Shown here: piece after piece, positions 1 through 64,000 of the stretch
Position numbering within the stretch: the stretch's first letter is position 1
Layout: each line of letters opens with the position of its first letter
Assembly (NCBI GenBank): GCA_016219645.1
Contig: JACRLR010000016.1
Coordinates: 434,001-498,000, forward strand
Origin: Nitrospirota bacterium
GTDB taxonomy: Bacteria > Nitrospirota > Nitrospiria > Nitrospirales > Nitrospiraceae
Direction of reading: 5' to 3'
DNA length: 64,000 bases
Notes under the pieces: model-generated
Told to the model about the DNA's origin: nothing
Databases searched by the model: none
The model's input: only the letters and a program-made list of their open reading frames with translations
Program-made: the position numbers and the translations under genes

Positions 1-43
1 CAACCCGCCTCCATAAAGTATTTGATCCTTCGCTGATGTGAAA

Positions 44-1207
44 TCAGTTCTGCTGAGCAAGAAGCCATTTTATGACTCCCCGTTTTGTCGCGTCCCACGC
101 AGCGAGTGGTACATCATGAGCCTGCGGCCTGATTCCAAGTATTGGCTCGTCCACATCAAAGTTCCAGCCCCCGTGAACCAACCGGCTCCTGGCGTGGTAA
201 ACCTCCTCGTACAAGGTTTGAACAGCAGGGATTGGTTGAACGTATTGGCCCAGAAACTTTCTGAATTGTTTCGTGATCCCTCGTTGCTGCTTGCATTCAG
301 CGCATTTCTCAGCGGGATCGAGAAGCGGCTCAATAGCGCTGACCAGAGAAACAACTTTTTGGGATGATTCGACGGTGGGCTTACAGGCTGCAGACAATGA
401 TGCACAAGAGCGCAGGAAACGGAGTTGGTTGTTCCAAGAGAGCGCTTTGTATCTTGAGTAGAGATCACCTAGGTCTGGCACCCGAAACTCGTTCGATGTA
501 ATTCCAAGCTCTCGGAAGTATTGTTCTGCAGGAATTGGTGTAAGGGCCAAAAGCCCATCTACGTGGGAGAATTCGAGATCCGAGGATGTTTCAAGACCAT
601 CGGACATCCCGCATCGGGCAAGTTGATAGCATCCACCCAGAGAAATCCAGGAGTAAGGAAGGCTAAGGCTAAACACCGCTACATCAAGAAATGCAGACAA
701 GAGCCATATGGCTTCCTGTATCGCTCGAATTCTCCGATGAGCTTCAAGAAAGGCTAGCTTTGAAGAACGAAAAACCACCTCTATGGCAAAGGGATATGGA
801 ATGCCAGCTACGAGGTTGGTGTTTAGCATTCCCAGCCCAGTAGCGTCTTTCAAGTCACACGCGACAGGACGTAGCTGCAACCAGCCGGGAATTCTCGCGA
901 AGCCTTTGGGTGGTCGGTAGGTGAATAGAATGGTTCTGGCGATCCGAGTCTGTTCCACCGCAACGTCTTCTGAAATCTTTGCTTTTAATCGTCCCCAGAC
1001 ATTGCTTGGAACTGCCACAGAACTGAGTCTATGGTTGGAGTTGAATTTTACCTCGGCAATCAAGCGATCATCAGTGCGCATCTCATAGACACGTTTCTTC
1101 TTTTGTGTGTAGCCGACATTCTCGGCAGATTGTATGGCTGCGATCACTTCGCCATCGTCAAGATTCAGCGCTCGAAGTTCGGAAAGGATTGGAATGAGCT
1201 GGGGCAT
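44..1207 (-). CDS. HEPN-like (Apea-type) hypothetical protein
   Basis: This 387-residue protein has no signal peptide or membrane segment and is probably cytoplasmic. Near the C-terminus there is a CAEC pair, then a helical stretch with R340-x4-H345 inside ARSRLVHGG. That is the R-x4-6-H signature of HEPN domains, and the layout (long variable N-terminal part, HEPN at the end) fits the Apea-like subgroup. Many HEPN proteins are RNases acting in defence or RNA metabolism, but no partner gene such as a nucleotidyltransferase or antitoxin is visible here, and the left edge of the window hides any neighbour on that side. Function is unknown. It is transcribed away from the rest of the window, and a 365-base gap separates it from the next gene. 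The domain call is by motif only. Confidence 0.6.
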   Translation of the reverse strand: MPQLIPILSELRALNLDDGEVIAAIQSAENVGYTQKKKRVYEMRTDDRLIAEVKFNSNHRLSSVAVPSNVWGRLKAKISEDVAVEQTRIARTILFTYRPPKGFARIPGWLQLRPVACDLKDATGLGMLNTNLVAGIPYPFAIEVVFRSSKLAFLEAHRRIRAIQEAIWLLSAFLDVAVFSLSLPYSWISLGGCYQLARCGMSDGLETSSDLEFSHVDGLLALTPIPAEQYFRELGITSNEFRVPDLGDLYSRYKALSWNNQLRFLRSCASLSAACKPTVESSQKVVSLVSAIEPLLDPAEKCAECKQQRGITKQFRKFLGQYVQPIPAVQTLYEEVYHARSRLVHGGWNFDVDEPILGIRPQAHDVPLAAWDATKRGVIKWLLAQQN

Positions 1208-1572
1208 GTTCGGCTATCCAGACCTCTGTGTGGTGAGTTCTAGCGTAGAACAACAGAAGAGTCCGTCAGGCGGAGAAGGATAATTCTTCTTTCCCTCTAA
1301 CAACAACTGTTGCCGGCGCTGGGATTATTTCGTGGTGATCCTGGAGATCATTCATTGACAGAAGCACTGGGATGATTTCGACTACGCGTACCGACTAATG
1401 CGCATTTGCCCACCTGGAATGATGCCCGTGTCAGTCTGACTGCGGCCGTCGAGCGAGCACATTCTGATCGTGCGCGCTCCGGGAGCAAAAGACTGATGCG
1501 GGCGTCGTTCCAAGCCACTTTCTTGCGTGTGGGCGGCGCGAGCAAGGAGAGCGTCCCAGTCGCGCCTACTTC
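1208..1572. other. Intergenic stretch without a clear gene
   Basis: The 365 bases between the HEPN-like gene and the PKD protein hold only short unconvincing reading frames. I saw no tRNA, strong terminator or repeat here. It should contain the promoter of the HEPN-like gene, but no confident -35/-10 pair was picked out. Confidence 0.4.
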
Positions 1573-2613
1573 TTAAGGTTCAACAACAACGTCGACGAAC
1601 GCCGGCGCCGAATCCGCCCCCTTTTTATCCGTCACCCGTAACTTAAACCGGTAAGTCCGTTTCTCTGACACGGCCGGTGCGAGGAATGAAGGCTCAGCGT
1701 TATCTACGTCCAGCAGAGCGATTTTGCTTCCGCGCACTTGGCTCCATGAATAGTACAGGGCCTCTCCTTCAGCATCGTGACTCTTCAGCCCATTCAGCTT
1801 GACCTTTGTTCCAGCCTTGACTGACCGGTTTGGGCCTGCATCTGCGACAGGAGGTTGATTCGGTTCTTCGTTCACCTCGACTGTGACATCGAGCGAAGCT
1901 TGCTTGCCGCGGTTGGTGACGGTAAGTGTGGTCTTTCCGTTGCCGACAATCTGAAGCAGACCACTGGAGAGGAGCTTAATGACATTTTGGTTTGAGGAGT
2001 GATAACTCGTACCGGTCGCCGGAGCACTGATCCGGCGGGTCACACCATCGGAGAACTCACCGACGACCGGCAAGTCGAAGACCTTACCCAGCGAATCGAC
2101 ATGGCCGAATGCGGAGGATTGCCCGGCGCGCCCGAGATGCAGGGGCTTATCCGTTTCAAAATCGATAGCAGTCAGGGAAGCAGCTGGTTCAATCTTCACC
2201 AGAATTTCATCAAAGATGGATCTCGTTCCCAACCGTCCTCGGGAGATTGCAGCCACTGCCAGCAACCGCATGGGACCGATCCCGTTCTTGGGGATCAGCA
2301 ACGGACCGCCGAAGGGTGGGCGATGGTCGGACAAGCCGATCAGTGCCGCCGGCGCGACGATCGATCCCATAGCCGTCGCGTCATCCTGCTCGACCAAGGT
2401 GTCGTCCTGTTCGCCGTACCAATAGTAGCGGACCTGGACGATTCCTGAATCTTTGCCGAGGTCCACCTGCGCCGTGACGGTCTGTCCAGCCGTCAACTTG
2501 GCTCCCTCCGCCGGCTCTGTGATCTTGAAGGCGAGCGCCTGTTGCGCCGAAAGGGCAAGACACAAGGCAACGGTAAAAAGGCAACAGCTATGAGTCCACG
2601 CCTTACGCCTCAC
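1573..2613 (-). CDS. Secreted Ig-like/PKD-domain protein
   Basis: The 346-residue product begins with a signal peptide (positive start, hydrophobic run about residues 10-28, ending near QQALA). After it come an N-terminal beta-rich module, a bacterial Ig-like segment around residues 165-250 (with VTNRGKQASLDVTVEV) and a C-terminal PKD/REJ-type domain that opens with PPVADAGPNRSV and contains YSWSQ and a final RVTDKKG strand. Such modules mediate adhesion or protein contacts outside the cytoplasm; no catalytic motif is present. The start is GTG and lies inside a GTGAGGCGTAAGGCG simple repeat, so the true start could be slightly different. The gene follows the transporter on the same strand with a 10-base gap, so the two are probably co-transcribed. 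Confidence 0.7.
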   Translation of the reverse strand: MRRKAWTHSCCLFTVALCLALSAQQALAFKITEPAEGAKLTAGQTVTAQVDLGKDSGIVQVRYYWYGEQDDTLVEQDDATAMGSIVAPAALIGLSDHRPPFGGPLLIPKNGIGPMRLLAVAAISRGRLGTRSIFDEILVKIEPAASLTAIDFETDKPLHLGRAGQSSAFGHVDSLGKVFDLPVVGEFSDGVTRRISAPATGTSYHSSNQNVIKLLSSGLLQIVGNGKTTLTVTNRGKQASLDVTVEVNEEPNQPPVADAGPNRSVKAGTKVKLNGLKSHDAEGEALYYSWSQVRGSKIALLDVDNAEPSFLAPAVSEKRTYRFKLRVTDKKGADSAPAFVDVVVEP

Positions 2614-2623
2614 GTTTCACGCC

Positions 2624-4435
2624 TCACCGTTTTAAGTGGAATGGCACGTCTATCAGAATGACGCGATCTTTGAATAAGAGCGAGGCCTTGAGGAGGAGGG
2701 CCCTTTGGTTATGCAAGATTCCATGCCACCAGTGCGCCGGGAGAATTTCCGGGATCACGACGGTGACCCAGGTGTCCGGTTCCTTGTTCAAAAGATCCTC
2801 GACGTATTCGAGGAAGGAACTGAGCACGGAGCGGTACGGGCAGGGTAACACCGTCAACTGGACACCACAGCCCCACTGGGCCCACTGGATTTGGTTACGC
2901 GCCGTGGCCTCGGCATCCACATCCACGATCACTGCCCGAACCTCGCCTGTTCGACTACGGGCGTAATCGACCGCTCGTATGACCGATTGATTCACGCTAT
3001 TGATGGGGATGACGACGATATTGCGTCGGGGTGGTGGTGGACGATGATCGCGTGTGAGCGCCACCTGTTCCGCAACGGCCTTGTAGTGAGAGCGGATGGA
3101 GAGGAACATCCAGACCAATAGGGCGATGAGGACAAAGACGATCCAGGCGCCGTGGGTAAATTTAGTGGTGGCAAGGATGAGGGTCGCGATGCCGGTTGTA
3201 ATAGCGCCTAGGCCGTTCACAATCAGTTTCGTTTGCCAATGGGCCCCCTTCTTGCTCAGCCATCTGCGCACCATGCCGGACTGGGACAACGTGAAGGAGA
3301 TGAACACGCCGACTGCATAGAGCGGGATCAAGGCGTGTGGATCGCCGTGAAAGAGGATCAGGAGGAAACAGGCAAAAACCCCAAGGATGATGATCCCGTT
3401 TGAGAACACCAAGCGGTCGCCGAATGACGCCATCTGGCGGGGCATATAGCCGTCGCGCGCCAGGATGGAAGCGAGATGGGGGAAGCCGGCAAAGGCGCTG
3501 TTGGCGGCAAGGATTAACAGCAGCATTGTTCCAATCTGGAGTGCGTAATAAAGAGCTCCCGTGCCAAAGGTGAGACGGGCCAGTTGAGACACGACTGTCT
3601 CATCCGGTTTGGGCAGGATGCCATGGTGTGAGGCCAGGAAGGTGATGCCCATGAACAGGCCTGCCAGAATCAGAGACATATGGATCATGGTGGTTGAGGC
3701 ATTCTCGGACTCCGGCCGACGAAAAGTTTTTACACCGTTCGAAATCACTTCCATTCCGGTCACGGCTGAACAGCCGGCAGCGAATGAGCGGAGAATCAAG
3801 AATAGCGTCAGTTCTTCGACCGCCATCTGGTGGTCCGGTGACACCGAGACACCTTGTCCGAACAGGGCATGGATAGCGCCGATCACCACCATGACTCCGA
3901 GGGTGCCGATGGCAAAGTACACGGGGATAGCAAAAAATTTTCCCGACTCCCTTAGGCCGCGCAGATTCATGATGATAATGAAGACTGTTGCGGCGAGCGC
4001 CAGGGCCTCGCGATGCTCGAACAAACTTGGTACGGCCGAAGTGAGGGCTGAGATGCCTGCCGCCACACTGACGGCTACGGTAAGGACATAGTCGATTATC
4101 AATGCCCCTGCGGCGATTAGTGCCGGACGTTCCCCCAGGTTGGTGCGGGCGACAATATAAGCTCCGCCGCCCTCCGGGTATGCGTAGATGATCTGGCGAT
4201 AGGAAATGGTCAGGATGACGATAAGAGACAGAATCGCCAGGCTGACAGGAATGGACCAGGCAATCGCGGCGGTTCCCGCGAGGACCAACACGAGGAGGAT
4301 TTCCTCCGTGGCATAAGCGACAGAGGAAATCGCGTTCGAGGAAAAGACTGCGAGAGCGAGGGTTTTCGACAGCCGTTCCTGTGCAGCCTGAACGCTTTTG
4401 AGCGGATCGCCGACCAGCCAACGTTTCAGAGGCAT
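2624..4435 (-). CDS. KimA-like APC-family potassium transporter
   Basis: This 603-residue integral membrane protein has about twelve hydrophobic segments followed by a soluble C-terminal domain of about 150 residues. The N-terminal signature RLSKTLALAVFSSNAISSVA, continuing into YATEEIL, is typical of the KimA/YdaO branch of the APC superfamily, as are the YPEGGGAYIVA loop and the C-terminal segment with HWWHGILHNQ. KimA-type proteins are high-affinity potassium/proton symporters in the inner membrane; older annotation calls them amino-acid permeases. Length matches B. subtilis KimA (about 607 aa). I see no riboswitch in front of it, so c-di-AMP control is not shown. It probably heads a two-gene unit with the downstream PKD protein. 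Substrate is assigned by family only. Confidence 0.75.
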   Translation of the reverse strand: MPLKRWLVGDPLKSVQAAQERLSKTLALAVFSSNAISSVAYATEEILLVLVLAGTAAIAWSIPVSLAILSLIVILTISYRQIIYAYPEGGGAYIVARTNLGERPALIAAGALIIDYVLTVAVSVAAGISALTSAVPSLFEHREALALAATVFIIIMNLRGLRESGKFFAIPVYFAIGTLGVMVVIGAIHALFGQGVSVSPDHQMAVEELTLFLILRSFAAGCSAVTGMEVISNGVKTFRRPESENASTTMIHMSLILAGLFMGITFLASHHGILPKPDETVVSQLARLTFGTGALYYALQIGTMLLLILAANSAFAGFPHLASILARDGYMPRQMASFGDRLVFSNGIIILGVFACFLLILFHGDPHALIPLYAVGVFISFTLSQSGMVRRWLSKKGAHWQTKLIVNGLGAITTGIATLILATTKFTHGAWIVFVLIALLVWMFLSIRSHYKAVAEQVALTRDHRPPPPRRNIVVIPINSVNQSVIRAVDYARSRTGEVRAVIVDVDAEATARNQIQWAQWGCGVQLTVLPCPYRSVLSSFLEYVEDLLNKEPDTWVTVVIPEILPAHWWHGILHNQRALLLKASLLFKDRVILIDVPFHLKR

Positions 4436-4761
4436 GGATGCTATTATCGCACAGAAGCGGAGACGTGCGCATCGAAGAAGAGATCTTTAGAGCTTAGGAG
4501 GCGAAAACCCCACTCGTTTCCGTGGAATGAAACTCCATTAATAAGAGGCCATGCGAGTTGTATCGGCAGCTGTAAAAAATTAAGATGATGAGGAGTTGAC
4601 AGCCGAAAGGGATTTCAGTATCTTCCGCCCGTATTCAAAGGCAATGAAGAGACTATCCATGTATAGTGATGAAAGAGGTGCGATCGCGAATCATAATTCA
4701 ATGATAACTCTCCTCTAGACAACAGCCTGTGTTACTGACCATTTTTCAAGGAGGCCGGTCC
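4436..4761. other. Divergent intergenic region before the first multicopper oxidase
   Basis: The 326 bases separate the minus-strand transporter from the plus-strand multicopper oxidase, so both promoters must lie here. A good sigma-70-like promoter points toward the oxidase (listed separately). It leaves a leader of about 130 bases that is AT-richer than the genes. No small gene was found. Confidence 0.5.
4596..4624 (+). promoter_or_regulatory. Sigma-70-like promoter for multicopper oxidase 1
   Basis: TTGACA (4596-4601) is followed after 17 bases by TATCTT (4619-4624). The oxidase start codon lies about 137 bases downstream, after the ribosome binding site AAGGAGG at 4748-4754. Assigned by consensus match only. 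Confidence 0.5.
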
Positions 4762-7700
4762 ATGATTATACACAAGGTACGGGGTTGCGTGCTTACCCGA
4801 ATGCTCGGCGCAATAGCGGCGATAGCCCTCATCGGGGTCCCGCTCGCATCAGCTGAGAATTCCTCACAGCCTGGCCAGCCGTCGTCGCCGCATGTCGCGA
4901 TGAACCATCAGCTGCCAGGTTGGGCTGAGAAACTCAAAGGCCAGACGATCGTCGAAGATGCGATGGGCGGCAAGCCCACACGTGCTGCGATGGTTGAACA
5001 GCAGCATCAGCGGATCATGGAGCATATGGCCCAGGATCCCCAAATGCAGGGTGTCAACACGGGGATGTACAACACCTCCTCCATGATGCATCAATATGGA
5101 GCAGGTGGACAGGACATGCTCCTCGTATCCGATCCTCGAGTGGAGCCGGTGGCGATGACCGGTGGCGGGAAATGTCCTGCCACGGCTCCGGTGAAGCAGT
5201 ACAATATCTCCACGATCAACGTCGAAATTACTCTCAATCAGTGGCTCGACTTCTATCCAGGCTACATGTATGTGCTGGACGAGGATCTCGATAAGGTGCG
5301 CGCCGAAGAAGCCAAGAACAAGGAAGCCCGAGAGAAGGACGGGTTCGATCCTGGTGCCGTGATTCCAGGCGTGCAGGCTCAGTGGATTCAGCCCCTCGTA
5401 TTCCGCGGGAACCAGGGCGATTGCATCAAGATAAAGCTCTCGAACAAGCTGGAAGAGGGAAGTGGGCCGGTCAGTCTGCATATCCATGGATCGAGTATGG
5501 TTGTGAGTGCCACCGGAGCTGCGGCGACGACAACCAACCCCGATTCAGTCGTCGAAGAGAAGAAGACCGGCGAGTTCGAGTGGTATCTCCACCCGAACAT
5601 CCAGGAAGGTGTCCGCCAATTTCATACCTATGCCCAAGATCGTGAGTTGACGGTGATGGGTTTGTTCGGCGCGTTCGTCGTCGAGCCTCGCGGATCGAGT
5701 TATCTGGAGCCGCTTGGCGCAGGGGATCCCACGCCGGCCTCCAGCGGTTGGCAAACAATCATTAAGAACGGGACCGGCCCTGATTTCCGCGAGTTTGTGC
5801 TGATCTATCATGAAATCGGCGACGAGGCCTTCCGCCCGCTCAATAAGAAGGGTGACTTCCTGCCCCAGCGCGATCCGTTGACCGATACCTATCGTCCAGG
5901 TGGCCGTGCAATCAACTATCGCAGCGAGCCGTTCGGCATCAACAACATGCACCTGCAGCACGAATATTTCGGGTTCGAAGACGAGTCGATGGGCTACAGT
6001 TCTTATACGTTCGGCGATCCCTCCCCGACGATTCCTCGTTCCTACATTGGCGATCCGGCCAAGTTCCGTTTGGTGCACGGTGGTTCGGAAGTCTTTCATT
6101 CGCATCATCCACACGGTGGCACTATCCGGTGGCCGCGCAGCCCGCGGGCGATCGACGACATGAACCTCTGGGCAACCGCAGGGAACGGGCCGGTCAAGTA
6201 TCCGGTGATTCGTGCCAAGACAGACCGGGTTGACGTTGAGGTCATCGGGCCTTCCGAAGCGCTCGACCTCGAGACCGAGTGCGGCTCAGGCCTTTGCCAG
6301 CAGCTGGCTGGCGACTTCCTCTTTCATTGCCATGTGGCCCACCATTATGTGTCAGGGATGTGGGGCTATTGGCGTGTCTACAACACCATCCAACAGGGAG
6401 ACCTGCGGAACGACGTGATGCCGGATCTGCGCGAGTTGCCGGATCGCAAGGGCCGGATCAGGACTCCCATCTCGTCGGACAAGCTTATCGGTCAGACGGT
6501 CGATTGGTTCGGTAAGGCATTTAGAATCATCGACAAAGGCAAGAGCAACTGGGCCACGAACCCTGCCGTCATCACGATCAAGGATTGGGTAGAGATGCAG
6601 ATGCCGACGATGGGCAAGCCTGGTCACAAAGACGATGAGAAGGGTCAGCTCGTGTCCTACGATGCCACGGTCCTGGACTGGGCCTGGGAAGGCAATCGTG
6701 CCATGAGTGAGAAGGAGAGCACGACCGACAATCCCAAGTATAAGTCTACTCATCCAGGTAAGCGGCATCCGATCATGTTTGAGCCGTTGACCGGCAAGGT
6801 GGCCTGGCCGCATCTCACGCCACATTTCGGCAAGCGGGTGATGTTCTCTCCGAATCACTCGGGTGCGCCGTGGCTGGAGATGATCCGTCGAGAAGTGAAT
6901 GGTGATGAGAGCATTGATCAGGCGAAGCCCGGTGAGAACGGCGTCTGGAGCCTCTGTCCGGAGAATGCAGGACGGAAGGATTACAATGTTCACTTTATCA
7001 AGCTGCCGATCAAGATTGCCAAGGCTCAGGGTAAGGAGCCCCCGGTGATCGATCCGAACGGACTGATTTACGTGCTCCATGAAGAAGAGGCGGCCATCCG
7101 GGCTAACGACGATCTCAAGTATCCGTTGGTCGTGCGGGGAAACATCTACGACTGCGTCGATTGGACCCTGACTAGTGAATGGGACGACGACGATTTCACG
7201 AACTTCCAGTCGTCGAAGATCAACACGCACTGGCATTTCCTCCAGTTCGATAACCAAGCGTCAGACGGGGTGATCACCGGCTTCTCCTACGAACAGTCGG
7301 TTCGCCCGTTCACAATGCTGGAGAAGAAGAACAAGAAAGGATTGCCTCTTCCGATGAACACGGTGCTGACTGCGCCTGTGAAAAAAGGCGCAGCCTCGAT
7401 CACCGTCAAGAATGCAGGCCAGTACCATGTCGGTACCCTGATCTTGGTGGGCGCCGATAATGTCAAGGGTAATGAAATCGCCCGGATCAAGAGTATCAAG
7501 GGTAGTACGATCGCCTTGACAAAGGGACTGAAGAACGATCACCCGGCGAACGACATCGTGACGGTTGAGTTTGTTCGGCAGCGTTTCTGGGTCGATGCGG
7601 ACGTGGGCACCGTGTTCTGGCATGACCACGCATTCGGCGCGACCACCTGGCCGCATGGCGGGTTCGGAACCTTTATTGCTGAACCGGTAGGATCAACCTA

Positions 7701-9627
7701 TCACGATCCGAAGACCGGGAAGCCGATCCGTAGCGGACCAATCGCAGACATTCGCACAGTCGAGCCGGTCGGCTATGGGGTGAACAACAGTTTCCGTGAG
7801 TTGATGGTGCAGGTACACGATACTGTGCCGCACACCGTCAACATCGTAACTGCGGGCAATCCGCCTGGGCAGCCGATAGAAGTGGCGCTTGAGGCAGGTA
7901 AGACTGTGTCGTTCATGATGCCGGAGAAGATTTATATGACCCCGATGCCGTTCCTGAACGGCGGGACCCATACGACCGGCAGCGGGTTGAACTTCAGGGC
8001 CGGTCCGATCGCCCAACGATTGGCGACCAATCCAGACGTATCACAGGCGTTCAATAGCCAGATCCATGGTGATCCCTACACCCCTCTCCTGAGGGCGTAT
8101 GTCGGAGATACGATGGTGTTTCGGTTGTTGCATACATTGATGAACGAGACGATGACCTGGACCCTTGCCGGCCATACATTCTTGAGCGAGCGGTATGCCG
8201 GCGATGCGAACCGGAAGAATTCGATGCATGTCGGGATCGCAGAGCGGTACGACCTCGTGGTGCCGCAAGCCGGGGGACCGAGGTTGCAAGCAGGTGACTA
8301 TATCCACTTCAATGGACGGTCGTCGAAGCTTTCTGAAGGCGCCTGGGGCATTCTCCGTGTCTATGACAAGGAGCAGGCTGATTTGAAGAAGCTCCCGGCC
8401 GGTTTCTCCAACAAGGGGGAAATTCCTAAGGCGCTGCCGGTCTGCCCTGCAGACGCGCCAGTGAAGACCTTCAACGTCGTGGCCTTGGATTATCCAGCCA
8501 TGAAGTTCAACGCGAAGGCCCCGGATGCCATTGAGGTGGACTTCGAGCGGACGATCCAAATCAGTAATCCTGAAGCGAAGATCTATGCCTTGGAGGAGGA
8601 CACGGCAAAAGTGGCCAGCGGTGCGCATCCGATGCCTCTTACGCTTCGCGTGAATATCGGCGATTGCGTCAAGGTCAATCTGAAAAACAAGATGAAGGAG
8701 GGTAAGGCCTCTTTCTCCGCGATCGGGCTGGCCTTCGATCCCAAGGATTCCATGGGTGCCAACGTCGGTAACAACCAGGGCGATCAGACGATCGCACCTG
8801 GTGCCGAGCGAACCTATACCTACTACGCGGATCCATTCAATGGTGAGACCACGTCGTTGGTGTGGGATTGGGGTAATGTAATGACGAATCCACGCAACGG
8901 GCTGTTCGGAGCCGTGGTGGTCGGTCCGAAGGGATCCAAGTATCGGGACCCGAAAACCGGTGCAGATCTCACGAACAAGAATGCCTGGGCCGCCGATGTG
9001 ATCATCGATCGTTCGGTCCCCGGTAACGAGATGCGGGCTAATTATCGCGACGTGGCGTTGTTCTTCCAAGACGAAGACAACATTATCGGCACGAGTTTTA
9101 TGCCCTATGTGCAAAACGTGGCGGGTCTGACAGGTGTCAACTATCGGTCGGAGCCGTATAAGTATCGCGAAGAGCAGGGATGCTCGCTGGGCAAGATGTT
9201 CCAGCCTTGCAAGGTTGGCAAGCCGGAGGACCCATCGACACCCGTGATTGAAGCGCACTCGGGGGACCCGGTGCGGATTCATGTGATCGGGGCGAGCAAT
9301 GAGCAGAACGGGATGTTCAGCGTTGAAAAGCATGAGTGGCCGATCGAGCCCTTCATGCGCGGCGCGGATCTCATCAGCGTGGTCGAGTTTGCCGGTTCGG
9401 AAGTGCTCGATGCGTTTCTGCCGTCGGCCGGAGGACCCTATCGTTTGCCCGGCGACTATGTGTACAGCAACCAGCGGTTGCCGTACTCCCAGTCTGGGCA
9501 ATGGGGCTATGTCCGCGTGTTGCCGTCAGGCGATACACGGCTGCTGCCTCTCACCGGCGCAGGTGCCAGCATGAAGAGTGCATCGGTTGAGCCACCAGTA
9601 CAGGTCATTCCGGTCGCAGCGAAGTAA
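4762..9627 (+). CDS. Giant periplasmic multicopper oxidase 1
   Basis: The product (1621 aa) starts at ATG 4762, seven bases after AAGGAGG, and has a signal peptide (MIIHKVRGCVLTRMLGAIAA, cleavage near ASAEN). It is built of several cupredoxin-type domains. All four multicopper-oxidase ligand motifs are present but in unusual order: H446-x2-H449-x-H451 (in FHSHHPHGG, type L3), H522-C523-H524 to M533 (HCHVAHHYVSGM, type L4), then H823-x-H825 (NTHWHF, type L1) and H954-x-H956 (WHDHAF, type L2). An extra H240-x-H242 (LHIHGSS) lies near the N-terminus, and a beta-rich insert of about 90 residues sits between L1 and L2. The family couples four one-electron substrate oxidations to reduction of O2 to water. 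Length and permuted motif order recall MofA-type proteins linked to Mn(II) oxidation, but the substrate is not shown. A cupredoxin gene follows after a terminator. Confidence 0.88.
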   Translation: MIIHKVRGCVLTRMLGAIAAIALIGVPLASAENSSQPGQPSSPHVAMNHQLPGWAEKLKGQTIVEDAMGGKPTRAAMVEQQHQRIMEHMAQDPQMQGVNTGMYNTSSMMHQYGAGGQDMLLVSDPRVEPVAMTGGGKCPATAPVKQYNISTINVEITLNQWLDFYPGYMYVLDEDLDKVRAEEAKNKEAREKDGFDPGAVIPGVQAQWIQPLVFRGNQGDCIKIKLSNKLEEGSGPVSLHIHGSSMVVSATGAAATTTNPDSVVEEKKTGEFEWYLHPNIQEGVRQFHTYAQDRELTVMGLFGAFVVEPRGSSYLEPLGAGDPTPASSGWQTIIKNGTGPDFREFVLIYHEIGDEAFRPLNKKGDFLPQRDPLTDTYRPGGRAINYRSEPFGINNMHLQHEYFGFEDESMGYSSYTFGDPSPTIPRSYIGDPAKFRLVHGGSEVFHSHHPHGGTIRWPRSPRAIDDMNLWATAGNGPVKYPVIRAKTDRVDVEVIGPSEALDLETECGSGLCQQLAGDFLFHCHVAHHYVSGMWGYWRVYNTIQQGDLRNDVMPDLRELPDRKGRIRTPISSDKLIGQTVDWFGKAFRIIDKGKSNWATNPAVITIKDWVEMQMPTMGKPGHKDDEKGQLVSYDATVLDWAWEGNRAMSEKESTTDNPKYKSTHPGKRHPIMFEPLTGKVAWPHLTPHFGKRVMFSPNHSGAPWLEMIRREVNGDESIDQAKPGENGVWSLCPENAGRKDYNVHFIKLPIKIAKAQGKEPPVIDPNGLIYVLHEEEAAIRANDDLKYPLVVRGNIYDCVDWTLTSEWDDDDFTNFQSSKINTHWHFLQFDNQASDGVITGFSYEQSVRPFTMLEKKNKKGLPLPMNTVLTAPVKKGAASITVKNAGQYHVGTLILVGADNVKGNEIARIKSIKGSTIALTKGLKNDHPANDIVTVEFVRQRFWVDADVGTVFWHDHAFGATTWPHGGFGTFIAEPVGSTYHDPKTGKPIRSGPIADIRTVEPVGYGVNNSFRELMVQVHDTVPHTVNIVTAGNPPGQPIEVALEAGKTVSFMMPEKIYMTPMPFLNGGTHTTGSGLNFRAGPIAQRLATNPDVSQAFNSQIHGDPYTPLLRAYVGDTMVFRLLHTLMNETMTWTLAGHTFLSERYAGDANRKNSMHVGIAERYDLVVPQAGGPRLQAGDYIHFNGRSSKLSEGAWGILRVYDKEQADLKKLPAGFSNKGEIPKALPVCPADAPVKTFNVVALDYPAMKFNAKAPDAIEVDFERTIQISNPEAKIYALEEDTAKVASGAHPMPLTLRVNIGDCVKVNLKNKMKEGKASFSAIGLAFDPKDSMGANVGNNQGDQTIAPGAERTYTYYADPFNGETTSLVWDWGNVMTNPRNGLFGAVVVGPKGSKYRDPKTGADLTNKNAWAADVIIDRSVPGNEMRANYRDVALFFQDEDNIIGTSFMPYVQNVAGLTGVNYRSEPYKYREEQGCSLGKMFQPCKVGKPEDPSTPVIEAHSGDPVRIHVIGASNEQNGMFSVEKHEWPIEPFMRGADLISVVEFAGSEVLDAFLPSAGGPYRLPGDYVYSNQRLPYSQSGQWGYVRVLPSGDTRLLPLTGAGASMKSASVEPPVQVIPVAAK

Positions 9628-9658
9628 TCCTGCGTCGCGCAGGATGTAGCGAATCGGG

Positions 9659-9690
9659 AGAAGGGGGGGGCGTGGCTCCCCCCTTTTTCT
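9659..9690 (+). terminator. Rho-independent terminator after multicopper oxidase 1
   Basis: A G-run and a C-run flanking GCGTGGCT form a GC-rich hairpin followed directly by TTTTTCTTT, 30 bases after the stop codon. A second small inverted repeat, TCCTGCG/CGCAGGA, lies at 9628-9644. Confidence 0.75.
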
Positions 9691-9729
9691 TTGGCGCAGC
9701 TTTTTGATAGGGTGCTCGAAGATATAACA

Positions 9730-10656
9730 ATGAAAACCTGGATTAGAGATTTCACGGTAATGGCGGGCATGCTTGCGGCCATATCGGTCGGCGCGGAATC
9801 GTCATCGGCTTACGACGTCATGGATGTTCAGCACGGAGGGACAGTCCAGGGGACGGTGAGGCTCGATGGCGACGTGCCGGAACCCAAAGGCTTCAACCTC
9901 ATTACGTTTCCCGATCCAGCTTATTGCGGCCGGATTTCCAATGGACGAGGTTGGCGACTCCTTCATGATTTTGTGGTGAATCAGCGGGGTGGGTTGAAAG
10001 ATGCCATTGTGTTGCTGGAAGGTGTGAAGGCCGGCAAACCGTTCGAGCTCTCAGTCCCCCTGATTGAAGCGCGGGATTGTCAATTTTCTCCCTTCATAAC
10101 CATCGTTCGGAACGGCCACGCTGTGGAAGTCGTCAATATGGATCCGGTGATGCACGATATCCAAGGCTATGAGACTTCGATCGAAGCCGGCGCCCGTGTG
10201 TTATTCAACACGCCCTTGGTCATGAATCATCAGCACCGCCGCGGCGACATCCATGCGATGCACAACCATGCACCGGGTAAGTCGTTGGTCGGGCCGCTGT
10301 ATTTGAACAGAGGGCGGCGGACGTTCTATATGCAATGCGGCTTCCACGCCTACATGGAAAGTTGGGCCATGGCCGTCAATAATCCCTACTACACACTGAC
10401 CGATGAGAGCGGGGCGTTTTCTATCGAGAACATCCCTCCTGGCACCTATCAGTTAGTGGTGTGGCATCCTCAGACCGGCCCGGGCCTCACCAAGATTGTT
10501 ACAGTCCAGCCGGAAGGTAAACTGGTCGAGCAGCTTTCCCTCCTCGCTCCGAAAGGAAACCGTTCTGCCTACAAGGTGATGGACAATCCCCGCTTCGGTC
10601 CGGAAACGCTGGGGTACGCAGTCGATATTCAGCCGCTCGTCGAGCATCAGCACTGA
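9730..10656 (+). CDS. Periplasmic cupredoxin with carboxypeptidase-regulatory-like domain
   Basis: The protein (308 aa from ATG 9730) has a signal peptide ending near SSAYD. A TTG further upstream would extend it into the terminator and is rejected. The middle part is cupredoxin-like with plausible type-1 copper ligands H142 (PVMHDIQ) and C203, H206, M209 (MQCGFHAYM), the plastocyanin spacing C-x2-H-x2-M. The C-terminal part (about 225-275, with IPPGTYQLVVWHP) is a carboxypeptidase-regulatory-like beta-sandwich. Databases often label such proteins methylamine-utilisation related. A role as copper electron carrier for the preceding multicopper oxidase is inferred from position; a close paralogue follows the second oxidase at 21772-22701. 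It lies behind a terminator, so it needs read-through or its own promoter. No strong Shine-Dalgarno sequence is visible. Confidence 0.75.
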   Translation: MKTWIRDFTVMAGMLAAISVGAESSSAYDVMDVQHGGTVQGTVRLDGDVPEPKGFNLITFPDPAYCGRISNGRGWRLLHDFVVNQRGGLKDAIVLLEGVKAGKPFELSVPLIEARDCQFSPFITIVRNGHAVEVVNMDPVMHDIQGYETSIEAGARVLFNTPLVMNHQHRRGDIHAMHNHAPGKSLVGPLYLNRGRRTFYMQCGFHAYMESWAMAVNNPYYTLTDESGAFSIENIPPGTYQLVVWHPQTGPGLTKIVTVQPEGKLVEQLSLLAPKGNRSAYKVMDNPRFGPETLGYAVDIQPLVEHQH

Positions 10657-10720
10657 ACGCTCATGTCCATTATATATACCGTGGGTCAGAAGGCCTGCAG
10701 ATGGGGGCTCCGCCTCTAGT

Positions 10721-11129
10721 TTGCCCTGTGGGCTGGATTGGGAGGGATGCCGTATAGATGTGGCAGCTGATGATAGAGCTGTTCCCTCTACAGAATTTTC
10801 CGGCTCACTCGTGAAGACCGTCAAGGGACGGCACTATCACGCGCAGGTATTTGTGAAGGGGGACCGATTCCTGATTTGGGGATGCGATGGCAGCTGGTCG
10901 TACAGCTCAGCTCTTCGAAGCCCACACAGACCATCGGAGTCGAAACGAACGATTCTATGAATGGGTGGATCAGGACACGGGAGTGGTCTTGAAACTCGTC
11001 AGCCTGGATCGGGAGTGGGCATTTGAGTATGAGCGGTTCAGACTGTCGCCTCAGCCTGCCTCGTATTTCGAAGAGCCACGGGGATACCACAAGCGTCTAT
11101 CGACATCTAAGCCGCCAGGGCAGGGATAG
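10721..11129 (+). pseudogene. Decayed copy of the DUF4412/LolA-like gene
   Basis: Two overlapping plus-strand frames each match part of the intact protein at 12702-13304. The first (10721-10960) carries VKTVKGRHYHAQVFVKGDRF, matching VTKIDGRIHKANIYYRDQMW. The second frame (10887-11129) carries FYEWVDQDTGVVLKLVSLD and FEYERFRL, matching YYQWIATDIHFPMKLARKD and VEYQHVKL. About 60 residues that separate these segments in the intact protein are missing, and the reading frame changes near 10,880-10,910. The signal peptide is not recognisable. It is therefore a deleted and frameshifted relic of a duplicate. A sequencing error could explain the frameshift but not the deletion. Confidence 0.65.
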
Positions 11130-11137
11130 GAAGAGCG

Positions 11138-12517
11138 ATGCGTGAACTGTTCATGCGCAGTCGGTCTTATCGCTGGAGTTTTCCGGCTGCAGTTGCATGC
11201 TTCGTCCTGTTGGGTGGAGCGGATCAGTTGCTGTTCGCTGCGGGGGCCTCATCTGTTCCGAAAGAAATCCAGGAAGCGTTTGATACACAACAGTACGCAC
11301 AGGTGCTTGAGCGATTGGGCAAGTTGGGGAAGGAGCAGGGTATGGCTCCGGACCTTCACCGGCTGAAGATTCGCTCATTGCTCAAGCTCGGGAATCCCAA
11401 GGATGCGCTCGGTGAGTACGACAAACTGGAACGCTCACTCAAGCAAGATGATCTCCCCCTCCTTCGAGAGGTGGCATTGGGGTTCATCGTCGTATTGGTG
11501 AAGGACATGCGTGAACAAATGCGCGGAGCTGCCTACACGGCACTCAAGGAAGTAGACGGTGACGACATGATTCCCTATTTTGAAGATGGCTTGAGCGATG
11601 GGTCGGGGCCAGTCCGTGCGCTCGCCGTTGAAGGGCTCGGCCGATCAGAAATGGGAAGGAAGTCGGCAAGATTGCGTACAGCGATTGAGGATCAAGCAGG
11701 GTTGGTGAAGGCGCGCGTAGTGAAAACGCTCGGAAAAACTGGGGATCCAGGAGTGATGCCGTTAGTCGAGGCGGCGACAAAGGACGAACTCACCACGGTT
11801 CGTATCGCGGCGTACGGCGCACTGATCAGGCTTGGCAAGAAAGAGGTTTGGGCCGAACTGCAGAAGGCCGCTGCCTCGCTCAACCCAGAGGATCGCGCTG
11901 ATGCGATTCGCACGATGGCCGAGTTGAAAGACCATCGAGGCGCCCCCGTCATGATGGAGGCCTTGACTTACAAACAACCCTCCGTTCGTGGCGCTGCAGC
12001 CAGAGGGCTCGGGCATCTTGGATACACAGAGGCGAGAGGATCGATTGAGCAGTTATTGAAAGATCCTGTGCCCGCCGTTCGTGAGTCTGCGGTGACAGGG
12101 TTGGCGGAATTGGGAGGATCGGAATCGGTTTCCGCACTGAACAAGGCACTCAGCGATGGGAGCCATACCGTGCGCGCTTCGGCAGTTGCCGCGTTACTTC
12201 AACTCGGCCAGCCTTACTCAACGGTGGCCGCTACGGCGCAATCGCTGGCGCAACAAAACGATATGGCTATGCGTGCGTCTGTAGCCTATGCCCTTGGGAA
12301 GGCGACGGGAGCCAATACGCCTGGGGCGGTGTCCCTCTTAACCAGCTTGACAGCGGATCCGCTTCCCGGTCCAAAAATTGTAGCCCTTCGATCCCTCGGG
12401 CATGTGGGGGATCGTGAGCTTCTTCCCCTCCTGAAGGACGCGCTCCACGATGCGAATGATGCCGTGCGGGCCACCGCGGCAGGGGCACTGCTGCATCTCG
12501 TTCAACAGAAAAAATAG
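11138..12517 (+). CDS. Exported HEAT-repeat protein
   Basis: The 459-residue protein starts at ATG 11138 after AGGAAGAG. It has an N-terminal hydrophobic segment (about residues 14-34, ending LLFAAGAS) that looks like a signal peptide. Residues 40-100 are tetratricopeptide-like (AFDTQQYAQVLERLGKLG, then LLKLGNPKDALGEYDKLE). From about 125 to the end there are tandem HEAT/PBS-lyase-type helical pairs such as VRALAVEGLGR, VRGAAARGLGHLG and VRASAVAALLQLG. HEAT solenoids are scaffolds; no catalytic residues are visible. It lies between copper proteins, so it may be an assembly or docking factor for this periplasmic module, but that is inference. It is not strictly coupled to its neighbours: about 185 bases separate it from the next start. 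Confidence 0.75.
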   Translation: MRELFMRSRSYRWSFPAAVACFVLLGGADQLLFAAGASSVPKEIQEAFDTQQYAQVLERLGKLGKEQGMAPDLHRLKIRSLLKLGNPKDALGEYDKLERSLKQDDLPLLREVALGFIVVLVKDMREQMRGAAYTALKEVDGDDMIPYFEDGLSDGSGPVRALAVEGLGRSEMGRKSARLRTAIEDQAGLVKARVVKTLGKTGDPGVMPLVEAATKDELTTVRIAAYGALIRLGKKEVWAELQKAAASLNPEDRADAIRTMAELKDHRGAPVMMEALTYKQPSVRGAAARGLGHLGYTEARGSIEQLLKDPVPAVRESAVTGLAELGGSESVSALNKALSDGSHTVRASAVAALLQLGQPYSTVAATAQSLAQQNDMAMRASVAYALGKATGANTPGAVSLLTSLTADPLPGPKIVALRSLGHVGDRELLPLLKDALHDANDAVRATAAGALLHLVQQKK

Positions 12518-12701
12518 CCCTGCCTTAGCGGGCATTCGACAACAGGAGCGGCGCATAGGGGACTTCTATATCTTCTCGCAAGATGATAGAGGGGAACGGG
12601 TTACGGCGAGAGAGAGCATGCGCCCAACATACATAATGGAATGTCTCTCTGGCTTTAGGACAGAGGAAAGCCGGCATGGCGTTATGGTAGGATTTCCCGC
12701 C

Positions 12702-13304
12702 ATGCGTCAGACCGGTCTCGTGTTCTGGGTTGCGTGCTGCCTGCTGTTTACTGCCTTGCCGGCCTGGGCGTTGGAGTTTACTGCCGATCAAGTGACGAAG
12801 ATCGATGGCCGCATCCACAAGGCCAACATTTATTATCGCGATCAGATGTGGCGTATCGAGCACCATTCATCGGGCCCAGTCAATGTCAGTATCGTTCGGA
12901 AGGACAAGCAGGTCGTGTGGTTACTGCTCTCGCGGATGAAGCACTTCAAAACGATGCCCTATAGTCCGGAGCACGATCTCAGGGTGAGTGAAAAGCTGGA
13001 CGGAGAAGTGTCGAGGCAGGAGATTGGAACAGAAGTGCGTGAAGGCCATCCGACGATTCTCTACGAAGTCGCGACGAAGCAAGGGGAACAGGTCGAGGAG
13101 TACTACCAGTGGATCGCGACGGATATCCATTTCCCGATGAAGTTGGCGAGGAAAGATGGGAGTTGGATCGTGGAGTACCAGCATGTGAAGCTGCGGTCGG
13201 TTTCAGACTATCTCTTCAACCTGCCGGTCAACTTTCAGCCGTTGGAAGACTTCAAAAAACAAGAAGAGCCGGAGCCCGCCGGGCCCGGGCTGTCACGTAA
13301 CTAA
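12702..13304 (+). CDS. Periplasmic DUF4412/LolA-like protein
   Basis: I place the start at ATG 12702 (200 aa) because it gives a clean signal peptide (MRQTGLVFWVACCLLFTALP, cleavage near AWALE) and follows TAGGA at a workable distance. The mature part is a beta-rich single domain (ADQVTKIDGRIHKANIYYRD, later YYQWIATDIHFPMKL) resembling DUF4412 or the LolA/outer-membrane lipoprotein-sorting fold. Such domains bind hydrophobic ligands or partner proteins in the periplasm; no catalytic motif is seen. Its stop codon is 12 bases before the start of the SUMF1 gene, which uses AAGGAGG, so the two form a translational unit. A frame-shifted relic of a second copy sits at 10721-11129. Exact function is unknown. 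Confidence 0.6.
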   Translation: MRQTGLVFWVACCLLFTALPAWALEFTADQVTKIDGRIHKANIYYRDQMWRIEHHSSGPVNVSIVRKDKQVVWLLLSRMKHFKTMPYSPEHDLRVSEKLDGEVSRQEIGTEVREGHPTILYEVATKQGEQVEEYYQWIATDIHFPMKLARKDGSWIVEYQHVKLRSVSDYLFNLPVNFQPLEDFKKQEEPEPAGPGLSRN

Positions 13305-13316
13305 GGAGGCTGGATT

Positions 13317-14231
13317 GTGAAAGTGCTCGGAATCATCGCGGGCGTTGTGGTAACGGGATTGATGGTCATAGGCGGCGCGGTTCACGCATTGGACGTGGCT
13401 GACGTCGTCCGGGAATGGACCCCTGAAGGGAAGAAACTTGCCGCCGAAAGGGTGAAACTGCCGGCTCACGACGAGATGGTCCTTATTCCGGCCGGTTCGT
13501 TCACCATGGGGAGCGACAGGAAGATAGACCGCAATGCCTATCCCGCAGAGTTTCCCCAACGGAAGGTCTATCTGGACGCCTACGAGATCGACAAATTCGA
13601 AGTGACCACCGTGCAATTTCTGAAGTTCATCCTCGCGAAGGATCTGCCGCCCCTCATCGACTGGCAGTATGACGGTGGTAATTTCCAGGAGACCATGGTC
13701 AATCATCCTGTGATGCACGTGTCGTGGGCCGATGCCGATGCCTACTGCGCGTGGGCGGGCAAACGGCTTCCGACCGAAGCTGAGTGGGAGAAGGCGGCGC
13801 GTGGGGAAGATGGGCGGATTTATCCCTGGGGCAATCAGCCGGCAGGCCTCTCGCGTTCGAACTTCGGCCGGACCGGTTTGTCTGGTCCGGTACGCGATCG
13901 TCCCGAACGGCTCTTGCTCTATCCACCGATCATTTCTGTGGATAAATACGACAACGCGGTGAGTCCATTCGGCTTGTTCCAGATGGCGGGTAACGTGGCC
14001 GAATGGGTGGCCGACTGGTATGACCCCAAGTACTACGCAACCGCGCCGGATAAGAATCCCAAGGGGCCGGAGCAGGGAACGCAGCGGAGCTTCCGTGGCG
14101 GTGGTTGGATCGACAGCACGCCGAGTGTGCGGACCGCTCAACGGAACGGGACTGATCCCAGTACCAAGATGAACTGGATGGGTTTCCGCTGCGCGCGGGA
14201 TGTGAAAGACGCAACGGGTTTGCAAGGCTGA
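13317..14231 (+). CDS. SUMF1/FGE-fold periplasmic protein 1
   Basis: The 304-residue protein uses a GTG start seven bases after AAGGAGG and has a signal peptide (to about residue 25, VHALDVA). The rest is a complete formylglycine-generating-enzyme (SUMF1) fold: IPAGSFTMGSD, the GKRLPTEAEWEKAARG core, PWGN, GNVAEWVADW, RGGGWID and the terminal GFRCARD. The cysteine pair of true FGE, just before GFRC, is absent here (the segment reads RNGTDPSTKMNWM), so sulfatase maturation is unlikely. Related cysteine-less members such as NirV are found beside copper nitrite reductases, so copper-enzyme maturation or assembly is plausible but unproven. It closely resembles the product of 23797-24771, including GRTGLSGPVRDRPERLLLYP, so the two are probably recent duplicates. 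Confidence 0.85.
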   Translation: MKVLGIIAGVVVTGLMVIGGAVHALDVADVVREWTPEGKKLAAERVKLPAHDEMVLIPAGSFTMGSDRKIDRNAYPAEFPQRKVYLDAYEIDKFEVTTVQFLKFILAKDLPPLIDWQYDGGNFQETMVNHPVMHVSWADADAYCAWAGKRLPTEAEWEKAARGEDGRIYPWGNQPAGLSRSNFGRTGLSGPVRDRPERLLLYPPIISVDKYDNAVSPFGLFQMAGNVAEWVADWYDPKYYATAPDKNPKGPEQGTQRSFRGGGWIDSTPSVRTAQRNGTDPSTKMNWMGFRCARDVKDATGLQG

Positions 14232-14258
14232 AACGCTGTACCAGGAGGATTCATCTTC

Positions 14259-14924
14259 ATGCCCGGCCACGTCACACAATTGACTCGAACCAAGCCTGTG
14301 CCTTGCCTCATCGCCGGACCCCTGCTTGCGTTGGCTCTCATGAGCCTCATCCCGGCCTCGCTCTCCGGGGCACAAGGAGGCAAGACGGAAGTGTTCCCGG
14401 TGCAGAAAGCTGCGCCGGCAGCGGTCTTTATCGAGGCACCGGGAAGCGAAACCGATTTGCGGCGTCAATTGCGGACCAAAAACGGGGTATCTCAACTCAG
14501 TTCCTCTACCTCGGTGATCCGCTTCTCGGTCGCACCGACAGGAAGCTTTGGATTTATTCCTCCCAAACTTCTGGGAATGGCCTTGATCACGCAAAGCCCG
14601 GATCTCCCCATCGAACAGGTACCGCCCATCTCCAATGCGTTTGAGATTCATAAACTTGCCGATGGAAGTGGGATGCTGGTGGGATTTGTGGAGGCAAGCC
14701 TGAAGCCTCTATTGACGGCTAGTGAGCGGCCAAAGAATGTCAGACTTGAACTTTATTCCAGTCCCTCAGACAAGGCGCCGCACATCGTTGCGGTGCCTTT
14801 GGTCAAACTGGTTGTCGATCGGATGCCGATCCGGCTCAATCCGAAAGACCCAGGCAGCGCTGTTCTGCTCGATATGGATTTGCAGGGCACTGCCAATCGA
14901 ACTTCGTCTCAAACTGGCCCCTAG
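14259..14924 (+). CDS. Exported protein of unknown function
   Basis: This 221-residue protein follows the SUMF1 gene by 27 bases, with AGGAGG about ten bases before its ATG. A hydrophobic stretch at about residues 17-38 looks like a signal peptide or anchor. The mature part has short beta-prone segments (RLELYSSPSDKAPHIVAVPL, LDMDLQG) but no motif I recognise and no cysteines outside the signal region. Position suggests that it is the last gene of the run beginning at 12702 and belongs to the multicopper oxidase region. No function can be assigned. Confidence 0.55.
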   Translation: MPGHVTQLTRTKPVPCLIAGPLLALALMSLIPASLSGAQGGKTEVFPVQKAAPAAVFIEAPGSETDLRRQLRTKNGVSQLSSSTSVIRFSVAPTGSFGFIPPKLLGMALITQSPDLPIEQVPPISNAFEIHKLADGSGMLVGFVEASLKPLLTASERPKNVRLELYSSPSDKAPHIVAVPLVKLVVDRMPIRLNPKDPGSAVLLDMDLQGTANRTSSQTGP

Positions 14925-15566
14925 CGGGATGCGTGGGAAAAATTGCTCTCGCGAAATTGGAACGATTCTTCGGTGAGGCCAAATCAAGCCGCGTGGAGGA
15001 AATTGAGACTAAGTTACTCGAGAGATCCTATGATGAGGACATGGTTTCCCGTGGTCTAATCCTGCCGGCTATCCATAGGCTTCTGCTTCATTTCCTTGTT
15101 CCTAATCTTCCGATCTGCCCATTTTTGCCCCAGATTCCAATAAAAATCGTCCAAGAAATTAGACAGTCTATCCGATTGAAATTCCAGCACTGATTATTTT
15201 ATGCTGCTCATGACTGTCTAGTTTTGTGGAAATATACTCATCGCACGTCTATCGGTTTCATCCGGCTCTCGATCGCAAATTGCTAGGACTGATGCGGGGC
15301 AACCAGCGATTCCTTTCGGTATCTGGACCTGGGCATGTAAGTTGCGGAGGCGTATGATCGCTGGTGAAGGTCTGGGTGATTAGGACCGGCCTCCGAATGA
15401 CCCTCTCCTCCGCAAGGAGGAAGCCTTCACCAGCTCTTAACACAGAGTGCTGATTTGGTCATTGAAGAGTGCTTTGTTGAGAAGGGCCGGTTGAGATATC
15501 CGGGAGCCAACCACTCAGTGAATAAAATAAATGGTCTGTTCAATCCTTAAAAAGGGAGGCCGAGAT
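14925..15566. other. Long leader region before multicopper oxidase 2
   Basis: These 642 bases hold no convincing gene; an 86-codon frame at 14933-15193 has no family likeness. A possible sigma-70-like promoter, TTGAAA (15176-15181), 18 bases, TATGCT (15200-15205), would give a leader of about 360 bases. That leader contains the structured element at 15299-15436 (listed separately). The ribosome binding site GGGAGG lies at 15554-15559. Confidence 0.5.
15299..15436 (+). promoter_or_regulatory. Candidate structured RNA leader of multicopper oxidase 2
   Basis: Two long helices that share bases can be drawn. ACCAGCGAT (15302-15310) pairs perfectly with ATCGCTGGT (15357-15365). GCTGGTGAAGG (15360-15370) pairs perfectly with CCTTCACCAGC (15424-15434). 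Within the second helix CTCCTCC and GGAGGAAG close a GCAA tetraloop, and CGGAGGC (from 15346) can pair with GCCTCCG (15390-15396). The two main helices exclude each other, the arrangement expected of a switching leader. I do not recognise a known riboswitch class, and a non-regulatory palindromic repeat is an alternative. Confidence 0.35.
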
Positions 15567-18500
15567 ATGAGATCTTTTCTGGTTCACCCACGACGTCAGC
15601 GGCGGCGCAGCAGCCTGTCGCTGATCTTGCTGAGTGTCTTATTGGCGGGCAGCTTGGTCGTGACACCATGGCTGTTTGCCGCAAGTCAAGGTGAGTCGTC
15701 GCATGAAGGCCATGCGACACCAGTCGCACTGCCAGGCTGGACGCAGCAATTGAAGGGGCAGACCATCCTGGAGGATACGATCGAAGGGCGGCCTGACCGT
15801 TCGGGAAAAATGGAGGTGCAGCACCATCGCCTGATGGAGAAGCTCGAACAGCAGGCCCAGAAGGATGCCAAGGCGCAGCAGACATCTGGAGCGTTCAACG
15901 AGATGTCGATGATGCATCAATACATGGGCCAGGATGGCAGCAGCTTCCTGCTCATGTCGGATGGGTCCAAAGGCGAGCCTGTGATGACTTCCGGGGGGAA
16001 GTGCCCAGCCGGTGTGCCGGTTAAGCAATACGATGTTTCGATGATCAATATCGAGATCACGCTGAACCGCTGGCTCGATTTCTATCCCGGTTATATGTAT
16101 GCGTTGACCCAGGATCTCGACAAGGTCCGCAGTGAGGAGGCGAAGAACAGGGAGGCTCGCGAAAAGGACGGCTTCGATCCAGGGGCGGTGACCACGGGAT
16201 TGCAGGGCGACATGATTCAACCCTTGGTGCTGCGCGCCAACCAGGGCGATTGTGTGAAAATGACGCTTCGCAACCAGATGGAGAGCGAGGACGGCAGCCT
16301 GTTTATCAGCGCCTCCAGCATGATCGTGAGTGCCACAGGCAAGCCGGCCACGACGACGAACCCCGAGTCCATTGTGGCTCCGGGTAAGGCGCAGGAGTTC
16401 GAGTGGTACATCCACCCGCAGATGCAGGAGGGGGTCCGTCAGTTTCACTCCTACAGTCATGACCGTGAGCTGACCGTGTTGGGTCTCTTCGGTGCCTTCA
16501 TCGTAGAGCCAAAGGGCTCGAAGTATCTCAATGCACTCGGAAGTGGAGGCCCGGCGCCGGAGGCCAAGACCGGCTGGGAAGTAAATATTGATAACGGGTC
16601 AGGACCGGACTTCCGCGAATTCGTGCTCTTCTATCATGAGATCGGTGACGAAGCCTTCCGTCCGCTGAATAAGAAGGGCGATTTCTTACCCCAGCGCGAT
16701 CCGTTGACAGATGCCTATCGCCCCGGTGGCCGGGCGATCAACTATCGTAGCGAGCCATTCGGAATCGATCAGATGCACCTGCAGCATGAGTATTTCGGGT
16801 TTGAAGACGAATCGATGGCCTATAGCTCCTATACATTCGGCGATACTCCGACCACGATAGCCCGTGGTTATTTGGGCGATCCGGTCAAGTGGCGGCTGGT
16901 TCATGGCGGATCCGAAGTGTTCCACTCCCACCACCCTCATAGCGGTACGATCCGTTGGCAGAGGAGCCCACGCGCCGATCAGGAAGAACATTGGTATAAG
17001 GGGCAGGATGGGCCGGTAAAGTATCCGGTTGTCCGGACGAAGTCAGATCGCGTAGACGTGGAAGTGATCGGTCCGTCAGAAGCCTTGGATCTCGAACCGG
17101 AATGCGGCGGCGGGGGATGCCAACATTTAGCGGGGGAATTCCTGTATCACTGCCATGTTGCGCACCACTATGTGGCGGGCATGTGGGGGTATGGCCGGTT
17201 CTACAATACACTCCAAGTGGGTGCCGCACACACCGATAGCATGCCTGACCTTAGGGAGTTGCCGGATCGTCAGGGCCGGATGAAGCAGGGAGTCTCATCC
17301 GACAAGCTGATCGGGACGACGGTGGATTGGTTCGGGAAGGTCTTTAAGATTGTCGATAAGAGTCAGAAGACCAATTGGAAGTCCGATCCCGTCATCGTGA
17401 ACATCAAGGATTGGGTCGAGATGTTTGTCCCGGCACAGGGGCAACCAGGTCACACGAACGATGAAAAGGGCCAGATCCTGGCCTACGATTCGACCGTGTG
17501 GGACTGGAAGTGGGATGGCAATATTGCCAGGGGTGAGCGGGAAAGTACCGCACAGAATCCAAAGTACCAATGGGCGGCTAAGTGGGATGATAGTACCAGA
17601 CCTGCAATCCTGTTCGATGCGACGACAGGCAAGATGGCCTGGCCGCTCTTTAGGCCGCACTTCGGCAAGCGGGTGCCGTTCTCGGCCAATCATAACGGCG
17701 CTCCCTGGCTAGAACCGATTCACCAGGACGCCAATGGTGAACGGACATCAGAGCCGGCCATGCCGGGCGAGCAGGGCCGATGGAGTCTCTGTCCCGACAA
17801 TGCCAACAAGAAGCATTACAACATCCACTTCGTCCGCATGCCGATCACCCTGGCGAAGGCGCAGGGGAAAGAGCCGGCCATGGTCGACAAGGATGGCTTG
17901 ATCTACGTGCTTCACGAAGAAGAACGGTTGACCAGGGGGAACGACGATCTCAAGTTGCCCGCGGTCATCCGCGCCAACGTGTATGACTGTGTGGATCTGT
18001 TGCTGACCAGCGAATGGGACGACGACGATTACACGAATTTCCAGTCGTCCAAGATCAACATTCATCCCCACTTCTTCCAGTTCGACACGGGGAATTCGGA
18101 CGGCGTGATCTCAGGGTTTGAGTATGAAATGTCGGTCCGGCCGTTCACCATGTGGGGAAAGAAGACCAAACACGGGTTGCCGGCCCCGATGGTCGCGAAG
18201 CTCGTAAGCGGTGCGAAGGCGGGCGCTGCGTCCATCAAGATTCAGATGGCGCCGGGTGCCACGCCGTTCCATGTCAATACTGAAGTGATGGTCGGCATGG
18301 ATTGTTTGGAGAAGGGCAACGATTCGACGGCTTCATTGCCGCGCGACAAGAGCTGCCAGGAAGTGGCTCGTATCAAGGAGATCAAGGGCGATCAGGTCAC
18401 CTTCTTCAAGCCATTGAAGAACAATCACCCGGCGGGGGATCTGGTATCCCCGGAATTCGTCCGCTATCGGTGGTGGGTGGATGTGGATATGGGGACGGTG

Positions 18501-20510
18501 TTCTGGCACGACCATGCATTCGGCGCGACGACCTGGCCGCATGGGGGGTTCGGCGTGACGATCGTGGAACCTTTCGGGTCCACCTATCACGATCCGAAGA
18601 ACGGCAAGTTGGTGTACAGCGGTCCCATCGCTGACATTCACAGCAATGAGCCGATCGGGGCCGGCGTGAGCGGGAGTTTCCGTGAATTAATGGTGTCGAT
18701 CCACGACACCGTTCCGCATACGGTGAACACCATTGAGGCGGGAAACCCGCCTGGGCAGCCCATCGAAGTGGCATTGGAAGCCGGTAAGACCGTGTCCTTC
18801 CAAATGCCGGAAAAGATCCTGGCGGCGCCGAACAAGTATATTAACGGCGGGACGCACACGACCGGCAGCGGCTTCAATTTCCGCGCGGCGCCGTTTGCAC
18901 AGCGCCTGTCCAACAATCCGGATACGTCGAAGTTGTTCAGCAGCGCGATCCATGGCGATCCTGGTACGCCGCTCTTGCGTGCCTACACAGGGGACACTAT
19001 GGTGTTTCGTCTGTTGCATCAGCTGATGAACGAATCCCATGTCTGGACCATTTCAGGCCATACCTTCCTGACGGAACGGTATGCGGCAGATGCCAATCGG
19101 AAGAACTCGATTCACGTCGGGATCGCCGAGCGGTATGACCTCGTCAGCAAAGCCGGAGGATTCCAGGGCATGCCGGGCGACTACATCCACTTCAACGGAC
19201 GAACGTCGCACTTCGCCGAAGGGGGATGGGGTATCATCCGCGTGCTCGACAAGGAAACGGCGGATCTGAAACCGCTGCCCAAGGGGACCAATCCTCTGGG
19301 GATTCCTGCGACACCGAGTTCCGTCTGTCCGTCAGATGCTCCGGTGAAGAACTTCAACGTTGTGTCGTTGGACCGTCCGATGAAGCTCCATCCGAAGGCA
19401 CCGGATGTGATCGAGGTGGACTTTGAGCGCAAGATCGAAATGACGATGCCGGAAGGGAAGATCTACGCGCTTGCAGAGGAAGCGACCACGGTAGCGGGCA
19501 ATGTGATGCCGAATCCGCTCACGTTGCGCGCCAATCTAGGCGATTGCATCAAGGTCAATTTGAAGAACAAGATGAAGGCGAGCCGGGCATCCTTCTTTGC
19601 ACCGGGCCTGGCCTTCGATCCAAAAGATAGCCAGGGCCTGAATGTCGGGAACAATCCGGGCGATCAGACGATTGCGCCAGGCGAAAGCCGCACATACACC
19701 TACTACGCCCATCCGGCGAACAAGGAGACGACGTCGCTGGTGTGGGACGGTGGGAACGTGGTTGTTAATCCACGGAACGGATTGTACGGTGCGGTCATCA
19801 TCGGCCCGAAGGGTTCCCAGTATCGGGACCCTGTCACAGGGGCCGATATCTCACAGAAGAACTCATGGCGCGCCGACGTGATCGTCGATGCCAGCTTGCC
19901 GGAGAACGTCGGGAAGCGGAACTACCGAGATGTGGCCCTCTTCTTCCAGGATGAGGACAACATCATCGGGACCGCATTCATGCCCTATGTGCAAAATGTG
20001 GCTGGGCTCACGTCGGTCAATTACCGTGCGGAACCATACAAGTTCCGTGAGGAGCAGGGCTGCTCGCTGGGCAAGATCTTCCAGCCCTGCGTGGTGGACA
20101 AGCCTGAAGACCCGGTTACGCCTCTGATCGAGGCGCATGCCGGTGACCCGATCCGTATCCACGTGATCGGCGCCAACAGTGAACAGAACGGGATGTTCGG
20201 GGTTGAAGGTCATGAGTGGCCGATCGAGCCCTACATGCCGGGTGCTGACCAGATCAGTGTGGTGGAGTATGCCGGATCCGAGATCCTTGATGTCTTCATC
20301 CGTGGCGGCGCGGGCGGCCCGTATCGTCAGGTGGGAGACTTCGTGTGGTCCAATGCGCGGCTGCCCTACACGCAGTCAGGACAATGGGGCTACCTCCGTG
20401 TGTTGCCGGTCGGCGATTCACGAATCCAACCGCTGGGGACCCAGGGAACGGGCGCCAAGCGAGTGGAGCTGAAACCGGAGCCCCAAGCGATTCCGACGGC
20501 GATGAAGTAG
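15567..20510 (+). CDS. Giant periplasmic multicopper oxidase 2
   Basis: The product (1647 aa) starts at ATG 15567 after GGGAGG and has a signal peptide (hydrophobic run about residues 17-37, ending LFAASQG). It is a close full-length paralogue of the oxidase at 4762-9627, with long nearly identical stretches (such as FRPLNKKGDFLPQRDPLTD). The four copper motifs are again in permuted order: H453/H456/H458 (FHSHHPHSG), H528-C529-H530 (HCHVAHHYVAGM), H833-x-H835 (IHPHFF) and H981-x-H983 (WHDHAF). The N-terminal H-x-H of the first paralogue is replaced here (LFISASS), so that extra site is lost. The insert between L1 and L2 carries two cysteines (GMDCLEKG, DKSCQEV) that the first paralogue lacks. 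It probably oxidises a small substrate with O2 in the periplasm; the substrate is unknown. Confidence 0.88.
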   Translation: MRSFLVHPRRQRRRSSLSLILLSVLLAGSLVVTPWLFAASQGESSHEGHATPVALPGWTQQLKGQTILEDTIEGRPDRSGKMEVQHHRLMEKLEQQAQKDAKAQQTSGAFNEMSMMHQYMGQDGSSFLLMSDGSKGEPVMTSGGKCPAGVPVKQYDVSMINIEITLNRWLDFYPGYMYALTQDLDKVRSEEAKNREAREKDGFDPGAVTTGLQGDMIQPLVLRANQGDCVKMTLRNQMESEDGSLFISASSMIVSATGKPATTTNPESIVAPGKAQEFEWYIHPQMQEGVRQFHSYSHDRELTVLGLFGAFIVEPKGSKYLNALGSGGPAPEAKTGWEVNIDNGSGPDFREFVLFYHEIGDEAFRPLNKKGDFLPQRDPLTDAYRPGGRAINYRSEPFGIDQMHLQHEYFGFEDESMAYSSYTFGDTPTTIARGYLGDPVKWRLVHGGSEVFHSHHPHSGTIRWQRSPRADQEEHWYKGQDGPVKYPVVRTKSDRVDVEVIGPSEALDLEPECGGGGCQHLAGEFLYHCHVAHHYVAGMWGYGRFYNTLQVGAAHTDSMPDLRELPDRQGRMKQGVSSDKLIGTTVDWFGKVFKIVDKSQKTNWKSDPVIVNIKDWVEMFVPAQGQPGHTNDEKGQILAYDSTVWDWKWDGNIARGERESTAQNPKYQWAAKWDDSTRPAILFDATTGKMAWPLFRPHFGKRVPFSANHNGAPWLEPIHQDANGERTSEPAMPGEQGRWSLCPDNANKKHYNIHFVRMPITLAKAQGKEPAMVDKDGLIYVLHEEERLTRGNDDLKLPAVIRANVYDCVDLLLTSEWDDDDYTNFQSSKINIHPHFFQFDTGNSDGVISGFEYEMSVRPFTMWGKKTKHGLPAPMVAKLVSGAKAGAASIKIQMAPGATPFHVNTEVMVGMDCLEKGNDSTASLPRDKSCQEVARIKEIKGDQVTFFKPLKNNHPAGDLVSPEFVRYRWWVDVDMGTVFWHDHAFGATTWPHGGFGVTIVEPFGSTYHDPKNGKLVYSGPIADIHSNEPIGAGVSGSFRELMVSIHDTVPHTVNTIEAGNPPGQPIEVALEAGKTVSFQMPEKILAAPNKYINGGTHTTGSGFNFRAAPFAQRLSNNPDTSKLFSSAIHGDPGTPLLRAYTGDTMVFRLLHQLMNESHVWTISGHTFLTERYAADANRKNSIHVGIAERYDLVSKAGGFQGMPGDYIHFNGRTSHFAEGGWGIIRVLDKETADLKPLPKGTNPLGIPATPSSVCPSDAPVKNFNVVSLDRPMKLHPKAPDVIEVDFERKIEMTMPEGKIYALAEEATTVAGNVMPNPLTLRANLGDCIKVNLKNKMKASRASFFAPGLAFDPKDSQGLNVGNNPGDQTIAPGESRTYTYYAHPANKETTSLVWDGGNVVVNPRNGLYGAVIIGPKGSQYRDPVTGADISQKNSWRADVIVDASLPENVGKRNYRDVALFFQDEDNIIGTAFMPYVQNVAGLTSVNYRAEPYKFREEQGCSLGKIFQPCVVDKPEDPVTPLIEAHAGDPIRIHVIGANSEQNGMFGVEGHEWPIEPYMPGADQISVVEYAGSEILDVFIRGGAGGPYRQVGDFVWSNARLPYTQSGQWGYLRVLPVGDSRIQPLGTQGTGAKRVELKPEPQAIPTAMK

Positions 20511-20516
20511 TGAGCT

Positions 20517-20719
20517 GGGGAGGTGCGGGATGCTGTTCGCTCCCGCGCCTCCCGGATCGACCCTTCCGGACTCAGCCGAGCGGAAGCCTTCTGGAATTCT
20601 CTCGGCCCTGGTCTTCGACCATGGTGCCTCGGTCAGTTCCAGTTTTCCTTCTCGGCTGAATCGCGGTGGGGCCCCGCTCCTCCGGCGCAGGTCGCGAAGC
20701 AGCATTCCGCACCTCCCCT
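20517..20719. repeat. Dispersed palindromic repeat, copy 1
   Basis: The ends form a near-perfect inverted repeat: GGGGAGGTGCGGGATGCTGT at the left and the matching GCAGCATTCCGCACCTCCCC at the right. The interior, read on the minus strand, matches the element at 59330-59515: shared blocks include CGCCGGAGGA, GAAGGCTTCCGC and CCGGGAGGCG in the same order and similar spacing. It is non-coding or at most degenerate coding, and looks like a miniature element. Confidence 0.6.
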
Positions 20720-20757
20720 GTGGAGTGTGAGCGGAAAAAGACAAGAGTCGTGATCGC

Positions 20758-20796
20758 AAGGGGGATCTGCGCGTGATGCGTGGCTCCCCCTTCGTG
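20758..20796 (+). terminator. Terminator downstream of multicopper oxidase 2
   Basis: AAGGGGG and CCCCCTT flank a loop containing GCGTGATGCGTGGCT. The loop end and stem resemble the terminator after multicopper oxidase 1. The T-tract is weak (TTCGTGTTATT), so efficiency is uncertain. Confidence 0.5.
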
Positions 20797-20968
20797 TTAT
20801 TGAAGTGCTGAGTGCCGAGATAAAACTGAATTCGAAAACTCAGCACCTAGCATTCAGAGGAGGCTGGAGGGGAAAATGGCACTGATACACAATTTGTGGC
20901 GGGACTTCGGCATTCCTCATCATGTCCCAGTCTCCCGGTCTGATACGGCACTATCGAAGGGAGGGGTC

Positions 20969-21553
20969 ATGTCATCTCGTAAGTGGCTTGTAGGAGGATT
21001 GTGCGTTCCGCTGTGCGTGATACTGGGTTGGGGAGCCGGGTTTGCCGGCAAGGAGTCGGCCGGCAGTGTCCCGCTGGAAACGGTCGTGGATTATATCCAT
21101 TCAGTGCTGGAGGCTGACCGGACGTTTTATACCGTCCACGTTGTGGAGCGGATGCAGAGGAGAGGGGTGATCGAATCGTCGGAGCAGTGGCGTTCGGCGA
21201 ACGCACTCCCGCTTCCGGCCCAATTCTTTCAGGAGTCGTCGAGTCTGGCGGCGCTGACGGGAGCACAGGTGCAGTACCGGTTGATCAGCCTCCATCCCAT
21301 CAACAAACAAAGCGGGCCTCAAACAGAATTCGAGCGCAAGGCGCTTGAGGCGGTCATGGCGCATCCCGAGCAGCCGTATAAAGGCCTGGTCAGGGAGGGG
21401 GGCACTCGATACTTCCAAGCCGTGTATGCGGACCTAGCTGTCTCGCCCGTCTGTGTGAACTGTCATAACGCCGACGCGCGCAGTTCAAAGCATGACTACA
21501 AACTCCGCGATGTGCTGGGCGCGGTCCTGATCTCTATTCCGGCTCCTGAGTGA
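20969..21553 (+). CDS. Mono-heme Tll0287-like (DUF3365) cytochrome
   Basis: I take ATG 20969 (194 aa), eight bases after AAGGGAGGGG, because it opens a standard signal peptide (MSSRKWLVGG, hydrophobic to about residue 25). An in-frame ATG at 20876 also has a good ribosome site and would add 31 residues, so it remains possible. The domain is of the Tll0287-like type: EFERKALEAVMAHPE, then RYFQAVYADLAVSPVCVNCH with the c-heme motif C162-VNC-H166 near the C-terminus and a closing DVLGAVLISIP. Such domains are small periplasmic heme sensors or carriers. Position between multicopper oxidase 2 and its cupredoxin suggests an electron-transfer partner, which is inference. It follows a terminator, so it probably has its own promoter. 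Confidence 0.75.
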   Translation: MSSRKWLVGGLCVPLCVILGWGAGFAGKESAGSVPLETVVDYIHSVLEADRTFYTVHVVERMQRRGVIESSEQWRSANALPLPAQFFQESSSLAALTGAQVQYRLISLHPINKQSGPQTEFERKALEAVMAHPEQPYKGLVREGGTRYFQAVYADLAVSPVCVNCHNADARSSKHDYKLRDVLGAVLISIPAPE

Positions 21554-21771
21554 CTGGATTATTCCTCGCCGCCGTGCCGCGAGTGAGTCGTGGATATCTT
21601 CTGTGACCGTTGCGCCTCGTCTCAGAGGGGGAAGCTGTGTTATCCTGTGAACGAAATCGTCTCAACGCGAGGGAGAGGCTGGCTCGCTCCGGTGGTCGAT
21701 TGAGCAATTTCCATAGTCGAACATCTAGAGGACTCAGGCTGAGGTCCTGATTGAGAACGAGGAGGATCTAT

Positions 21772-22701
21772 ATGCGGTATGTCATGACAGTAGCGTTGTT
21801 AGCCGCGATCGGTTTAGGAGGGCCGGCTTGGGGTTATGAAGAAATTACCGTCACGGAAGGTGGATCCCTCGTCGGCACTGTGACGCTCGACGGCCACGTG
21901 CCCAAACCAAAGGGCTACAATCTCACAACCTTGCCGGACCAATTCTACTGCGGCCGCATTTCTGACGGGCAAGGCTGGCGCATCCTACAACCGTTCCAGG
22001 TCGGGCCGGCGGGCGAGTTTCGCGATGTGGTGGTGTACCTGGAAGGGATCGACAAAGGCAAACCCTTCGTGGAAAAGACCGTGCCGCAAATCGAAGCGAG
22101 AGACTGCCTCTTCCTCCCGTTCACGACCGTCGTGCGGGATGATCAATCGGTGACGGTGATCAACATGGACCCCGTCATGCACGACATTCAGGCCTATGAA
22201 ACCTCGCATTTGGGCGCGCGGGTGCTGTTCAACGTGCCGCTGCCGATGAATCCGCAGCACCCGCGTAACTTCAAGGATCGCAGCGACGCCGGGCTGTACC
22301 ACAAACATATGGCCGGCCCGCCGATGAAGCAATTGGTCAATCTCAGCAAGGGCCGCCGGATTTTCGTTATGCAATGCGGTTTCCATGCGTACATGGAAAG
22401 CTGGGGTGTGGCCATCATGAATCCGTACTTTGCCAAGACGGACGAGCAAGGCCGGTTCACCATGACCGATGTGCCGCCCGGCACCTATAAGCTGGTCGTC
22501 TGGCATCCCTATGTCCGCACCACGATCGAGCAAACCGTCACGATCGCGCCGAAGGGAACAACAGAGGCGAATCTTGTCGTCCCGGCTCCTACAGGGAGGC
22601 TCTATGCCAACGAGGTGTTGGACCACGCGTATGTCCGCTACAACGTGCTCGAGGAAACGAAGAAAGAAATCGATCCGATGATCCAGAAACAGGATCGCTG
22701 A
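21772..22701 (+). CDS. Periplasmic cupredoxin with carboxypeptidase-regulatory-like domain, paralogue 2
   Basis: The start is ATG 21772, after GAGGAGGA; a TTG upstream is rejected. The 309-residue protein has a short signal peptide (MRYVMTVALLAAIGLGGPAW, cleavage near GYEE). It is a clear paralogue of the protein at 9730-10656, with likely type-1 copper ligands H137 (PVMHDIQ) and C202, H205, M208 (MQCGFHAYM). A carboxypeptidase-regulatory-like sandwich follows (VPPGTYKLVVWHP). An additional His-rich stretch, MNPQHPRNFKDR...YHKHM, lies between the ligands. It should be a soluble copper electron carrier paired with multicopper oxidase 2. A remnant of its C-terminal end is repeated directly downstream. 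Confidence 0.78.
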   Translation: MRYVMTVALLAAIGLGGPAWGYEEITVTEGGSLVGTVTLDGHVPKPKGYNLTTLPDQFYCGRISDGQGWRILQPFQVGPAGEFRDVVVYLEGIDKGKPFVEKTVPQIEARDCLFLPFTTVVRDDQSVTVINMDPVMHDIQAYETSHLGARVLFNVPLPMNPQHPRNFKDRSDAGLYHKHMAGPPMKQLVNLSKGRRIFVMQCGFHAYMESWGVAIMNPYFAKTDEQGRFTMTDVPPGTYKLVVWHPYVRTTIEQTVTIAPKGTTEANLVVPAPTGRLYANEVLDHAYVRYNVLEETKKEIDPMIQKQDR

Positions 22702-22726
22702 ACACGGGCGTCTTTAAGCCAATCAG

Positions 22727-22813
22727 ATGGTCGAGAATCCGTACGTGCGCTATACGATCACGCAGGATGTGCAGAGCCAGATCGTTCCGACGCTAGAGAA
22801 GGAAACGTACTAA
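22727..22813 (+). pseudogene. C-terminal remnant of a duplicated cupredoxin gene
   Basis: This 28-codon frame, 25 bases after the cupredoxin stop, encodes NPYVRYTITQDVQSQIVPTL. That resembles the last residues of the preceding protein (AYVRYNVLEETKKEIDPMI) and ends the same distance past the YVRY block. It has no ribosome binding site. The likely origin is a tandem duplication that was then deleted, leaving only the tail. Confidence 0.5.
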
Positions 22814-22818
22814 TAAAC

Positions 22819-23784
22819 ATGAGGCAGTGGGGTGGATTCTGTGAGAAGCGGTGTCGGGTCGTTCTGTATTTGCTCGCCTATTGCCTTTCGCCTCTAGCCT
22901 CTTGCCCAGGTGAGGCGCACGCCGATCATTTGAGTCCTAAGCACGACCCCTGGGCGCAGCCCTGGGAGTTGGAACGGTTGGCGTTACTGGATGTTCCCGA
23001 GGGTATGGTTCCTGTGCCGGGAGGGCCATTCTTGATGGGCAGCGATCCTAAGGTGGATCGCGCAGCCGGGCCTCAGGAACTACCGCAGCGGCCTGTCTCC
23101 CTCGATGCTTTTGAGATCGATCAGTATGAAGTTACCAACGTCCATTATCTTCGATTCGTGTTGGCCACAGGTGCGGCCTGGCCGCCGTTTTGGATGCAGG
23201 ACCCGTTTCTCGAAAAGATGGCCTCACATCCGGTCATCGGGGTGACGTGGGAAGAAGCCAATGCCTATTGCCAGTGGGTGGGGAAACGACTTCCGACTGA
23301 AGCGGAATGGGAGAAAGCAGCGCGCGGAGTGGACGGACGGGTCTTTCCATGGGGCAACGAACCAGCCGGGTGGATGAAAAGCAATATCGCGCATCCAGGC
23401 TCGAAACGCGGGTTCAAATATCCACCGCTGGCCAATGTGAATCGGTACGACAAGGGCGTGAGCCCCTATGGCGTTTATCAAATGGCCGGCAACGTCAGTG
23501 AATGGGTCGCGGATTGGTTCGACCCAGAGTATTACCAGCGTAGCCTGCCGGATAATCCAACGGGGCCGGCAGTGGGAGAGCTCAAAGTCTTTCGCGGTGG
23601 TTCCTGGAATGAAGACCCGGAGGTCGCGCGATCCGCGGGACGAAATGCCGGCACGCCGGATCGGAAAAGCTATTTAACAGGGTTTCGATGCGCGAAATCA
23701 GCATTGGACAAGGGGCTAGAGGCTAAAGACGAGGGGTTCGAGCCTGCCTCCCTCTCGCCTCGCGCCGTTAGATTGGACAACTAA
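22819..23784 (+). CDS. SUMF1/FGE-fold exported protein 2
   Basis: The 321-residue protein has an N-terminal hydrophobic segment (about residues 12-28, VVLYLLAYCLSPLA) followed by cysteine, so a lipoprotein-like or ordinary signal peptide is possible. The SUMF1 fold is complete: VPGGPFLMGSD, GKRLPTEAEWEKAARG, PWGNEP, GNVSEWVADWFD, RGGSWNED and GFRCAKS. The FGE cysteine pair before GFRC is missing (RNAGTPDRKSYLT). It starts five bases after the cupredoxin remnant and is followed 12 bases later by another SUMF1 gene with AAGGAGG, so these genes form one unit with the cupredoxin of multicopper oxidase 2. The last 20 residues look like read-through of intergenic sequence. A role in copper-protein assembly is inferred. 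Confidence 0.82.
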   Translation: MRQWGGFCEKRCRVVLYLLAYCLSPLASCPGEAHADHLSPKHDPWAQPWELERLALLDVPEGMVPVPGGPFLMGSDPKVDRAAGPQELPQRPVSLDAFEIDQYEVTNVHYLRFVLATGAAWPPFWMQDPFLEKMASHPVIGVTWEEANAYCQWVGKRLPTEAEWEKAARGVDGRVFPWGNEPAGWMKSNIAHPGSKRGFKYPPLANVNRYDKGVSPYGVYQMAGNVSEWVADWFDPEYYQRSLPDNPTGPAVGELKVFRGGSWNEDPEVARSAGRNAGTPDRKSYLTGFRCAKSALDKGLEAKDEGFEPASLSPRAVRLDN

Positions 23785-23796
23785 GGAGGCCGGATC

Positions 23797-24771
23797 ATGA
23801 AGAGGCTGCGAATGGATATACTGACAATAGTCATTCGTGCGGTGAAGGCGACCGTCGTCGTGGCGATGGCTTTGGTGACTGCGAACGTCGCCTGGGGCCT
23901 CGATGTTCAGGACATTACGATGGAATGGACGGAGGAAGGGAGGAAGATTGCTGAAGAGCGTGTGGCCAAGTGGAAGGCCAAGGACGACATGGTCCTAGTG
24001 CCGGCCGGTGAGTTTGAGATGGGCAGCGATAAGAAGACGGATCGATTGGCCTATCGGAGCGAGATTCCGCAGCGGCGCGTCTATCTGGATGCCTTTGAGA
24101 TCGGCAAGTATGAAGTGACGGCGCTGGAGTATCTCAAGTTCGTGCTCGCCACGAACCGCTCGCCGCAGTTGGATTGGCGATATGACGGTGGAAATTTCCA
24201 GGAGGCGATGGCGCACCACCCCATCATGCACGTGTCATGGTATGACGCCGATGCCTACTGCACGTGGGCGGGAAAACGGCTTCCGACAGAAGCGGAATGG
24301 GAGAAAGCAGCGCGCGGAGTGGACGGGCGGCTCTTTCCCTGGGGCAAGGAATATGCTGGGCCGACCAGGGCGAATTTTGGGAGAACCGGCCTTTCAGGTC
24401 CGGTGCGGGATCGTCCGGAACGGCTGCTGCTCTACCCTCCGATCATTTCCGTCGACAAGTACGAGAACGCCGTGAGTCCATACGGGCTCTATCAGACGAT
24501 CGGGAATGTCGCCGAATGGGTCGCGGATTGGTACGATCAGGACTATTACAAAACGGCGCCTGACCGGAATCCATTAGGTCCGGAGACCGGCACGCAGAAA
24601 GCGTTCCGTGGCGGCGGCTGGATGGACAGCACGACAACGATGCGGGTTGCCATGCGGAACGGGACTGATCCCAATACGAAGATCAACTGGATGGGATTCC
24701 GTTGCGCACGGGATGTGAATGACTCGGGTCAATCACAGGAGTCAAAGCCTCGGCAGACCAGCTTGCATTAA
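23797..24771 (+). CDS. SUMF1/FGE-fold exported protein 3
   Basis: The 324-residue protein begins at ATG 23797, seven bases after AAGGAGG, with a signal peptide or anchor (about residues 8-35, ending NVAWG). The SUMF1 core is complete (VPAGEFEMGSD, GKRLPTEAEWEKAARG, GNVAEWVADWYD, RGGGWMD, GFRCARD) and lacks the FGE cysteine pair. It is the nearest relative of the protein at 13317-14231, sharing the otherwise unusual block GRTGLSGPVRDRPERLLLYP and NGTDPNTKINWMGFRC. This is best explained by duplication of a multicopper oxidase-cupredoxin-SUMF1 block. It closes the plus-strand run; the next two genes lie on the other strand. Confidence 0.84.
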   Translation: MKRLRMDILTIVIRAVKATVVVAMALVTANVAWGLDVQDITMEWTEEGRKIAEERVAKWKAKDDMVLVPAGEFEMGSDKKTDRLAYRSEIPQRRVYLDAFEIGKYEVTALEYLKFVLATNRSPQLDWRYDGGNFQEAMAHHPIMHVSWYDADAYCTWAGKRLPTEAEWEKAARGVDGRLFPWGKEYAGPTRANFGRTGLSGPVRDRPERLLLYPPIISVDKYENAVSPYGLYQTIGNVAEWVADWYDQDYYKTAPDRNPLGPETGTQKAFRGGGWMDSTTTMRVAMRNGTDPNTKINWMGFRCARDVNDSGQSQESKPRQTSLH

Positions 24772-24879
24772 CAAATGCGACGGAGAGCTGAGGTAGAAGC
24801 GGTAAATACCATGTTGAGGAATGTCAGTTCCAAGGGACCGAGGCAGAATCTCTAAAAGCCTGTCTTCCTCTGACGGACG

Positions 24880-25914
24880 CTATCCTCCTCCCAGTGTAAC
24901 TGTGAATGTGAGGTCTGCATCCACTCGTCGAACCTTGACTGAGACACGCTGCCCAGGTGTCGTCCGTTCAATCAAGTAGTTCTTCAGTTGGGCCGCATCG
25001 AGAATTTCCTGGTCTTCGATCGCCAGCAAGATGTCGTGCTTTTGAATACCGGCCTCTTTCGCCGGATCTGCCACATCCTTGACGGCCATGCGCCATTTGG
25101 TCCCATCCTTCACTGAAGTCATGTGAATCCCCATTTTTGAGAATGTGAGCGACTTGCCTGTGAGGGCCGCATTCACAATCCGCTCGGCGAGAATTCCCGG
25201 AATGGCGAAGGTCATGCGGCTGCAATGGGCCTGGGTCTCTTCTTTTTCCGTCTGGATAATGGCGTGCATAATCCCGACTACGTCCCCGTGGGTATTGAAC
25301 AGTCCACCTCCTGAGTTGCCGCTGCAGGCGGAGAGGTCTGCCTGGATCAAACGCGTCTCGACAGTTTGAAGGAAGGTATTCGTATTCCCAAGGCGGCCGA
25401 AGGCCATAGTGGGGCCCCAGCCAAGCGGATAACCGACGGTGAAAACCTCCATCCCAGGGGTGGCCTCGCCAGTGGCGAACGATGTCTCTGCCTGCAGTTT
25501 GGATCGATGTGCCTCGGCGATCCGGTAGATTACGACGTCCATGAATGAGCTGTCACCGACGAGGTCGGCGGGGAGCTCATGGAGATCGGCGGTGAGGATG
25601 CGAACATGCTTCCGGATCATAGTGCCGGTCGAGGGGTCGTGTTTCTCCGCAGCATGTCTGGCGGTAATGACGTAGCCGTCTCGCAGGTGAAAGCCGGTTC
25701 CTCGGATGACGATCTTCCCTGGTTTCTCCGGCGTGCGCTGATCTTGGGTATCCTCCAGAATGCCGACTGTGGCTTGTTTGGCACGCAGAAATGTGTCCTG
25801 GCTGAGTGAAGTCGGCTCTGCACTGATCGGAGCCGTGAACATCGTGATGCCGGCAGCAACTACGAACGCCAATAGACGTGGAAAAGGTGAAGAGTAGACA
25901 CGACGGGTGTCCAT
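24880..25914 (-). CDS. Periplasmic trypsin-like protease with PDZ domain (HtrA/DegP type)
   Basis: The 344-residue protein has a signal peptide (about residues 13-32, ending APISAEP). Next comes a trypsin-like domain with a readable triad: H87 (TARHAAE), D126 (SFMDVVIYR) and S201 (ACSGNSGGGLF). A single C-terminal PDZ domain follows (about 255-340), with KEAGIQKHDILLAIED and RTTPGQRVSVKVRR. This is the layout of DegS/HtrA-type quality-control proteases that degrade or sense misfolded periplasmic proteins. One PDZ rather than two suggests the DegS-like or HtrA-like subgroup. A ribosome site (AAAGGA) precedes the ATG. It lies on the opposite strand to the copper genes and next to another SUMF1 gene on its own strand, so surveillance of exported copper proteins is a reasonable guess. 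Confidence 0.82.
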   Translation of the reverse strand: MDTRRVYSSPFPRLLAFVVAAGITMFTAPISAEPTSLSQDTFLRAKQATVGILEDTQDQRTPEKPGKIVIRGTGFHLRDGYVITARHAAEKHDPSTGTMIRKHVRILTADLHELPADLVGDSSFMDVVIYRIAEAHRSKLQAETSFATGEATPGMEVFTVGYPLGWGPTMAFGRLGNTNTFLQTVETRLIQADLSACSGNSGGGLFNTHGDVVGIMHAIIQTEKEETQAHCSRMTFAIPGILAERIVNAALTGKSLTFSKMGIHMTSVKDGTKWRMAVKDVADPAKEAGIQKHDILLAIEDQEILDAAQLKNYLIERTTPGQRVSVKVRRVDADLTFTVTLGGG

Positions 25915-25985
25915 TAAAGATCCTTTCGAGCAAAGCCCGTGTAAGGTTACGTTCTCCTATAGTTCGGGTCGCACCCTTCGCCTGT

Positions 25986-26828
25986 TTACTTCGCGGCGTT
26001 CATCGCGCACCTAAAACCCGTTGATTCATTCCGAACCATCGGATCGCTGTCCACGCGGGTAAAGATTCGGACTGTCGGAGTCTCGTTTTGCCAGCCGGCT
26101 CCTCGAATGACTTTCTTTGTGCCTGTCTCCGGGCCGTTGGGGTTTTTCGCCGGACTCTTTTCATAGTAGCCGGCATCGTACCAATCATTGACCCATTCCC
26201 AGACATTGCCGGCCATATCGTAGGCGCCGAACGGGCTTTTCCCCGCTTCATAGCTTCCGACAGGCATGAGGGTCTTCTCGCCGATCCACCGTTGATTATA
26301 GTTGAGATGTTTGGCTGTGGGCTCCACATTGCCCCAGGGAAATCGCCGATCAGCAGTTCCCTTAGCTGCCTTTTCCCATTCGGCTTCGGTCGGGAGTCGT
26401 TTGTCCGCCCATTTGCAGTAGGCCTCGGCATCAAACCAGTCCACATTGATGACGGGCCTGTCGGTCAGTGAGTCTGCGATGGAGATTCCTTCCCAGAGGT
26501 TTCGCGTCGCGTTCTTAGGATTTTGTGGGACACGGTGGCCGGTGGTCTTCACGAACTCCAAATAGCGGCCGTTTGTGACCTCAAATTTATCTATAAAGAA
26601 GGTGTCCACAAACACGTCATGGCGGGGATATTCATCACGCCCACCATCCCGATCGCCTTGTGGAACACCCATCGGGAACGAGCCGGCCGGGACCTCGACC
26701 ATGGGCGCACCATCTTTAGTCGTGGGTGGTGTGAGCAGGGCCTGAGGCGGTTGGTCAGCGGCGAAAAGCAGAGGTAGGTTGAACAGCACATAGAACACCG
26801 TCGAAACAAGCGGTGGCCAGACAGACAT
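25986..26828 (-). CDS. SUMF1/FGE-fold exported protein 4
   Basis: The start is taken at the ATG reading MSVWPPLVST (280 aa), because GAAGGAG lies just upstream; the TTG seven codons earlier would include that ribosome site. A signal peptide (to about residue 25, LLFAADQ) precedes a SUMF1 fold: VPAGSFPMGVPQGDRDGG, DKRLPTEAEWEKAAKG, PWGN, GNVWEWVNDWYD, RGAGWQNE, GFRCAM. The FGE cysteine pair is absent (RVDSDPMVRNEST). It is more like general SUMF1 proteins than the duplicated pair at 13317 and 23797. It lies upstream of the HtrA-like protease on the minus strand with about 70 bases between them, so they may be co-transcribed. Confidence 0.82.
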   Translation of the reverse strand: MSVWPPLVSTVFYVLFNLPLLFAADQPPQALLTPPTTKDGAPMVEVPAGSFPMGVPQGDRDGGRDEYPRHDVFVDTFFIDKFEVTNGRYLEFVKTTGHRVPQNPKNATRNLWEGISIADSLTDRPVINVDWFDAEAYCKWADKRLPTEAEWEKAAKGTADRRFPWGNVEPTAKHLNYNQRWIGEKTLMPVGSYEAGKSPFGAYDMAGNVWEWVNDWYDAGYYEKSPAKNPNGPETGTKKVIRGAGWQNETPTVRIFTRVDSDPMVRNESTGFRCAMNAAK

Positions 26829-27359
26829 CGATGTAGACTCCTTCTTCAAGGTTGGGAACGAGAGTATCGTACCATAGAAAGAACGAACCCAAAACCCGGA
26901 AAGTAGGCCAAGGGTTGCTTGAAGAAATAGCTGGCGGCGTGGTCCTTGACCCTTCCCTGAGAACTAGCCCGCATTATTCATGACTCTTCTGCTGCAATCG
27001 CCGATCCGCTGTTGCGACACGCCGGCGGCCGGCGGGCTCGCCCCTTAGACCTTCGACGTACTGCATGAGTACGCCTCAGGTCCTCCGGGCTCCGCGCGCC
27101 GGTCTCACGACGCGGCTTGGCGATTTCGCCACGAACAGTCATGAATAATGCGGGCTAGACCACGCTATGCTGGAAAGCCGATGCCTCTGACAAATGATTC
27201 CATTGCGGCTGTTTGCCCTCGGAAGGCGAGGTGCTTTCTCGGAGGGAACAGCGTATTCTGCTGACGCCTCCTCGATGTGAGCACGGAGGAGGCCTCGGAA
27301 ATTGAAGGAAGCCTCTTTCTGGAAATCAACAAGGCCGTGACCTCCTCCAGTGAGACCTG
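26829..27359. other. Intergenic region with a large palindromic element
   Basis: These 531 bases separate two divergent SUMF1 genes. The middle is taken by the palindrome at 26965-27157. On either side only short frames without family likeness were found. Promoters for both genes must lie here but no strong match was identified. Confidence 0.5.
26965..27157. repeat. 193-bp palindromic element with perfect 20-bp terminal inverted repeats
   Basis: TAGCCCGCATTATTCATGAC at 26965-26984 is the exact reverse complement of 27138-27157. The interior continues as an imperfect palindrome (TCGCCGATCCGCTGTTGCGA against its counterpart near 27,110-27,130), so the whole element can fold into one long hairpin centred near 27,070. 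There is no reading frame of note and no clear target-site duplication. Confidence 0.8.
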
Positions 27360-28274
27360 ATGCGACACAGGTTTATTTGGCGTGCAATCACTCTCTCCCT
27401 CCTGATCATCATGGGAAGCCTACAGGACGCAGGGGCTGGGTCGAGGCCATCACCGGAACTGGCCCGCCATTTGACCAGGATCGCGGGGTTGGCCAAGTCG
27501 TCACCGTTGGTGACCATCCCAGCCGGTCCGTTCTTGCTCGGCAGCAAGCGAGTGGACGACGATCCCTATGGGAACTGGACACAGTTCGACGACACTGAAC
27601 TTCCCCAACATCGAGTCTGGCTGGACACCTACGTGATGGATCGCGATGAAGTGAGCCTTGGGGAATACCTGGCATTCTTACAACAGCGAAAGCTCCATCC
27701 GTCGGACGAACTGCAGAAACTGATCTGGCACGTCATCACAATCCACTCTGTCGAGGACCAGACCCTCAGCCGGTGGCCCGCGCTCTATGTCACATGGGCC
27801 GAGGCGAAAGACTTCTGCGTGGCAAAGAGTGCAAGGCTTCCAACTGAAGCGGAATGGGAAAAAGCAGCGCGGGGGTCCGAAGGCGGCCTATTCCCCTGGG
27901 GTACAACCGCTCCCAACCCCACCGTCTCCATGTTCGGCCAGCACCACGTCCATGAGATCCCCATTCTCGCGGCAGTGGATTCGCATGAGGCCGGCAAGAG
28001 CCCCTATGGTCTCCATCACATGGCGGGAAATGTCGCCGAATGGGTCCAAGATTGGTTCGGGCCCGATTACTATGCGTATATGCCGGAGCGCAATCCACCG
28101 GGCCCGACCAGCGGGCGATACAAAAGTGTTCGCGGCGGCTCGTGGAAAAGTCACCAGGTCATGCTCCGAACGGCGACCCGTGGTGGCTCAGTGCCCGATC
28201 AACGTTTGGCTACAATCGGCTTCCGCTGTGCGAAATCACCTGTCCCTGATGACCAACCCTTCAGCGCAAAGTAG
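27360..28274 (+). CDS. SUMF1/FGE-fold exported protein 5
   Basis: The 304-residue protein has a signal peptide (hydrophobic about residues 8-20, then QDAGAGS) and a SUMF1 fold: IPAGPFLLGSKR, SARLPTEAEWEKAARG, PWGTTAP, GNVAEWVQDWFG, RGGSWKSH, GFRCAKS. As in the other copies the FGE cysteine pair is missing. The segment between the first and second blocks (about residues 95-135) is longer and more hydrophilic than in its paralogues. It is transcribed toward the small cupredoxin gene but is separated from it by 350 bases that contain a strong promoter, so it is probably a single-gene unit. Confidence 0.8.
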   Translation: MRHRFIWRAITLSLLIIMGSLQDAGAGSRPSPELARHLTRIAGLAKSSPLVTIPAGPFLLGSKRVDDDPYGNWTQFDDTELPQHRVWLDTYVMDRDEVSLGEYLAFLQQRKLHPSDELQKLIWHVITIHSVEDQTLSRWPALYVTWAEAKDFCVAKSARLPTEAEWEKAARGSEGGLFPWGTTAPNPTVSMFGQHHVHEIPILAAVDSHEAGKSPYGLHHMAGNVAEWVQDWFGPDYYAYMPERNPPGPTSGRYKSVRGGSWKSHQVMLRTATRGGSVPDQRLATIGFRCAKSPVPDDQPFSAK

Positions 28275-28624
28275 ACCTTAGCTCGTGCCGCTGCACAGGA
28301 GTCAATGAAATTGCTTGGGTTGACCAGAGCAACAAATGGCCAGACTGGCAAGACGGGTTGAAGGCAGAAATGTTTGGAGCTTCGAGCTTTGTGTCGCGCA
28401 TGGCTTGCTAAACGGGCATTTTCACCCTCTTGTTTGAGATTGACAGGATGCGGTAGGATTTTATATATATACTCGATCCTAGACTAGAATCCCCAGTTTG
28501 TCGTCGATCGAGCACACCAGAGAGGAGGCCGTTCCCTACCTTTCTCTCATCTGGCCGGTGGATAAAGGAAGGGAACAGCGAGCTAGTACTCGGATAATAT
28601 CGTTAATCACAAGGAGGCAGTTAT
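28275..28624. other. Promoter and leader region of the small cupredoxin
   Basis: The 350 bases contain no gene. They hold a strong sigma-70-like promoter (28440-28469) and a leader of about 145 bases ending in the ribosome site AAGGAGG (28611-28617). Confidence 0.5.
28440..28469 (+). promoter_or_regulatory. Strong sigma-70-like promoter of the small cupredoxin
   Basis: TTGACA (28440-28445) is followed by an alternating TATATATATA tract. Counting from 28462 gives TATATA at 16-base spacing, and from 28464 at 18-base spacing. It is one of the best promoter matches in the window. Confidence 0.6.
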
Positions 28625-29419
28625 ATGAAAAGTGCGCTATCAATCATGTTGGGTGTGGCAGCCGTCGCGTTCATCGCGGCGCCTTTCACCTCGTTTGCAG
28701 GTGGAACGATTGCCGGGAAGGTGACTTATGGGGGAAAGGCAGAACAGAAGGAATTCTTGTTCTCGAAGTTCCCCAACCCGGGTTTTTGTCCAAAGAACCC
28801 GCATAAGGAACTGATCGATGGAGATAAGCGGTTCCTCAAGCAGATTGAAGTCGGCAAGGATGGCGGCCTCAAGAACGCGGTCGTGGCCGTGGTCGACATC
28901 GAGGACAAGGCATTCATGGATGGGTATCAGGGCACTGAAGTGGTTGCAGAGTTCTGCGAGTTCATGCCCTTCGCCGGCGTGGTGGTGAACAACAAGTCTT
29001 TCAAGGTTGAGAACCATGATGCCGATCCGGATGATCCAAAGTCGGTGCAGGGTGTACTTCACAATCCGCATAGCTTTGTCGTGAAGGGCACCAGCTCAGC
29101 CACCGGTTTCAACATCGGTTTGGCCAAGAAGGGTGACAAGCTCGACAAGCCGGTGGTGTTTCGTGGCGGAGCGGAAAAGGATGGTTACTATCGGTTACAG
29201 TGCGACCAGCATGAGTTCATGCAGGGCTTCTATCTCCCTGTGTCGAATCCGCACTTTGCCGTGGTGAAGGACGATGGATCCTTCGAGATCAAGGATGTGC
29301 CGGCCGGCAAGCACAAGGTGGTGGCCTGGCATCCATTCGCTGCCAAGGGTAAGAAGGTGGAGTTCGAGGTCGATGTGGCAGATGGCGGAACCGCCAACCT
29401 CAAGGCTGAAATCAAGTAA
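28625..29419 (+). CDS. Small periplasmic cupredoxin-like protein
   Basis: The 264-residue protein starts at ATG 28625 after AAGGAGG and has a clean signal peptide (MKSALSIMLGVAAVAFIAAP, cleavage near SFAGG). Likely type-1 copper ligands are H146 or H149 (LHNPHSF) and C193, H196, M199 (LQCDQHEFM), with the plastocyanin-type spacing. The end (VPAGKHKVVAWHPF) is carboxypeptidase-regulatory-like. It is a distant, shorter relative of the cupredoxins at 9730 and 21772, with many Lys residues. A strong promoter, a separate leader and a strong terminator mark it as an independently and probably highly expressed gene, as expected for a bulk electron carrier. The partner is not known. Confidence 0.78.
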   Translation: MKSALSIMLGVAAVAFIAAPFTSFAGGTIAGKVTYGGKAEQKEFLFSKFPNPGFCPKNPHKELIDGDKRFLKQIEVGKDGGLKNAVVAVVDIEDKAFMDGYQGTEVVAEFCEFMPFAGVVVNNKSFKVENHDADPDDPKSVQGVLHNPHSFVVKGTSSATGFNIGLAKKGDKLDKPVVFRGGAEKDGYYRLQCDQHEFMQGFYLPVSNPHFAVVKDDGSFEIKDVPAGKHKVVAWHPFAAKGKKVEFEVDVADGGTANLKAEIK

Positions 29420-29456
29420 GCCGACGTTTCCTAATTAGCGGGATAACCCGCAATCG

Positions 29457-29492
29457 AAGGGCAGCGGAGCAATCCGCTGCCCTTTGTGTTTT
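29457..29492 (+). terminator. Rho-independent terminator of the small cupredoxin gene
   Basis: AGGGCAGCGGA, a GCAA loop and TCCGCTGCCCT form a perfect 11-bp stem followed by TTGTGTTTT, 38 bases after the stop codon. Confidence 0.85.
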
Positions 29493-29585
29493 CCCACCGG
29501 ACACAAGGTTTTTGCCGCCTTGCCTTTCAGTTTCCGATCTAGGTAAGATGCTGAGTTTCAAAGCGATTTGCTTAAGGGGCTTGGT

Positions 29586-30575
29586 GTGTCACGAGAGCTC
29601 TCGCTCGCAGAAGTCTTTCAGCTCGGGTATTACTGGGAGACGAAAATTTTGCTCACGGCTGTCAGGCTGGATGTGTTTTCTGCCTTGGATGGGAAGCAGA
29701 AAACTCTCCCTGATTTGGCCGGTCGTCTTGGTGCCCATCGAGAGACACTGGGGCTGCTCTTGAATGCCCTTGTCGCGATGCGGCTGTTGAAGAAGGATGG
29801 AGATTGTTACGAAAACGCGGTGGTTGCAGCCACCCATCTGGTCCGCAGTTCTGCTCAGTATGTCGGGCATCTCCTCCTCCTTCACGATGCGGAATGGGAC
29901 AACTGGGGCAAACTGGAACAGACGATTCGTACGGGAAAGCGGTTAGTCGACCGGCACGTGTTCGAGACCGATCCTGATTTAGGCAGCAACGTGTTGGCAG
30001 TACTCCATCGGATTGGACAGCAGAGCGGGCCGGATCTTGCCAAGCGGCTGCAACTGAGTGGGCCGGTTCGATTTCTGGACCTGGGAGGCGGGGCCGGGAC
30101 GAACGCGATTGCCTTTTGCCGGACCTATCCGGAGCTGAGCGCCACGGTGTTCGATTTGCCTGCGACGCTCCAACTCACGGAACGAACGGTCAAAGAGGCT
30201 GGGTTAGAATCGAGAATTGCGTTGCTCCCTGGCGATTTTAACAAGGATGGGCTGGGTGGACCCTACGATGTCGCCCTGATGTCAGACATCCTGCACTATC
30301 AAGATTTTTCGACGAACGCATCCTTGGTCAAGCGGGTCTGGGCCCATTTGGCGCCAGGCGGCCGGTTGGTCATCAAGGATCGATTCTTAAATGAGGCAGG
30401 AACCGGCCCAGCCTGGACAACCGCATTTGCAGTCCACATTCTGGTGAATACAGAACAGGGTGGTTGCTACAAGGCAGCAGATGCCATTCAGTGGATGGGG
30501 GACGCCGGCTTTGCAGGCGTTACGGAGCTGGAGCCTTCCGCGGTTGTGCAGGGCGTAAAGGGTTATGAAGCCTGA
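29586..30575 (+). CDS. SAM-dependent O-methyltransferase (class I, dimerising)
   Basis: I prefer GTG 29586 (329 aa), which follows AAGGGG by seven bases; TTG 29568 would add six residues. The N-terminal helical part (about 1-90) resembles the dimerisation domain of O-methyltransferase family 2 (acetylserotonin/hydroxyindole type). The SAM-binding motif VRFLDLGGGAGTNAIAF lies near residues 160-176, followed by a conserved acidic VFDLPATLQ and by SDILHYQDF and LAPGGRLVIKD. The usual catalytic histidine is not obvious, so the substrate and even methyl transfer to oxygen are uncertain. Similar genes occur in tetrapyrrole and pigment pathways. It is followed by a palindromic AACCAAA repeat and then the DUF420 gene in the same direction. 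Confidence 0.75.
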   Translation: MSRELSLAEVFQLGYYWETKILLTAVRLDVFSALDGKQKTLPDLAGRLGAHRETLGLLLNALVAMRLLKKDGDCYENAVVAATHLVRSSAQYVGHLLLLHDAEWDNWGKLEQTIRTGKRLVDRHVFETDPDLGSNVLAVLHRIGQQSGPDLAKRLQLSGPVRFLDLGGGAGTNAIAFCRTYPELSATVFDLPATLQLTERTVKEAGLESRIALLPGDFNKDGLGGPYDVALMSDILHYQDFSTNASLVKRVWAHLAPGGRLVIKDRFLNEAGTGPAWTTAFAVHILVNTEQGGCYKAADAIQWMGDAGFAGVTELEPSAVVQGVKGYEA

Positions 30576-30588
30576 GAATCGGATGGTT

Positions 30589-30656
30589 GTTTTGGTTTGT
30601 TTCGTTTGTTTGGTTGTCGGAGCTAACCAAACAAACCAAATGAACCAAATAAACCA
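30589..30656. repeat. AACCAAA-type heptad palindrome, copy 1
   Basis: A T/G-rich arm (GGTTTGTTTCGTTTGTTTGG) is followed by GTCGGAGCT and by an A/C-rich arm of degenerate heptads (AACCAAACAAACCAAATGAA), giving a long weak hairpin. It lies directly after the methyltransferase stop codon. A related one lies at 35694-35792. Confidence 0.7.
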
Positions 30657-30673
30657 CGACCAACAGGGCCCCC

Positions 30674-31390
30674 ATGCTTGAATGGCTGAAGGAGCCGGGG
30701 TTTTTTGGAACCCACGCCACGGTTGGTGCGGACATGAGCCAGCTTATGGCCACGTTCTTTACCGGGCTTTTCGTGGTCGGTTGGATCCAGGCGAAGAAAC
30801 GTCGGGCAGATGCCCATCATTGGATGATGTTCGGCGGGATGATCGCCATGGTCGCGTTCTTCATCAGCTACTACCTCTTTCGTCAATTAGGGGTGTTGGC
30901 CTTTGAAGGGAAGGAAGGCTTTGGCGGGTCCCAAGCGCTCTATGATTATGTCTTCATTCCCGTGTTGACGATACACATTATCCTGGTCATTCTCGGACTG
31001 ATCATGGCGGTCTACATGATCGTGCTGGGTTTTCGCGCACAACAAGTGATAGACGGTGTACGCACCCTCAAGGAGACCCTGTTGCTCACGACTTGGAAGA
31101 AAATCGGATTGATCTTCGGCACGCTCACGGCACTGATCATGCTGTTGTTTATCTCGCGCGTCGTCACGGCCGATTTCTCGATGCGGAAATTCGAAGTCTA
31201 TGTCTCATTGCTGGCTGTGATCGCCATCGTGTTCGTGGTCGAAATGACGATTCAACGGATCTGGCCGAACGGGGCGCGACGCCATCGGGCGCTGGGACTG
31301 TTCACGATGGTCGTGTATTGCATCCTCTTTGTGACCGGGACCACCACCTACACGATGCTCTATCTCTTGTACCCGGGGAAGATCGGATGA
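30674..31390 (+). CDS. DUF420-family membrane protein
   Basis: The 238-residue protein has six to seven hydrophobic segments and no signal peptide. Conserved histidines lie at helix ends as in DUF420/CtaM-like proteins: HHWMMFGGM, then FISYYLFRQ, FIPVLTIHIILVILGL and finally RRHRALGLFTMVVYCILFVT. DUF420 proteins sit in the cytoplasmic membrane near heme-copper oxidase genes; the related CtaM is needed for oxidase maturation. This copy is longer than typical members, with an extra central loop. Position two genes upstream of a bd-like oxidase suggests that it helps assemble or feed that oxidase, but a direct quinol or heme function is possible too. Confidence 0.72.
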   Translation: MLEWLKEPGFFGTHATVGADMSQLMATFFTGLFVVGWIQAKKRRADAHHWMMFGGMIAMVAFFISYYLFRQLGVLAFEGKEGFGGSQALYDYVFIPVLTIHIILVILGLIMAVYMIVLGFRAQQVIDGVRTLKETLLLTTWKKIGLIFGTLTALIMLLFISRVVTADFSMRKFEVYVSLLAVIAIVFVVEMTIQRIWPNGARRHRALGLFTMVVYCILFVTGTTTYTMLYLLYPGKIG

Positions 31391-31485
31391 TTGATGGGTG
31401 ATTTGTCATGAGTGATCGGTACGCAATACGGCGGTGGCGGATATTCTCGTGTTCCGAGACCCCTCACGCCTCACGGTATTTTGTC

Positions 31486-31980
31486 ATGTTGACCTGTGGT
31501 TGCGGTCGCTGGATGCATACAGAGGGAGTTGAAGAACGTTCGTACGGTGATGGAACGATCCAGTGGTTCATTCGAACAGAATGTCGTGGCTGTGGGCTCA
31601 AAGTGGGAGTTGATGTCCCTGCCGGTCAAACCGGCGGACTCGTCGATCGGATCATGTGGACCGATGAGGCGATCCATCGGTTGGATCGCATGCCCCCGTA
31701 TCTTGCCCCACTCGTGCGAGGCGAGGTCGAGCAAGATGTCCGGGGGAGGGGAGAGAGAGTCGTGACCTACGACCTGTTGCTTCGTCCAAGAACAGGTGAG
31801 CGAATCGAGTGGGATCTTGATGCCGAACGTCGATTGGACAGAGTGCCGGCTCCGGTACGTGCCATGGCCCGTGTCGAATTGGAGAGGACTGCGGCGGATC
31901 GCGGGGAAACGCGTATCACCGTAGCGCTGATGGAAGAAGTGAAGGCGCGCTATTTCGGAATGGGAGCACAGAAGACGTAA
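31486..31980 (+). CDS. Zinc-ribbon protein with two PCP_red-like domains
   Basis: I prefer ATG 31486 (164 aa). The upstream in-frame ATG at 31408 would add 26 residues encoded by the CCTCACGCCTCACGG simple repeat. The N-terminus has four cysteines as CGC and CRGC (about residues 4-36), a likely small metal-binding ribbon. Two consecutive PCP_red-type helical domains follow. The first runs from MWTDEAIHRLDRMPPYLAPL. The second, clearer one runs from WDLDAERRLDRVPAPVRAMA to ITVALMEEVKARYFGMG. PCP_red was named from the C-terminus of light-independent protochlorophyllide reductase subunit B, but short forms occur in non-phototrophs with unknown role. The protein is cytoplasmic and encoded between two membrane proteins of the oxidase region. 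Confidence 0.68.
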   Translation: MLTCGCGRWMHTEGVEERSYGDGTIQWFIRTECRGCGLKVGVDVPAGQTGGLVDRIMWTDEAIHRLDRMPPYLAPLVRGEVEQDVRGRGERVVTYDLLLRPRTGERIEWDLDAERRLDRVPAPVRAMARVELERTAADRGETRITVALMEEVKARYFGMGAQKT

Positions 31981-32038
31981 GGGGTGAGGCGTCAGGGGTA
32001 AGGCGAGAACAACGGAGGCCCGTCACCTTACGCCTCAC
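31981..32038. repeat. GTGAGGCGTAAGG-type simple repeat hairpin
   Basis: GTGAGGCGTCAGGGGTAAGG follows the stop codon, and the opposite-orientation block CCTTACGCCTCACGG (32024-32038) ends nine bases before the next start codon. Related blocks occur at 31461-31477 and at 2602-2628. It is an inverted arrangement of a degenerate short repeat. Confidence 0.55.
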
Positions 32039-32047
32039 GGAATTAGT

Positions 32048-33121
32048 ATGCTGCATCGGATGGCATTACGAGTGTTACCCAGTCTGAGTTTGGCCGTCAC
32101 AGAAGATTCTGTGCGCAAGAAGAAGCGGATTGTCATGTTTGTGCCGGGGCTCGTGGCGTTCGCTGTCTATCGGTTGGCTAAACTCCTGTTGCCTCTGTCC
32201 GAACCGATCGTGTTGTTGATGGTCAGCGGTCTCGTCTCGTTGGTCACAGCTTTCCTGGCCTATCGTGTCGGCCGTGCCACTCCATGGAGCAGGATTGTTC
32301 GAGAGGACAAGACTCAGTTGCTGTTCTGGCTTGGCGGCTGGATTGGGTTTGTGTATGGGGTCCAGTTGTCTCTGCTGGTTCTGGCCTTGCTCTGGCTTGT
32401 TGGATATGACTATCTCAAACATCCGGATGGGCCGGCCATGATGGCCATCATTATTTCCTGCACGTCTGTTGCACGTGACGCTTTCGAGATCGGGCATGTA
32501 CGAAAAATCGCCCTCATGGGCCGTCCGTTCCCGACATTTCCTGACGGGGCGGCCCTCCGCACGATGGTAGGCAGCTTTGCAATTGGACTTGTTCCGTGGG
32601 TTGCGACCGGGCTCATCGTCGGCGCGCTGGGCGCCTCGTTGGGCCACCTGGTCGAGGCCTATCAGGGCGCGGCCATTGTTCAGCTGTCCGCGGTGGCGTT
32701 GTTGGGGGGCGGGGTCGCACTCTGTGCTCACTTCGGCGGGCTTCGCCCGCACGCATCATGGATTCAAGGACTCGTACGGACAAAAGCGGGTGAATTGCTC
32801 AAGTATTGGTGGTGGCCAGGGCTTTCCTTTGCCGCGACCTACTATCTGGTTGCTGCGGGCTGTGTGATTTTCCTCTTGAAGCAACCGGGAATTCCCACAG
32901 CCTATGCGATGGCTGCAGGCGGATTCGTGACTGGTATGATGGCGCTCTATTGTTACTATCTTGGATTTCGCCGGCACATAGAAGAGCAACAGGGGCACAC
33001 GATGTCAAGCGCGCTGCTCAGATGTCCCTTCGTCATGGGAATTCTCGGCAAATCACCGGGGACAGGGATTTCAGCATCGGCTGGCGCTGGTACAGGCTCC
33101 GTTTCCGGCTCGAAAGTATAA
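32048..33121 (+). CDS. Multispanning membrane protein of unknown family
   Basis: The 357-residue protein has about eight hydrophobic segments beginning near residue 30 (IVMFVPGLVAFAVYRLAKLL). A cytoplasmic-looking loop carries a possible histidine pair (FEIGHVRKIALMG, then HFGGLRPHASW). The last 30 residues are Gly/Ser-rich and polar. No family motif is recognised. It ends four bases before the bd-like oxidase gene, so the two are almost certainly co-transcribed and perhaps translationally coupled. It may be an accessory or second membrane subunit (a CydB-like role), but no CydB motif is visible. Confidence 0.55.
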   Translation: MLHRMALRVLPSLSLAVTEDSVRKKKRIVMFVPGLVAFAVYRLAKLLLPLSEPIVLLMVSGLVSLVTAFLAYRVGRATPWSRIVREDKTQLLFWLGGWIGFVYGVQLSLLVLALLWLVGYDYLKHPDGPAMMAIIISCTSVARDAFEIGHVRKIALMGRPFPTFPDGAALRTMVGSFAIGLVPWVATGLIVGALGASLGHLVEAYQGAAIVQLSAVALLGGGVALCAHFGGLRPHASWIQGLVRTKAGELLKYWWWPGLSFAATYYLVAAGCVIFLLKQPGIPTAYAMAAGGFVTGMMALYCYYLGFRRHIEEQQGHTMSSALLRCPFVMGILGKSPGTGISASAGAGTGSVSGSKV

Positions 33122-33125
33122 GTCC

Positions 33126-34997
33126 ATGGTGATGAAGAGGCAGGCCTACAGAGTCTTCGGCTATCTCGTCCTGCTGCTCGCCGTTCTCTCGGCGTTGGTG
33201 ATGGACGGGGGTTCGTACAGCCAATCCTTTGCCGAGACCAGCACCGATCTGTATTTCAAGACACCGGGGATTCCACAGGGGCCGCCAGCTCCTTCTCCTG
33301 AGGAAACGGTCTACTCGCGCATCGGATCATTCGACAGCCGATTGCTCGTGTGGTTCATCACGCAACAGCACACGTATTTCGGCGGGTTTGTTCTTGCTCT
33401 GCCGATTTTTTGTGTATTGCTGGAATTTCTGGGGCTCAGCAGCAGAAATCCCGCACTCGCCCTTCGCTACGATGGTCTCGCCCGCGATTTGGCCAAAGTT
33501 GCCCTTCTCGCCCTCTCGGCTACAGCCGTGATCGGAGGCCTCATGCTGGGGATGTTTCTCTATTTCTACCCCAGCTTCATGCAGTACATGGGTGGGACAT
33601 TCAAGTCCTTTATGCCGGTCTATGCGGTTGTGTTTGTCGGAGTGTCGCTGCTGCTCGTCGTCTATTACTATAGCTGGAACCGGATGGCCACCCCGGCCTT
33701 GAAATGGGGGCATGCGTCGATCGGCTTGCTGACTAACGTGTTCGGGACGGCTCTCCTGCTCTCAGCAAATGCCTGGTCGGCCTTCATGATGGCTCCGTCC
33801 GGTGTCGATGCGCAGGGACGGTTTCTGGGGAATGGATGGCATTTACTCCATTCGGCTCTGTGGAATCCATTGAACGTCCATCGATTTCTGGCTGACATCA
33901 TGTCCGGGGGCGCGGTGGTGTTGGCCTACGCCTGCTACCGGTTTTTCACCAGCAAGACCGACAAAGAGCGGGCCTACTTCGATTGGGTCGGGCATGTCTT
34001 TTTGTTTGTCATGGTCTGCGCATTGTTACCGATGCCATTTGCCGGCTACTGGTTGATGCGATCGGTGTACTCGTTTAGCCAGAGCATGGGCGTGACAATG
34101 ATGGGTGGATTGCTCACCTGGCTCTTTGTAGTACAGGCCCTCTTGATCGGTGTCCTGTTCCTCGGAATAAACTTTTATATCTGGCAAAGTATGGCGCGCC
34201 TTCGCGGCGGGGAACGCTATCATCCCTATTATCAAATGCTGCTCACCGTGTTCATGGTGGCATTGGTTATTTGGCTGACCCCGCATACGGTGTTCATGTC
34301 GGCCAGTGAAGTCAAGGCGATGGGTGGTGCGCAACATCCCGTGGTCGGCAACTACGGAGTGATGTCGGCAAAGAACGGCGCGATCAACATTATGATTCTC
34401 GTGACCACCATGAGTTTTCTCTATTACCGTCGTGCCAATAGAACAATCGTTGTGTCTTGGGCCAAGAAAGGGAACATCCTCATGGGCGCGCTCTTCCTCC
34501 TGGGGGCGCTCAATATTATTTGGCTTTCTGTCTATGGGTACTATTTGCCGGCGAATCTCCGCATCGGCTTGTCGACGCCACAGGCTGCGACGACGTTGAC
34601 GGTCCTCGTGATCGGGGCGGTCATCAATCGCATGATGCTCAAAGGGGCGGTGGTCCACGGGCCGATCCAATGGGGTAAGATCTCCCTCAGAGGCATGGTG
34701 GGCTTGTTCGGATTGGCTGCCGCATTTTCCTGGGTCATGGGCCTTATGGGCTATATCCGTTCCTCGGGACGGTTGGCATGGCATGTGAGTGAACTGATGG
34801 CCGATGTCTCTCCCTGGTCCTTTACACCGGATTTCGCGTTTGCTGCGAAGATGGTGACACTCAACATGACGGTGTTTTGGGGCGCGGTGCTGACTATCTT
34901 CTGGATGTGCCGGCGTGGGGAGTCGCCTGCGATGGGAGAGGAGTCGGCTGAAGAGAATGCAAGGGCACTGGCGCCGCCGTCGTCGCAAGAGGCGTAA
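33126..34997 (+). CDS. Cytochrome bd-like oxidase subunit I (copy 1)
   Basis: The 623-residue membrane protein has an N-terminal hydrophobic leader, a short periplasmic proline-rich stretch (PGIPQGPPAPSP) and more than ten transmembrane segments. It matches the CydA-like oxidases described for Nitrospira: VWFITQQHTYFGGF (H19-like heme ligand region), APSGVDAQGRFLG, WHLLHSALWNPLNVHRFLAD and GNYGVMSAKNG. The quinol-loop motif GRQPW of canonical CydA is not present. In Nitrospira such proteins are proposed as terminal oxidases taking electrons from cytochrome c during nitrite oxidation; quinol use is less likely without that loop. No typical CydB gene follows. It is a paralogue of 38682-40595 with clear similarity throughout. 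ATG 33126 lacks a good ribosome site, and translation may depend on the preceding gene. Confidence 0.8.
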   Translation: MVMKRQAYRVFGYLVLLLAVLSALVMDGGSYSQSFAETSTDLYFKTPGIPQGPPAPSPEETVYSRIGSFDSRLLVWFITQQHTYFGGFVLALPIFCVLLEFLGLSSRNPALALRYDGLARDLAKVALLALSATAVIGGLMLGMFLYFYPSFMQYMGGTFKSFMPVYAVVFVGVSLLLVVYYYSWNRMATPALKWGHASIGLLTNVFGTALLLSANAWSAFMMAPSGVDAQGRFLGNGWHLLHSALWNPLNVHRFLADIMSGGAVVLAYACYRFFTSKTDKERAYFDWVGHVFLFVMVCALLPMPFAGYWLMRSVYSFSQSMGVTMMGGLLTWLFVVQALLIGVLFLGINFYIWQSMARLRGGERYHPYYQMLLTVFMVALVIWLTPHTVFMSASEVKAMGGAQHPVVGNYGVMSAKNGAINIMILVTTMSFLYYRRANRTIVVSWAKKGNILMGALFLLGALNIIWLSVYGYYLPANLRIGLSTPQAATTLTVLVIGAVINRMMLKGAVVHGPIQWGKISLRGMVGLFGLAAAFSWVMGLMGYIRSSGRLAWHVSELMADVSPWSFTPDFAFAAKMVTLNMTVFWGAVLTIFWMCRRGESPAMGEESAEENARALAPPSSQEA

Positions 34998-35015
34998 AAT
35001 CGAAAGGGGTGGGGC

Positions 35016-35672
35016 ATGAGTGGAGGGGTAATGATTCGGCGATGTCTTGCAGTCTGGCTCGTGGTCTGTGGAGGTTTCTTGATAGATGCGGCGGTCTCGG
35101 CTCAAGGCCAGTCCTTAGTCTTAGAGGATTTTCAAGCCACAGAAGCGGACGGATTTCCCTCGAATTGGGAACATGAAAATCAACGAAGCCAGTCCAAAGG
35201 GCGAGATGCCTATAAGGTCCAGACAGAGAACGGTGTAAATTTTCTGGCGGCGAGGGATGCGGGACAGAGGATCAAAAAGAAGAAGATCGATTGGGACCCG
35301 AAGGCCTATCCGGTTCTCACCTGGCGTTGGCGCCTGCAAAAAGCCACAGCGGAAAATGAACCGGTTGCGGCGATCTATGCCTCGCTGGACACCGACCTGA
35401 TGTTCATTCCTGTTTTCACGAAGTATGTCTGGAGCGCCACCAAGCCCGAAGGGACCTTTACTGAAGGCGGCATGTTCAGCGGCTCGGAGATCGTGGTGCA
35501 AAGCGGCACGAAGGAAGTCGGTCAGTGGTTTGAAGAGCGAGTGAACGTCTACGAGGACTTCAAACGAATACACAAGCATGAGCCGGCTGCCAAGGCCTGG
35601 GGTATTTCGATCATCGCCGGGTCTGGCGTAGAAATCGATTTTGGTTCGATGGTCGCAAGCGCTGGACGCTAG
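35016..35672 (+). CDS. Exported DUF3047-family protein
   Basis: The 218-residue protein has a signal peptide (hydrophobic about residues 10-27, ending AAVSAQG). The mature part matches DUF3047: VLEDFQATEADGFPSNWEHE near the N-terminus, YPVLTWRWRLQ in the middle and AWGISIIAGSGVEIDFGSM at the end. The family is a periplasmic beta-sandwich of unknown function. Two starts have good ribosome sites: ATG 35016 (after AAAGGGG) and ATG 35031 (after GGAGGGG). I keep the longer form. It follows bd-like oxidase 1 by 18 bases, in the same direction, and is probably part of its operon. Confidence 0.72.
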   Translation: MSGGVMIRRCLAVWLVVCGGFLIDAAVSAQGQSLVLEDFQATEADGFPSNWEHENQRSQSKGRDAYKVQTENGVNFLAARDAGQRIKKKKIDWDPKAYPVLTWRWRLQKATAENEPVAAIYASLDTDLMFIPVFTKYVWSATKPEGTFTEGGMFSGSEIVVQSGTKEVGQWFEERVNVYEDFKRIHKHEPAAKAWGISIIAGSGVEIDFGSMVASAGR

Positions 35673-35693
35673 CAGGCCGTCCTCCTGGTTGCT

Positions 35694-35792
35694 TTGGTTT
35701 GTTTAGTTTGTCTTGTTTGTTTGGTTTTTGGTTGAATAAAACTAACCAGATAAACCAAATCAACCAAACAAACCAAATGAACCAGACAAACC
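35694..35792. repeat. AACCAAA-type heptad palindrome, copy 2
   Basis: A T/G arm (35694-35734) and an A/C arm (35742-35792, with AACCAGATAAACCAAATCAA) form an imperfect hairpin of about 40 bp. Like copy 1 it starts within about 25 bases of a stop codon and ends near the next gene. It may act as a terminator-like structure, although no dedicated U-tract is evident. Confidence 0.7.
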
Positions 35793-35834
35793 AGTGGTTC
35801 AAGCAACTTGCCGGAGAAAAAGGCTGTTGCAATC

Positions 35835-36200
35835 ATGGCTGAGTCCGACGCGAATCAGGCCACGCCCTTGAAGCAGGTGATTGACATCCTGCTCGGCGTG
35901 GTCGTCATGGGAACGGTCGGGATGCTCATCGGTCTCATCATGGGCGGCGACATCATGCCGTTTACGAGCGGAGCAGGGCTCGTGCTCGGCGGGTTCATCG
36001 GATTCATGCGGGGGCGGCGGTTTCTGGTGAGCATCCTAGTCGGAACGCTGCTGGGCGGAGCGCTTGCCTGGGCTATTGCTGGTCCTGAGAGAATATCCGT
36101 GGGCGCCGGGGCCGGTGCGGCCATGGGAGGATTTCTCGGTGTACAGATCTCGATGTTGTTAGATATGCGCGCGGCAAAGAAGAACCGCGGGGGAGCCTGA
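35835..36200 (+). CDS. Small glycine-rich membrane protein
   Basis: The 121-residue protein starts at ATG 35835 (MAESDANQAT); an upstream TTG is less likely. It has three or four hydrophobic segments rich in glycine (VVVMGTVGMLIGLIMGG, GAGLVLGGFIGFM, LVGTLLGGALAWAIAG, GAGAGAAMGGFLG), a glycine-zipper pattern. It ends seven bases before the next SUMF1 gene and is probably co-transcribed with it. No function can be assigned; a role as membrane tether for the SUMF1 proteins or as a small oxidase subunit is only conjecture. Confidence 0.55.
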   Translation: MAESDANQATPLKQVIDILLGVVVMGTVGMLIGLIMGGDIMPFTSGAGLVLGGFIGFMRGRRFLVSILVGTLLGGALAWAIAGPERISVGAGAGAAMGGFLGVQISMLLDMRAAKKNRGGA

Positions 36201-36206
36201 GACAAG

Positions 36207-37130
36207 ATGGAAAAGAAGGGAGTACTCATCGGTTCGATCGTCTTCGTCTTTGGGTCCTTCCTCCTGATGATCTGCCTGATGGTCTATGAGTCCTACAAGG
36301 CGAAACAAATGAAGGCACTGGCCGCCTCAATCAAGTCCGAAGCTCGTCCTGCGCCGACCAGCACAACGGCACAGGATTATTCCATGTATAAAACGAAGAT
36401 CGGCGATGAAGGCCGGGAGATGGTGCAAATACCGGAAGGCCCCTTCATCATGGGCAGCAAAGATGGCGATCCGGATGAAGCGCCGGAACGTCAGACGTAT
36501 CTTAAGGCATTTTATCTCGATGCGAAGGAGGTTTCTCAAGAAGAATATGCCCGATTCGCCAAGATGACCAAAAGGCCACTGCCCAAGATCGAAGTCTTCG
36601 AAGACGATCAATCCAAACTGCTCCGGCCAGAATTTGCGGCCATGAGCATGACATGGGAGGATGCCGCAGCCTATTGCAAATGGGCCGGGAAGCGCCTTCC
36701 CACGGAGGCGGAGTGGGAAAAGGCCGGTCGTGGTGAGGGAAAGCGGAAGTACGCGTGGGGTGACACCTTCTTAACTGGCCGTGCCAATGCGAATGTCGAT
36801 GGGAGTGAAGACGGATTTCGGTATCTGGCGCCTCCTGGATCTTTCGAGACCGGGCGAAGCCCCTATGGGCTGTATGACATGACCGGGAATGTGGCGGAGT
36901 GGGTCGCGGATACCTATGATGAGCACTACTACCAAAAGGCGCCGTATCGCGATCCGAAGGGGCCGGAACCAAGTGATCTGAAAGTCGTCCGTGGAGGGTC
37001 GTGGCGAGAGACCGAGCATAATGCCCGGCTTTCCAAGCGATTTGCCGCAAAGCATTGGCGAACGGACATCACGATCGGGTTTCGCTGTGCGAGCGATGTG
37101 GAGACCGGCGAGAGCCCTGCGCCGTCATAA
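36207..37130 (+). CDS. Membrane-anchored SUMF1/FGE-fold protein 6
   Basis: The 307-residue protein has one N-terminal anchor (about residues 6-27, GVLIGSIVFVFGSFLLMICL) rather than a cleaved signal, a linker, then the SUMF1 fold outside the membrane: IPEGPFIMGSKDGDPDEAPE, GKRLPTEAEWEKAGRG, AWGD, GNVAEWVADTYD, RGGSWRET, GFRCASD. The FGE cysteine pair is absent (KRFAAKHWRTDIT). It is followed five bases later by another anchored SUMF1 gene. The pair sits between the two bd-like oxidase genes, so an oxidase- or cytochrome-linked structural role is suggested by position. Confidence 0.83.
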   Translation: MEKKGVLIGSIVFVFGSFLLMICLMVYESYKAKQMKALAASIKSEARPAPTSTTAQDYSMYKTKIGDEGREMVQIPEGPFIMGSKDGDPDEAPERQTYLKAFYLDAKEVSQEEYARFAKMTKRPLPKIEVFEDDQSKLLRPEFAAMSMTWEDAAAYCKWAGKRLPTEAEWEKAGRGEGKRKYAWGDTFLTGRANANVDGSEDGFRYLAPPGSFETGRSPYGLYDMTGNVAEWVADTYDEHYYQKAPYRDPKGPEPSDLKVVRGGSWRETEHNARLSKRFAAKHWRTDITIGFRCASDVETGESPAPS

Positions 37131-37135
37131 CAGCA

Positions 37136-38026
37136 ATGCTCGAAACGAAATTCAAAGTTCTGTTTCTCATTGCTATTCTTGCCTTTGCCGCGATCCCCAT
37201 TATGGGCATCCTCCGCGGCAGCATGTTGACTCCCTTTGAAAAATCTTCAGATGATTCCAGTGAAACGATCCAGGCAGGGGCGCCCGATTCCTCTAAGCTG
37301 TCTCAGGAAGAGCCGGTTCGTGAAGAAATGGTCATGATCCCCGCGGGCCCCTTTATCCGCGGGACCAGTCAAGGCGGGCTCGATGAGCACCCGCAGCGGA
37401 CATTGGTGCTGGATGCATTTGCTATCGATCAGTATGAAGTGACCAACTTCCAATATCAACAGTTTGTGCATGCCACGGGCCATCGCAAATCTGGTCCTCC
37501 AGCCCGCTATGCCAAGAATATGAGCAAGATGCAGGGCGTCAATCAACCTGTCGTCTATGTGTCATGGGAGGATGCGGAGGCCTACTGCAGCTGGAAGGGG
37601 AAACGCCTGCCGACTGAAGCGGAATGGGAGAAGGCCATGCGGGGGCCGGATGGCCGTCTCTGGCCTTGGGGGAACGTCGAGAAGCCTAATGGAGCCAATT
37701 GGGCCAGGGTAGACGATGGGTATGAGGTTTCTGCCTCTGTCGGCACGATTCAAACTGATAAGAGCCCTTATGGTGTCATGGATGGGGCGGGAAACGTGAT
37801 GGAATGGGTCAACGACTGGTATGCGGAACGTTACTTCGAAGAGGCTCCAGAAAAGAACCCTCCCAGCCCAGATCATGGTGTATTTCGGGTACTTCGAGGA
37901 GGAGGCTATGCGACCACCGGAGCTGATATCCGCATCACCAGCCGGAGCAAAATGGTCCCGGACTTTCGCGATGAAACGATCGGATTTCGTTGTGCCAGTT
38001 CTGCGGCAAAGCTGGAGAAGGGCTGA
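37136..38026 (+). CDS. Membrane-anchored SUMF1/FGE-fold protein 7
   Basis: The start is ATG 37136 (296 aa, MLETKFKVLF), five bases after the previous stop; earlier in-frame starts lie inside the upstream gene. An anchor spans about residues 6-24 (KVLFLIAILAFAAIPIMGIL). The SUMF1 fold follows: IPAGPFIRGTSQGGLDEHPQ, GKRLPTEAEWEKAMRG, PWGN, GNVMEWVNDWYA, RGGGYATT and GFRCASS. The FGE cysteine pair is again missing. It differs from protein 6 in sequence but shares its topology, so the two could form a heteromeric scaffold. It is the last gene before the small-protein/oxidase operon at 38276. Confidence 0.82.
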   Translation: MLETKFKVLFLIAILAFAAIPIMGILRGSMLTPFEKSSDDSSETIQAGAPDSSKLSQEEPVREEMVMIPAGPFIRGTSQGGLDEHPQRTLVLDAFAIDQYEVTNFQYQQFVHATGHRKSGPPARYAKNMSKMQGVNQPVVYVSWEDAEAYCSWKGKRLPTEAEWEKAMRGPDGRLWPWGNVEKPNGANWARVDDGYEVSASVGTIQTDKSPYGVMDGAGNVMEWVNDWYAERYFEEAPEKNPPSPDHGVFRVLRGGGYATTGADIRITSRSKMVPDFRDETIGFRCASSAAKLEKG

Positions 38027-38044
38027 ATGGAAAATGCGCGAAAT

Positions 38045-38149
38045 TTATAGGAAATCAAAGTAATAGAGGATGAGGAACACGGCCAAAATGATATTGACAA
38101 CCATACCGACCAAAACTATAATGTCGAACACTTTTGAGTTTCGTTTCAT
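38045..38149 (-). CDS. 34-residue single-TM miniprotein, antisense to the operon direction
   Basis: On the minus strand an ATG (38147-38149) opens a 34-codon frame: a basic start (MKRNSKV) and one hydrophobic helix (FDIIVLVGMVVNIILAVFLI) ending YYFDFL. It has its own ribosome site (AGGGGAA, seven bases before the ATG) and a good sigma-70-like promoter upstream (38188-38216). The size and topology are those of small accessory subunits of respiratory oxidases, but it runs opposite to all neighbours and overlaps no other gene. I know of no family for it. The coherent promoter, ribosome site and membrane helix make chance less likely. Confidence 0.5.
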   Translation of the reverse strand: MKRNSKVFDIIVLVGMVVNIILAVFLILYYFDFL

Positions 38150-38187
38150 CGAGTTTCCCCTGATTTTCCCTGTGCGGCAGGGAATTT

Positions 38188-38216
38188 TGAATAACACACG
38201 GGTCTCTGGCTGTCAA
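38188..38216 (-). promoter_or_regulatory. Sigma-70-like promoter of the antisense miniprotein
   Basis: On the minus strand TTGACA (38216-38211) is followed after 17 bases by TATTCA (38193-38188). It leads toward the 34-residue frame, with a small CCCTG/CAGGG hairpin in the leader. Confidence 0.45.
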
Positions 38217-38275
38217 GAAATTCACTGAGCTGATTTGAAAAACGATTGATAGGACCGTAAGAGAGGGAGATAGAA

Positions 38276-38416
38276 ATGGGCGACGCATCAGCAACACCAG
38301 CGAGACCACCGGACAGCGACCTGAAAATCGCGATCGGCAAAATGATTTTCTACATCACCTGCGCAGTCGGCCTGTGGTTTTTCTATTGGTTTGCCGGAAT
38401 TCAATGCCCCTGTTAA
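38276..38416 (+). CDS. 46-residue single-TM miniprotein
   Basis: ATG 38276 follows GAGGGAGA and opens a 46-codon frame. It has a polar proline-rich start (MGDASATPARPPDSDLK), one hydrophobic helix (MIFYITCAVGLWFFYWFAGI) and a terminal QCPC with two cysteines. It is in the same direction as bd-like oxidase 2 and 60 bases ahead of a second miniprotein. Small single-helix subunits are common in bd and other oxidases (CydX-like), and position supports that. The final CxC could bind metal or heme. No family is recognised. Confidence 0.6.
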   Translation: MGDASATPARPPDSDLKIAIGKMIFYITCAVGLWFFYWFAGIQCPC

Positions 38417-38476
38417 TACGTGGCGCATTGCGTCGGGATCTTTTATACGCCTGCAAGGTTTAAGGGAGAGGATATC

Positions 38477-38599
38477 ATGGGAAGTGCAATCATCTATGGA
38501 GCAATATCTCTCGTCATCTGTGTCGCATACTTTCTCACAGTCGACCACTTCTTGATGGATTCTCAGGGCCTCGACTTCTGGTATTTATTCCGGAAGTAG
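38477..38599 (+). CDS. 40-residue single-TM miniprotein
   Basis: ATG 38477 follows AAGGGAGAGGA, a strong ribosome site, and opens a 40-codon frame with one helix (IIYGAISLVICVAYFLTVDH) and an aromatic basic tail (LDFWYLFRK). It lies 82 bases before the bd-like oxidase 2 start and follows the 46-residue miniprotein. A role as a small structural subunit of the oxidase complex is inferred from position, size and topology. Confidence 0.6.
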   Translation: MGSAIIYGAISLVICVAYFLTVDHFLMDSQGLDFWYLFRK

Positions 38600-38681
38600 A
38601 AGGTGGCGTCCGGCTGCTCCGAAAAGGTTTATGGAGAAACATGAGATGAGTTTTTTTCTGAATGCATCAAGGAGGTATTTC

Positions 38682-40595
38682 ATGGGACGTGTAGTCGGGA
38701 AGAAGCTGTTCTCGATCATGGCGCTTGCCGCGATGATCGGCCTTCTCCTGCTCCCCATCGCCGTATCGCTTCCTTCACTGGCTATAGGCGCTGATGCCCC
38801 TGATGCAGTGAAAGGTGAAGGGGATGCGAAGTTCGAGAAGGGGCGGGATGTGTATTATAAGACGGAGGGGCTTGCCATTGGCGCTCCTGCTCCGAAGACC
38901 GTCGACGGTCCCAAGGATTATCCACGGTACAACTTCGAAAGCCGCGTATTGCTCTGGTTCGCGAACCAGCAGCACCTGTATTACGGGAGCTTCGTGCTCG
39001 CAGTCCCAATCTTCTGCATGGTTATTGAGTTCATGGGGGTCATGACGAAAGATAAGGCGATGGCGAAGAAGTATGACCAGCTCGCCTACGATTTCATCAA
39101 GATCAGCCTGACGGCCTATTCGTTGACCGCGATTCTTGGTGGTATTCTGATCTTCACCTTCCTCACGCTGTATCCCGCATTCTTCGGTTACTTATCCAGT
39201 ATTTTCCGTCCGGTGATGCATATTTATGCCCTGATGTTTGTCGCAGAGAGCGGAACTCTCTACATCTATTATTACGGTTGGGACAAGATGAAGGAGGGGT
39301 TCCTTAAATATATTCACTTGAGCATGTCCGTGGTGTTGAACGTGATCGGGACCCTGCTCATGTTCCTGGCGAACTCCTGGATCGGCTTCATGATGTCACC
39401 GGCCGGCGTCGATGAACAGGGCCGGTTCCTGGGGAACATTTGGCACGTCATTCATACGGCCCTCTGGAATCCGCTCAACGTGCATCGTATTTTGGGAAAT
39501 ATGGCTTTCGGTGGTGGTGTCGTGGCGGCATACGCGGCCTACAAGTTTTTGGCATCAAAAACGGACGAGGATCGTGCGCATTATGACTGGATGGGTTATA
39601 TCGCCATGGCGCTGGGTGTGGCGTTCCTGATCCCCTTACCCTTTGCAGGGTACTGGTTGATGCGGGAGGTCTATGCCTACCGGCAACAGATGGGGATCAC
39701 GCTCATGGGCGGTCTCCTGGCCTGGCTCTTCATTATTCAAGCCACCATGATCGGCATTCTTTTCTTGAGCACGAACTACTACCTCTGGCAGGCGCTTGGC
39801 CGTATGCGCGGCGCTGAGAAGTATCAACGGTACATTAAGTATCTCGTGTTCATCCTCTGTTGCGGTTACCTGGTCTTCATCACTCCCCACACGATCGTCA
39901 TGACTCCGGCTGAGCTCAAAGCGATGGGTGGTCAGCAACATCCGGTGTTGGGAAATTATGGGGTCATGTCTGCCAAAAACGGCGGTATTAACGTCATTAT
40001 CACGACGACCATTTTGAGCTTCGTCTGGTACATGCGAGGCAATAAGGTCTCGACTGTATCCTGGTCAAAGTTCGGTAATATTTTCATGGGCGTCTTTTTT
40101 GCCTGTGCCTATGTCAACATTATCTGGTTGGCGATTTACGGGTACTATATCCCGGCAAACGTGCGAGTCGGCTTGTCAGTGCCTCAAGTTGCCACCACCT
40201 TGTCCTGCCTCTTCTTCATGTTCCCGCTTAACGCTGCCATGATGAAGGGCGCCAAACAGATGGGGGCGATCGAGTGGGGCAAGATATCCGTTCGATCGCA
40301 ATATGCCTTGATCATGCTCGCAACTGCCTTCACCTGGATGATGGGGTTGATGGGATACATACGTTCTTCGGTCCGATTGTTCTGGCATGTGAACGAGATC
40401 ATGCGTGACAACTCACCTTGGGCCTACACACATACGGTGGGGTTTGCCGCGAACATGATTTCATTCAATGTGCTGTTCTTCTGGGTGAGTATCCTGTTCG
40501 TCTTCTGGCTGGGAAGCCTTGGGATGAAGAAGGCTCCTGTTGAGGCGAAGGCAGGGGTTCCAGGCGGCGCACCGCAGCCGGCTGGGGGCCACTAA
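38682..40595 (+). CDS. Cytochrome bd-like oxidase subunit I (copy 2)
   Basis: ATG 38682 (637 aa) is preceded by AAGGAGG at six bases, better than the ATG at 38631. A hydrophobic leader (to about residue 35, SLAIGADA) and a charged periplasmic segment precede more than ten transmembrane helices. Conserved blocks are those of copy 1: LLWFANQQHLYYGSF, SPAGVDEQGRFLGN, WHVIHTALWNPLNVHRILGN, GNYGVMSAKNG, GYIRSS. The canonical CydA quinol loop GRQPW is absent. The C-terminus is a short Gly/Pro/Ala-rich tail. It is followed by two c-type cytochromes and an NxrC-like protein. This suggests a complex taking electrons from cytochrome c and reducing O2 in the inner membrane, as proposed for Nitrospira; this is inference from family and context. 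Confidence 0.82.
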   Translation: MGRVVGKKLFSIMALAAMIGLLLLPIAVSLPSLAIGADAPDAVKGEGDAKFEKGRDVYYKTEGLAIGAPAPKTVDGPKDYPRYNFESRVLLWFANQQHLYYGSFVLAVPIFCMVIEFMGVMTKDKAMAKKYDQLAYDFIKISLTAYSLTAILGGILIFTFLTLYPAFFGYLSSIFRPVMHIYALMFVAESGTLYIYYYGWDKMKEGFLKYIHLSMSVVLNVIGTLLMFLANSWIGFMMSPAGVDEQGRFLGNIWHVIHTALWNPLNVHRILGNMAFGGGVVAAYAAYKFLASKTDEDRAHYDWMGYIAMALGVAFLIPLPFAGYWLMREVYAYRQQMGITLMGGLLAWLFIIQATMIGILFLSTNYYLWQALGRMRGAEKYQRYIKYLVFILCCGYLVFITPHTIVMTPAELKAMGGQQHPVLGNYGVMSAKNGGINVIITTTILSFVWYMRGNKVSTVSWSKFGNIFMGVFFACAYVNIIWLAIYGYYIPANVRVGLSVPQVATTLSCLFFMFPLNAAMMKGAKQMGAIEWGKISVRSQYALIMLATAFTWMMGLMGYIRSSVRLFWHVNEIMRDNSPWAYTHTVGFAANMISFNVLFFWVSILFVFWLGSLGMKKAPVEAKAGVPGGAPQPAGGH

Positions 40596-40675
40596 TCATC
40601 TATAGAAATTTGGTTGGGGGAGTGCCGGCGTAAAAGGCCTGGCTGCTTCTACCCAGACCTCAGGAGGTTACTACT

Positions 40676-41989
40676 GTGAAAGAGCTGGTCATAGAAGCTC
40701 TAAGAATAGGCTGGCCGTTATTTGCACTTCTCGCCGGTCTTTTCGTGTATTCCATCGTGTCGGGCAAGGACGCCGCGGCAAAGAAAAGCGCGATGTTCAA
40801 GCTCTTTATCGGTACGCTTGGCGCTTGCCTGCTGTTACTGGCAATTGCACACTATAAGGGGAGCTTCTATGAAGCGAACCGGATGCTTCCAGTCTCTTTA
40901 GTGCTCATCACGGCAACGTGTTTTATGTTGGGAATCTATTTTCCCAATCACGCGGCCCTACTCAAGATCGGTGGCTTCATGTTCCTTGTGGCAGCCGGCC
41001 TGTCAGGCTATGGGAATTGGTTGCCGCAAGTTGAAGGAGGTTTCCCTCCGAAAGAAGAAAAGCTTCAGTATGAAGCTATGACCGCACAGCAACTCGCCGA
41101 TGAAGGCGAAAAAATCATCTTCGGTGGGATTGGAAAGAATAAGGAACAGGGTGCGGTCGGCAAAGGCCAATGCCCTCTCTGTCATGCGTTCCATGCCGGA
41201 ATGCTCGGCGAGCGTGCTCCCAATCTACAGGGCCTTCCAACACGAGCGGGGAAAGAGCGGTTGGAGGATCCAAAGTACAGTAAGGGAAATCCGAAGGGTC
41301 GGGAATTTGATGATAAGGAAGCGTTCCCGGGTGCCGGGACTGCGGAGAATGGGCAGGAATATATCGCTGAGTCCCACGCATGCCCGAGCTGCTATGTCGT
41401 GGTCGGCTATGGCGTCAAGGGAACCAACGATAAGTCAAGCCCGATGCCCGCGATTCATAAGCCACCGATCTCGTTGACGCTTCCAGAGTTAGCTGCTGTC
41501 GATACCTGGTTATACTTGCGCGAGGGGGTTGATGCTCCGTCATACGATGAGATAATCAAGTCCTATGAGAAGTTTATTCCTGAAGCTGATAGGCCCAAAG
41601 CACAAGAAGACAAGCCGGCAGGTGCGGGAGGCTCGCTATTAGTTGATGGAACCGAGCCAATCGATGTGATTTTTTCCAAAGCCACCTGTGCCATGTGCCA
41701 TACGATTCCCGGTATCCCTGGTGCAGTCGGCAAACAAGGTCCTGTGCTTGAAGAGGGGACCAACGCGCCGAACCGGATCAAGGATCCGACGTACAAAGGG
41801 ACCGCGCATAACACGCAAGAGTACATCATGGAGTCCATCGTATCGCCCAGCACCTATGTCGTAAAAGGATTTCCTGACAATCTGATGCCAAAGGAATTTG
41901 GGACGAAGCTGAGCGCAGGGGCGTTGAAAAAGATCGTCGACTATCTGTCGCAGGTCAAAGCCGGTGCACCGCCACCGAAAACTTCATGA
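40676..41989 (+). CDS. Membrane-bound di-heme cytochrome c
   Basis: The GTG start (40676) follows AGGAGG. The 437-residue protein begins with three hydrophobic helices (to about residue 115) and then has a periplasmic part with two c-heme motifs, C166-PLC-H170 and C338-AMC-H342. Each heme is followed by an NGQEYIAESHA or NTQEYIMES block and by a downstream Met (SSPMP, NLMP) that may be the axial ligand. The second half repeats the first, so the protein arose by duplication of a mono-heme module. A CPSCY near residue 241 is not a heme site because histidine is absent. It lies in the bd-like oxidase 2 operon and would relay electrons to that oxidase. Confidence 0.85.
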   Translation: MKELVIEALRIGWPLFALLAGLFVYSIVSGKDAAAKKSAMFKLFIGTLGACLLLLAIAHYKGSFYEANRMLPVSLVLITATCFMLGIYFPNHAALLKIGGFMFLVAAGLSGYGNWLPQVEGGFPPKEEKLQYEAMTAQQLADEGEKIIFGGIGKNKEQGAVGKGQCPLCHAFHAGMLGERAPNLQGLPTRAGKERLEDPKYSKGNPKGREFDDKEAFPGAGTAENGQEYIAESHACPSCYVVVGYGVKGTNDKSSPMPAIHKPPISLTLPELAAVDTWLYLREGVDAPSYDEIIKSYEKFIPEADRPKAQEDKPAGAGGSLLVDGTEPIDVIFSKATCAMCHTIPGIPGAVGKQGPVLEEGTNAPNRIKDPTYKGTAHNTQEYIMESIVSPSTYVVKGFPDNLMPKEFGTKLSAGALKKIVDYLSQVKAGAPPPKTS

Positions 41990-42032
41990 TCATGGCCAAC
42001 CGTCTCTTTTGTCGAGCAATGGGAGTTCACCG

Positions 42033-43070
42033 ATGAAAGCAATAATGTCACTGGGGGCACTTATAGGGGTGGTAGGACTACTCCTGCTTGCCGGAATGAT
42101 TGTGGGGATCGTTCCATCAGACACTGTGCGCCTGATCGAAGGATACATGCCGGTCCAAGTTATCTTGGAGCTGACGCTGTTCGTAGCGGGGTTTACCGGG
42201 ATCAGCTACATGATGTCGGCCATGGGGATGGCGTTCCCCAGGTTTTGGCAAGGAATCAGTTGTTGGGCTTTCGTCCTCCTCTATTTGAAGTTTCGTGTGT
42301 ATCCCCCGATTCCCTTCAGCGTGCGCGCCATGTATGGGACAGTTTCGCTTGTCGCTGTCTTTATGTGGGTTTCCGCCAGCGAAGAAGATTGGAAGAAGTT
42401 CAAGCAGCCGATCATGAACGTCATGGATGCCAAGACAGGTGGAAACCGGTTGCTCAGGTATGCCTATCTGATTATCCTGCCGATTTTGATCGGAGGGTTC
42501 TCTTACAATGCCATGGTCCCGAAATCAGAAGAGCCGATTGAGTTGCGAACGGTGCATCCGGCCCCGCCAGCCAGCACGAAGGTGCATGGCAAGACCTATA
42601 CACTTCAAACATCGCAGAACCCTTACCGTGTCAATCCGGAAGGGAAGTACGATCAAGAGTATAGCAACGCCAATATCGTGGAACAGGGCATGGGCCGTCT
42701 AATGAAACCGAACGCCAACCCCTGGGATAAGGATGCGCAAGGGTACCTCAAGTATGTGCGTGAGGGCGGAGAGATCTTCTTCCAGAACTGCCACTTCTGC
42801 CATGGCGATAACTTGAACGGTCGTGGTCTCCACGCGTTCGCATTCAATCCGATTCCGGCAAACTTCACCGATCCAGGGACGATTGCGCAATTGCAAGAGA
42901 CCTTCATTTTCTGGCGTGTCTCCAAGGGCGGGATTGGCTTACCGAACGAGGGATTCCCTTGGGCCTCAGTCATGCCTCCATGGGAACAGCACTTGACTGT
43001 GGATGAAATCTGGAAAGTCGTCTTGTTTGAATATTGGCACACAGGATATTACCCCAGGACTTGGGACTAG
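42033..43070 (+). CDS. Membrane-bound mono-heme cytochrome c
   Basis: The start is ATG 42033 (345 aa), after GGGAG; an earlier in-frame start lies inside the preceding gene. Four to five hydrophobic helices occupy about residues 5-165. The periplasmic C-terminal domain carries one c-heme motif, C253-HFC-H257, followed by GDNLNGRG and by a likely axial Met in ASVMPPWEQ. This last motif and VSKGGIGLPNEGFPW are typical of cytochrome c modules linked to molybdoenzymes and oxidases. It probably hands electrons between the NxrC-like protein and the di-heme cytochrome or oxidase. No quinol site is recognised. Confidence 0.83.
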   Translation: MKAIMSLGALIGVVGLLLLAGMIVGIVPSDTVRLIEGYMPVQVILELTLFVAGFTGISYMMSAMGMAFPRFWQGISCWAFVLLYLKFRVYPPIPFSVRAMYGTVSLVAVFMWVSASEEDWKKFKQPIMNVMDAKTGGNRLLRYAYLIILPILIGGFSYNAMVPKSEEPIELRTVHPAPPASTKVHGKTYTLQTSQNPYRVNPEGKYDQEYSNANIVEQGMGRLMKPNANPWDKDAQGYLKYVREGGEIFFQNCHFCHGDNLNGRGLHAFAFNPIPANFTDPGTIAQLQETFIFWRVSKGGIGLPNEGFPWASVMPPWEQHLTVDEIWKVVLFEYWHTGYYPRTWD

Positions 43071-43129
43071 TCCTTCGAGGAATGAAGATCAGCCACCTTT
43101 GATTGACGACATGAGGGAAGAGGGAAGCC

Positions 43130-44902
43130 ATGAAGAATTCCTATAGTCTAAAGGCGGGCCTGTTGCCCATCGCTGTCTTTGGAATGATCTTGTTCTCTGG
43201 AAGTGCCGGGGGATTGGCCTCAGCGGCAGATTCACTTCCTGCCGGTTTTAAGGCTGGAGCGCTTTCACCAGCGCCGTCTGCAGACATGATCGAAGCAGGA
43301 AAGCGGGTCTACTTTACCAAGTGTGTCTGGTGTCATGGTGTCGATGGCGCTGGTGATGGACCAGGCGCTGATCGTCTCTGGCCGCGTCCCCGCAATTTCA
43401 ACCAGGGGACGTTCAAGATCAGGCACACAGCGAGCGGCGAATTGCCCTTGTTTGACGCAAAAAAGCCTGTTGAAGCACAGAACGATCTATTTGCCACTGT
43501 GACCCATGGTTTACCTGGCTCCGCCATGCCATCATGGGAAGGTATCTTGACGGAGGAACAGCGGCTTCAAGTCTTGTCGTTCGTCACGACTCAGCTTGTA
43601 AAAGATCGAAACTTTACAGACACGAAATCAGAGAGCCAGACTGTGTTGCAAATGGCCGAACTGAAGCCGATTGCCGCGTCGGAAGAGAGTTTGAAAAAGG
43701 GGGCCGAGCTTATTGTTGAAAAGAAGTGCGTTGAATGTCACGGCATGGAAGGCCGTGGCGACGGGAATGCGTTCAACTTGAAAGATGACTGGGGCTTTTC
43801 GATACAGCCCGCCAATTGGCACAAATGTTGGAACTTCAGGGGTAGTCGGCAGGATCCCTATAACGTCAACAATATATTCCGAACGTTTTCGACCGGGGTC
43901 AACGGTACTCCGATGCCCTCGTTTGCCGATAACACGACCGTTGAGGAACGTTGGCACATTGCGAACTTTGTGAACTCGCTCTGTGAGCGGGAAGCAGACG
44001 GGAAACCTCTGCCAATCGATCCACAGGCGGACAAGCCCAAGATCAACTTTGTATTGCCATCGGGGAAGGTCGAAGGAGAAATTCCGGCAGATCCTGAAAA
44101 CGAGCTCTGGACGAAGCGGGTTAGGCGGTATGTCGCGATGGGCGGTCAGATTACCCACAAACCAAGAAATTTCGTCAACCGGATCGACGATCTCTGGGTG
44201 AAGTCTCTCTATAACGACAAGTATGTCGTGTTCATGTTCCAGTGGGATGATAGGACCAAGAGTGTAGCCGAAGGGAAGTTACCCTGGGCTCCTACCGAGG
44301 TCAATGTCGATGTCAAGGAACAGGATCCGAAGACAGGGGAGGAGGGCTCTATTGCTGCGCGTCAGAATAATTACACGGTCTATAACGACGCGGTTGCCAT
44401 AGAGACTGCCATAAAATGGAAAGAGCTTCCTGCGCCGATTAAGCCGCGGTATCTCTTCGGCAGCAACGAACAGTTTCCCATGGACATTGTGAAATGGGAA
44501 GCGGATGGTTCGCTCCATGCCTTCAAGGGGACCGGATGGGATAAAGACTTTGAACAGCGGTTTGACTATGAAGAGAACATCAAGCTACTGCATTCGGAGT
44601 GGAAGAATGGCCGATGGACGGTCATCATTCAGCGTCCGTTGGGTGACAAGAAAGAGCAGGACTACGACTCTGATACCTTCTTCGAAATGGGTCAGTACAT
44701 TCCAACTGTGTTCTTTGCCTGGGATGGCCACAATGGAGATGCAGGGAGGAAGATGGCTGTCTCAGCCTTCTACTATACCTTCCTGGAGCCGCCAACCCCG
44801 CAAGAGGCGTATATCTACCCGATTGTGATTGCGGCTGGCGTGGTTCTTCTGGAGGGTTGGGTGCTGACCAGGCGATCGAATAAGCGGAAGAAGGGCCTCT
44901 AG
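43130..44902 (+). CDS. NxrC-like protein: two c-hemes plus ethylbenzene-dehydrogenase-type heme domain
   Basis: The 590-residue protein has a signal peptide (to about residue 33, GLASAADS), two cytochrome c domains with motifs C65-VWC-H69 and C200-VEC-H204, a beta-rich domain from about 315 to 555, and a C-terminal anchor (YIYPIVIAAGVVLLEGWVL) with a basic tail. The beta-rich part begins ELWTKRVRRYVAMGGQITHK, includes DLWVKSLYNDKYVVFMFQWD and resembles the heme-b domain of ethylbenzene-dehydrogenase-type gamma subunits, the family of NxrC. The N-terminal hemes show that it does more than a plain NxrC, and a separate electron-transfer protein is equally possible. No nxrA or nxrB gene lies in the window. 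It ends the respiratory operon at a strong terminator. Confidence 0.78.
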   Translation: MKNSYSLKAGLLPIAVFGMILFSGSAGGLASAADSLPAGFKAGALSPAPSADMIEAGKRVYFTKCVWCHGVDGAGDGPGADRLWPRPRNFNQGTFKIRHTASGELPLFDAKKPVEAQNDLFATVTHGLPGSAMPSWEGILTEEQRLQVLSFVTTQLVKDRNFTDTKSESQTVLQMAELKPIAASEESLKKGAELIVEKKCVECHGMEGRGDGNAFNLKDDWGFSIQPANWHKCWNFRGSRQDPYNVNNIFRTFSTGVNGTPMPSFADNTTVEERWHIANFVNSLCEREADGKPLPIDPQADKPKINFVLPSGKVEGEIPADPENELWTKRVRRYVAMGGQITHKPRNFVNRIDDLWVKSLYNDKYVVFMFQWDDRTKSVAEGKLPWAPTEVNVDVKEQDPKTGEEGSIAARQNNYTVYNDAVAIETAIKWKELPAPIKPRYLFGSNEQFPMDIVKWEADGSLHAFKGTGWDKDFEQRFDYEENIKLLHSEWKNGRWTVIIQRPLGDKKEQDYDSDTFFEMGQYIPTVFFAWDGHNGDAGRKMAVSAFYYTFLEPPTPQEAYIYPIVIAAGVVLLEGWVLTRRSNKRKKGL

Positions 44903-44933
44903 CGCTCATTTAACGGAGAGGGTCTTGAGTATG

Positions 44934-44969
44934 AAGAGGGGGTGGGGAGACCCACCCCCTCTTTCTTTT
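44934..44969 (+). terminator. Rho-independent terminator of the respiratory operon
   Basis: A perfect 13-bp stem, AAGAGGGGGTGGG with CCCACCCCCTCTT, closes a GAGA loop and is followed by TCTTTTT. It lies 31 bases after the NxrC-like stop codon and overlaps any longer start for the following mobA gene. Confidence 0.9.
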
Positions 44970-44992
44970 TGGTTCCTGTGAATGGGGATGTC

Positions 44993-45613
44993 ATGGAGAA
45001 AGAAGTAACCGGTGTCCTTCTGGCCGGAGGGAAAAGCCGAAGGATGGGAGCAGATAAAAAGAACCTTGTCGTGGGGGAGCAGACTCTTCTTGAACGAGGG
45101 CTGGACGTACTCCACACAGTCTTTCAAGAAGTACTCGTTGTCATTGCGCAGGATAGTCCGCCGCTCGATGTCGATGCTCGGGTTCTGAAAGACCTCGTGT
45201 CAGATTGCGGCAGTCTGGGAGGGGTCTACACAGGGCTTATGCAGGCAACGACTCCGTACATATTTGTGGTCGCATGCGACATGCCGTTTCTCGATCGCGC
45301 AGTCATCGAGCAGTTCACGAGTCGAAAGACCGCTGCGGATATCGTGATAGCAAGACTTGCCGGCCGTTTACACCCGATGCATGCCTTGTATGGAAAGGGG
45401 AGCCTGCCAGCGATGGAAGAGATGGTTCTGGCGCGGCAGCTCAAGATCCAGGAGCTGGTATCGCACAGATCCCTGCGGGTGCAATACATCACTGAAACGG
45501 ATCTGCTCAGCATCGATTCCTCCTGGCATTCCTTCCGGAACGTGAATACACCGGCGGATCTTCTTGCGGCGCGAGCGCTGCTGGGCCGGATACCACCCTC
45601 AGGAAAAGCATAG
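44993..45613 (+). CDS. mobA: Molybdenum cofactor guanylyltransferase MobA
   Basis: The start is ATG 44993 (206 aa); upstream in-frame starts fall in the terminator. The N-terminal nucleotide-binding motif LLAGGKSRRMGADKKNL is characteristic of MobA and related NTP transferases, and the acidic motif VVACDMPFLD supports it. MobA transfers GMP from GTP to molybdopterin, giving the MGD cofactor used by DMSO-reductase-family enzymes, including nitrite oxidoreductase. Length fits the family. The position behind a respiratory operon that needs a molybdoenzyme is meaningful, although the terminator implies separate transcription. It is followed by the GT9 gene after only nine bases. Confidence 0.85.
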   Translation: MEKEVTGVLLAGGKSRRMGADKKNLVVGEQTLLERGLDVLHTVFQEVLVVIAQDSPPLDVDARVLKDLVSDCGSLGGVYTGLMQATTPYIFVVACDMPFLDRAVIEQFTSRKTAADIVIARLAGRLHPMHALYGKGSLPAMEEMVLARQLKIQELVSHRSLRVQYITETDLLSIDSSWHSFRNVNTPADLLAARALLGRIPPSGKA

Positions 45614-45621
45614 GCTTCGCC

Positions 45622-46623
45622 ATGGTACGAGCGATTATTATGATCCATCCCGGTAGTCTTGGCGATGTGTTCTTAGCGGTTCCCGCCATGATCCGGTTAC
45701 GGGCTCGCTTTCCCAACCATAGGTTGGTTCTGTACGAGGAGGGCCGAGCCGCGAGACTGCTGATCGCGTGCGGGATCATCGATGAATGGGTTCCTGTGCA
45801 GGGGCTGGTCTGTGCCGGCTTGTTCGCCGGAATAGAACAGCCCACTGGTCAGAGACAGCAATGGCTTGAACGGTGTGACCTTGCCGTCGGCTGGATGAAG
45901 GATCCGGATGGTAAATTAGCCGAGACCCTCAAGGCGATCGGCGCTCGAGAGGTTATCGTAACGTCCCCGTTCTCATCCATGATTCAAGCGAGACATCAAC
46001 GGGACCGGTTTCTTGAGGCGTTCAATGAAGTACCGTCTGACAGCGAGCAGGATGTCCTGTTGGCTGTGACAGAGCCGGTTTGTCAGCTCGGGCGAGCCTT
46101 CCTCGAAGAGCAAGGGATCAAGATCGGGGAGCCTCTTGTTGTGATTCATCCTGGGAGTGGGAGCACTCATAAGTGCGTGGCGCCGGAAATACTTGGCGCC
46201 GTCGTGAGCGCTGTTCAAAACCGCGGAGCAATTCCTGTGATATTGGAAGGCCCGGCGGATCGGAAACCGGTCGAGTATCTTCTCCCGTTCTGTGTGAATC
46301 AACCGATTGTCCTCAAGGGCCTCGATATCATGACTGCCGCTGGTGTGCTTGCACATGCTGATCTCTTTGTCGGGCAGGACTCGGGAGTCACGCATTTGGC
46401 AGGGCTGATGGGGCTGCGCACCATTGCTCTCTTTGGGCCGACTGATCCTGATCGGTGGGCCCCCCGTGGCACCCACGTCACCGTATTGCAGGGCTCACCC
46501 TGTCGCTGCCGGTCATGGGATGAGGTGAGCCGGTGCAAGGAGAAGCCTTGTCTTGAAATATCGAAAGACGATCTCGTGGCACTCTGTCTTGCCCACCTCA
46601 CAGAGGCAGCGATCGCGAGATAA
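45622..46623 (+). CDS. Glycosyltransferase family 9 (heptosyltransferase-like)
   Basis: The 333-residue protein has the GT9 layout of two Rossmann-like halves. IIMIHPGSLGDVFLAVPAM at the N-terminus is the acceptor-side motif. The C-terminal half begins VVIHPGSGSTHKC and continues with the donor site FVGQDSGVTHLAGLMG and ALFGPTDPDRWAP. The family transfers heptose or related sugars from ADP-activated donors to the lipopolysaccharide core at the inner membrane. A C-terminal cysteine cluster (PCRCRSWDEVSRCKEKPC) is common in these proteins. Specificity (WaaC/F-like or other) cannot be read. It is nine bases from mobA and probably co-transcribed. Confidence 0.8.
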   Translation: MVRAIIMIHPGSLGDVFLAVPAMIRLRARFPNHRLVLYEEGRAARLLIACGIIDEWVPVQGLVCAGLFAGIEQPTGQRQQWLERCDLAVGWMKDPDGKLAETLKAIGAREVIVTSPFSSMIQARHQRDRFLEAFNEVPSDSEQDVLLAVTEPVCQLGRAFLEEQGIKIGEPLVVIHPGSGSTHKCVAPEILGAVVSAVQNRGAIPVILEGPADRKPVEYLLPFCVNQPIVLKGLDIMTAAGVLAHADLFVGQDSGVTHLAGLMGLRTIALFGPTDPDRWAPRGTHVTVLQGSPCRCRSWDEVSRCKEKPCLEISKDDLVALCLAHLTEAAIAR

Positions 46624-46714
46624 TTCAAACCGGTGTCTTGTCACTGAGTATCCCGTAATGCTAAAGTGATCAGTTCGTTTTCCCTTTCATTGCTAAGGAC
46701 TTAGGAGTTCTTTC

Positions 46715-48469
46715 TTGTCCAGCGGGGTTGTACAGGAGAAGGTCGCCAGTGCGCTTCTCGGAGCGCTCAACGGGGCCAAGAAAAAAGGCCAACTGAAGAC
46801 AGAATCCTGGCCACAATTGAGTCTGGACGCTCCCAAACGGCCCGAATGGGGAGACCTAGCCTCGACAGTTGCTATGTCTCTCGCAGCATCCGAACAGCGG
46901 GCTCCTCACGACATCGCCCAAATTATCATCAACAATCTTGCTCAGCAGGAGCAGCTCTTCGAACGGGTCGAGATTGTCAGGCCCGGCTTTCTCAACCTCA
47001 CAGTGAAACCGGTAGTTTGGCACGATGTGTTGAGAGAGATCGAGACACAAGGATCAGCCTACGGGCGAGCCGAGATAGGGCAACGACGTCGTGTCTTGGT
47101 GGAGTACGTGAGTGCAAACCCGACTGGCCCATTGCATGTGGGCCATGGACGCGGCGCTGCGGTCGGACAGGCCGTTGCGAATATGCTGAAGGCGATCGGG
47201 TATGACGTGGTGAGTGAGTACTATATCAACGACGCCGGTCGGCAGATGAAACTCTTAGGAGCCTCCGTCTACGCGCGCTATGAGGAGCTGTCGAATCGTC
47301 CGGGAGAGTTTCCGTCAGAGGGGTATCGGGGGGCTTATATCACTGCCGTGGCGGAGCGAGTGAAGCAACAGCTCGGGCCTGAGCTGGCCGGGCGTGCGGC
47401 TCCAGAGGTCGAGGAACGCTGCCGAGCCTTTGCCTATCAGGAACTGCTGGATTTGATTCGCAGGGATCTGAAATCTTTCGGGATCGAATTCGAGTCGTGG
47501 TTCAGCGAGGCCTCTCTTGTGAACTCAGGAGCCGTCCAGCGGGTCTTGGATGAATTGAAATCGAAAGGTTTCTTGCTTGAGCAGGAAGGTGCCTGGTGGT
47601 TCCGATCCTCGGCCTTCGGCGATGAGAAGGATCGGGTCGTGCAGAAACAGGATGGTGAATATACGTACCTGGCATCCGATATTGCCTACCATCAGGATAA
47701 GCTGCGGCGTGCCTATGACCTCCTCATTGATGTCTGGGGCGCGGATCACCATGGCTACATTCCCCGCATGCAAGCCGTCGTGCAGGCCTATGGGTATTCA
47801 AAAGACCGACTTCAGGTCGTGCTGGTCCAGATGGTGAACCTGTTGCGTGGCGGGAAGAAAGTGGAAATGTCGAAGAGGGCCGGCGAATTTATTACGATGC
47901 GGGAAGTTATCGATGAAGTCGGGGCTGATGCGGCCAAGTTCTTTTTTCTGATGCGCGATTCCGATTCCCATCTCGATTTCGACTTGGACCTGGCCAAACA
48001 GCGGTCATCCGACAATCCCGTCTATTATGTACAGTATGCCCATGCCAGAATCGCCAGCCTCTGGCGCGTCGCCGCTGCACGAGGCATCGCCTGTCCCCTG
48101 CCGAGCGGGACGGAGTTGACGCTGCTGACGGACCCGGACGAATTGGGGTTGATCCGGAAACTCTCTGCCTATCCCTCTGTTCTGCAGGCGAGTGCGATGG
48201 CCTATGAGCCTCACCGGATGACCTATTATCTTCAGCAGCTAGCCGGGCTGTTGCACACATTTTATAACAAGCATCGGATTCTACCGCCCGCCGCGGATCG
48301 AGATCTGACGGCGGTCACACCGGAGGGGTTAGCCACTGGTGAGGGGATGCAGAAAGAGCTGGTAACTCCGGAACGCACGGCTGCGAGGTTGGCACTCATG
48401 AGCGGAGTTCAGCAGGTCTTGAAAAATGGACTCGCGGTACTCGGGATTTCCGCACCGGAACAGATGTAG
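46715..48469 (+). CDS. argS: Arginine-tRNA ligase
   Basis: The 584-residue protein is arginyl-tRNA synthetase. An N-terminal Add1 tRNA-binding domain (about 1-110) precedes the class I catalytic core with the HIGH-type motif H141-VGH144 in ANPTGPLHVGHGRG, then INDAGRQM and the KMSKS-type EMSKRAG. The C-terminal DALR anticodon-binding domain ends it, with YVQYAHARIASL. The start is TTG 46715, seven bases after TAGGAG; no ATG fits the domain start. It charges tRNA-Arg in the cytoplasm. The tgt gene follows after 15 bases, so both are probably co-transcribed. Confidence 0.93.
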   Translation: MSSGVVQEKVASALLGALNGAKKKGQLKTESWPQLSLDAPKRPEWGDLASTVAMSLAASEQRAPHDIAQIIINNLAQQEQLFERVEIVRPGFLNLTVKPVVWHDVLREIETQGSAYGRAEIGQRRRVLVEYVSANPTGPLHVGHGRGAAVGQAVANMLKAIGYDVVSEYYINDAGRQMKLLGASVYARYEELSNRPGEFPSEGYRGAYITAVAERVKQQLGPELAGRAAPEVEERCRAFAYQELLDLIRRDLKSFGIEFESWFSEASLVNSGAVQRVLDELKSKGFLLEQEGAWWFRSSAFGDEKDRVVQKQDGEYTYLASDIAYHQDKLRRAYDLLIDVWGADHHGYIPRMQAVVQAYGYSKDRLQVVLVQMVNLLRGGKKVEMSKRAGEFITMREVIDEVGADAAKFFFLMRDSDSHLDFDLDLAKQRSSDNPVYYVQYAHARIASLWRVAAARGIACPLPSGTELTLLTDPDELGLIRKLSAYPSVLQASAMAYEPHRMTYYLQQLAGLLHTFYNKHRILPPAADRDLTAVTPEGLATGEGMQKELVTPERTAARLALMSGVQQVLKNGLAVLGISAPEQM

Positions 48470-48484
48470 CAGCCACGAGGGACT

Positions 48485-49657
48485 GTGGACTTTTCACTGT
48501 TGCAAGGGAAGGGTGAGACGGGTGCTCGGTTGGGAAGGCTCAGCACGGCTCACGGCGTGATCGAAACGCCGGCGTTCATGCCGGTCGGGACATTGGGGCC
48601 GGTGAAGGGGATCGACCCGTCAGATCTGGAGCAACTCGGCTTTCGTCTCATGCTGAACAACGCCTATCACCTCTATCTCAGGCCCGGGCACAAGATCGTC
48701 GCTGAAATGGGCGGATTGCACCGGTTTACCGGATGGCCGGGAGCCATCCTGACGGACAGCGGCGGGTTTCAGATTTTCAGCCTTGCCAAATTGTGCAACG
48801 TGACGGACGAGGGTGTGAGCTTCCAGTCGCATCTCGATGGGTCCACGCATTTCATCACGCCGGAGACAGCCATCGAGGTCGAAGAAGCCCTGGGGGCAGA
48901 TATCATGATGGCGTTCGATCACTGCGTGGCGTTGCCGGCCGAGAGAGAGGCAGTGCGCGATGCCGTGCGACGCACCACCTTGTGGGCAGAACGCTGTCAG
49001 GCCAGTCGGCGTCGTACGGATCAGGCCCTTTTTGGGATCGTGCAGGGAGGCTTGGAGGCAGATCTCCGTATCGCTTCAGCCCGTGATCTTGTCGCGCTTG
49101 GGTTCGAGGGCTATGCGGTCGGGGGCCTTTCAGTGGGAGAATCGAAGGCTGAAATGTACGCCATGTTGGATGTGACGGTGCCGGAACTGCCGGCTTCGAA
49201 ACCGCGGTATTTGATGGGTGTCGGGATGCCCGAGGATTTGATCGAAGGCGCAGCCCGTGGAATAGACCTGTTCGATTGCGTAGTGCCTTCGCGGCATGGA
49301 CGAACCGGCTCTCTCTTTACGAGTTTCGGGCGTGTGGTGATCAAGCAGGCGCGGTATGTACGAGATGAACAACCGATCGATCCGGCTTGCGGCTGCCCGG
49401 TCTGTTCCCGCTACTCCCGCGCCTACCTGCACCATCTCTTTCAGGTCAAAGAAATGCTGTCATCGAGACTGAACACCATTCACAATCTCTGGTATTTTGC
49501 CGATTTGATGGGTCAGGTGCGGTCAGCGATCGCTCAGGGGACGTTACGGTCGTTTGGGGAAGAGTTTTACCGCTCCCGCGACCGAGCTGCATCGGATGAC
49601 TCAGCCGTATCTATAGCTGAGGACGATCGTCGTCGGCAACGTCCCGGATGGGACTAA
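48485..49657 (+). CDS. tgt: Queuine tRNA-ribosyltransferase
   Basis: The 390-residue TIM-barrel enzyme exchanges guanine-34 of GUN-anticodon tRNAs for preQ1. Typical motifs are TPAFMPVGTLGPVKGI, the catalytic ILTDSGGFQIFSL, LPAEREAV, FGIVQGGL, GGLSVGE, the second catalytic segment FDCVVPSRHGRTG, and the zinc site CGCPVCSRYSRAYLHHLF. The start is GTG 48485. It is followed, after a palindromic repeat, by yajC-secD-secF, the conserved bacterial order tgt-yajC-secDF. The C-terminal 25 residues are polar and variable. Confidence 0.94.
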   Translation: MDFSLLQGKGETGARLGRLSTAHGVIETPAFMPVGTLGPVKGIDPSDLEQLGFRLMLNNAYHLYLRPGHKIVAEMGGLHRFTGWPGAILTDSGGFQIFSLAKLCNVTDEGVSFQSHLDGSTHFITPETAIEVEEALGADIMMAFDHCVALPAEREAVRDAVRRTTLWAERCQASRRRTDQALFGIVQGGLEADLRIASARDLVALGFEGYAVGGLSVGESKAEMYAMLDVTVPELPASKPRYLMGVGMPEDLIEGAARGIDLFDCVVPSRHGRTGSLFTSFGRVVIKQARYVRDEQPIDPACGCPVCSRYSRAYLHHLFQVKEMLSSRLNTIHNLWYFADLMGQVRSAIAQGTLRSFGEEFYRSRDRAASDDSAVSIAEDDRRRQRPGWD

Positions 49658-49710
49658 TAGGCTGCAATTTCATTTGTTGGTGCCTCTGGGACAATAGGAG
49701 TACAGCACAC

Positions 49711-49830
49711 AGGATGCCCAAAAAGGCTGCCCGGCAAGGCCGCAGCGAGCGAAGAGGCGAGGCGTACGCTTCGGTACGTTGAGCCTCTAAGCGAAGCGAG
49801 AACGCTGCCGGCGGACTTTTCCAGCATCCT
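49711..49830. repeat. Palindromic element with AGGATGC...GCATCCT ends (tgt-yajC gap)
   Basis: AGGATGCCCAAAAAGGCTGC at the left end and a GGACTTTTCCAGCATCCT-type right end form terminal inverted repeats. The interior (GAGGCGTACGCTTCGGTACG, then TTGAGCCTC) continues the palindrome to a central hairpin. An element with the same ends occurs at 60750-61135. It carries no gene. Confidence 0.7.
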
Positions 49831-49856
49831 GCTAACCAGGTCGAGGAGGAGTGGGT

Positions 49857-50207
49857 ATGGTCATGCAATCGATCGCATGGGCTCAGGGGGCTGCTGCTGG
49901 AGGGAATGCAAGCTCAACGTACAGTACGATCCTGTCCCTCCTTCCGTTCGCACTGATCTTTGTCATCTTCTATTTCCTGGTCATCATGCCGCAGCAGAAG
50001 CGCGCGAAACAGCAGAAGGAGTTACGGGAGGCCTTGAAGAAGGGGGACAAGGTCGTCACGGCTTCTGGTATCTGGGGCACTGTGGCAAATCTTGGGAAGG
50101 AGACGGTGACGCTGCAGATCGCCGATTCGGCGAAGATTCGGATACAACGGGACCAGATCGCCCGAGTGCGCGGCGGCGAGGACGACGAGAAGGAAAAGGA
50201 TTCGTAG
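49857..50207 (+). CDS. yajC: Sec translocon accessory protein YajC
   Basis: ATG 49857 follows GAGGAGGA (GTG 49851 is also possible), giving 116 residues. A single N-terminal transmembrane helix (LLPFALIFVIFYFLVIMPQQ) is followed by the conserved QKRAKQQKELREALKKGDKV and a small beta domain (VVTASGIWGTVANLGKETVT). It associates with SecDF and YidC in the inner membrane. It lies 30 bases before secD in the same direction, the standard order. Confidence 0.93.
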   Translation: MVMQSIAWAQGAAAGGNASSTYSTILSLLPFALIFVIFYFLVIMPQQKRAKQQKELREALKKGDKVVTASGIWGTVANLGKETVTLQIADSAKIRIQRDQIARVRGGEDDEKEKDS

Positions 50208-50237
50208 GCTGCGAGTGACAAAGGGGTTACAGAAGAC

Positions 50238-51881
50238 ATGAAAAAAGTGGGTGGGCGGTTAGCATTGCTGGTGTTGGTCGTGATGGCGTCGTTGGTATTC
50301 TTTATCCCCTCGTATCAGCCCTTCTATCAGGCATTGCCCGGCTGGCTGAAGAAAGTGACGCCGAGTAAAGGCATCACTCTAGGTTTGGATCTTCAGGGCG
50401 GGATTCACCTTGTCCTGGAAGTGGACGAAGATCGGGCTATTGAGATCGCAGTCGATCGAGTGGTCGTCTCGCTACAAGATTTGCTGACCGATAAGAAGAT
50501 TCCCGTCGAGTCTGTCGCGCGGACAGGACCTACCCAGATCACGATCCAGTTTCAAAACGCCGAGCTCAAGGCGCAGATCCAGAAGCTGATCAACGACTAC
50601 CCGATCTTCAGTGAGCCGGAGGCTACCGGGCCCGCCGGCCGAGTGGTGTGGGAATTGCGGGAGAGCGAGGCGAAGCGGATCAAGGACTCCGCAATCAACC
50701 AAGCATTGGAAACGATCCGGAACCGCATCGACCAGTTTGGCGTGGCAGAACCGATCGTGCAACGGCAGGGATTGAAACAGATCGTCGTGCAATTGCCCGG
50801 TGTCAAAGAGCCCAAACGTGCCAGAGATCTGATCAAGGAGACGGCATTACTTGAATTTAAGATGCTCGACGAGGACAACCAGCCAAAGCTCGATCTGCCG
50901 GCCCGCGTTCCGAAAGACAGCGAGGCGGACATTCTGAAGCAATTTGAGGCGAAGCTCCCGATCGGCGACGAGATCCTTTTCGAACGGGGAATTGAGAAAG
51001 ACACAGGCAGGGAATATCGGGTGCCCTACCTTGTGAAAAAACGGGTCATGTTGACCGGCGATGTCTTGAACGATGCCCAGGTTTCGATCGACCAATTCAA
51101 CGCTCCCTACGTATCGATGACGTTTGACTCCAAAGGCGGCCAAGAATTCGAACGGATTACGGGCGACAACATCAAGAAACGAATGGCGGTTGTGCTCGAC
51201 AACACGGTCTACTCGGCGCCGGTGATTCAGGATCGCATTTCAGGGGGGCGCGCACAAATTACCGGAACATTTTCGATGCAGGAGGCGAACGACTTGGCCA
51301 TCGTACTCCGGGCCGGCGCTCTGCCGGCTCCTCTCAAGATCATTCAAGACCTGACGGTTGGACCGTCGCTGGGGAAGGATTCGATTGAAAAGGGTGTGCA
51401 AGCTACGCTGTTTGCCGGCGCCTTGGTGGTCGTGTTCATGATTGTCTATTATCGCCTGTCAGGGGTGATTGCAGACTTTGCGTTGATGCTCAATCTCCTG
51501 TGTTTGATCGGCGCCCTGTCTGCCTTGAACGCGACGTTGACCCTGCCTGGGATTGCGGGAATCGTGCTCACGATCGGGATGGGCGTCGATTCGAACGTGC
51601 TCATCTTCGAGCGTATTCGGGAAGAGCTGCGCTTGGGGAAAGGGGTCAGGCTGGCGGTGAATGGAGGCTATGACAAAGCGCTGCTGACGATCGTCGACTC
51701 TCACGTGACCACCTTGATTACGGGGGTCGCGCTGTTTCTCTTTGGCACCGGGCCCATCAAAGGATTTGCCGTAACGCTGTGTCTCGGGATCGGGATCAAT
51801 CTGTTTACGGCCCTGATCGGCACCAAGGTCATCTTTGATCTCTTGAATCAACGACAGAAGGTAGACCGGTTAAGCATCTAG
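50238..51881 (+). CDS. secD: Protein translocase subunit SecD
   Basis: The 547-residue protein has an N-terminal transmembrane helix (LALLVLVVMASLVFFIPSYQ), a large periplasmic domain that begins GITLGLDLQGGIHLVLEV (the conserved SecD motif), and five C-terminal transmembrane helices. These contain GIVLTIGMGVDSNVLIFERI, the RND-type proton-path motif. SecD with SecF uses the proton gradient to pull exported proteins across the membrane at the periplasmic side. It is followed by secF after 15 bases. Confidence 0.95.
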   Translation: MKKVGGRLALLVLVVMASLVFFIPSYQPFYQALPGWLKKVTPSKGITLGLDLQGGIHLVLEVDEDRAIEIAVDRVVVSLQDLLTDKKIPVESVARTGPTQITIQFQNAELKAQIQKLINDYPIFSEPEATGPAGRVVWELRESEAKRIKDSAINQALETIRNRIDQFGVAEPIVQRQGLKQIVVQLPGVKEPKRARDLIKETALLEFKMLDEDNQPKLDLPARVPKDSEADILKQFEAKLPIGDEILFERGIEKDTGREYRVPYLVKKRVMLTGDVLNDAQVSIDQFNAPYVSMTFDSKGGQEFERITGDNIKKRMAVVLDNTVYSAPVIQDRISGGRAQITGTFSMQEANDLAIVLRAGALPAPLKIIQDLTVGPSLGKDSIEKGVQATLFAGALVVVFMIVYYRLSGVIADFALMLNLLCLIGALSALNATLTLPGIAGIVLTIGMGVDSNVLIFERIREELRLGKGVRLAVNGGYDKALLTIVDSHVTTLITGVALFLFGTGPIKGFAVTLCLGIGINLFTALIGTKVIFDLLNQRQKVDRLSI

Positions 51882-51896
51882 TTCGAAGGAGCAGGC

Positions 51897-52814
51897 ATGT
51901 TAGAAATTCTCGGGAAAACGAATATCGATTTCATGGGGAAGCGTTATCTGGCTTTTGCGTTTTCCGGCATCATGGTGCTGTTGGGGATCCTGGCGGTCGT
52001 TCAGATTTCCCGTGGGGCAGCGAACCTCGGCATCGATTTCTCTGGCGGGACCGCGGTGCAGTTGAAGTTCGACCAAGCAGTCCGGATCGACGAAGCAAGA
52101 AAAATCTTAGAGGCGAACGGTCTGGGCAATGCGGAGTTGCAAGAGTTCGGACAGGAGAACAAACTTTTGATCCGTCTGAAGACGTCGACGACGATCGAAG
52201 AGAAAGTCGCGGATCGCGTCGTGGCGGTTTTTACGAAGGAGTTTCCCTCGAATCGTTTTGTGGTCGACTCCAGCACGGAAATCGGGCCGACCATCGGGAA
52301 AAAACTTCAGGAGGATGCTCTTATTGCGGTCCTCATTTCCTTCGCCGGGATCATCCTCTATGTGGCGGCCCGATTTGAACTTCGCTTCGGCATTGCTGCA
52401 GCCCTGGCGACCTTCCATGATGTGTTGGCGGTGTTGGGGGCCTTTTATGTCCTGGATAAAGAAATTACCCTGCTCGTGGTAACGGCGTTGCTCACTTTAG
52501 CCGGCTATTCAATGACGGATACGGTCGTCGTATTCGACCGTATCAGGGAAAATCTCCGGATGCGGCGGCGGGAGAGCGAAGAGACGATCATCAACAATGC
52601 GGTCAACCAAGTCTTGAGCCGTACGATCGTCACGAGTTTGACCGTCGTGTTGGTGCTGATTCCTCTGGCCCTTGCCGGCGGAGAGGTGTTGCACGATTTT
52701 TCTCTCGCCCTTCTATGGGGAGTCATCTTCGGCACCTATTCATCTGTCTTTGTCGCGAGCCCATTGCTGCTGCTCTGGCCTGGCGCATCCGGGAGAATGT
52801 TGAAACGGAGTTAG
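51897..52814 (+). CDS. secF: Protein translocase subunit SecF
   Basis: The 305-residue protein has the SecF layout: a transmembrane helix, a periplasmic domain beginning NLGIDFSGGTAVQLKF, and five C-terminal helices with the motif TLAGYSMTDTVVVFDRIREN. It completes SecDF. Its role is export of Sec substrates, which in this window include the giant multicopper oxidases and SUMF1 proteins. After its stop codon a stretch with degenerate TTCACGC repeats (52,880-52,920) precedes the sensor kinase. Confidence 0.95.
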   Translation: MLEILGKTNIDFMGKRYLAFAFSGIMVLLGILAVVQISRGAANLGIDFSGGTAVQLKFDQAVRIDEARKILEANGLGNAELQEFGQENKLLIRLKTSTTIEEKVADRVVAVFTKEFPSNRFVVDSSTEIGPTIGKKLQEDALIAVLISFAGIILYVAARFELRFGIAAALATFHDVLAVLGAFYVLDKEITLLVVTALLTLAGYSMTDTVVVFDRIRENLRMRRRESEETIINNAVNQVLSRTIVTSLTVVLVLIPLALAGGEVLHDFSLALLWGVIFGTYSSVFVASPLLLLWPGASGRMLKRS

Positions 52815-52932
52815 CCGGATGGTCCAATAACCGCCCGTCGTTCGTGAAGCGTCGTTCGTCGCTCGTCTCGGAGTACCCGCTTGGACGCTTCACGCGATAC
52901 GCTTCACGCATTACGGGTTGTGGGGCACGCCC

Positions 52933-55900
52933 ATGAACCTCTGGAGTCGGTCTCATAGTCTCCAGCGAAAGATCATCACAGCGATCGTGCTGGTCGGACT
53001 TCTTCCCCTCACCCTGCTGCTTGCCATCACCTACGTCGAGGAGCGGCGCGCGCTTCGTGACATGACCGGGGTCAACTTCAAGGAAGCCGCCGTCGAAGCT
53101 GCTCGCCGCATCGAGATGCAGATCAGTCGGGGAATGAACGAGGCTCAACAGCTTGCCACCGCCCCCTTTCTCCATACCTCCGTCACTGAAGCGAATCGCA
53201 CGTACGAGGGAAAGGACGCGAACAGCATCCAGCGCATGATCAAAGATTGGCAGCAACGGTGGCGTGAACGGGATAAGCAAAGCGAGTTTCCCCTCTTCAT
53301 CAATCGCATCGTGACGAACTACCTCATCCGGTGGCACGATATCCGCAAAACGGATTATGTCGGGATTTTGGTGACTGATCAGCAGGGGGCGCTGGTCGTC
53401 AGTTCCATTCCGCAAGTGGAGTACTTTTACGGGAAGACACCCTGGTGGCAGGCGGTGGTGAAGGGGGGGAGTCTCAAAAGTTATGTGGGCGAGATCGCTT
53501 TTGATCCCGGATTCGGGACTCATGTGATCGTGGTGGCTGCGCCCATCCTGGATGATACCAAAGGGACGGTAATCGGGGCAGTGACCATCCTGTTACGTCG
53601 AGACACGATTTTCCACGCTATCGGCGAGGTCACCATCGGGGCAACCGGCCATGCGATGTTATTCAGCTCCGATGGTACTCCTGTGATCTGTCCCGTCCTG
53701 CCCCCGGAAGCGCATACGGTAAGACCCGAGACGATCAGCGCCCTTGTGGGAGCGCAAGCCGGCTGGACTGTTGCCGTGGACGACTCTCACGGCAGCAAGG
53801 ATGCCTTGATCGGATTCGCCCCTGTCCGATTCGGGGAGACCTTGGCTCCGGGAAGCCTCGGCGGACACCAGTGGGTCACCGTGGTGCGGCAGGATCCCAA
53901 GGAGACCTATGCGCCGCTCGCCGAACTCGTAGCGAAAGTGCTGCTCTATGGATTGCTCGTCCTCGCTGTGCTGTGGGGGACGGGAATAATTGTCGCGCGT
54001 CGGATCGCCCGCCCCATTCAGTTGTTACACGACGGGGTGCGCGAAATTGGCAGCGGACGATTGGACCGGCGATTGGAGCTGAAAACCGGCGATGAGATTG
54101 AAGGACTTGCCGATGCGTTTAATCAGATGGCGACGAATCTACAACGATCGTTCGGGCAGATTGAACAGCGCGTGGTGGATGTGCGCCGCCTTGAAGAAAA
54201 GTACCGCGATTTGATCGAGCATTCTCCAGAGATGATCTATCAATTGAACCGGAATGGCCGATTCGTCCATGTGAACAAGACAGGGCTCGAAAAGCTGAAG
54301 TACACCCTCGATGAGATGCTGGCGATGAAGCTCTGGGATCTCGTGCCGCGCGGCCAGGAGCCACTGGTGTTGCAATATCTGGAACGGTTAGTGGCGCAAG
54401 GGCGCAGTTCGATGGAGACGGTCTTTCTGACCAAGGACGGCCAGGCAATCGACGTGGAAATTCATGCAACGGCGCTGATCGACCAAGAGCGGGGAGGGTT
54501 GGTGCACTCGCGTGCGTTTGTGCGAGACGTCACCGATCGACACCGGCTCGAACGACGGGTCCAAGAGTACACAACAGAGCTTGAGCAGGCTGTTTCGGAG
54601 CGGACGCAACAGCTCGTGGCGTCGCAGGAACGATACAAGGCGTTGTTCGACTTGGTGGCGGACTCCGTCTTTATGGTGAATTCGAGCAGTATGATCGTCG
54701 CGGTCAATAAAAGGGAGGAGCAGGCGCTGGGCTATGCAGAGGCGAACGTGGTCGGTCGCAGTCTGTTCGAAGTCGTCCTCTCAGGCTATCACGATTCATT
54801 GCGCGGATGGCTGAGCGATACGATTTCCGGGCAGAGAAAAGTGCCCACCCAAGAGATCGTCGTGCGCCATGCCGGCGGATTGGAAACTCCGGCCGAAATG
54901 GATTTGATCCGAGTCGGAGTGGCTGAGCAACTGTCGGTGATGGTGCAGTTGCGGGACATAACCGATAGGAAACGGCTTGAGCGGCAGCTGGAGGCCTATC
55001 GGGAAGAGTTGGAGGATAAGGTTCGAGAGCGCACCAGGGAGATCGAACATACGAAACAATATCTTGAAAGCCTGTTGGAAAATGCCAATGATGTCATTTA
55101 CACGCTCGATACCGAGCAGCAATTTACCTATGTCAATAGCAAGATCGAAGCATGGGGTTACCGGAAAGAGGATCTGCTAGGGCGTCCGTACCTTGCCCTT
55201 CTTTCCAAGCGTCACCGGGGGAAGCGTCTCAAGAGCACGTTGGATATCGGTGCGAAGCAGGTCTATGAAGTCGAAATAGTGACTCGTACAGGGGAGCCGA
55301 GGGCCGTGATGGTCAGTGTCTCTCCGTTGTATGGGGCCGAGGGGGCGATCCTGGGCTTGATGGGCATTGCTCGTGACATGACCGAGACCAAGAAACTGGA
55401 GGAACAGATCAGGAATTCTGAGAAGCTGGCCTCGATCGGACGGCTCGCCGCCGGGGTGGCTCACGAAATCAACAATCCCCTCGGAGGCATCCTTAACTGC
55501 CTCTACAACTTACGGAAGGGGACACTGTCGCCGAACCGGCAAGAAGAATATCGGCTGTCGATGGAAGAAGGCGTGAGGCGTGTGCAGAAGATCGTTCGGC
55601 AGCTCCTCGATTTCTCCCAGCAGCATGTGCCGGAGTTTGCGCAGACGGACATCAATCAGGTTGTCGATCAGGTGTTGGGCTTGACGACACATCTCTTTGC
55701 CCCGAAGCGAATCCTGTTGGAAACAGGCTTCGGTCAGGGGCTGCCGACTATCATGGTCGATCGGCACATGATTGAGCAGGTGCTGATGAACCTCGTCTTG
55801 AATGCGGTGCAAGCCATGACAGACGGAGGCACGCTGACAATCCGAACATCCGTAGCCGAAGGGGTCTGCCTTATCGAGGTGCGTGATACGGGATCGGGCA

Positions 55901-56112
55901 TTCCACCGGCGGTTCTGCCAAGGATCTTCGATCCCTTCTTTACGACCAATCGAGAAGGCGAAGGAACCGGGCTCGGCTTGTCGGTCAGTCTGGGCATTGT
56001 CGAACGCCACGGAGGAAGGATTTTGGTAGACAGCGAAGTCGGGAAGGGTACGACCTTTACGCTATGTCTTCCTGTGTCCCGTGAACGTTCGTTGTTGGAG
56101 AGGGTGTCATGA
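52933..56112 (+). CDS. Membrane sensor histidine kinase with Cache, HAMP and three PAS domains
   Basis: The protein (1059 aa from ATG 52933) has transmembrane helices at about 12-32 and 336-355, with a large extracytoplasmic dCache-like sensor between them. Then come HAMP (about 356-410), PAS domains at about 422, 566 and 710, a short coiled coil, and HisKA with the phospho-accepting H844 in AAGVAHEINNPLGG. A HATPase domain ends it (NLVLNAVQAM, DTGSGIPPAVLPRIFDPFFT, GTGLGLS). It overlaps the response regulator gene by four bases (ATGA), so they form a two-component pair. The signal is unknown; the Cache domain usually binds small ligands, and PAS domains could hold heme or flavin. Confidence 0.9.
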   Translation: MNLWSRSHSLQRKIITAIVLVGLLPLTLLLAITYVEERRALRDMTGVNFKEAAVEAARRIEMQISRGMNEAQQLATAPFLHTSVTEANRTYEGKDANSIQRMIKDWQQRWRERDKQSEFPLFINRIVTNYLIRWHDIRKTDYVGILVTDQQGALVVSSIPQVEYFYGKTPWWQAVVKGGSLKSYVGEIAFDPGFGTHVIVVAAPILDDTKGTVIGAVTILLRRDTIFHAIGEVTIGATGHAMLFSSDGTPVICPVLPPEAHTVRPETISALVGAQAGWTVAVDDSHGSKDALIGFAPVRFGETLAPGSLGGHQWVTVVRQDPKETYAPLAELVAKVLLYGLLVLAVLWGTGIIVARRIARPIQLLHDGVREIGSGRLDRRLELKTGDEIEGLADAFNQMATNLQRSFGQIEQRVVDVRRLEEKYRDLIEHSPEMIYQLNRNGRFVHVNKTGLEKLKYTLDEMLAMKLWDLVPRGQEPLVLQYLERLVAQGRSSMETVFLTKDGQAIDVEIHATALIDQERGGLVHSRAFVRDVTDRHRLERRVQEYTTELEQAVSERTQQLVASQERYKALFDLVADSVFMVNSSSMIVAVNKREEQALGYAEANVVGRSLFEVVLSGYHDSLRGWLSDTISGQRKVPTQEIVVRHAGGLETPAEMDLIRVGVAEQLSVMVQLRDITDRKRLERQLEAYREELEDKVRERTREIEHTKQYLESLLENANDVIYTLDTEQQFTYVNSKIEAWGYRKEDLLGRPYLALLSKRHRGKRLKSTLDIGAKQVYEVEIVTRTGEPRAVMVSVSPLYGAEGAILGLMGIARDMTETKKLEEQIRNSEKLASIGRLAAGVAHEINNPLGGILNCLYNLRKGTLSPNRQEEYRLSMEEGVRRVQKIVRQLLDFSQQHVPEFAQTDINQVVDQVLGLTTHLFAPKRILLETGFGQGLPTIMVDRHMIEQVLMNLVLNAVQAMTDGGTLTIRTSVAEGVCLIEVRDTGSGIPPAVLPRIFDPFFTTNREGEGTGLGLSVSLGIVERHGGRILVDSEVGKGTTFTLCLPVSRERSLLERVS

Positions 56113-57554
56113 AGGGGCTCAGAATTCTCTTGGTCGACGACGAGCCGCTGATGCGGCTCTCGATGGTCGACGCGTTGGAGGCAATCGGCCATGACGTCGA
56201 AGCAGCTGCATCCGGGACGGAAGGCATCGAAGCCATCCGCCAACGGCCATTCGATCTCGTGATCACCGATCTACGCTTGCCCGGCGCGGACGGGCTTGCG
56301 GTGCTCAGAGCGGCCAAGGAACAGGCGCCCTCTACCGAAATCGTTGTGATTACCGCTCACGGATCGGTGGAAACGGCGGTCGGAGCGATGAAGTGCGGCG
56401 CCTTCGACTACATCACGAAGCCGTTCCAGATGGACGAATTGCTGTTGATCGTCGAGCGGGTTGGTCGTGTGGTGACATTGCGGCGGGAGAATCAGGACCT
56501 CAAGGAAACGTTGGAGGACAAGTTCAGCTTCGGGGGTATTCTCGGTTCGAACAACCACATGCGAGCGGTGCTGGACAAGATCAAACTGGCGGCGGGGACG
56601 GACTCGACAATTTTGATCCTTGGAGAAAGCGGAACCGGCAAGGAATTGGTCGCGAACGCGATTCACCAAAACAGTCCCCGCAACCATCAGCCCCTGATCA
56701 AGGTCAGCTGCGCCGCCTTGCCGGAGACGCTGCTCGAGGCAGAGTTATTCGGCCACGAGAAAGGCGCGTTTACCGGCGCGCTCCGTCAGCGGAGAGGTCG
56801 ATTTGAGTTGGCGCATCGTGGCACGTTGTTCCTGGACGAAATCGGTGAAATCTCACCGGTGATTCAGGTGAAGCTGTTGCGGGTGCTTCAGGAACGGCAG
56901 TTTGAGCGTGTCGGGGGGAACGACAAGATTGATATCGATGTCCGGCTGGTCTGTGCGACCCAGAAGGATTTGCGGAAGGAGGTCGCACAAGGACGGTTCC
57001 GTGAAGATTTGTTCTATCGGCTCAATGTCGTCCAGATTGTCATTCCACCGTTGCGTCAACGGCAGGAGGACATCATGGTGATTGCCGAGCACGTGCTCAA
57101 GACCTGCTCGACCAAGATGGACAAACAACTGAAAGGATTTTCCCCACAGTCGCGGGAGCTGGTCTTACGTTATTCGTTCCCGGGGAACGTGCGGGAGTTG
57201 GAGAACATGGTCGAGCGCGCAGTGGCCCTCGGGCGAGAGCATGAAGCTATCCAACCGTCAGATCTGTGCGGGTTTCAGTCCTGTCCGTTTACTGGTGGCG
57301 CCGCGCAAGAATCCTGTGGGTTCTGCAGCGAAGGGTTGACAGGGCAGTGTCGCGAAGAGCGTCCACTGACCTCGCTGGCGACGGCGCGGGAACAGTTTGA
57401 GAAACAATATATTGTGTCGGTGTTAGACCGAGTAGATGGCAGCCGCACGACAGGCGCGAAGATTCTCGGCCTTTCACGCAAAGCCCTGTGGGAAAAGTGC
57501 AAGCGCTACGGGATTCCATCGGCGAGAGAAGAGGCGGAGAACGAAGACGAGTGA
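56109..57554 (+). CDS. NtrC-family sigma-54-dependent response regulator
   Basis: The 481-residue protein has a receiver domain (1 to about 118, phosphorylation site D54 in ITDLRLPGADG), a sigma-54-interacting AAA+ domain (about 145-380) with Walker A GESGTGKE and the sigma-54 contact loop GAFTGA (219-224), and a Fis-type helix-turn-helix at the end (ARTTGAKILGLSRKALWEKC-like segment). Between AAA+ and helix-turn-helix lies a Cys-rich linker with five cysteines (CGFQSC, CGFC, QC), which most relatives do not have. It pairs with the upstream kinase. Its targets should have -24/-12 promoters; none was searched systematically here. Confidence 0.9.
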   Translation: MKGLRILLVDDEPLMRLSMVDALEAIGHDVEAAASGTEGIEAIRQRPFDLVITDLRLPGADGLAVLRAAKEQAPSTEIVVITAHGSVETAVGAMKCGAFDYITKPFQMDELLLIVERVGRVVTLRRENQDLKETLEDKFSFGGILGSNNHMRAVLDKIKLAAGTDSTILILGESGTGKELVANAIHQNSPRNHQPLIKVSCAALPETLLEAELFGHEKGAFTGALRQRRGRFELAHRGTLFLDEIGEISPVIQVKLLRVLQERQFERVGGNDKIDIDVRLVCATQKDLRKEVAQGRFREDLFYRLNVVQIVIPPLRQRQEDIMVIAEHVLKTCSTKMDKQLKGFSPQSRELVLRYSFPGNVRELENMVERAVALGREHEAIQPSDLCGFQSCPFTGGAAQESCGFCSEGLTGQCREERPLTSLATAREQFEKQYIVSVLDRVDGSRTTGAKILGLSRKALWEKCKRYGIPSAREEAENEDE

Positions 57555-57653
57555 GGGATGGGGCTGATTAATCTTCTGTGCTCGCGCAACGCGCGGTCGT
57601 GGACTTCCCTCGTTGGACGCGCGCAGTGGAAGATCAATCAGCCCCCATCCCTG
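57554..57653. repeat. Palindrome directly after the response regulator
   Basis: GGGATGGGGCTGATTAATCT and its mirror (AGATCAATCAGCCCCCATCC) enclose GTGCTCGCGCAACGCGC and CGCGCAGTGG blocks. It begins at the stop codon and can fold into one long hairpin. Its interior shares words with the REP-like repeats next to it. Confidence 0.65.
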
Positions 57654-57686
57654 GAAAGAGAATGGCCGAGCTTTGAACAAGGGGCA

Positions 57687-57784
57687 GGAGCGGCCAGGAG
57701 CCCTTCTTGCTCGCCGAACGCGCACGATCAGAATGTGCTCGTTCGATGCGCGCAGTAAAGGGCAGCCTCGGCCACTCCCTCCAA
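57687..57784. repeat. REP-like palindrome, copy A
   Basis: GAGCGGCCAGGAGCCCTTCT and the complementary AAGGGCAGCCTCGGCCACTC enclose CTCGCCGAACGCGCAC and GTGCTCGTTCGATGCGCGC, giving an imperfect hairpin of about 100 bases. Copies B (58085-58182) and C (60824-60923) match it closely. A and B also share the following AAGAGAGG(T/C)ATAAGGAATTC. Confidence 0.8.
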
Positions 57785-57815
57785 GAGAGGTATAAGGAAT
57801 TCGGAAGATCCTCGC

Positions 57816-58037
57816 ATGAAGGATTACCACATCAACATCTTCTATAGCGACGCAGACAAGGGCTATATCGCGGATATTCCCGACCTGGACGCCTGTTCTG
57901 CCTTTGGGAAAACTCCGATCGACGCCCTGAAGCAAGCGCAACTGGCCAAGAAAGTCTGGCTAGAAGCGGCTCGCGCGGCCCGCAAACCCATTCCCAAACC
58001 GCGTTACCGACCTGCCATTTACCAAACCGGATCGTAA
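57816..58037 (+). CDS. HicB-like antitoxin domain protein, orphan
   Basis: The 73-residue protein is a HicB-type partial RNase H fold: YHINIFYSDADKGYIADIPD, then LDACSAFGKTPIDALKQAQL. HicB antitoxins pair with a HicA toxin encoded next to them, but no HicA frame of the expected size is visible on either side, and no DNA-binding extension is present. It may be a stand-alone member of the family. It lies between two copies (A and B) of a palindromic repeat, with a weak ribosome site (GGAAG), so it may have moved with them or been isolated by deletion. Confidence 0.72.
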   Translation: MKDYHINIFYSDADKGYIADIPDLDACSAFGKTPIDALKQAQLAKKVWLEAARAARKPIPKPRYRPAIYQTGS

Positions 58038-58084
58038 GATTATGGTGGCTTCCACTGTCGTAGGGCTGTGGGACAGAGGATTGG

Positions 58085-58182
58085 GAGGGAGTGCCCAGGT
58101 GCCCTTCTTGCTCGCCGAACGCGCACATTCAGAAAGTGCTCGTTCGATGCGCGCAGTAAAGGGCAGCCTCGGCCACTCCCTC
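58085..58182. repeat. REP-like palindrome, copy B
   Basis: It carries the same GCCCTTCTTGCTCGCCGAAC and TGCTCGTTCGATGCGCGCAG blocks as copy A, in the same orientation, and flanks the HicB-like gene on the other side. Confidence 0.8.
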
Positions 58183-58288
58183 TAAGAGAGGCATAAGGAA
58201 TTCAGAAGTTCCTCGTTGGACACGCACGGTTGCAAGTCAGCCACGTTGTCCCCGCTCGGAGCGAAACGAAGTGGGCGGGAGTTTTCCC

Positions 58289-58318
58289 AAATGGCTGTGA
58301 GACTCTCTAGCCATTTTT
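58289..58318 (+). terminator. Terminator-like hairpin
   Basis: AAATGGCT and AGCCATTT flank GTGAGACTCTCT and are followed by TTGTGTTC. The stem is 8 bp with few G-C pairs, so strength is doubtful. Confidence 0.4.
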
Positions 58319-58379
58319 GTGTTCATAGGTTGGATATGCTGCACAGGTAGTCCGCAGCAGACTTATTAGGTAGACGCTA

Positions 58380-59084
58380 ATGCCAACTGTCCGAGAAACT
58401 CTTGCTGCTTGGCAGAACTCGCTTTGCCCGGAAATTGAAGTTGGAGGGCTTTACGCCAGGAATTCTATTGCCCATAAGTGGAAGGCGACATTCCGCAGTC
58501 TTGAATTAAGGGAAACAGCGTTTTGGCGTATTCATGATCTTCTGACCCAAACGTATGAGCTGCACCTTAATGGGAGGGCTTTAGGGGCCAGAATACTTCT
58601 GCGAAGCGCTATAGAAACTCTCGCAACACTGATCTATCTGAATCAGTCTACTGCGGCAGTGACTGCCGGAAACCAAGATTTTCATGATTTCTCGAACTTG
58701 ACGACTCGCCTCTTGCTCGGTTCGCGTGACAAATCGACTGACCATCAAGCAGTCAATATAATCTCTGTGTTGGAAAAATGCGAGGAGCGTTACCTTGGAA
58801 TAATGGGCCTTTATGCGCAGCTATCAGAAAGCGCGCATCCGAATTTTGAGGGGTTGTGCTTCGGCTACTCGCGAATTGACCACGATAATTATGTCGCCGA
58901 GTACTCGAACAATATGTCAGCTATGTATGCTGACGAATTAGTGCCCGCAATGGAGTTGTGTATGTTCGTGTTTGAGCATGAGTACAACACGGAGTGGCCC
59001 AAACAGTTTGAGCAACTAGAAGCGTGGATCACTGAAAATGATGAAAGGCTTGAGGTAACCAAAGGTGGGAGCGGTGGCGTCTAA
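58380..59084 (+). CDS. Hypothetical all-alpha protein (DUF5677-like?)
   Basis: The 234-residue protein is soluble and helix-rich. Segments such as LRETAFWRIHDLLTQTYELH, ARILLRSAIETLATLIYLNQ and YAQLSESAHPNFEG recall DUF5677/HEPN-related proteins found in defence and accessory regions, but I cannot confirm the match. Its base composition is more AT-rich than its neighbours, and it lies between repeats, so horizontal acquisition is likely. A terminator follows about 180 bases after its stop codon. No function is assigned. Confidence 0.55.
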   Translation: MPTVRETLAAWQNSLCPEIEVGGLYARNSIAHKWKATFRSLELRETAFWRIHDLLTQTYELHLNGRALGARILLRSAIETLATLIYLNQSTAAVTAGNQDFHDFSNLTTRLLLGSRDKSTDHQAVNIISVLEKCEERYLGIMGLYAQLSESAHPNFEGLCFGYSRIDHDNYVAEYSNNMSAMYADELVPAMELCMFVFEHEYNTEWPKQFEQLEAWITENDERLEVTKGGSGGV

Positions 59085-59267
59085 CTTCGTCTTCGAGGCC
59101 GACGCGGTGGGACAGTGCACTGTTTCGTGTTATGCTCGTCTCCCGCGCGTCTCACGCTGCATTAGAGAGAAGAACACGGACACGCTCCATTTTCGATGGT
59201 GCAGAGCAACTGCGATGTTTCTAGGACAATAGCTATCAGAGTAACTCACTGAACGCGGCGAAGCGTT

Positions 59268-59312
59268 AAGGCGACAGGCTTGTAAGCGGCCTGTCGCCTT
59301 TCTATTTTTTTA
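59268..59312 (+). terminator. Rho-independent terminator
   Basis: AAGGCGACAGG pairs perfectly with CCTGTCGCCTT across an 11-base loop and is followed by TCTATTTTTTTA. It is on the strand of the hypothetical gene ending at 59084. Confidence 0.85.
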
Positions 59313-59329
59313 TTAGCTGAAGACTTCCT

Positions 59330-59515
59330 GGCGGGGTGGCATGGCCCTGAAGCGTAATTCGCCGGAGGAACGGGGTGCCCGTCGAGACTTTGCCAGGAGG
59401 GAAAGCGGAAACTGACTGAGTCTGCGAAGGAATTTCCGAAGGCTTCCGCCTGGCAAAGTCCGAAAGGGCCGTTCCGGGAGGCGATGGAGCGGAAGGGTTT
59501 GCCACCCTGCTGGGG
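59330..59515. repeat. Dispersed palindromic repeat, copy 2
   Basis: GGGGTGGCA near the left end and TGCCACCCTGC near the right end are inverted repeats. The interior shares CGCCGGAGGA, GAAGGCTTCCGCC and CCGGGAGGCG with the element at 20517-20719, which lies in the opposite orientation 39 kb away. It borders the WD40 gene. Confidence 0.6.
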
Positions 59516-59524
59516 CGAGGAGGG

Positions 59525-60628
59525 TTATTCAGCTGGCTCCGCCCCGCCTCCCCACAGTTTCACCGTGCGGTCCCATGAGGCACTGGCCAGTTTCATTCCG
59601 TCCGGCGACAGAGTGATGCCGCGAACGGCTGCGGAATGGGCTTTGAGCGTTCTGAAGCAGCGGCCGTTCGAGAGGTCCCAGAAGCGAATGGTGTTATCGT
59701 CTCCGGAACTGATGAGGACTTTGCTGTCCGGGGTGACGGCTAGTGAGCGTACCCAGGCTGTGTGGCCTTTCAAGGTCCGTTGTTCGGCCACGTGGGGCAT
59801 GTCGAATAATTTGATCGTCTGGTCCCGGCTTCCGGTGATCAAGAGTTTGCCATCGGGGGTAAAAGTCATCGCACCGATCCAGTAATCCATCTGTTTTTGA
59901 AATCCACCGTCGTCGTCGATAAAATACCCGCGTGTTTCACTGGTATCATCGTCGTCCTGTTTCCAGTGGCCGTTATGCAGAATCTTTTCCTCTCCGCTGG
60001 GCAACACTTCCCAGAGCTTGATCTTCCCGATATCCGTTCCGCTGGCGAGGTGCATGCCGTCCGGCGAAAAGGCGACGCAGACAGACCAATGGTGGTCATA
60101 CTGGTCCTTGCCGAGGAGGGTCATGAGCTCAGTGCCAGTCGTGACTTCCCAGATCTTGATGTCCTTGTTGTGGCTGCCACGAGCCAGCATCAGGCCGTCG
60201 GGCGAGAGGGAAAGGCTGACGACATTGTGATCATAACGTGTGAAGAGGAGCTTTTTCGACTCGCCGGTGTGCGGGTTCCAGAGTCGGATGGTACGGTCTT
60301 CACTCGCAGTGGCCAAGGTCTGACCATCCGGTGTGAAGATGACGGATCGGATGTCCGCTGTGTGTCCCCTCAGTGAGCGCAGGAGGCGCCCGGTTTCAAT
60401 GTCCCACAGGCGGACGAGCCGGTCGACTCCGCCGCTGGCGAGGGTTAAACCATCCGGTGCGAAGGCCACCGACCAGACTCCATGTGAATGGCCTCGATAG
60501 GTGGTCAGCTCCCTCGCTCCTGTCCTCCAATATTCGAGAAAATCGACTGGTGCGGGGCCAGATTCCGACGCTGATGGTATCAGCGGGGAAGGAGCGTGAG
60601 CAGGTTGAGAAAGAATCTGATCCGCCAT
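59525..60628 (-). CDS. Seven-bladed WD40 repeat protein
   Basis: The 367-residue protein starts at ATG 60628 (minus strand), preceded by AGAGGA; the TTG two codons earlier is less likely. After a polar N-terminus of about 45 residues it has seven WD40 repeats, recognisable by YRGHSHGVWSVAFAPDGLTL, LWDIETGRLLRSLRGH, IKIWEVTTGTELMTL, IKLFDMPHVAEQRTLKGHTA and VKLWGGG. Between blades four and five there is an acidic insert (about 30 residues, KQDDDDTSETRGY). This forms one beta-propeller for protein contacts. There is no signal peptide and no attached catalytic domain. It is flanked by repeats on both sides, has no operon partner, and its function is unknown. Confidence 0.85.
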   Translation of the reverse strand: MADQILSQPAHAPSPLIPSASESGPAPVDFLEYWRTGARELTTYRGHSHGVWSVAFAPDGLTLASGGVDRLVRLWDIETGRLLRSLRGHTADIRSVIFTPDGQTLATASEDRTIRLWNPHTGESKKLLFTRYDHNVVSLSLSPDGLMLARGSHNKDIKIWEVTTGTELMTLLGKDQYDHHWSVCVAFSPDGMHLASGTDIGKIKLWEVLPSGEEKILHNGHWKQDDDDTSETRGYFIDDDGGFQKQMDYWIGAMTFTPDGKLLITGSRDQTIKLFDMPHVAEQRTLKGHTAWVRSLAVTPDSKVLISSGDDNTIRFWDLSNGRCFRTLKAHSAAVRGITLSPDGMKLASASWDRTVKLWGGGAEPAE

Positions 60629-60749
60629 GTTCAATAATCCTCTTGGTTGGGATCGGCTTGATTGCTAACTGGTGGTTTCGCCCAGTATAATTACAGTCGG
60701 CCTGGGGTGATCGTAAGAGAAGCCTTGTCATCAAGTCAAGCGGGCTAGC

Positions 60750-61135
60750 AGGATGCTGAAAAAGGTGGTGGGGTAGCTGGGACGATCCCCATGCTCGCGC
60801 AACGCGCGGCTTGAGAAGAATGAGGAGGGAGCGGCCAGGTGCCCTTCTTGCTCGCAGAACGCGCACGGTGAAACTGTGCTCGTTCGATGCGCGCAGTGAA
60901 GGGCAGCCTCGGCCACCCCCTCCAAGAAAGGTGTAAGAAATCGGAAGGCCCTCGCCAGGGTAAATGGCACGTCTTGGCGTGCCATTGGGTGGGCGGGTGA
61001 GAAGACGCGCGCAGTTGGGATCATCCCACCCACCCCTTATAAAGTGATAGTTCGCTGCGGCCTTGCTTGGGAGAAGGTGCGTCTCGGCGCGCCGGGGTTG
61101 GGCGGGTGAGAAGGCGGGCCATTTTGAGCATCCTG
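60750..61135. repeat. Composite palindromic element with AGGATGCTGAAAA ends
   Basis: AGGATGCTGAAAAAGG at the left and CATTTTGAGCATCCT at the right are inverted terminal repeats, as in the element at 49711-49830. Inside are REP-like copy C (60824-60923) and two direct repeats of a GTCTTGGCGTGCC...GGGCGGGTGAGAAG block (from about 60970 and 61082). It looks like nested insertions of small repeats. Confidence 0.7.
60824..60923. repeat. REP-like palindrome, copy C
   Basis: It has the same GAGCGGCCAGGTGCCCTTCT and TGCTCGTTCGATGCGCGCAG blocks as copies A and B, about 3 kb away, now inside the larger composite element. Confidence 0.8.
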
Positions 61136-61237
61136 GGGCTAAAGTATGACATCGTCACCATCTTCAAGATTCCAACAGAGTATTGGGTATAAACCGAGTT
61201 TTCCCGCAGCTTGCTAGCACGCGCCCAGAGGATTGGT

Positions 61238-62236
61238 ATGGAACTTCGTTTTCAGCCCGCTTTGTTGCAAGAGGTCATTGACTCGTTCGTCGAAAAGACT
61301 GAACGGGAAGGCGACCCCACTTATTACAAAGAATTCCACGAACTGGCCGACCCAATCTACGAGAAGTTTACGCTCGACGATCGTGAAAGCGAGTTCAAGA
61401 AGCTCTACCAGTATCTGTTCGGGACCTGGGGATTTTCCGATATCATTCGCGATGCCTTCAATGAATATCCATTACTCAAAGAGCGGGTCGGGATTGTGCT
61501 CATCAAGGGGGTACTCAAAGAAGATCAAGAAGGCGTCGATATACTCAGGAAGTGGGGATCTGTCGAACACGAAATGGCTCGGGCGTTCGAGGAACAAGGA
61601 TTGAAAGGCATAGGGATTAAACTCATTCCACGTCGGTTCTACGATCCGGCACTCACGCGCTATTGCCGCCATGAGTTGTTTCATATTTCGGACATGCTGG
61701 ATCCGGCCTTTGGGTATGATCCGGATACGAAGGTCGGGCAAAATCCCGGCGAGGAAACACTCATCCTCCATCGGTATCGCATCTTGTGGAGTCTTACCGT
61801 GGACAGCCGGCTGACTGCACTAGGCAAGGAGCCGATGCTGAGGAAGGAAGACCGGTTTAAAGAGTTCCGCTCCTGGTATCGGAAGATTCCCGCGCCACAA
61901 TTGAAATCGGTGTTCGAAGGGTTGTGGCAGACGAGTTTCTTTACCCACTCGGAATTGATCGAAATGGCTTCGGACACCCTGCGCGTGATGGATCGGGCCG
62001 TGGATGTCGAGGGGGGCGAGGTTCCAGAAACAGAAAACAAAGTCATGTTGATGCCGGGATTTCCCTGTCCTCTGTGCCGGTTTCCGACCTACTCGTGGAT
62101 TGAAGACATGGACAAGAAGCTCGAGCCCTATGTGCTCGATTTCATCCGCGAGAATCACCCTGGCTGGGATACTGAATTCGGGGCTTGCGACCGTTGTGTC
62201 GAGGTCTACAAGCTTCGTGCCGACGGTGTTATGTAA
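61238..62236 (+). CDS. HExxH-motif protein with C-terminal zinc ribbon
   Basis: ATG 61238 follows AGAGGA (332 aa). The protein has no signal peptide. A mid-protein RHELFHISDML carries H145-E146-x2-H149, the zinc-metalloprotease HExxH motif, and the C-terminus has two CxxC pairs, C277/C280 (CPLCRF) and C317/C320 (CDRCVEV), forming a likely zinc ribbon. The family is not known to me. It lies six bases before a ferredoxin gene and near a TorD chaperone, a typical molybdoenzyme-maturation neighbourhood. It may process or insert a cofactor or act as a redox-enzyme maturation factor. Protease activity is only suggested by the motif; no third ligand was identified. Confidence 0.6.
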   Translation: MELRFQPALLQEVIDSFVEKTEREGDPTYYKEFHELADPIYEKFTLDDRESEFKKLYQYLFGTWGFSDIIRDAFNEYPLLKERVGIVLIKGVLKEDQEGVDILRKWGSVEHEMARAFEEQGLKGIGIKLIPRRFYDPALTRYCRHELFHISDMLDPAFGYDPDTKVGQNPGEETLILHRYRILWSLTVDSRLTALGKEPMLRKEDRFKEFRSWYRKIPAPQLKSVFEGLWQTSFFTHSELIEMASDTLRVMDRAVDVEGGEVPETENKVMLMPGFPCPLCRFPTYSWIEDMDKKLEPYVLDFIRENHPGWDTEFGACDRCVEVYKLRADGVM

Positions 62237-62242
62237 CGGTGC

Positions 62243-62851
62243 ATGACTGTGGCTACCGATTCGTCATACGGTCGTCGCGACTTCCTCAAAGATTCCGTTG
62301 TGTCCGTGGCCAAAGCCGTACAGGAATTTGCCAAGCCGCAAGCGGTTGTGCCGGAACAACCGGCTTCACCGCCGGTGCGGACGGATTGGTTGCGTCCCCC
62401 TGGTGCGACTGACGAAGCGCTGTTTTTAGAACGATGCACCAAGTGCGGTGACTGTGCCAAGGTTTGCCCGTATGGATCAATTACCTTCCACCCCGTGAAC
62501 GGGACACCGGTGATTTTTGCGGATCAGATGCCTTGTTTTCTCTGCGAGGATACGCCCTGTATTGCGGCCTGCGCCACCGAAGCGCTGCTCCCTGTCGAAG
62601 GACGAGAGCAGATACGAATGGGTCTTGCGGTTGTTTCGCACCGAGTCTGCACAGCAGGGCAGGGGTGTCATGCCTGCGCGTCGAAGTGTCCCACTGGCGC
62701 ATTAGCGATGGATTTTGACAGCCAGCGGCTCATGGTGGCGACTGAACGTTGCGTTGGATGTGGGCTGTGTGAGCAGGTGTGCCGGACCGTGAACGATCGC
62801 GTAGCCATTCGAGTGACACCCCTGAGATCGTTGGCGCAGTCGCTCTGGTGA
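62243..62851 (+). CDS. Four-cluster 4Fe-4S ferredoxin (NapG/NapF-like)
   Basis: The 202-residue protein has an N-terminal twin-arginine-like GRRDFLKD but no clear hydrophobic core after it, so export is doubtful. Four cysteine motifs follow: CTKCGDCAKVCP (from C65), CFLCEDTPCIAACA, CTAGQGCHACASKCP and CVGCGLCEQVC, enough for four [4Fe-4S] clusters as in NapF/NapG-type proteins. It probably passes electrons to or matures a molybdoenzyme. It starts six bases after the HExxH gene and is followed by the TorD gene after about 185 bases. A role in nitrite-oxidoreductase maturation is inferred from the neighbours. Confidence 0.82.
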   Translation: MTVATDSSYGRRDFLKDSVVSVAKAVQEFAKPQAVVPEQPASPPVRTDWLRPPGATDEALFLERCTKCGDCAKVCPYGSITFHPVNGTPVIFADQMPCFLCEDTPCIAACATEALLPVEGREQIRMGLAVVSHRVCTAGQGCHACASKCPTGALAMDFDSQRLMVATERCVGCGLCEQVCRTVNDRVAIRVTPLRSLAQSLW

Positions 62852-63035
62852 CCAGCAAACATATGTCAGATTGCGTGAGCGAAATTTGGAGAGAAACTAC
62901 TTCTTCCTTAAGGAAATATGCCGCTTGACAAGTCCCGGGCCGATACCTACCATACGAAAGACTGTCCCCATGGGTTGCCCGCAAATCGCAGGACGGTTGA
63001 TATGGAAAACAGGGTAAGCCGAGGAGCTGATTTGT

Positions 63036-64000
63036 ATGGCGAGTAAACAGCCAGTGTCAGCAGGTTCCCCGGTCGCGGTGGGGGCAATTCCGACTTCGCC
63101 GGCTATTAAGGATTCACCGGCTGTCGAACGCGCCCTCAGCCGCAGCAAGATCTACCTCCTCGTGTCGTGGAGCCTGCTCTATCCTGAAGACGATGAGTTT
63201 CTTGACTACGTGCAATGTGGAGAGTTCGTCGACGATGGGCGAGCGGCGCTCGAAGCTTTAGATCAGGCGCTCGACGGCATCGGGGGTGAACGGGCCAAGC
63301 TCAAACTGGTATTGCTGCGTAACCAGCTCGATCAGATCGAGAAGGTCGTGGCTTCAGAATGTGTCAATTGGAAACTCAGCGATCTGCAGGCAGAACACCG
63401 CCGAGTGTTCAGTAACGTCATTACCCTCGATTGTCCTCCCTACGAAACGCTTTTCGGAAATGATCACGTATTTGCTCAATCGCAGGTTATGGGCGATATC
63501 GCCGGATTCTATCGTGCGTTTGGGGTGGAACTGTCCAAGGATATTCACGAACGGCTGGATCATTTAAGTGTCGAATTCGAGTTCATGCATTTCCTGGCAT
63601 ACAAAGAGTCATATTCGCGCTGTCACGATGGAGCAGACAAGACCCAAATCGTCCTGGACGCGCAGAAAAATTTTGTGAAAAATCATATCGGCCGGTGGGT
63701 CCCGCTATTTTGCCGGATGTTGGTCAGGAAAGCGTCGTCCGGTTTCTACAAACATGTGGCAGATCTGATGGCAGAGTGGATGGATTTTGAAACCGCATTC
63801 CTAGGCGTCGTTCCGCAACCCTATTCGGAGTCCGATTATCGGCCGGCGACCTTTAATGCGCCGGAAGGCCAGACCTATGAGTGCGGCGCACAGGACCAGG
63901 GCAATGAACTGAGCCTGTTGCTGAACGAAGTTGGCGCAGACTCATTTTTGGATAAGAAGGCCCAAGAGAAAGACAAGGGGCAGGAAGGGCCGGTGGGGAC
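63036..64000 (+). CDS. TorD-family molybdoenzyme chaperone (partial, runs off right edge)
   Basis: ATG 63036 follows GAGGAG and the frame stays open to the end of the window (321 codons), so the C-terminus is missing. After a variable N-terminus of about 45 residues the TorD/DmsD fold is clear: ECVNWKLSDLQAEHRRVFSN, then DCPPYETLFGNDHVFAQSQV, MGDIAGFYRAFGVE and HLSVEFEFMHFLAYKESY. These chaperones bind and protect apo-molybdoenzymes before Tat export or cofactor insertion. The length already exceeds typical TorD proteins (about 200 aa); the extra is the N-terminal part and a polar, Lys-rich tail. It probably serves a nitrite-oxidoreductase-type enzyme; such genes may lie just beyond the window. 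Confidence 0.85.
   Translation, partial: MASKQPVSAGSPVAVGAIPTSPAIKDSPAVERALSRSKIYLLVSWSLLYPEDDEFLDYVQCGEFVDDGRAALEALDQALDGIGGERAKLKLVLLRNQLDQIEKVVASECVNWKLSDLQAEHRRVFSNVITLDCPPYETLFGNDHVFAQSQVMGDIAGFYRAFGVELSKDIHERLDHLSVEFEFMHFLAYKESYSRCHDGADKTQIVLDAQKNFVKNHIGRWVPLFCRMLVRKASSGFYKHVADLMAEWMDFETAFLGVVPQPYSESDYRPATFNAPEGQTYECGAQDQGNELSLLLNEVGADSFLDKKAQEKDKGQEGPVG

Follow-up and report, generated by a model that had tools for sequence, protein, structure and literature searches.

The window, the 64,000-nucleotide stretch of DNA analyzed here, encodes two giant multicopper oxidases (MCOs), designated MCO1 and MCO2. Both are of a known kind of enzyme, and the order of their copper-binding motifs and their occurrence as a giant pair are ordinary for their group and class. 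We lean toward a model in which they would be exported six-domain oxidases of the MnxG type, with Mn(II) as the favored substrate, a cupredoxin as partner, and a trinuclear copper site at the interface of domains 2 and 3 (D2 and D3). The part worth following is the conserved linkage between the MCO gene and the gene for this cupredoxin, of which we found no earlier description in the available portions of the literature. Manganese oxidation by ordinary Nitrospira is being actively debated (sand-filter study, PMC12070406), and this family with its linked cupredoxin offers a small testable set that consists of one enzyme, one partner, and a few candidate substrates.

Copper ligands and domain organization

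As reported in the preliminary description, the plus strand of the window contains two giant open reading frames whose translations span 1621 and 1647 amino acids. MCO1 (4762-9627) lies in a frame that opens with GTG at 4729, MCO2 (15567-20510) lies in one that opens with ATG at 15531, and the two proteins are 67% identical. Inspection by eye revealed a Sec-type signal sequence at the N-terminus of each, and both proteins are predicted to be exported. Pfam multicopper-oxidase domains scored above curated cut-offs in both. In MCO1, motif and conservation locate L3 (HSHHPH; H446, H449, and H451) to residues 446-451 (6097-6114) and L4 (HCHVAHHYVSGM) to residues 522-533 (6325-6360) of D2, while L1 (HWH; H823 and H825) falls at residues 823-825 (7228-7236) and L2 (WHDH; H954 and H956) at residues 953-956 (7621-7629) of D3. 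The ligands of L4, which are H522, C523, H524, H528, and M533, include the type-1 cysteine, histidine, and axial methionine as judged by motif. The motifs of MCO2 occupy residues 453-458 (L3; H453, H456, and H458; 16923-16940), 528-539 (L4, HCHVAHHYVAGM; 17148-17183), 833-835 (L1; H833 and H835; 18063-18071), and 980-983 (L2, WHDH; H981 and H983; 18507-18515); like those of MCO1, they are read from the plus strand. Roles given by motif assign H446, C523, H528, and M533 of MCO1 to the type-1 set and eight histidines (H449, H451, H522, and H524 together with H823, H825, H954, and H956) to the trinuclear set.

Each MCO ligand is 99-100% conserved among 136 Nitrospirota sequences, and not one of 2000 shuffled versions of either protein contained the L4 motif. 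The shuffles and the conservation in the 136 homologues rule out chance or a frame artefact as the source of the motifs; the claim that both proteins carry all four MCO motifs stands.

The family alignment was cut into six candidate domains and a linker, which were compared as profiles. D1, D3, and D5 match one another (probability 98.6-99.7), as do D2, D4, and D6 (probability 96.9-99.6); no match between odd and even domains was obtained in this comparison of the six. Because odd domains match odd and even domains match even, the MCO chain consists of three tandem odd/even cupredoxin pairs, giving six domains. The positions of the ligands relative to the domain borders place L3, L4, and the type-1 site in D2 and place L1 and L2 in D3. 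The type-1 site is restricted to D2 and the trinuclear ligands to D2 and D3, which is the arrangement of bacterial six-domain enzymes. The HCH and HxxHxH positions have been lost from D4 and D6 of MCO1 and MCO2, as read from their translations. A trinuclear site at the D1/D6 boundary, as in ceruloplasmin, does not fit, since D6 is devoid of the L3/L4 histidines and the HxH of D1 is absent from MCO2. Likewise, neither protein has the layout of three-domain laccases, in which L1-L2 lie N-terminal to L3-L4.

The order L3-L4-L1-L2, which the preliminary description had noted in both proteins and considered permuted, is confirmed; the same order occurs in the MnxG-type protein encoded by a Priestia megaterium plasmid (L3 at 280, L4 at 333, L1 at 528, and L2 at 573). 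The view that this order is unusual finds no support. Chordate six-domain proteins form their trinuclear site at the boundary of D1 and D6, whereas all bacterial six-domain MCOs analyzed, MnxG included, have it between D2 and D3 and carry the type-1 site in D2 (Vasin 2013, PMC3600357). Where the site is at D2/D3, the even-domain motifs L3 and L4 inevitably precede the odd-domain motifs L1 and L2. Thus, the published layout and the identical order in the Priestia protein indicate that the order is a trait of the group rather than a rearrangement in this genome. Ceruloplasmin and hephaestin resemble the present MCOs in having six cupredoxin domains and one trinuclear site (predicted here). Ceruloplasmin uses the equivalent D1/D6 interface (PMC3600357), whereas the site of MCO1 and MCO2 would be formed at D2/D3, from which the seemingly reversed order would follow.

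Profile comparison delimited an insert of ~170 amino acids between D2 and D3 (residues 563-735 of MCO1; 6448-6966, plus strand) that shows no similarity to the six domains by the same method. The insert is present in 136 of 136 sequences, neighbors the presumed trinuclear interface along the chain, and contains two histidines, H688 and H699, that are invariant or nearly so; it is absent from the Priestia MnxG-type protein. An AlphaFold model of D1-D4 of MCO1 (1091 amino acids, 30 aligned sequences) has a mean pLDDT of 51.4, which is too poor for placing coppers.

Kinship to MnxG and candidate substrates

The nearest solved structure to the MCOs is that of MnxG from Bacillus sp. PL-12 (9bxa), which was the best match in a single-sequence search (E 1e-82) and again by profile (E 3e-155), where the alignment runs colinearly through D1-D2 and covers HxxHxH and HCH. 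These two matches and the shared motif order bear out the earlier suggestion that the proteins are MnxG-like. The low-confidence D1-D4 model also has 9bxa as its best fold match (colinear, Z 19.7), followed by factor V/ceruloplasmin (Z 12-13). The proteins also match the NCBIfam equivalog model for MnxG (NF041487; E 6e-43), but their scores of 146 and 112 bits fall far below the equivalog cut-off of 3100. That model is 1894 positions long, which is near the length of Pseudomonas-type MnxG (1941-1970 amino acids; PMC3600357), and the Priestia MnxG-like plasmid protein, which is of the Bacillus type, is also under the cut-off (353 bits). For these reasons, the missed cut-off seems to mean that MCO1 and MCO2 are not Pseudomonas-type MnxG rather than that they are not MnxG-like.

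MnxG of Bacillus sp. PL-12, the Mn(II) oxidase of the Mnx complex, shares with MCO1 and MCO2 membership in the six-domain group, the placement of the type-1 site in D2 and of the trinuclear ligands in D2 and D3, and the order L3-L4-L1-L2. It differs in length (1217-1227 versus 1621-1647 amino acids), the longer pair having the D2-D3 insert and a wider L1-L2 spacing. MnxG has MnxE/F partners, whereas the MCO genes here have a downstream cupredoxin gene instead; no MnxE/MnxF homologue was detected in this genome when the pair of small genes that precede the Priestia MnxG-like gene served as queries, in a search run without a positive control. Leptothrix MofA, to which the preliminary description compared MCO1 and MCO2, is presumably similar to them in length. 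Leptothrix six-domain MCOs are listed at 1569-2016 amino acids (PMC3600357). A distant relative (33% over 90%) is encoded on a plasmid of the actinomycete Streptomyces sp. NBC_00335 (L160, 9308-14626), where it is annotated "hypothetical protein" and precedes a CopC-type gene.

In the favored model, the type-1 copper would reside in D2, bound by the four type-1 ligands named above, and the trinuclear cluster would be built from the four D2 histidines and the four D3 histidines of the trinuclear set. The type-1 copper would receive electrons one at a time from a reductant that is most likely a metal ion, Mn(II) being the best candidate, and the trinuclear cluster would carry out the four-electron reduction of O2 to water. 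The most likely electron-transfer partner of the MCO would be the small cupredoxin whose gene lies directly 3'. We infer the single trinuclear site, the reduction of O2, the Mn(II) substrate, and the direction in which electrons move to or from the cupredoxin.

Other metal substrates must be weighed. The MCOs may oxidize Cu(I) or Fe(II) for periplasmic metal homeostasis in the manner of CueO or a ferroxidase, with the cupredoxin serving as a copper carrier or minor partner. We judge this alternative fairly unlikely. Multicopper oxidases are promiscuous in substrate, as noted for nitrifiers (PMC11995701), Nitrospira depends on copper proteins (this genome has AMO), and the plasmid relatives from Streptomyces and Priestia (L161) are encoded beside or near copC-type genes. 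However, genes for copper export or of the CopC type are absent from the annotated neighbors in the window, the closest relative with a solved structure is the Mn oxidase MnxG, and CopA-type models match only weakly.

Distribution within Nitrospiria

In a sample of 295 Nitrospirota genomes, MCO matches were found in 121, of which 113 belong to the window's own class, Nitrospiria. Nearly all of these 113 gave very strong matches, and no genome of the class is among the matchless genomes listed, in an order of kinship that starts with other classes. The eight matching genomes from other classes gave weak matches (best E 2e-24). Among near relatives the MCO is present in 97 of 100, the three exceptions being incomplete assemblies, and all 15 sampled genomes from other orders of Nitrospiria carry a giant MCO. 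Named carriers include N. moscoviensis and Ca. N. defluvii, which are canonical nitrite oxidizers. Judged from these matches, the giant MCO appears to be standard equipment of the class Nitrospiria, carried by every sampled genome and usually as several paralogues. The class-wide survey, with the two nitrite oxidizers among the carriers, rejects the proposal that the pair marks a special metabolism of this genome, with an oxidation of its own.

A FastTree phylogeny assigns MCO1 and MCO2 to two paralogue clades within Nitrospirales, together with an older third group at ~53% identity. Elsewhere in the window's genome, a 73-residue stretch (G000 C15:39222-39443, locus L003) is 58% identical to residues 1285-1357 of MCO1 and is possibly the remnant of a third MCO copy. 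The genome also contains an AmoA-family gene (G000 C44:57868-58569) and therefore most likely derives from a comammox (ammonia-oxidizing) Nitrospira.

A periplasmic MnxG-like MCO that is conserved, in the same gene neighborhood, in Nitrospina gracilis and Ca. N. defluvii was described previously (Lucker et al. 2013, PMC3578206), and MnxG-type genes have been noted in Nitrospira MAGs, for which Mn oxidation was suggested without proof (PMC12070406, PMC11995701). Unlike the present analysis, the available part of the first report (PMC3578206) contains neither a class-wide survey nor the cupredoxin linkage. It proposes for the enzyme of Nitrospina and N. defluvii a Mn(III)-based defense against reactive oxygen. 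Such a role would involve the same chemistry as the favored explanation, with which it is compatible, but the purpose of Mn(III) production would be protective; we regard this as a tentative possibility. The same text states that N. defluvii is without SOD and catalase, which accords with a protective function, yet N. moscoviensis has both SOD and catalase (PMC6606698) and carries the enzyme nonetheless.

The MCO is conserved in all Nitrospiria, most of which are not known to oxidize Mn, and this conservation does not point specifically to Mn(II) as the substrate. The Mn-lithotrophic Ca. Manganitrophaceae, which are placed in the same GTDB class, all share "two novel MCOs" (PMC9040806), and we infer that these are members of the present giant MCO family.

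The downstream cupredoxin and the bd-like oxidase cluster

The first gene 3' of MCO1, cup1 (9691-10656, plus strand), encodes an exported protein with a predicted cupredoxin domain and a C-terminal CarboxypepD_reg-like domain. When same-strand genes within 900 bases were counted, this family provided the next downstream gene in 100 of the 119 MCO genes with enough flank, a count in which many loci come from related genomes and are not independent events; it lies upstream of the MCO in 2 of 102 genes. Recurrence in other orders is a stronger point than this count: the link between MCO and cupredoxin is kept in distant orders of Nitrospiria, where the cupredoxins are 30-40% identical. The 73% paralogue group of MCOs is mostly without a cupredoxin neighbor. 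The cupredoxin family is also wider than the MCO, with weaker matches in 41 genomes of other classes, mostly without an MCO match.

The model of cup1 has a pLDDT of 90.8, and its residues 84-192 resemble cupredoxins, plastocyanins and amicyanin among them, with Foldseek E values of 2e-5 to 1e-3 and Z values of ~10 against plastocyanin/amicyanin. Fold comparison recovered these cupredoxins, whereas a phmmer search with cup1 among solved structures returned none. The type-1 ligands of cup1 are H155, C216, H219, and M222; these residues and D151 are conserved at 98-99% among 200 sequences of the cupredoxin family. With the fold and the His, Cys, His, and Met ligands both in place, the cup1 family is predicted to be a type-1 cupredoxin.

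MCO1 belongs to a conserved bd-like-oxidase cluster. Among the 32 MCO1-type loci that extend at least 9 kb further downstream, all have a HEAT-repeat gene after the MCO1-type gene, and 21 have a bd-like oxidase gene within 10 kb. N. moscoviensis and N. defluvii have a common order that comprises MCO1, cupredoxins, HEAT, cup3, a methyltransferase-like gene, three further genes, and bd-like genes. In the window, the plus-strand gene cup3 (28625-29419), which encodes a third cupredoxin-like protein (CDQHEFM), opens the conserved stretch toward the bd-like genes. These encode a bd-like oxidase subunit (33126-34997, plus strand), assigned by position relative to the published cluster (PMC6606698), and a second bd-like membrane protein (38631-40595, plus strand), assigned by size and position; NCBIfam provided no family name for the bd-like proteins. 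Also encoded on the plus strand is a diheme c/NXR-gamma-like protein (TIGR03477; 43130-44902) that matches the published alt_NxrC_2 (PMC6606698).

This setting bears on a further alternative, a respiratory side branch in which electrons of the nitrite/cytochrome c chain would reach the MCO through the cupredoxin, and the MCO would reduce O2 in the periplasm as an electron valve. A complete type-1 cupredoxin gene directly 3' of the MCO in most loci is consistent with such a branch, as is the location of MCO1-type genes in a cluster that also holds an NXR-gamma-like cytochrome (PMC6606698). We nevertheless consider it unlikely: periplasmic O2 reduction would conserve no energy, and gene linkage gives no direction of electron flow. 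To our knowledge, it would be unusual for a six-domain MCO to take electrons directly from a protein, which also counts against the side branch. The alternatives considered here differ from the favored explanation in substrate or role, and nothing in our data separates them. Returning to Mn(II) oxidation, one may speculate, at a probability we set very low, that MCO and cupredoxin form an electron-conserving metal-oxidizing module of Nitrospiria in which the type-1 copper would accept electrons from Mn(II) and the cupredoxin would pass part of them to the cytochrome c/bd-like chain instead of all going to O2. If true, Mn lithotrophy would thereby gain its missing periplasmic carrier, one that nitrite oxidizers would in principle have as well.

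In the window, MCO2, its cupredoxin, and several FGE-fold genes are located between HEAT and cup3. This MCO2 module (12450-28274) contains FGE genes, a gene for a Tll0287-like monoheme c protein (CxxCH; 20876-21553, plus strand) between MCO2 and cup2, cup2 itself (21751-22701, plus strand), and a protease. The product of cup2 is a predicted cupredoxin and CarboxypepD_reg-like protein. In N. moscoviensis and N. defluvii the cluster runs from MCO1 to the bd-like genes without a break, and one further locus (L047) begins like the window. The MCO2 module is inserted into the MCO1-bd-like cluster of this probably comammox genome. MCO1 of the Ca. N. defluvii locus (L054) is 87% identical and lies in the bd-like neighborhood described in the available part of PMC3578206.

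Seven proteins of the FGE/SUMF1 fold are encoded in 25 kb around the oxidases (13317-14231, 22819-23784, 23797-24771, 25986-26849 on the minus strand, 27360-28274, 36207-37130, and 37055-38026). They all seem to be without the catalytic cysteines of formylglycine-generating enzymes. The fold was identified by scanning the product of the gene at 13317 against Pfam, and the other six were assigned by sequence likeness.

Follow-up and report, generated by a model that had tools for sequence, protein, structure and literature searches.

A probable bd-like/cytochrome c operon of Nitrospirales, kept in relatives that lack NxrA and a candidate for reverse electron flow

The window, which is the whole 64-kb stretch of DNA analysed (G000:C16:434001-498000 of a 3.65-Mb genome), carries on its plus strand a six-gene unit that couples a bd-like protein to membrane cytochromes c and to an NxrC-like protein, alt_NxrC_2. 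The gene content of the genome and the match to published Nitrospira clusters suggest that the DNA comes from a Nitrospira. The unit is almost certainly the form that the published bd-like_3/alt_NxrC_2 operon takes in Nitrospirales, and is in that sense already known. Its gene order was found in three phyla, its relatives occur in genomes that lack NxrA, and both the bd-like protein and alt_NxrC_2 have lost residues known or proposed as ligands. The main role of the unit is proposed to be reverse electron flow in a cytochrome c-linked membrane complex, with a probability of about one half.

Results

Composition and bounds of the unit

The features are collected in Table 1. The six genes (38276-44902) follow one another in the order mini1, mini2, bd-like, diheme c, monoheme c and diheme-c/EB_dh protein, at the position where the initial annotation had described them as one unit. 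The perfect terminator that it had claimed at the end was confirmed, with 14 pairs, a stability of -30.1 kcal/mol (z -3.5) and no equally stable structure in 200 shuffles. The annotation had included neither mini0, which lies on the minus strand, nor the promoter within mini0. The mobA gene (ATG at about 44993) was considered as a further member and rejected, as it sits beyond the terminator.

Table 1. Position of the unit's features, of the second bd-like paralogue in the window and of seven-gene runs in other genomes (the latter in coordinates of their own loci)
Feature	Position	Strand	Evidence
bd-like_4, second bd-like paralogue, 623 aa, outside the operon	33126..34997	+	PF01654 E 3.8e-13
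mini0, 34 aa, single helix, divergent from the operon	38045..38149 (incl. stop codon)	-	
Sigma-70 type promoter TTGACA-N17-TATAAT, within the antisense mini0 gene	38094..38122	+	12/12 matches
mini1, 46 aa, single helix	38276..38416	+	tblastn 30/30 loci L006-L035; faint matches at the expected position in distant families
mini2, 40 aa, single helix	38477..38599	+	tblastn 30/30 loci L006-L035; RBS AAGGGAGAGG
bd-like protein (published bd-like_3), 637 aa	38682..40595	+	PF01654 N-terminal half, E 2.2e-19
Membrane-bound diheme cytochrome c, 437 aa	40676..41989	+	PF00034 E 2.9e-7; CxxCH 166, 338
Membrane-bound monoheme cytochrome c, 345 aa	42033..43070	+	PF13442 E 1e-6; CxxCH 253
alt_NxrC_2, 590 aa	43130..44902	+	PF00034, PF13442, PF09459; CxxCH 65, 200
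Intrinsic terminator, 14-bp stem, loop 4, T tail	44933..44964	+	
Seven-gene bd-like/NxrABC-like run	L115:1883-11288		
Seven-gene bd-like/NxrABC-like run	L193:75-9320		
Seven-gene bd-like/NxrABC-like run	L194:1021-10123		

The start of mini2 is better placed at the ATG at 38477 than at the GTG at 38420 (a 59-aa reading), because the former has its own Shine-Dalgarno site and is supported by the alignments. Likewise, the bd-like gene is better started at the ATG at 38682 than at 38631, given the AAGGAGG upstream of the former and the alignments; many homologues are interrupted by an in-frame stop at some point of the matching frame, in agreement with the later start. The diheme cytochrome c has four hydrophobic peaks at its N-terminus, and alt_NxrC_2 combines a signal peptide, two c-heme domains, an EB_dh domain and a C-terminal hydrophobic helix. 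That the six genes form one operon is very probable, and the reading as a single operon for a single membrane complex has good support in the gene order kept in three phyla, the one strong promoter, the one terminator and the high expression that the available text of PMC6606698 gives for the published cluster.

FGE-sulfatase genes (PF03781) were found at 22819-24771, 27360-28274 and 36207-38026 of the window, two of which immediately precede the operon; by eye, two similar-looking ORFs also lie upstream of the operon in another family of the class (L099:5296-8115). An AT-rich stretch at about 35690-35795, downstream of a DUF3047 gene, contains many AACCAAA/TTTGGTT near-repeats on both strands.

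Promoter and miniproteins

The promoter is the only exact match in 64 kb, and 100 shuffles gave none. It was exact in all 30 loci L006-L035 and in the three loci from two further families of Nitrospirales (L096-L098), which makes 33/33 Nitrospirales loci checked. Inside the operon, no plus-strand site scored above 9/12. A homologous mini0 ORF was present in 30/30 loci L006-L035 and in nine of the ten loci L096-L105 (37-88% identity in L096-L104, no match in L105); in L107 the mini0 homologue lies on the operon strand, upstream of mini1.

There is a residual probability that the conservation of the promoter is a mere shadow of the antisense mini0 coding sequence. The mini0 codons that overlie the hexamers (two Ile, ATT-ATA, and one Val, GTC) were identical in 30/30 rows with 25 distinct sequences while other mini0 codons, including those of the promoter spacer, varied, which argues against a shadow; yet AAA, TTG and GTT codons outside the hexamers were frozen too.

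Both mini1 and mini2 were present in 3/3 of L096-L098, with recognisable partners in more distant families. Neither had a Pfam or NCBIfam match, and mini0 had no NCBIfam match. A literature search covering titles and the first parts of abstracts returned nothing on Nitrospira miniproteins or on ligand loss in the EB_dh domain.

The bd-like protein and its paralogues

Where the initial annotation spoke of an oxidase, the gene is present and the label is an interpretation, as only the N-terminal half of the protein is covered by PF01654 (profile positions 2-241 of 418), unlike the canonical CydA of the same genome (3-418). This half is shared with canonical cytochrome bd (CydAB), as are the columns of His98 and His268, which correspond to His19 and His186 in E. 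coli numbering; His19 we take to be a heme ligand. His98, Glu189 and His268 are all kept in alignment with bd-oxidase positions. Ligand roles in cytochrome bd are given to Glu99, Glu445 and Met393 (E. coli numbering) in the available text of PMC6853902; the bd-like protein has no Glu at the first two columns and the Met393 column is not conserved, with less certainty for the C-terminal half, which aligns weakly. No match to a CydB partner was found among the operon proteins, and the cytochromes c in the operon are a further difference from canonical cytochrome bd. The Q-loop region of canonical CydA did not align with the bd-like protein and no quinone site was found in it. The proposal of a supercomplex without quinones thus fits in this narrow sense, and the loss is published: passages of PMC3578206 describe a bd-like protein of 14 helices, conserved in Kuenenia and Nitrospina, from which the quinol residues are lost.

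Gln419 and Phe567 occupy columns at which bd2-type paralogues have His (9/9 at 419, 8/9 at 567). Passages of PMC8026999 report Gln and Phe in place of His ligands at the positions proposed for CuB and the high-spin heme, and the identical substitutions suggest that columns 419 and 567 are these positions. The replacement of two proposed active-site His, together with a homologue in 18/18 anammox genomes, speaks against the second half of the proposed wiring, electron flow to O2. Among eight bd3-type rows from other Nitrospirota genomes, two (L101, L104) have His at 567. The window and anammox bd-like proteins are identical at all 28 tabulated positions but differ at 419 and 567, where the anammox proteins have Tyr and Asp, respectively. 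An AlphaFold2 model of the bd-like protein, built with the window paralogue as the only alignment partner, had a mean pLDDT of 37 and was not used.

In the same genome, PF01654 marks five places: the canonical CydA, bd1 and bd2 on contig C18, and two in the window. The second window protein, bd-like_4, is 49% identical to the operon protein; in four bd-like_4 sequences the Tyr194 and Glu329 positions were lost in 4/4 and Glu189 in 2/4. It lies a few genes upstream of the window unit, whereas in the published Nitrospira cluster it lies downstream. The bd-like_4 run (30674-35672) comprises genes for a DUF420 protein, a PCP_red-domain protein, a 357-aa ORF without a Pfam match, bd-like_4 and a DUF3047 protein. 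The layout is repeated, on one strand, by the bd2 operon of C18, which is the cluster of bd-like_2 (NIDE0901, OR-N2) and has a bd-like, a diheme-like, a monoheme-like, an EB_dh and a cytochrome gene; bd-like_2 is 42% identical to the bd-like protein of the window unit, which lacks the His at 419 and 567. The bd1/bd2 cluster has been proposed as oxidase (PMC6606698, PMC12342949), and a terminal oxidase role is given to OR-N1/OR-N2 proteins of the NIDE0901 type (PMC12342949, PMC10839748), in each case according to the available text.

The EB_dh domain of alt_NxrC_2

The EB_dh domain scored 38.9 bits against PF09459 (cut-off 33.3), so that the domain of the initial annotation stands; to call it a heme domain is an interpretation, since the two known heme-b ligands are absent. 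In the available text of PMC8387239 the heme b ligands of NXR-C are Met155 and Lys305. Their columns were located by aligning PDB 7b04_C with a Brocadia NxrC, and the window protein has Phe and Met there. In a 35-protein alignment both ligands were kept in 6/6 NxrC and in 6/6 anammox alt_NxrC, and neither in 14/14 alt_NxrC from bd3-type operons; at most one was kept in the proteins from other Nitrospirota (6/6) and from bd2-type operons (3/3). As judged from the aligned residues, a local shift could let a Lys adjoining the ligand column take over, and heme may still be bound by the His/Met pairs of L098, L101 and L104.

Among solved structures, 6h5l_B of Kuenenia comes closest to the two c-heme domains (E 1.4e-39). 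The likeness to the NXR gamma subunit NxrC (7b04_C) lies in the EB_dh domain; alt_NxrC_2 differs in its two extra c-heme domains and membrane helix, in the loss of both heme-b ligands and in a gene position that is not beside nxrAB.

Distribution and gene order

With an E-value limit of 1e-20, the bd-like query matched 137 of 295 Nitrospirota genomes. The order bd-diheme-monoheme-EB_dh on one strand was found in other Nitrospirales (L096-L098), in other families of the class (L099-L105), in other Nitrospirota (L106, L110, L112-L114), in 6/6 anammox loci (L148-L153) and in 3/4 Nitrospinota loci, L156 showing the first two genes only. Among the remaining loci, L107 has no EB_dh gene before the contig end, L108 and L109 are without the monoheme gene, in L111 only the bd-like gene is seen, close to the end of a contig, and the layout of L115 is different.

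A bd-like homologue was present in all 18 anammox genomes tested, which had been chosen for a close relative of one Kuenenia cytochrome (18 of 22 anammox-type loci used), and in four of the five Nitrospinota genomes tested, at 61-62% identity. Only 3/18 anammox genomes had a heme-copper match at E < 1e-100. The treatment of the anammox proteins as plain orthologues of the bd3 clade was dropped, because two trees disagree: one placed them with the bd2 side (98/99) and the other, a quick tree, with the bd3 side (SH-aLRT 89). They are therefore called homologues.

In G131 and G272, two genomes of family f5 that are at least 95% complete, the bd-like orthologue was the only PF01654 protein and no heme-copper oxidase (PF00115) scored above the cut-off; the same negative result for heme-copper oxidases was obtained in 12 of the 15 class-level genomes outside Nitrospirales. 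PF00268 (class I ribonucleotide reductase) and PF01077 were tried as indicators of an aerobic or an anaerobic way of life and discarded, as they gave no discrimination (2/26 and 26/26 genomes, respectively).

Independence from NxrA and the molybdoenzyme-linked runs

No molybdoenzyme was found among the operon proteins. In the window genome nxrC lies about 19 kb and nxrA about 25 kb downstream of the unit, beyond the window end. The nxrA/nxrB copies at L166:6007-10139 (C16:503506-507638) appear frameshifted and reach the contig end, which probably reflects how near-identical copies were assembled.

At E 1e-60, at least 96 of 295 Nitrospirota genomes had NxrA-type proteins, a lower bound like the other counts of this search, which scored no more than three candidates in each genome. 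The 15 class-level genomes outside Nitrospirales had none, and when the search was relaxed and every candidate scored, only local matches near 1e-6 appeared, in 3/15. In each of the same 15 genomes the bd-like query found a match with an E-value no higher than 3.5e-182 (60-67% identity in the 14 listed), and seven of them, those whose neighbourhood was examined (L099-L105), carried the full operon. Electron supply from a molybdoenzyme, as first proposed for the unit, is not borne out by these relatives, which have the bd-like orthologue and lack NxrA, or by the composition of the unit itself.

A gene arrangement of the imagined kind, with a molybdoenzyme, does exist elsewhere. L115, L193 and L194, from three families, each carry on one strand genes for a bd-like protein, two monoheme cytochromes, TorD and NxrA-like, NxrB-like and NxrC-like proteins, mostly with little or no intergenic space; L191 is a broken version. 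The NxrA-like proteins have 1147-1149 aa and match TIGR03479 below its curated cut-off (E 7e-87 in L115, 5e-84 in L193). Here the bd core belongs to another clade and a ligand position is lost: in the bd-like proteins of L115, L191, L193 and L194, His98 is replaced by Met and His403 by Arg (4/4).

Discussion

Counterparts of the bd-like_3/alt_NxrC_2 cluster are described for Nitrospira moscoviensis, N. defluvii, Nitrospina gracilis and Kuenenia in the available text of PMC6606698, PMC3578206 and PMC8026999. The N. moscoviensis cluster and the window unit agree in gene set and order, with an EB_dh protein of about 64-67 kDa; the N. moscoviensis alt_NxrC_2 has 66.8 kDa, a signal peptide, two c-hemes and one helix (PMC6606698). 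Relative to the cluster descriptions in the available published text, the three miniproteins, the promoter embedded in an antisense gene, the loss of the heme-b ligands and the relatives free of NxrA are additions. The chain from a molybdoenzyme to O2 is itself in print (PMC8026999; PMC3578206; PMC6606698), and reverse electron flow is the published preference in passages of PMC3578206 and PMC6606698.

For reverse electron flow, the bd-like heme protein would sit in the membrane, aided by the single-helix miniproteins, and would be joined in one complex by the two membrane-anchored c-type cytochromes and the periplasmic diheme cytochrome, the EB_dh domain having perhaps turned into a docking or structural domain. 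The most likely entry point for electrons would be the c-hemes of alt_NxrC_2 or the anchored cytochromes, from which they would pass on to the b-hemes of the bd-like protein. The donor would be a periplasmic high-potential cytochrome c pool, filled by nitrite oxidoreductase here and by other donors elsewhere, and the electrons would most likely pass to quinone at the expense of the proton motive force, a reverse flow serving CO2 fixation. The complex would then not be the main O2-reducing enzyme. This reading is favoured by the gene order shared by Nitrospirales, other families of the class, other Nitrospirota, anammox bacteria and Nitrospinota, with the homologue in every anammox genome tested and a strong heme-copper match in only three of these 18; by the class-level genomes, with the bd-like orthologue in 15/15 and NxrA in none; by Gln419/Phe567 and a separate bd1/bd2 cluster in the same genome; and by the published preference. 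It is weakened by the absence of the canonical quinone site and the failure to find another, by the bd-like protein being the sole candidate oxidase of its kind in G131 and G272, by the retention of His98, Glu189 and His268, and by the different placement of the anammox proteins in the two trees.

These retained residues are what would be expected if the bd-like protein reduced O2, with electrons passing from NXR through alt_NxrC and the two cytochromes in a quinone-free supercomplex. We regard this as rather unlikely. It agrees with the operon structure, with the published expression (PMC6606698) and with passages of PMC8026999 in which an alternative NxrC hands nitrite electrons to a bd-like terminal oxidase and Nitrospinota without other oxidases retain the bd-like operon. 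The class-level genomes without a heme-copper oxidase also point this way, and in particular G131 and G272, which have no other PF01654 or PF00115 candidate: if they breathe O2, the bd-like protein must be an oxidase. Murali is said to have treated, in 2021, the entire OR-N family as oxygen reductases. Against O2 reduction stand Gln419 and Phe567, the anammox homologues, the 15 NxrA-free class-level genomes, the lost heme-b ligands of the EB_dh domain and the bd1/bd2 pair of the same genome. As relatives occur both in anaerobes and in bacteria devoid of the nitrite-oxidising enzyme, a simple wire from nitrite to oxygen is improbable.

The agreement of the window and anammox proteins at the 28 tabulated positions would also suit a complex that only anchors soluble redox enzymes of the periplasm to the membrane and relays electrons, in which the bd-like protein is an electron-transferring low-spin-heme scaffold without a substrate site. 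The runs of three other Nitrospirota genomes, in which a bd-like protein with Met for His98 accompanies two cytochromes, TorD and an NxrABC-like enzyme, lend this some support; however, that anchored-enzyme operon belongs to a different bd clade, and a large duplicated membrane core would be unusual for anchoring alone, which makes this role improbable. Reduction of another small molecule such as NO, or protective scavenging of O2, is very unlikely: the protein is shared by aerobic nitrite oxidisers and anammox bacteria, which presumably both meet NO, and canonical bd enzymes may detoxify NO according to the available text of PMC12342949 and PMC10839748, but during steady nitrite oxidation the bd-like_3 cluster transcripts rank within the top 40 in that of PMC6606698, which exceeds what detoxification would lead one to expect, and nothing supports it directly.

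More generally, and tentatively, the four-gene core may be a distinct kind of general respiratory complex, bd-like and linked to cytochrome c, that depends on neither nitrite oxidoreductase nor oxygen and works mainly in reverse, from cytochrome c to quinone. In some other Nitrospirota a relative of the core would have been wired into a seven-gene operon with an NXR/NAR-type molybdoenzyme and have lost the His98 position. If this is true, the loss of His98 would make the oxidase fold a membrane module for electron transfer alone. The operon bears on the routes by which nitrite oxidisers and anammox bacteria raise high-potential electrons to quinone and on the identity of the enzyme that reduces O2 in Nitrospira, and it is among the most strongly transcribed Nitrospira units in print. 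The relatives free of NxrA, the loss of the heme-b ligands, the miniproteins and the natural bd/NXR-type operon offer tests between an oxidase and reverse electron flow.
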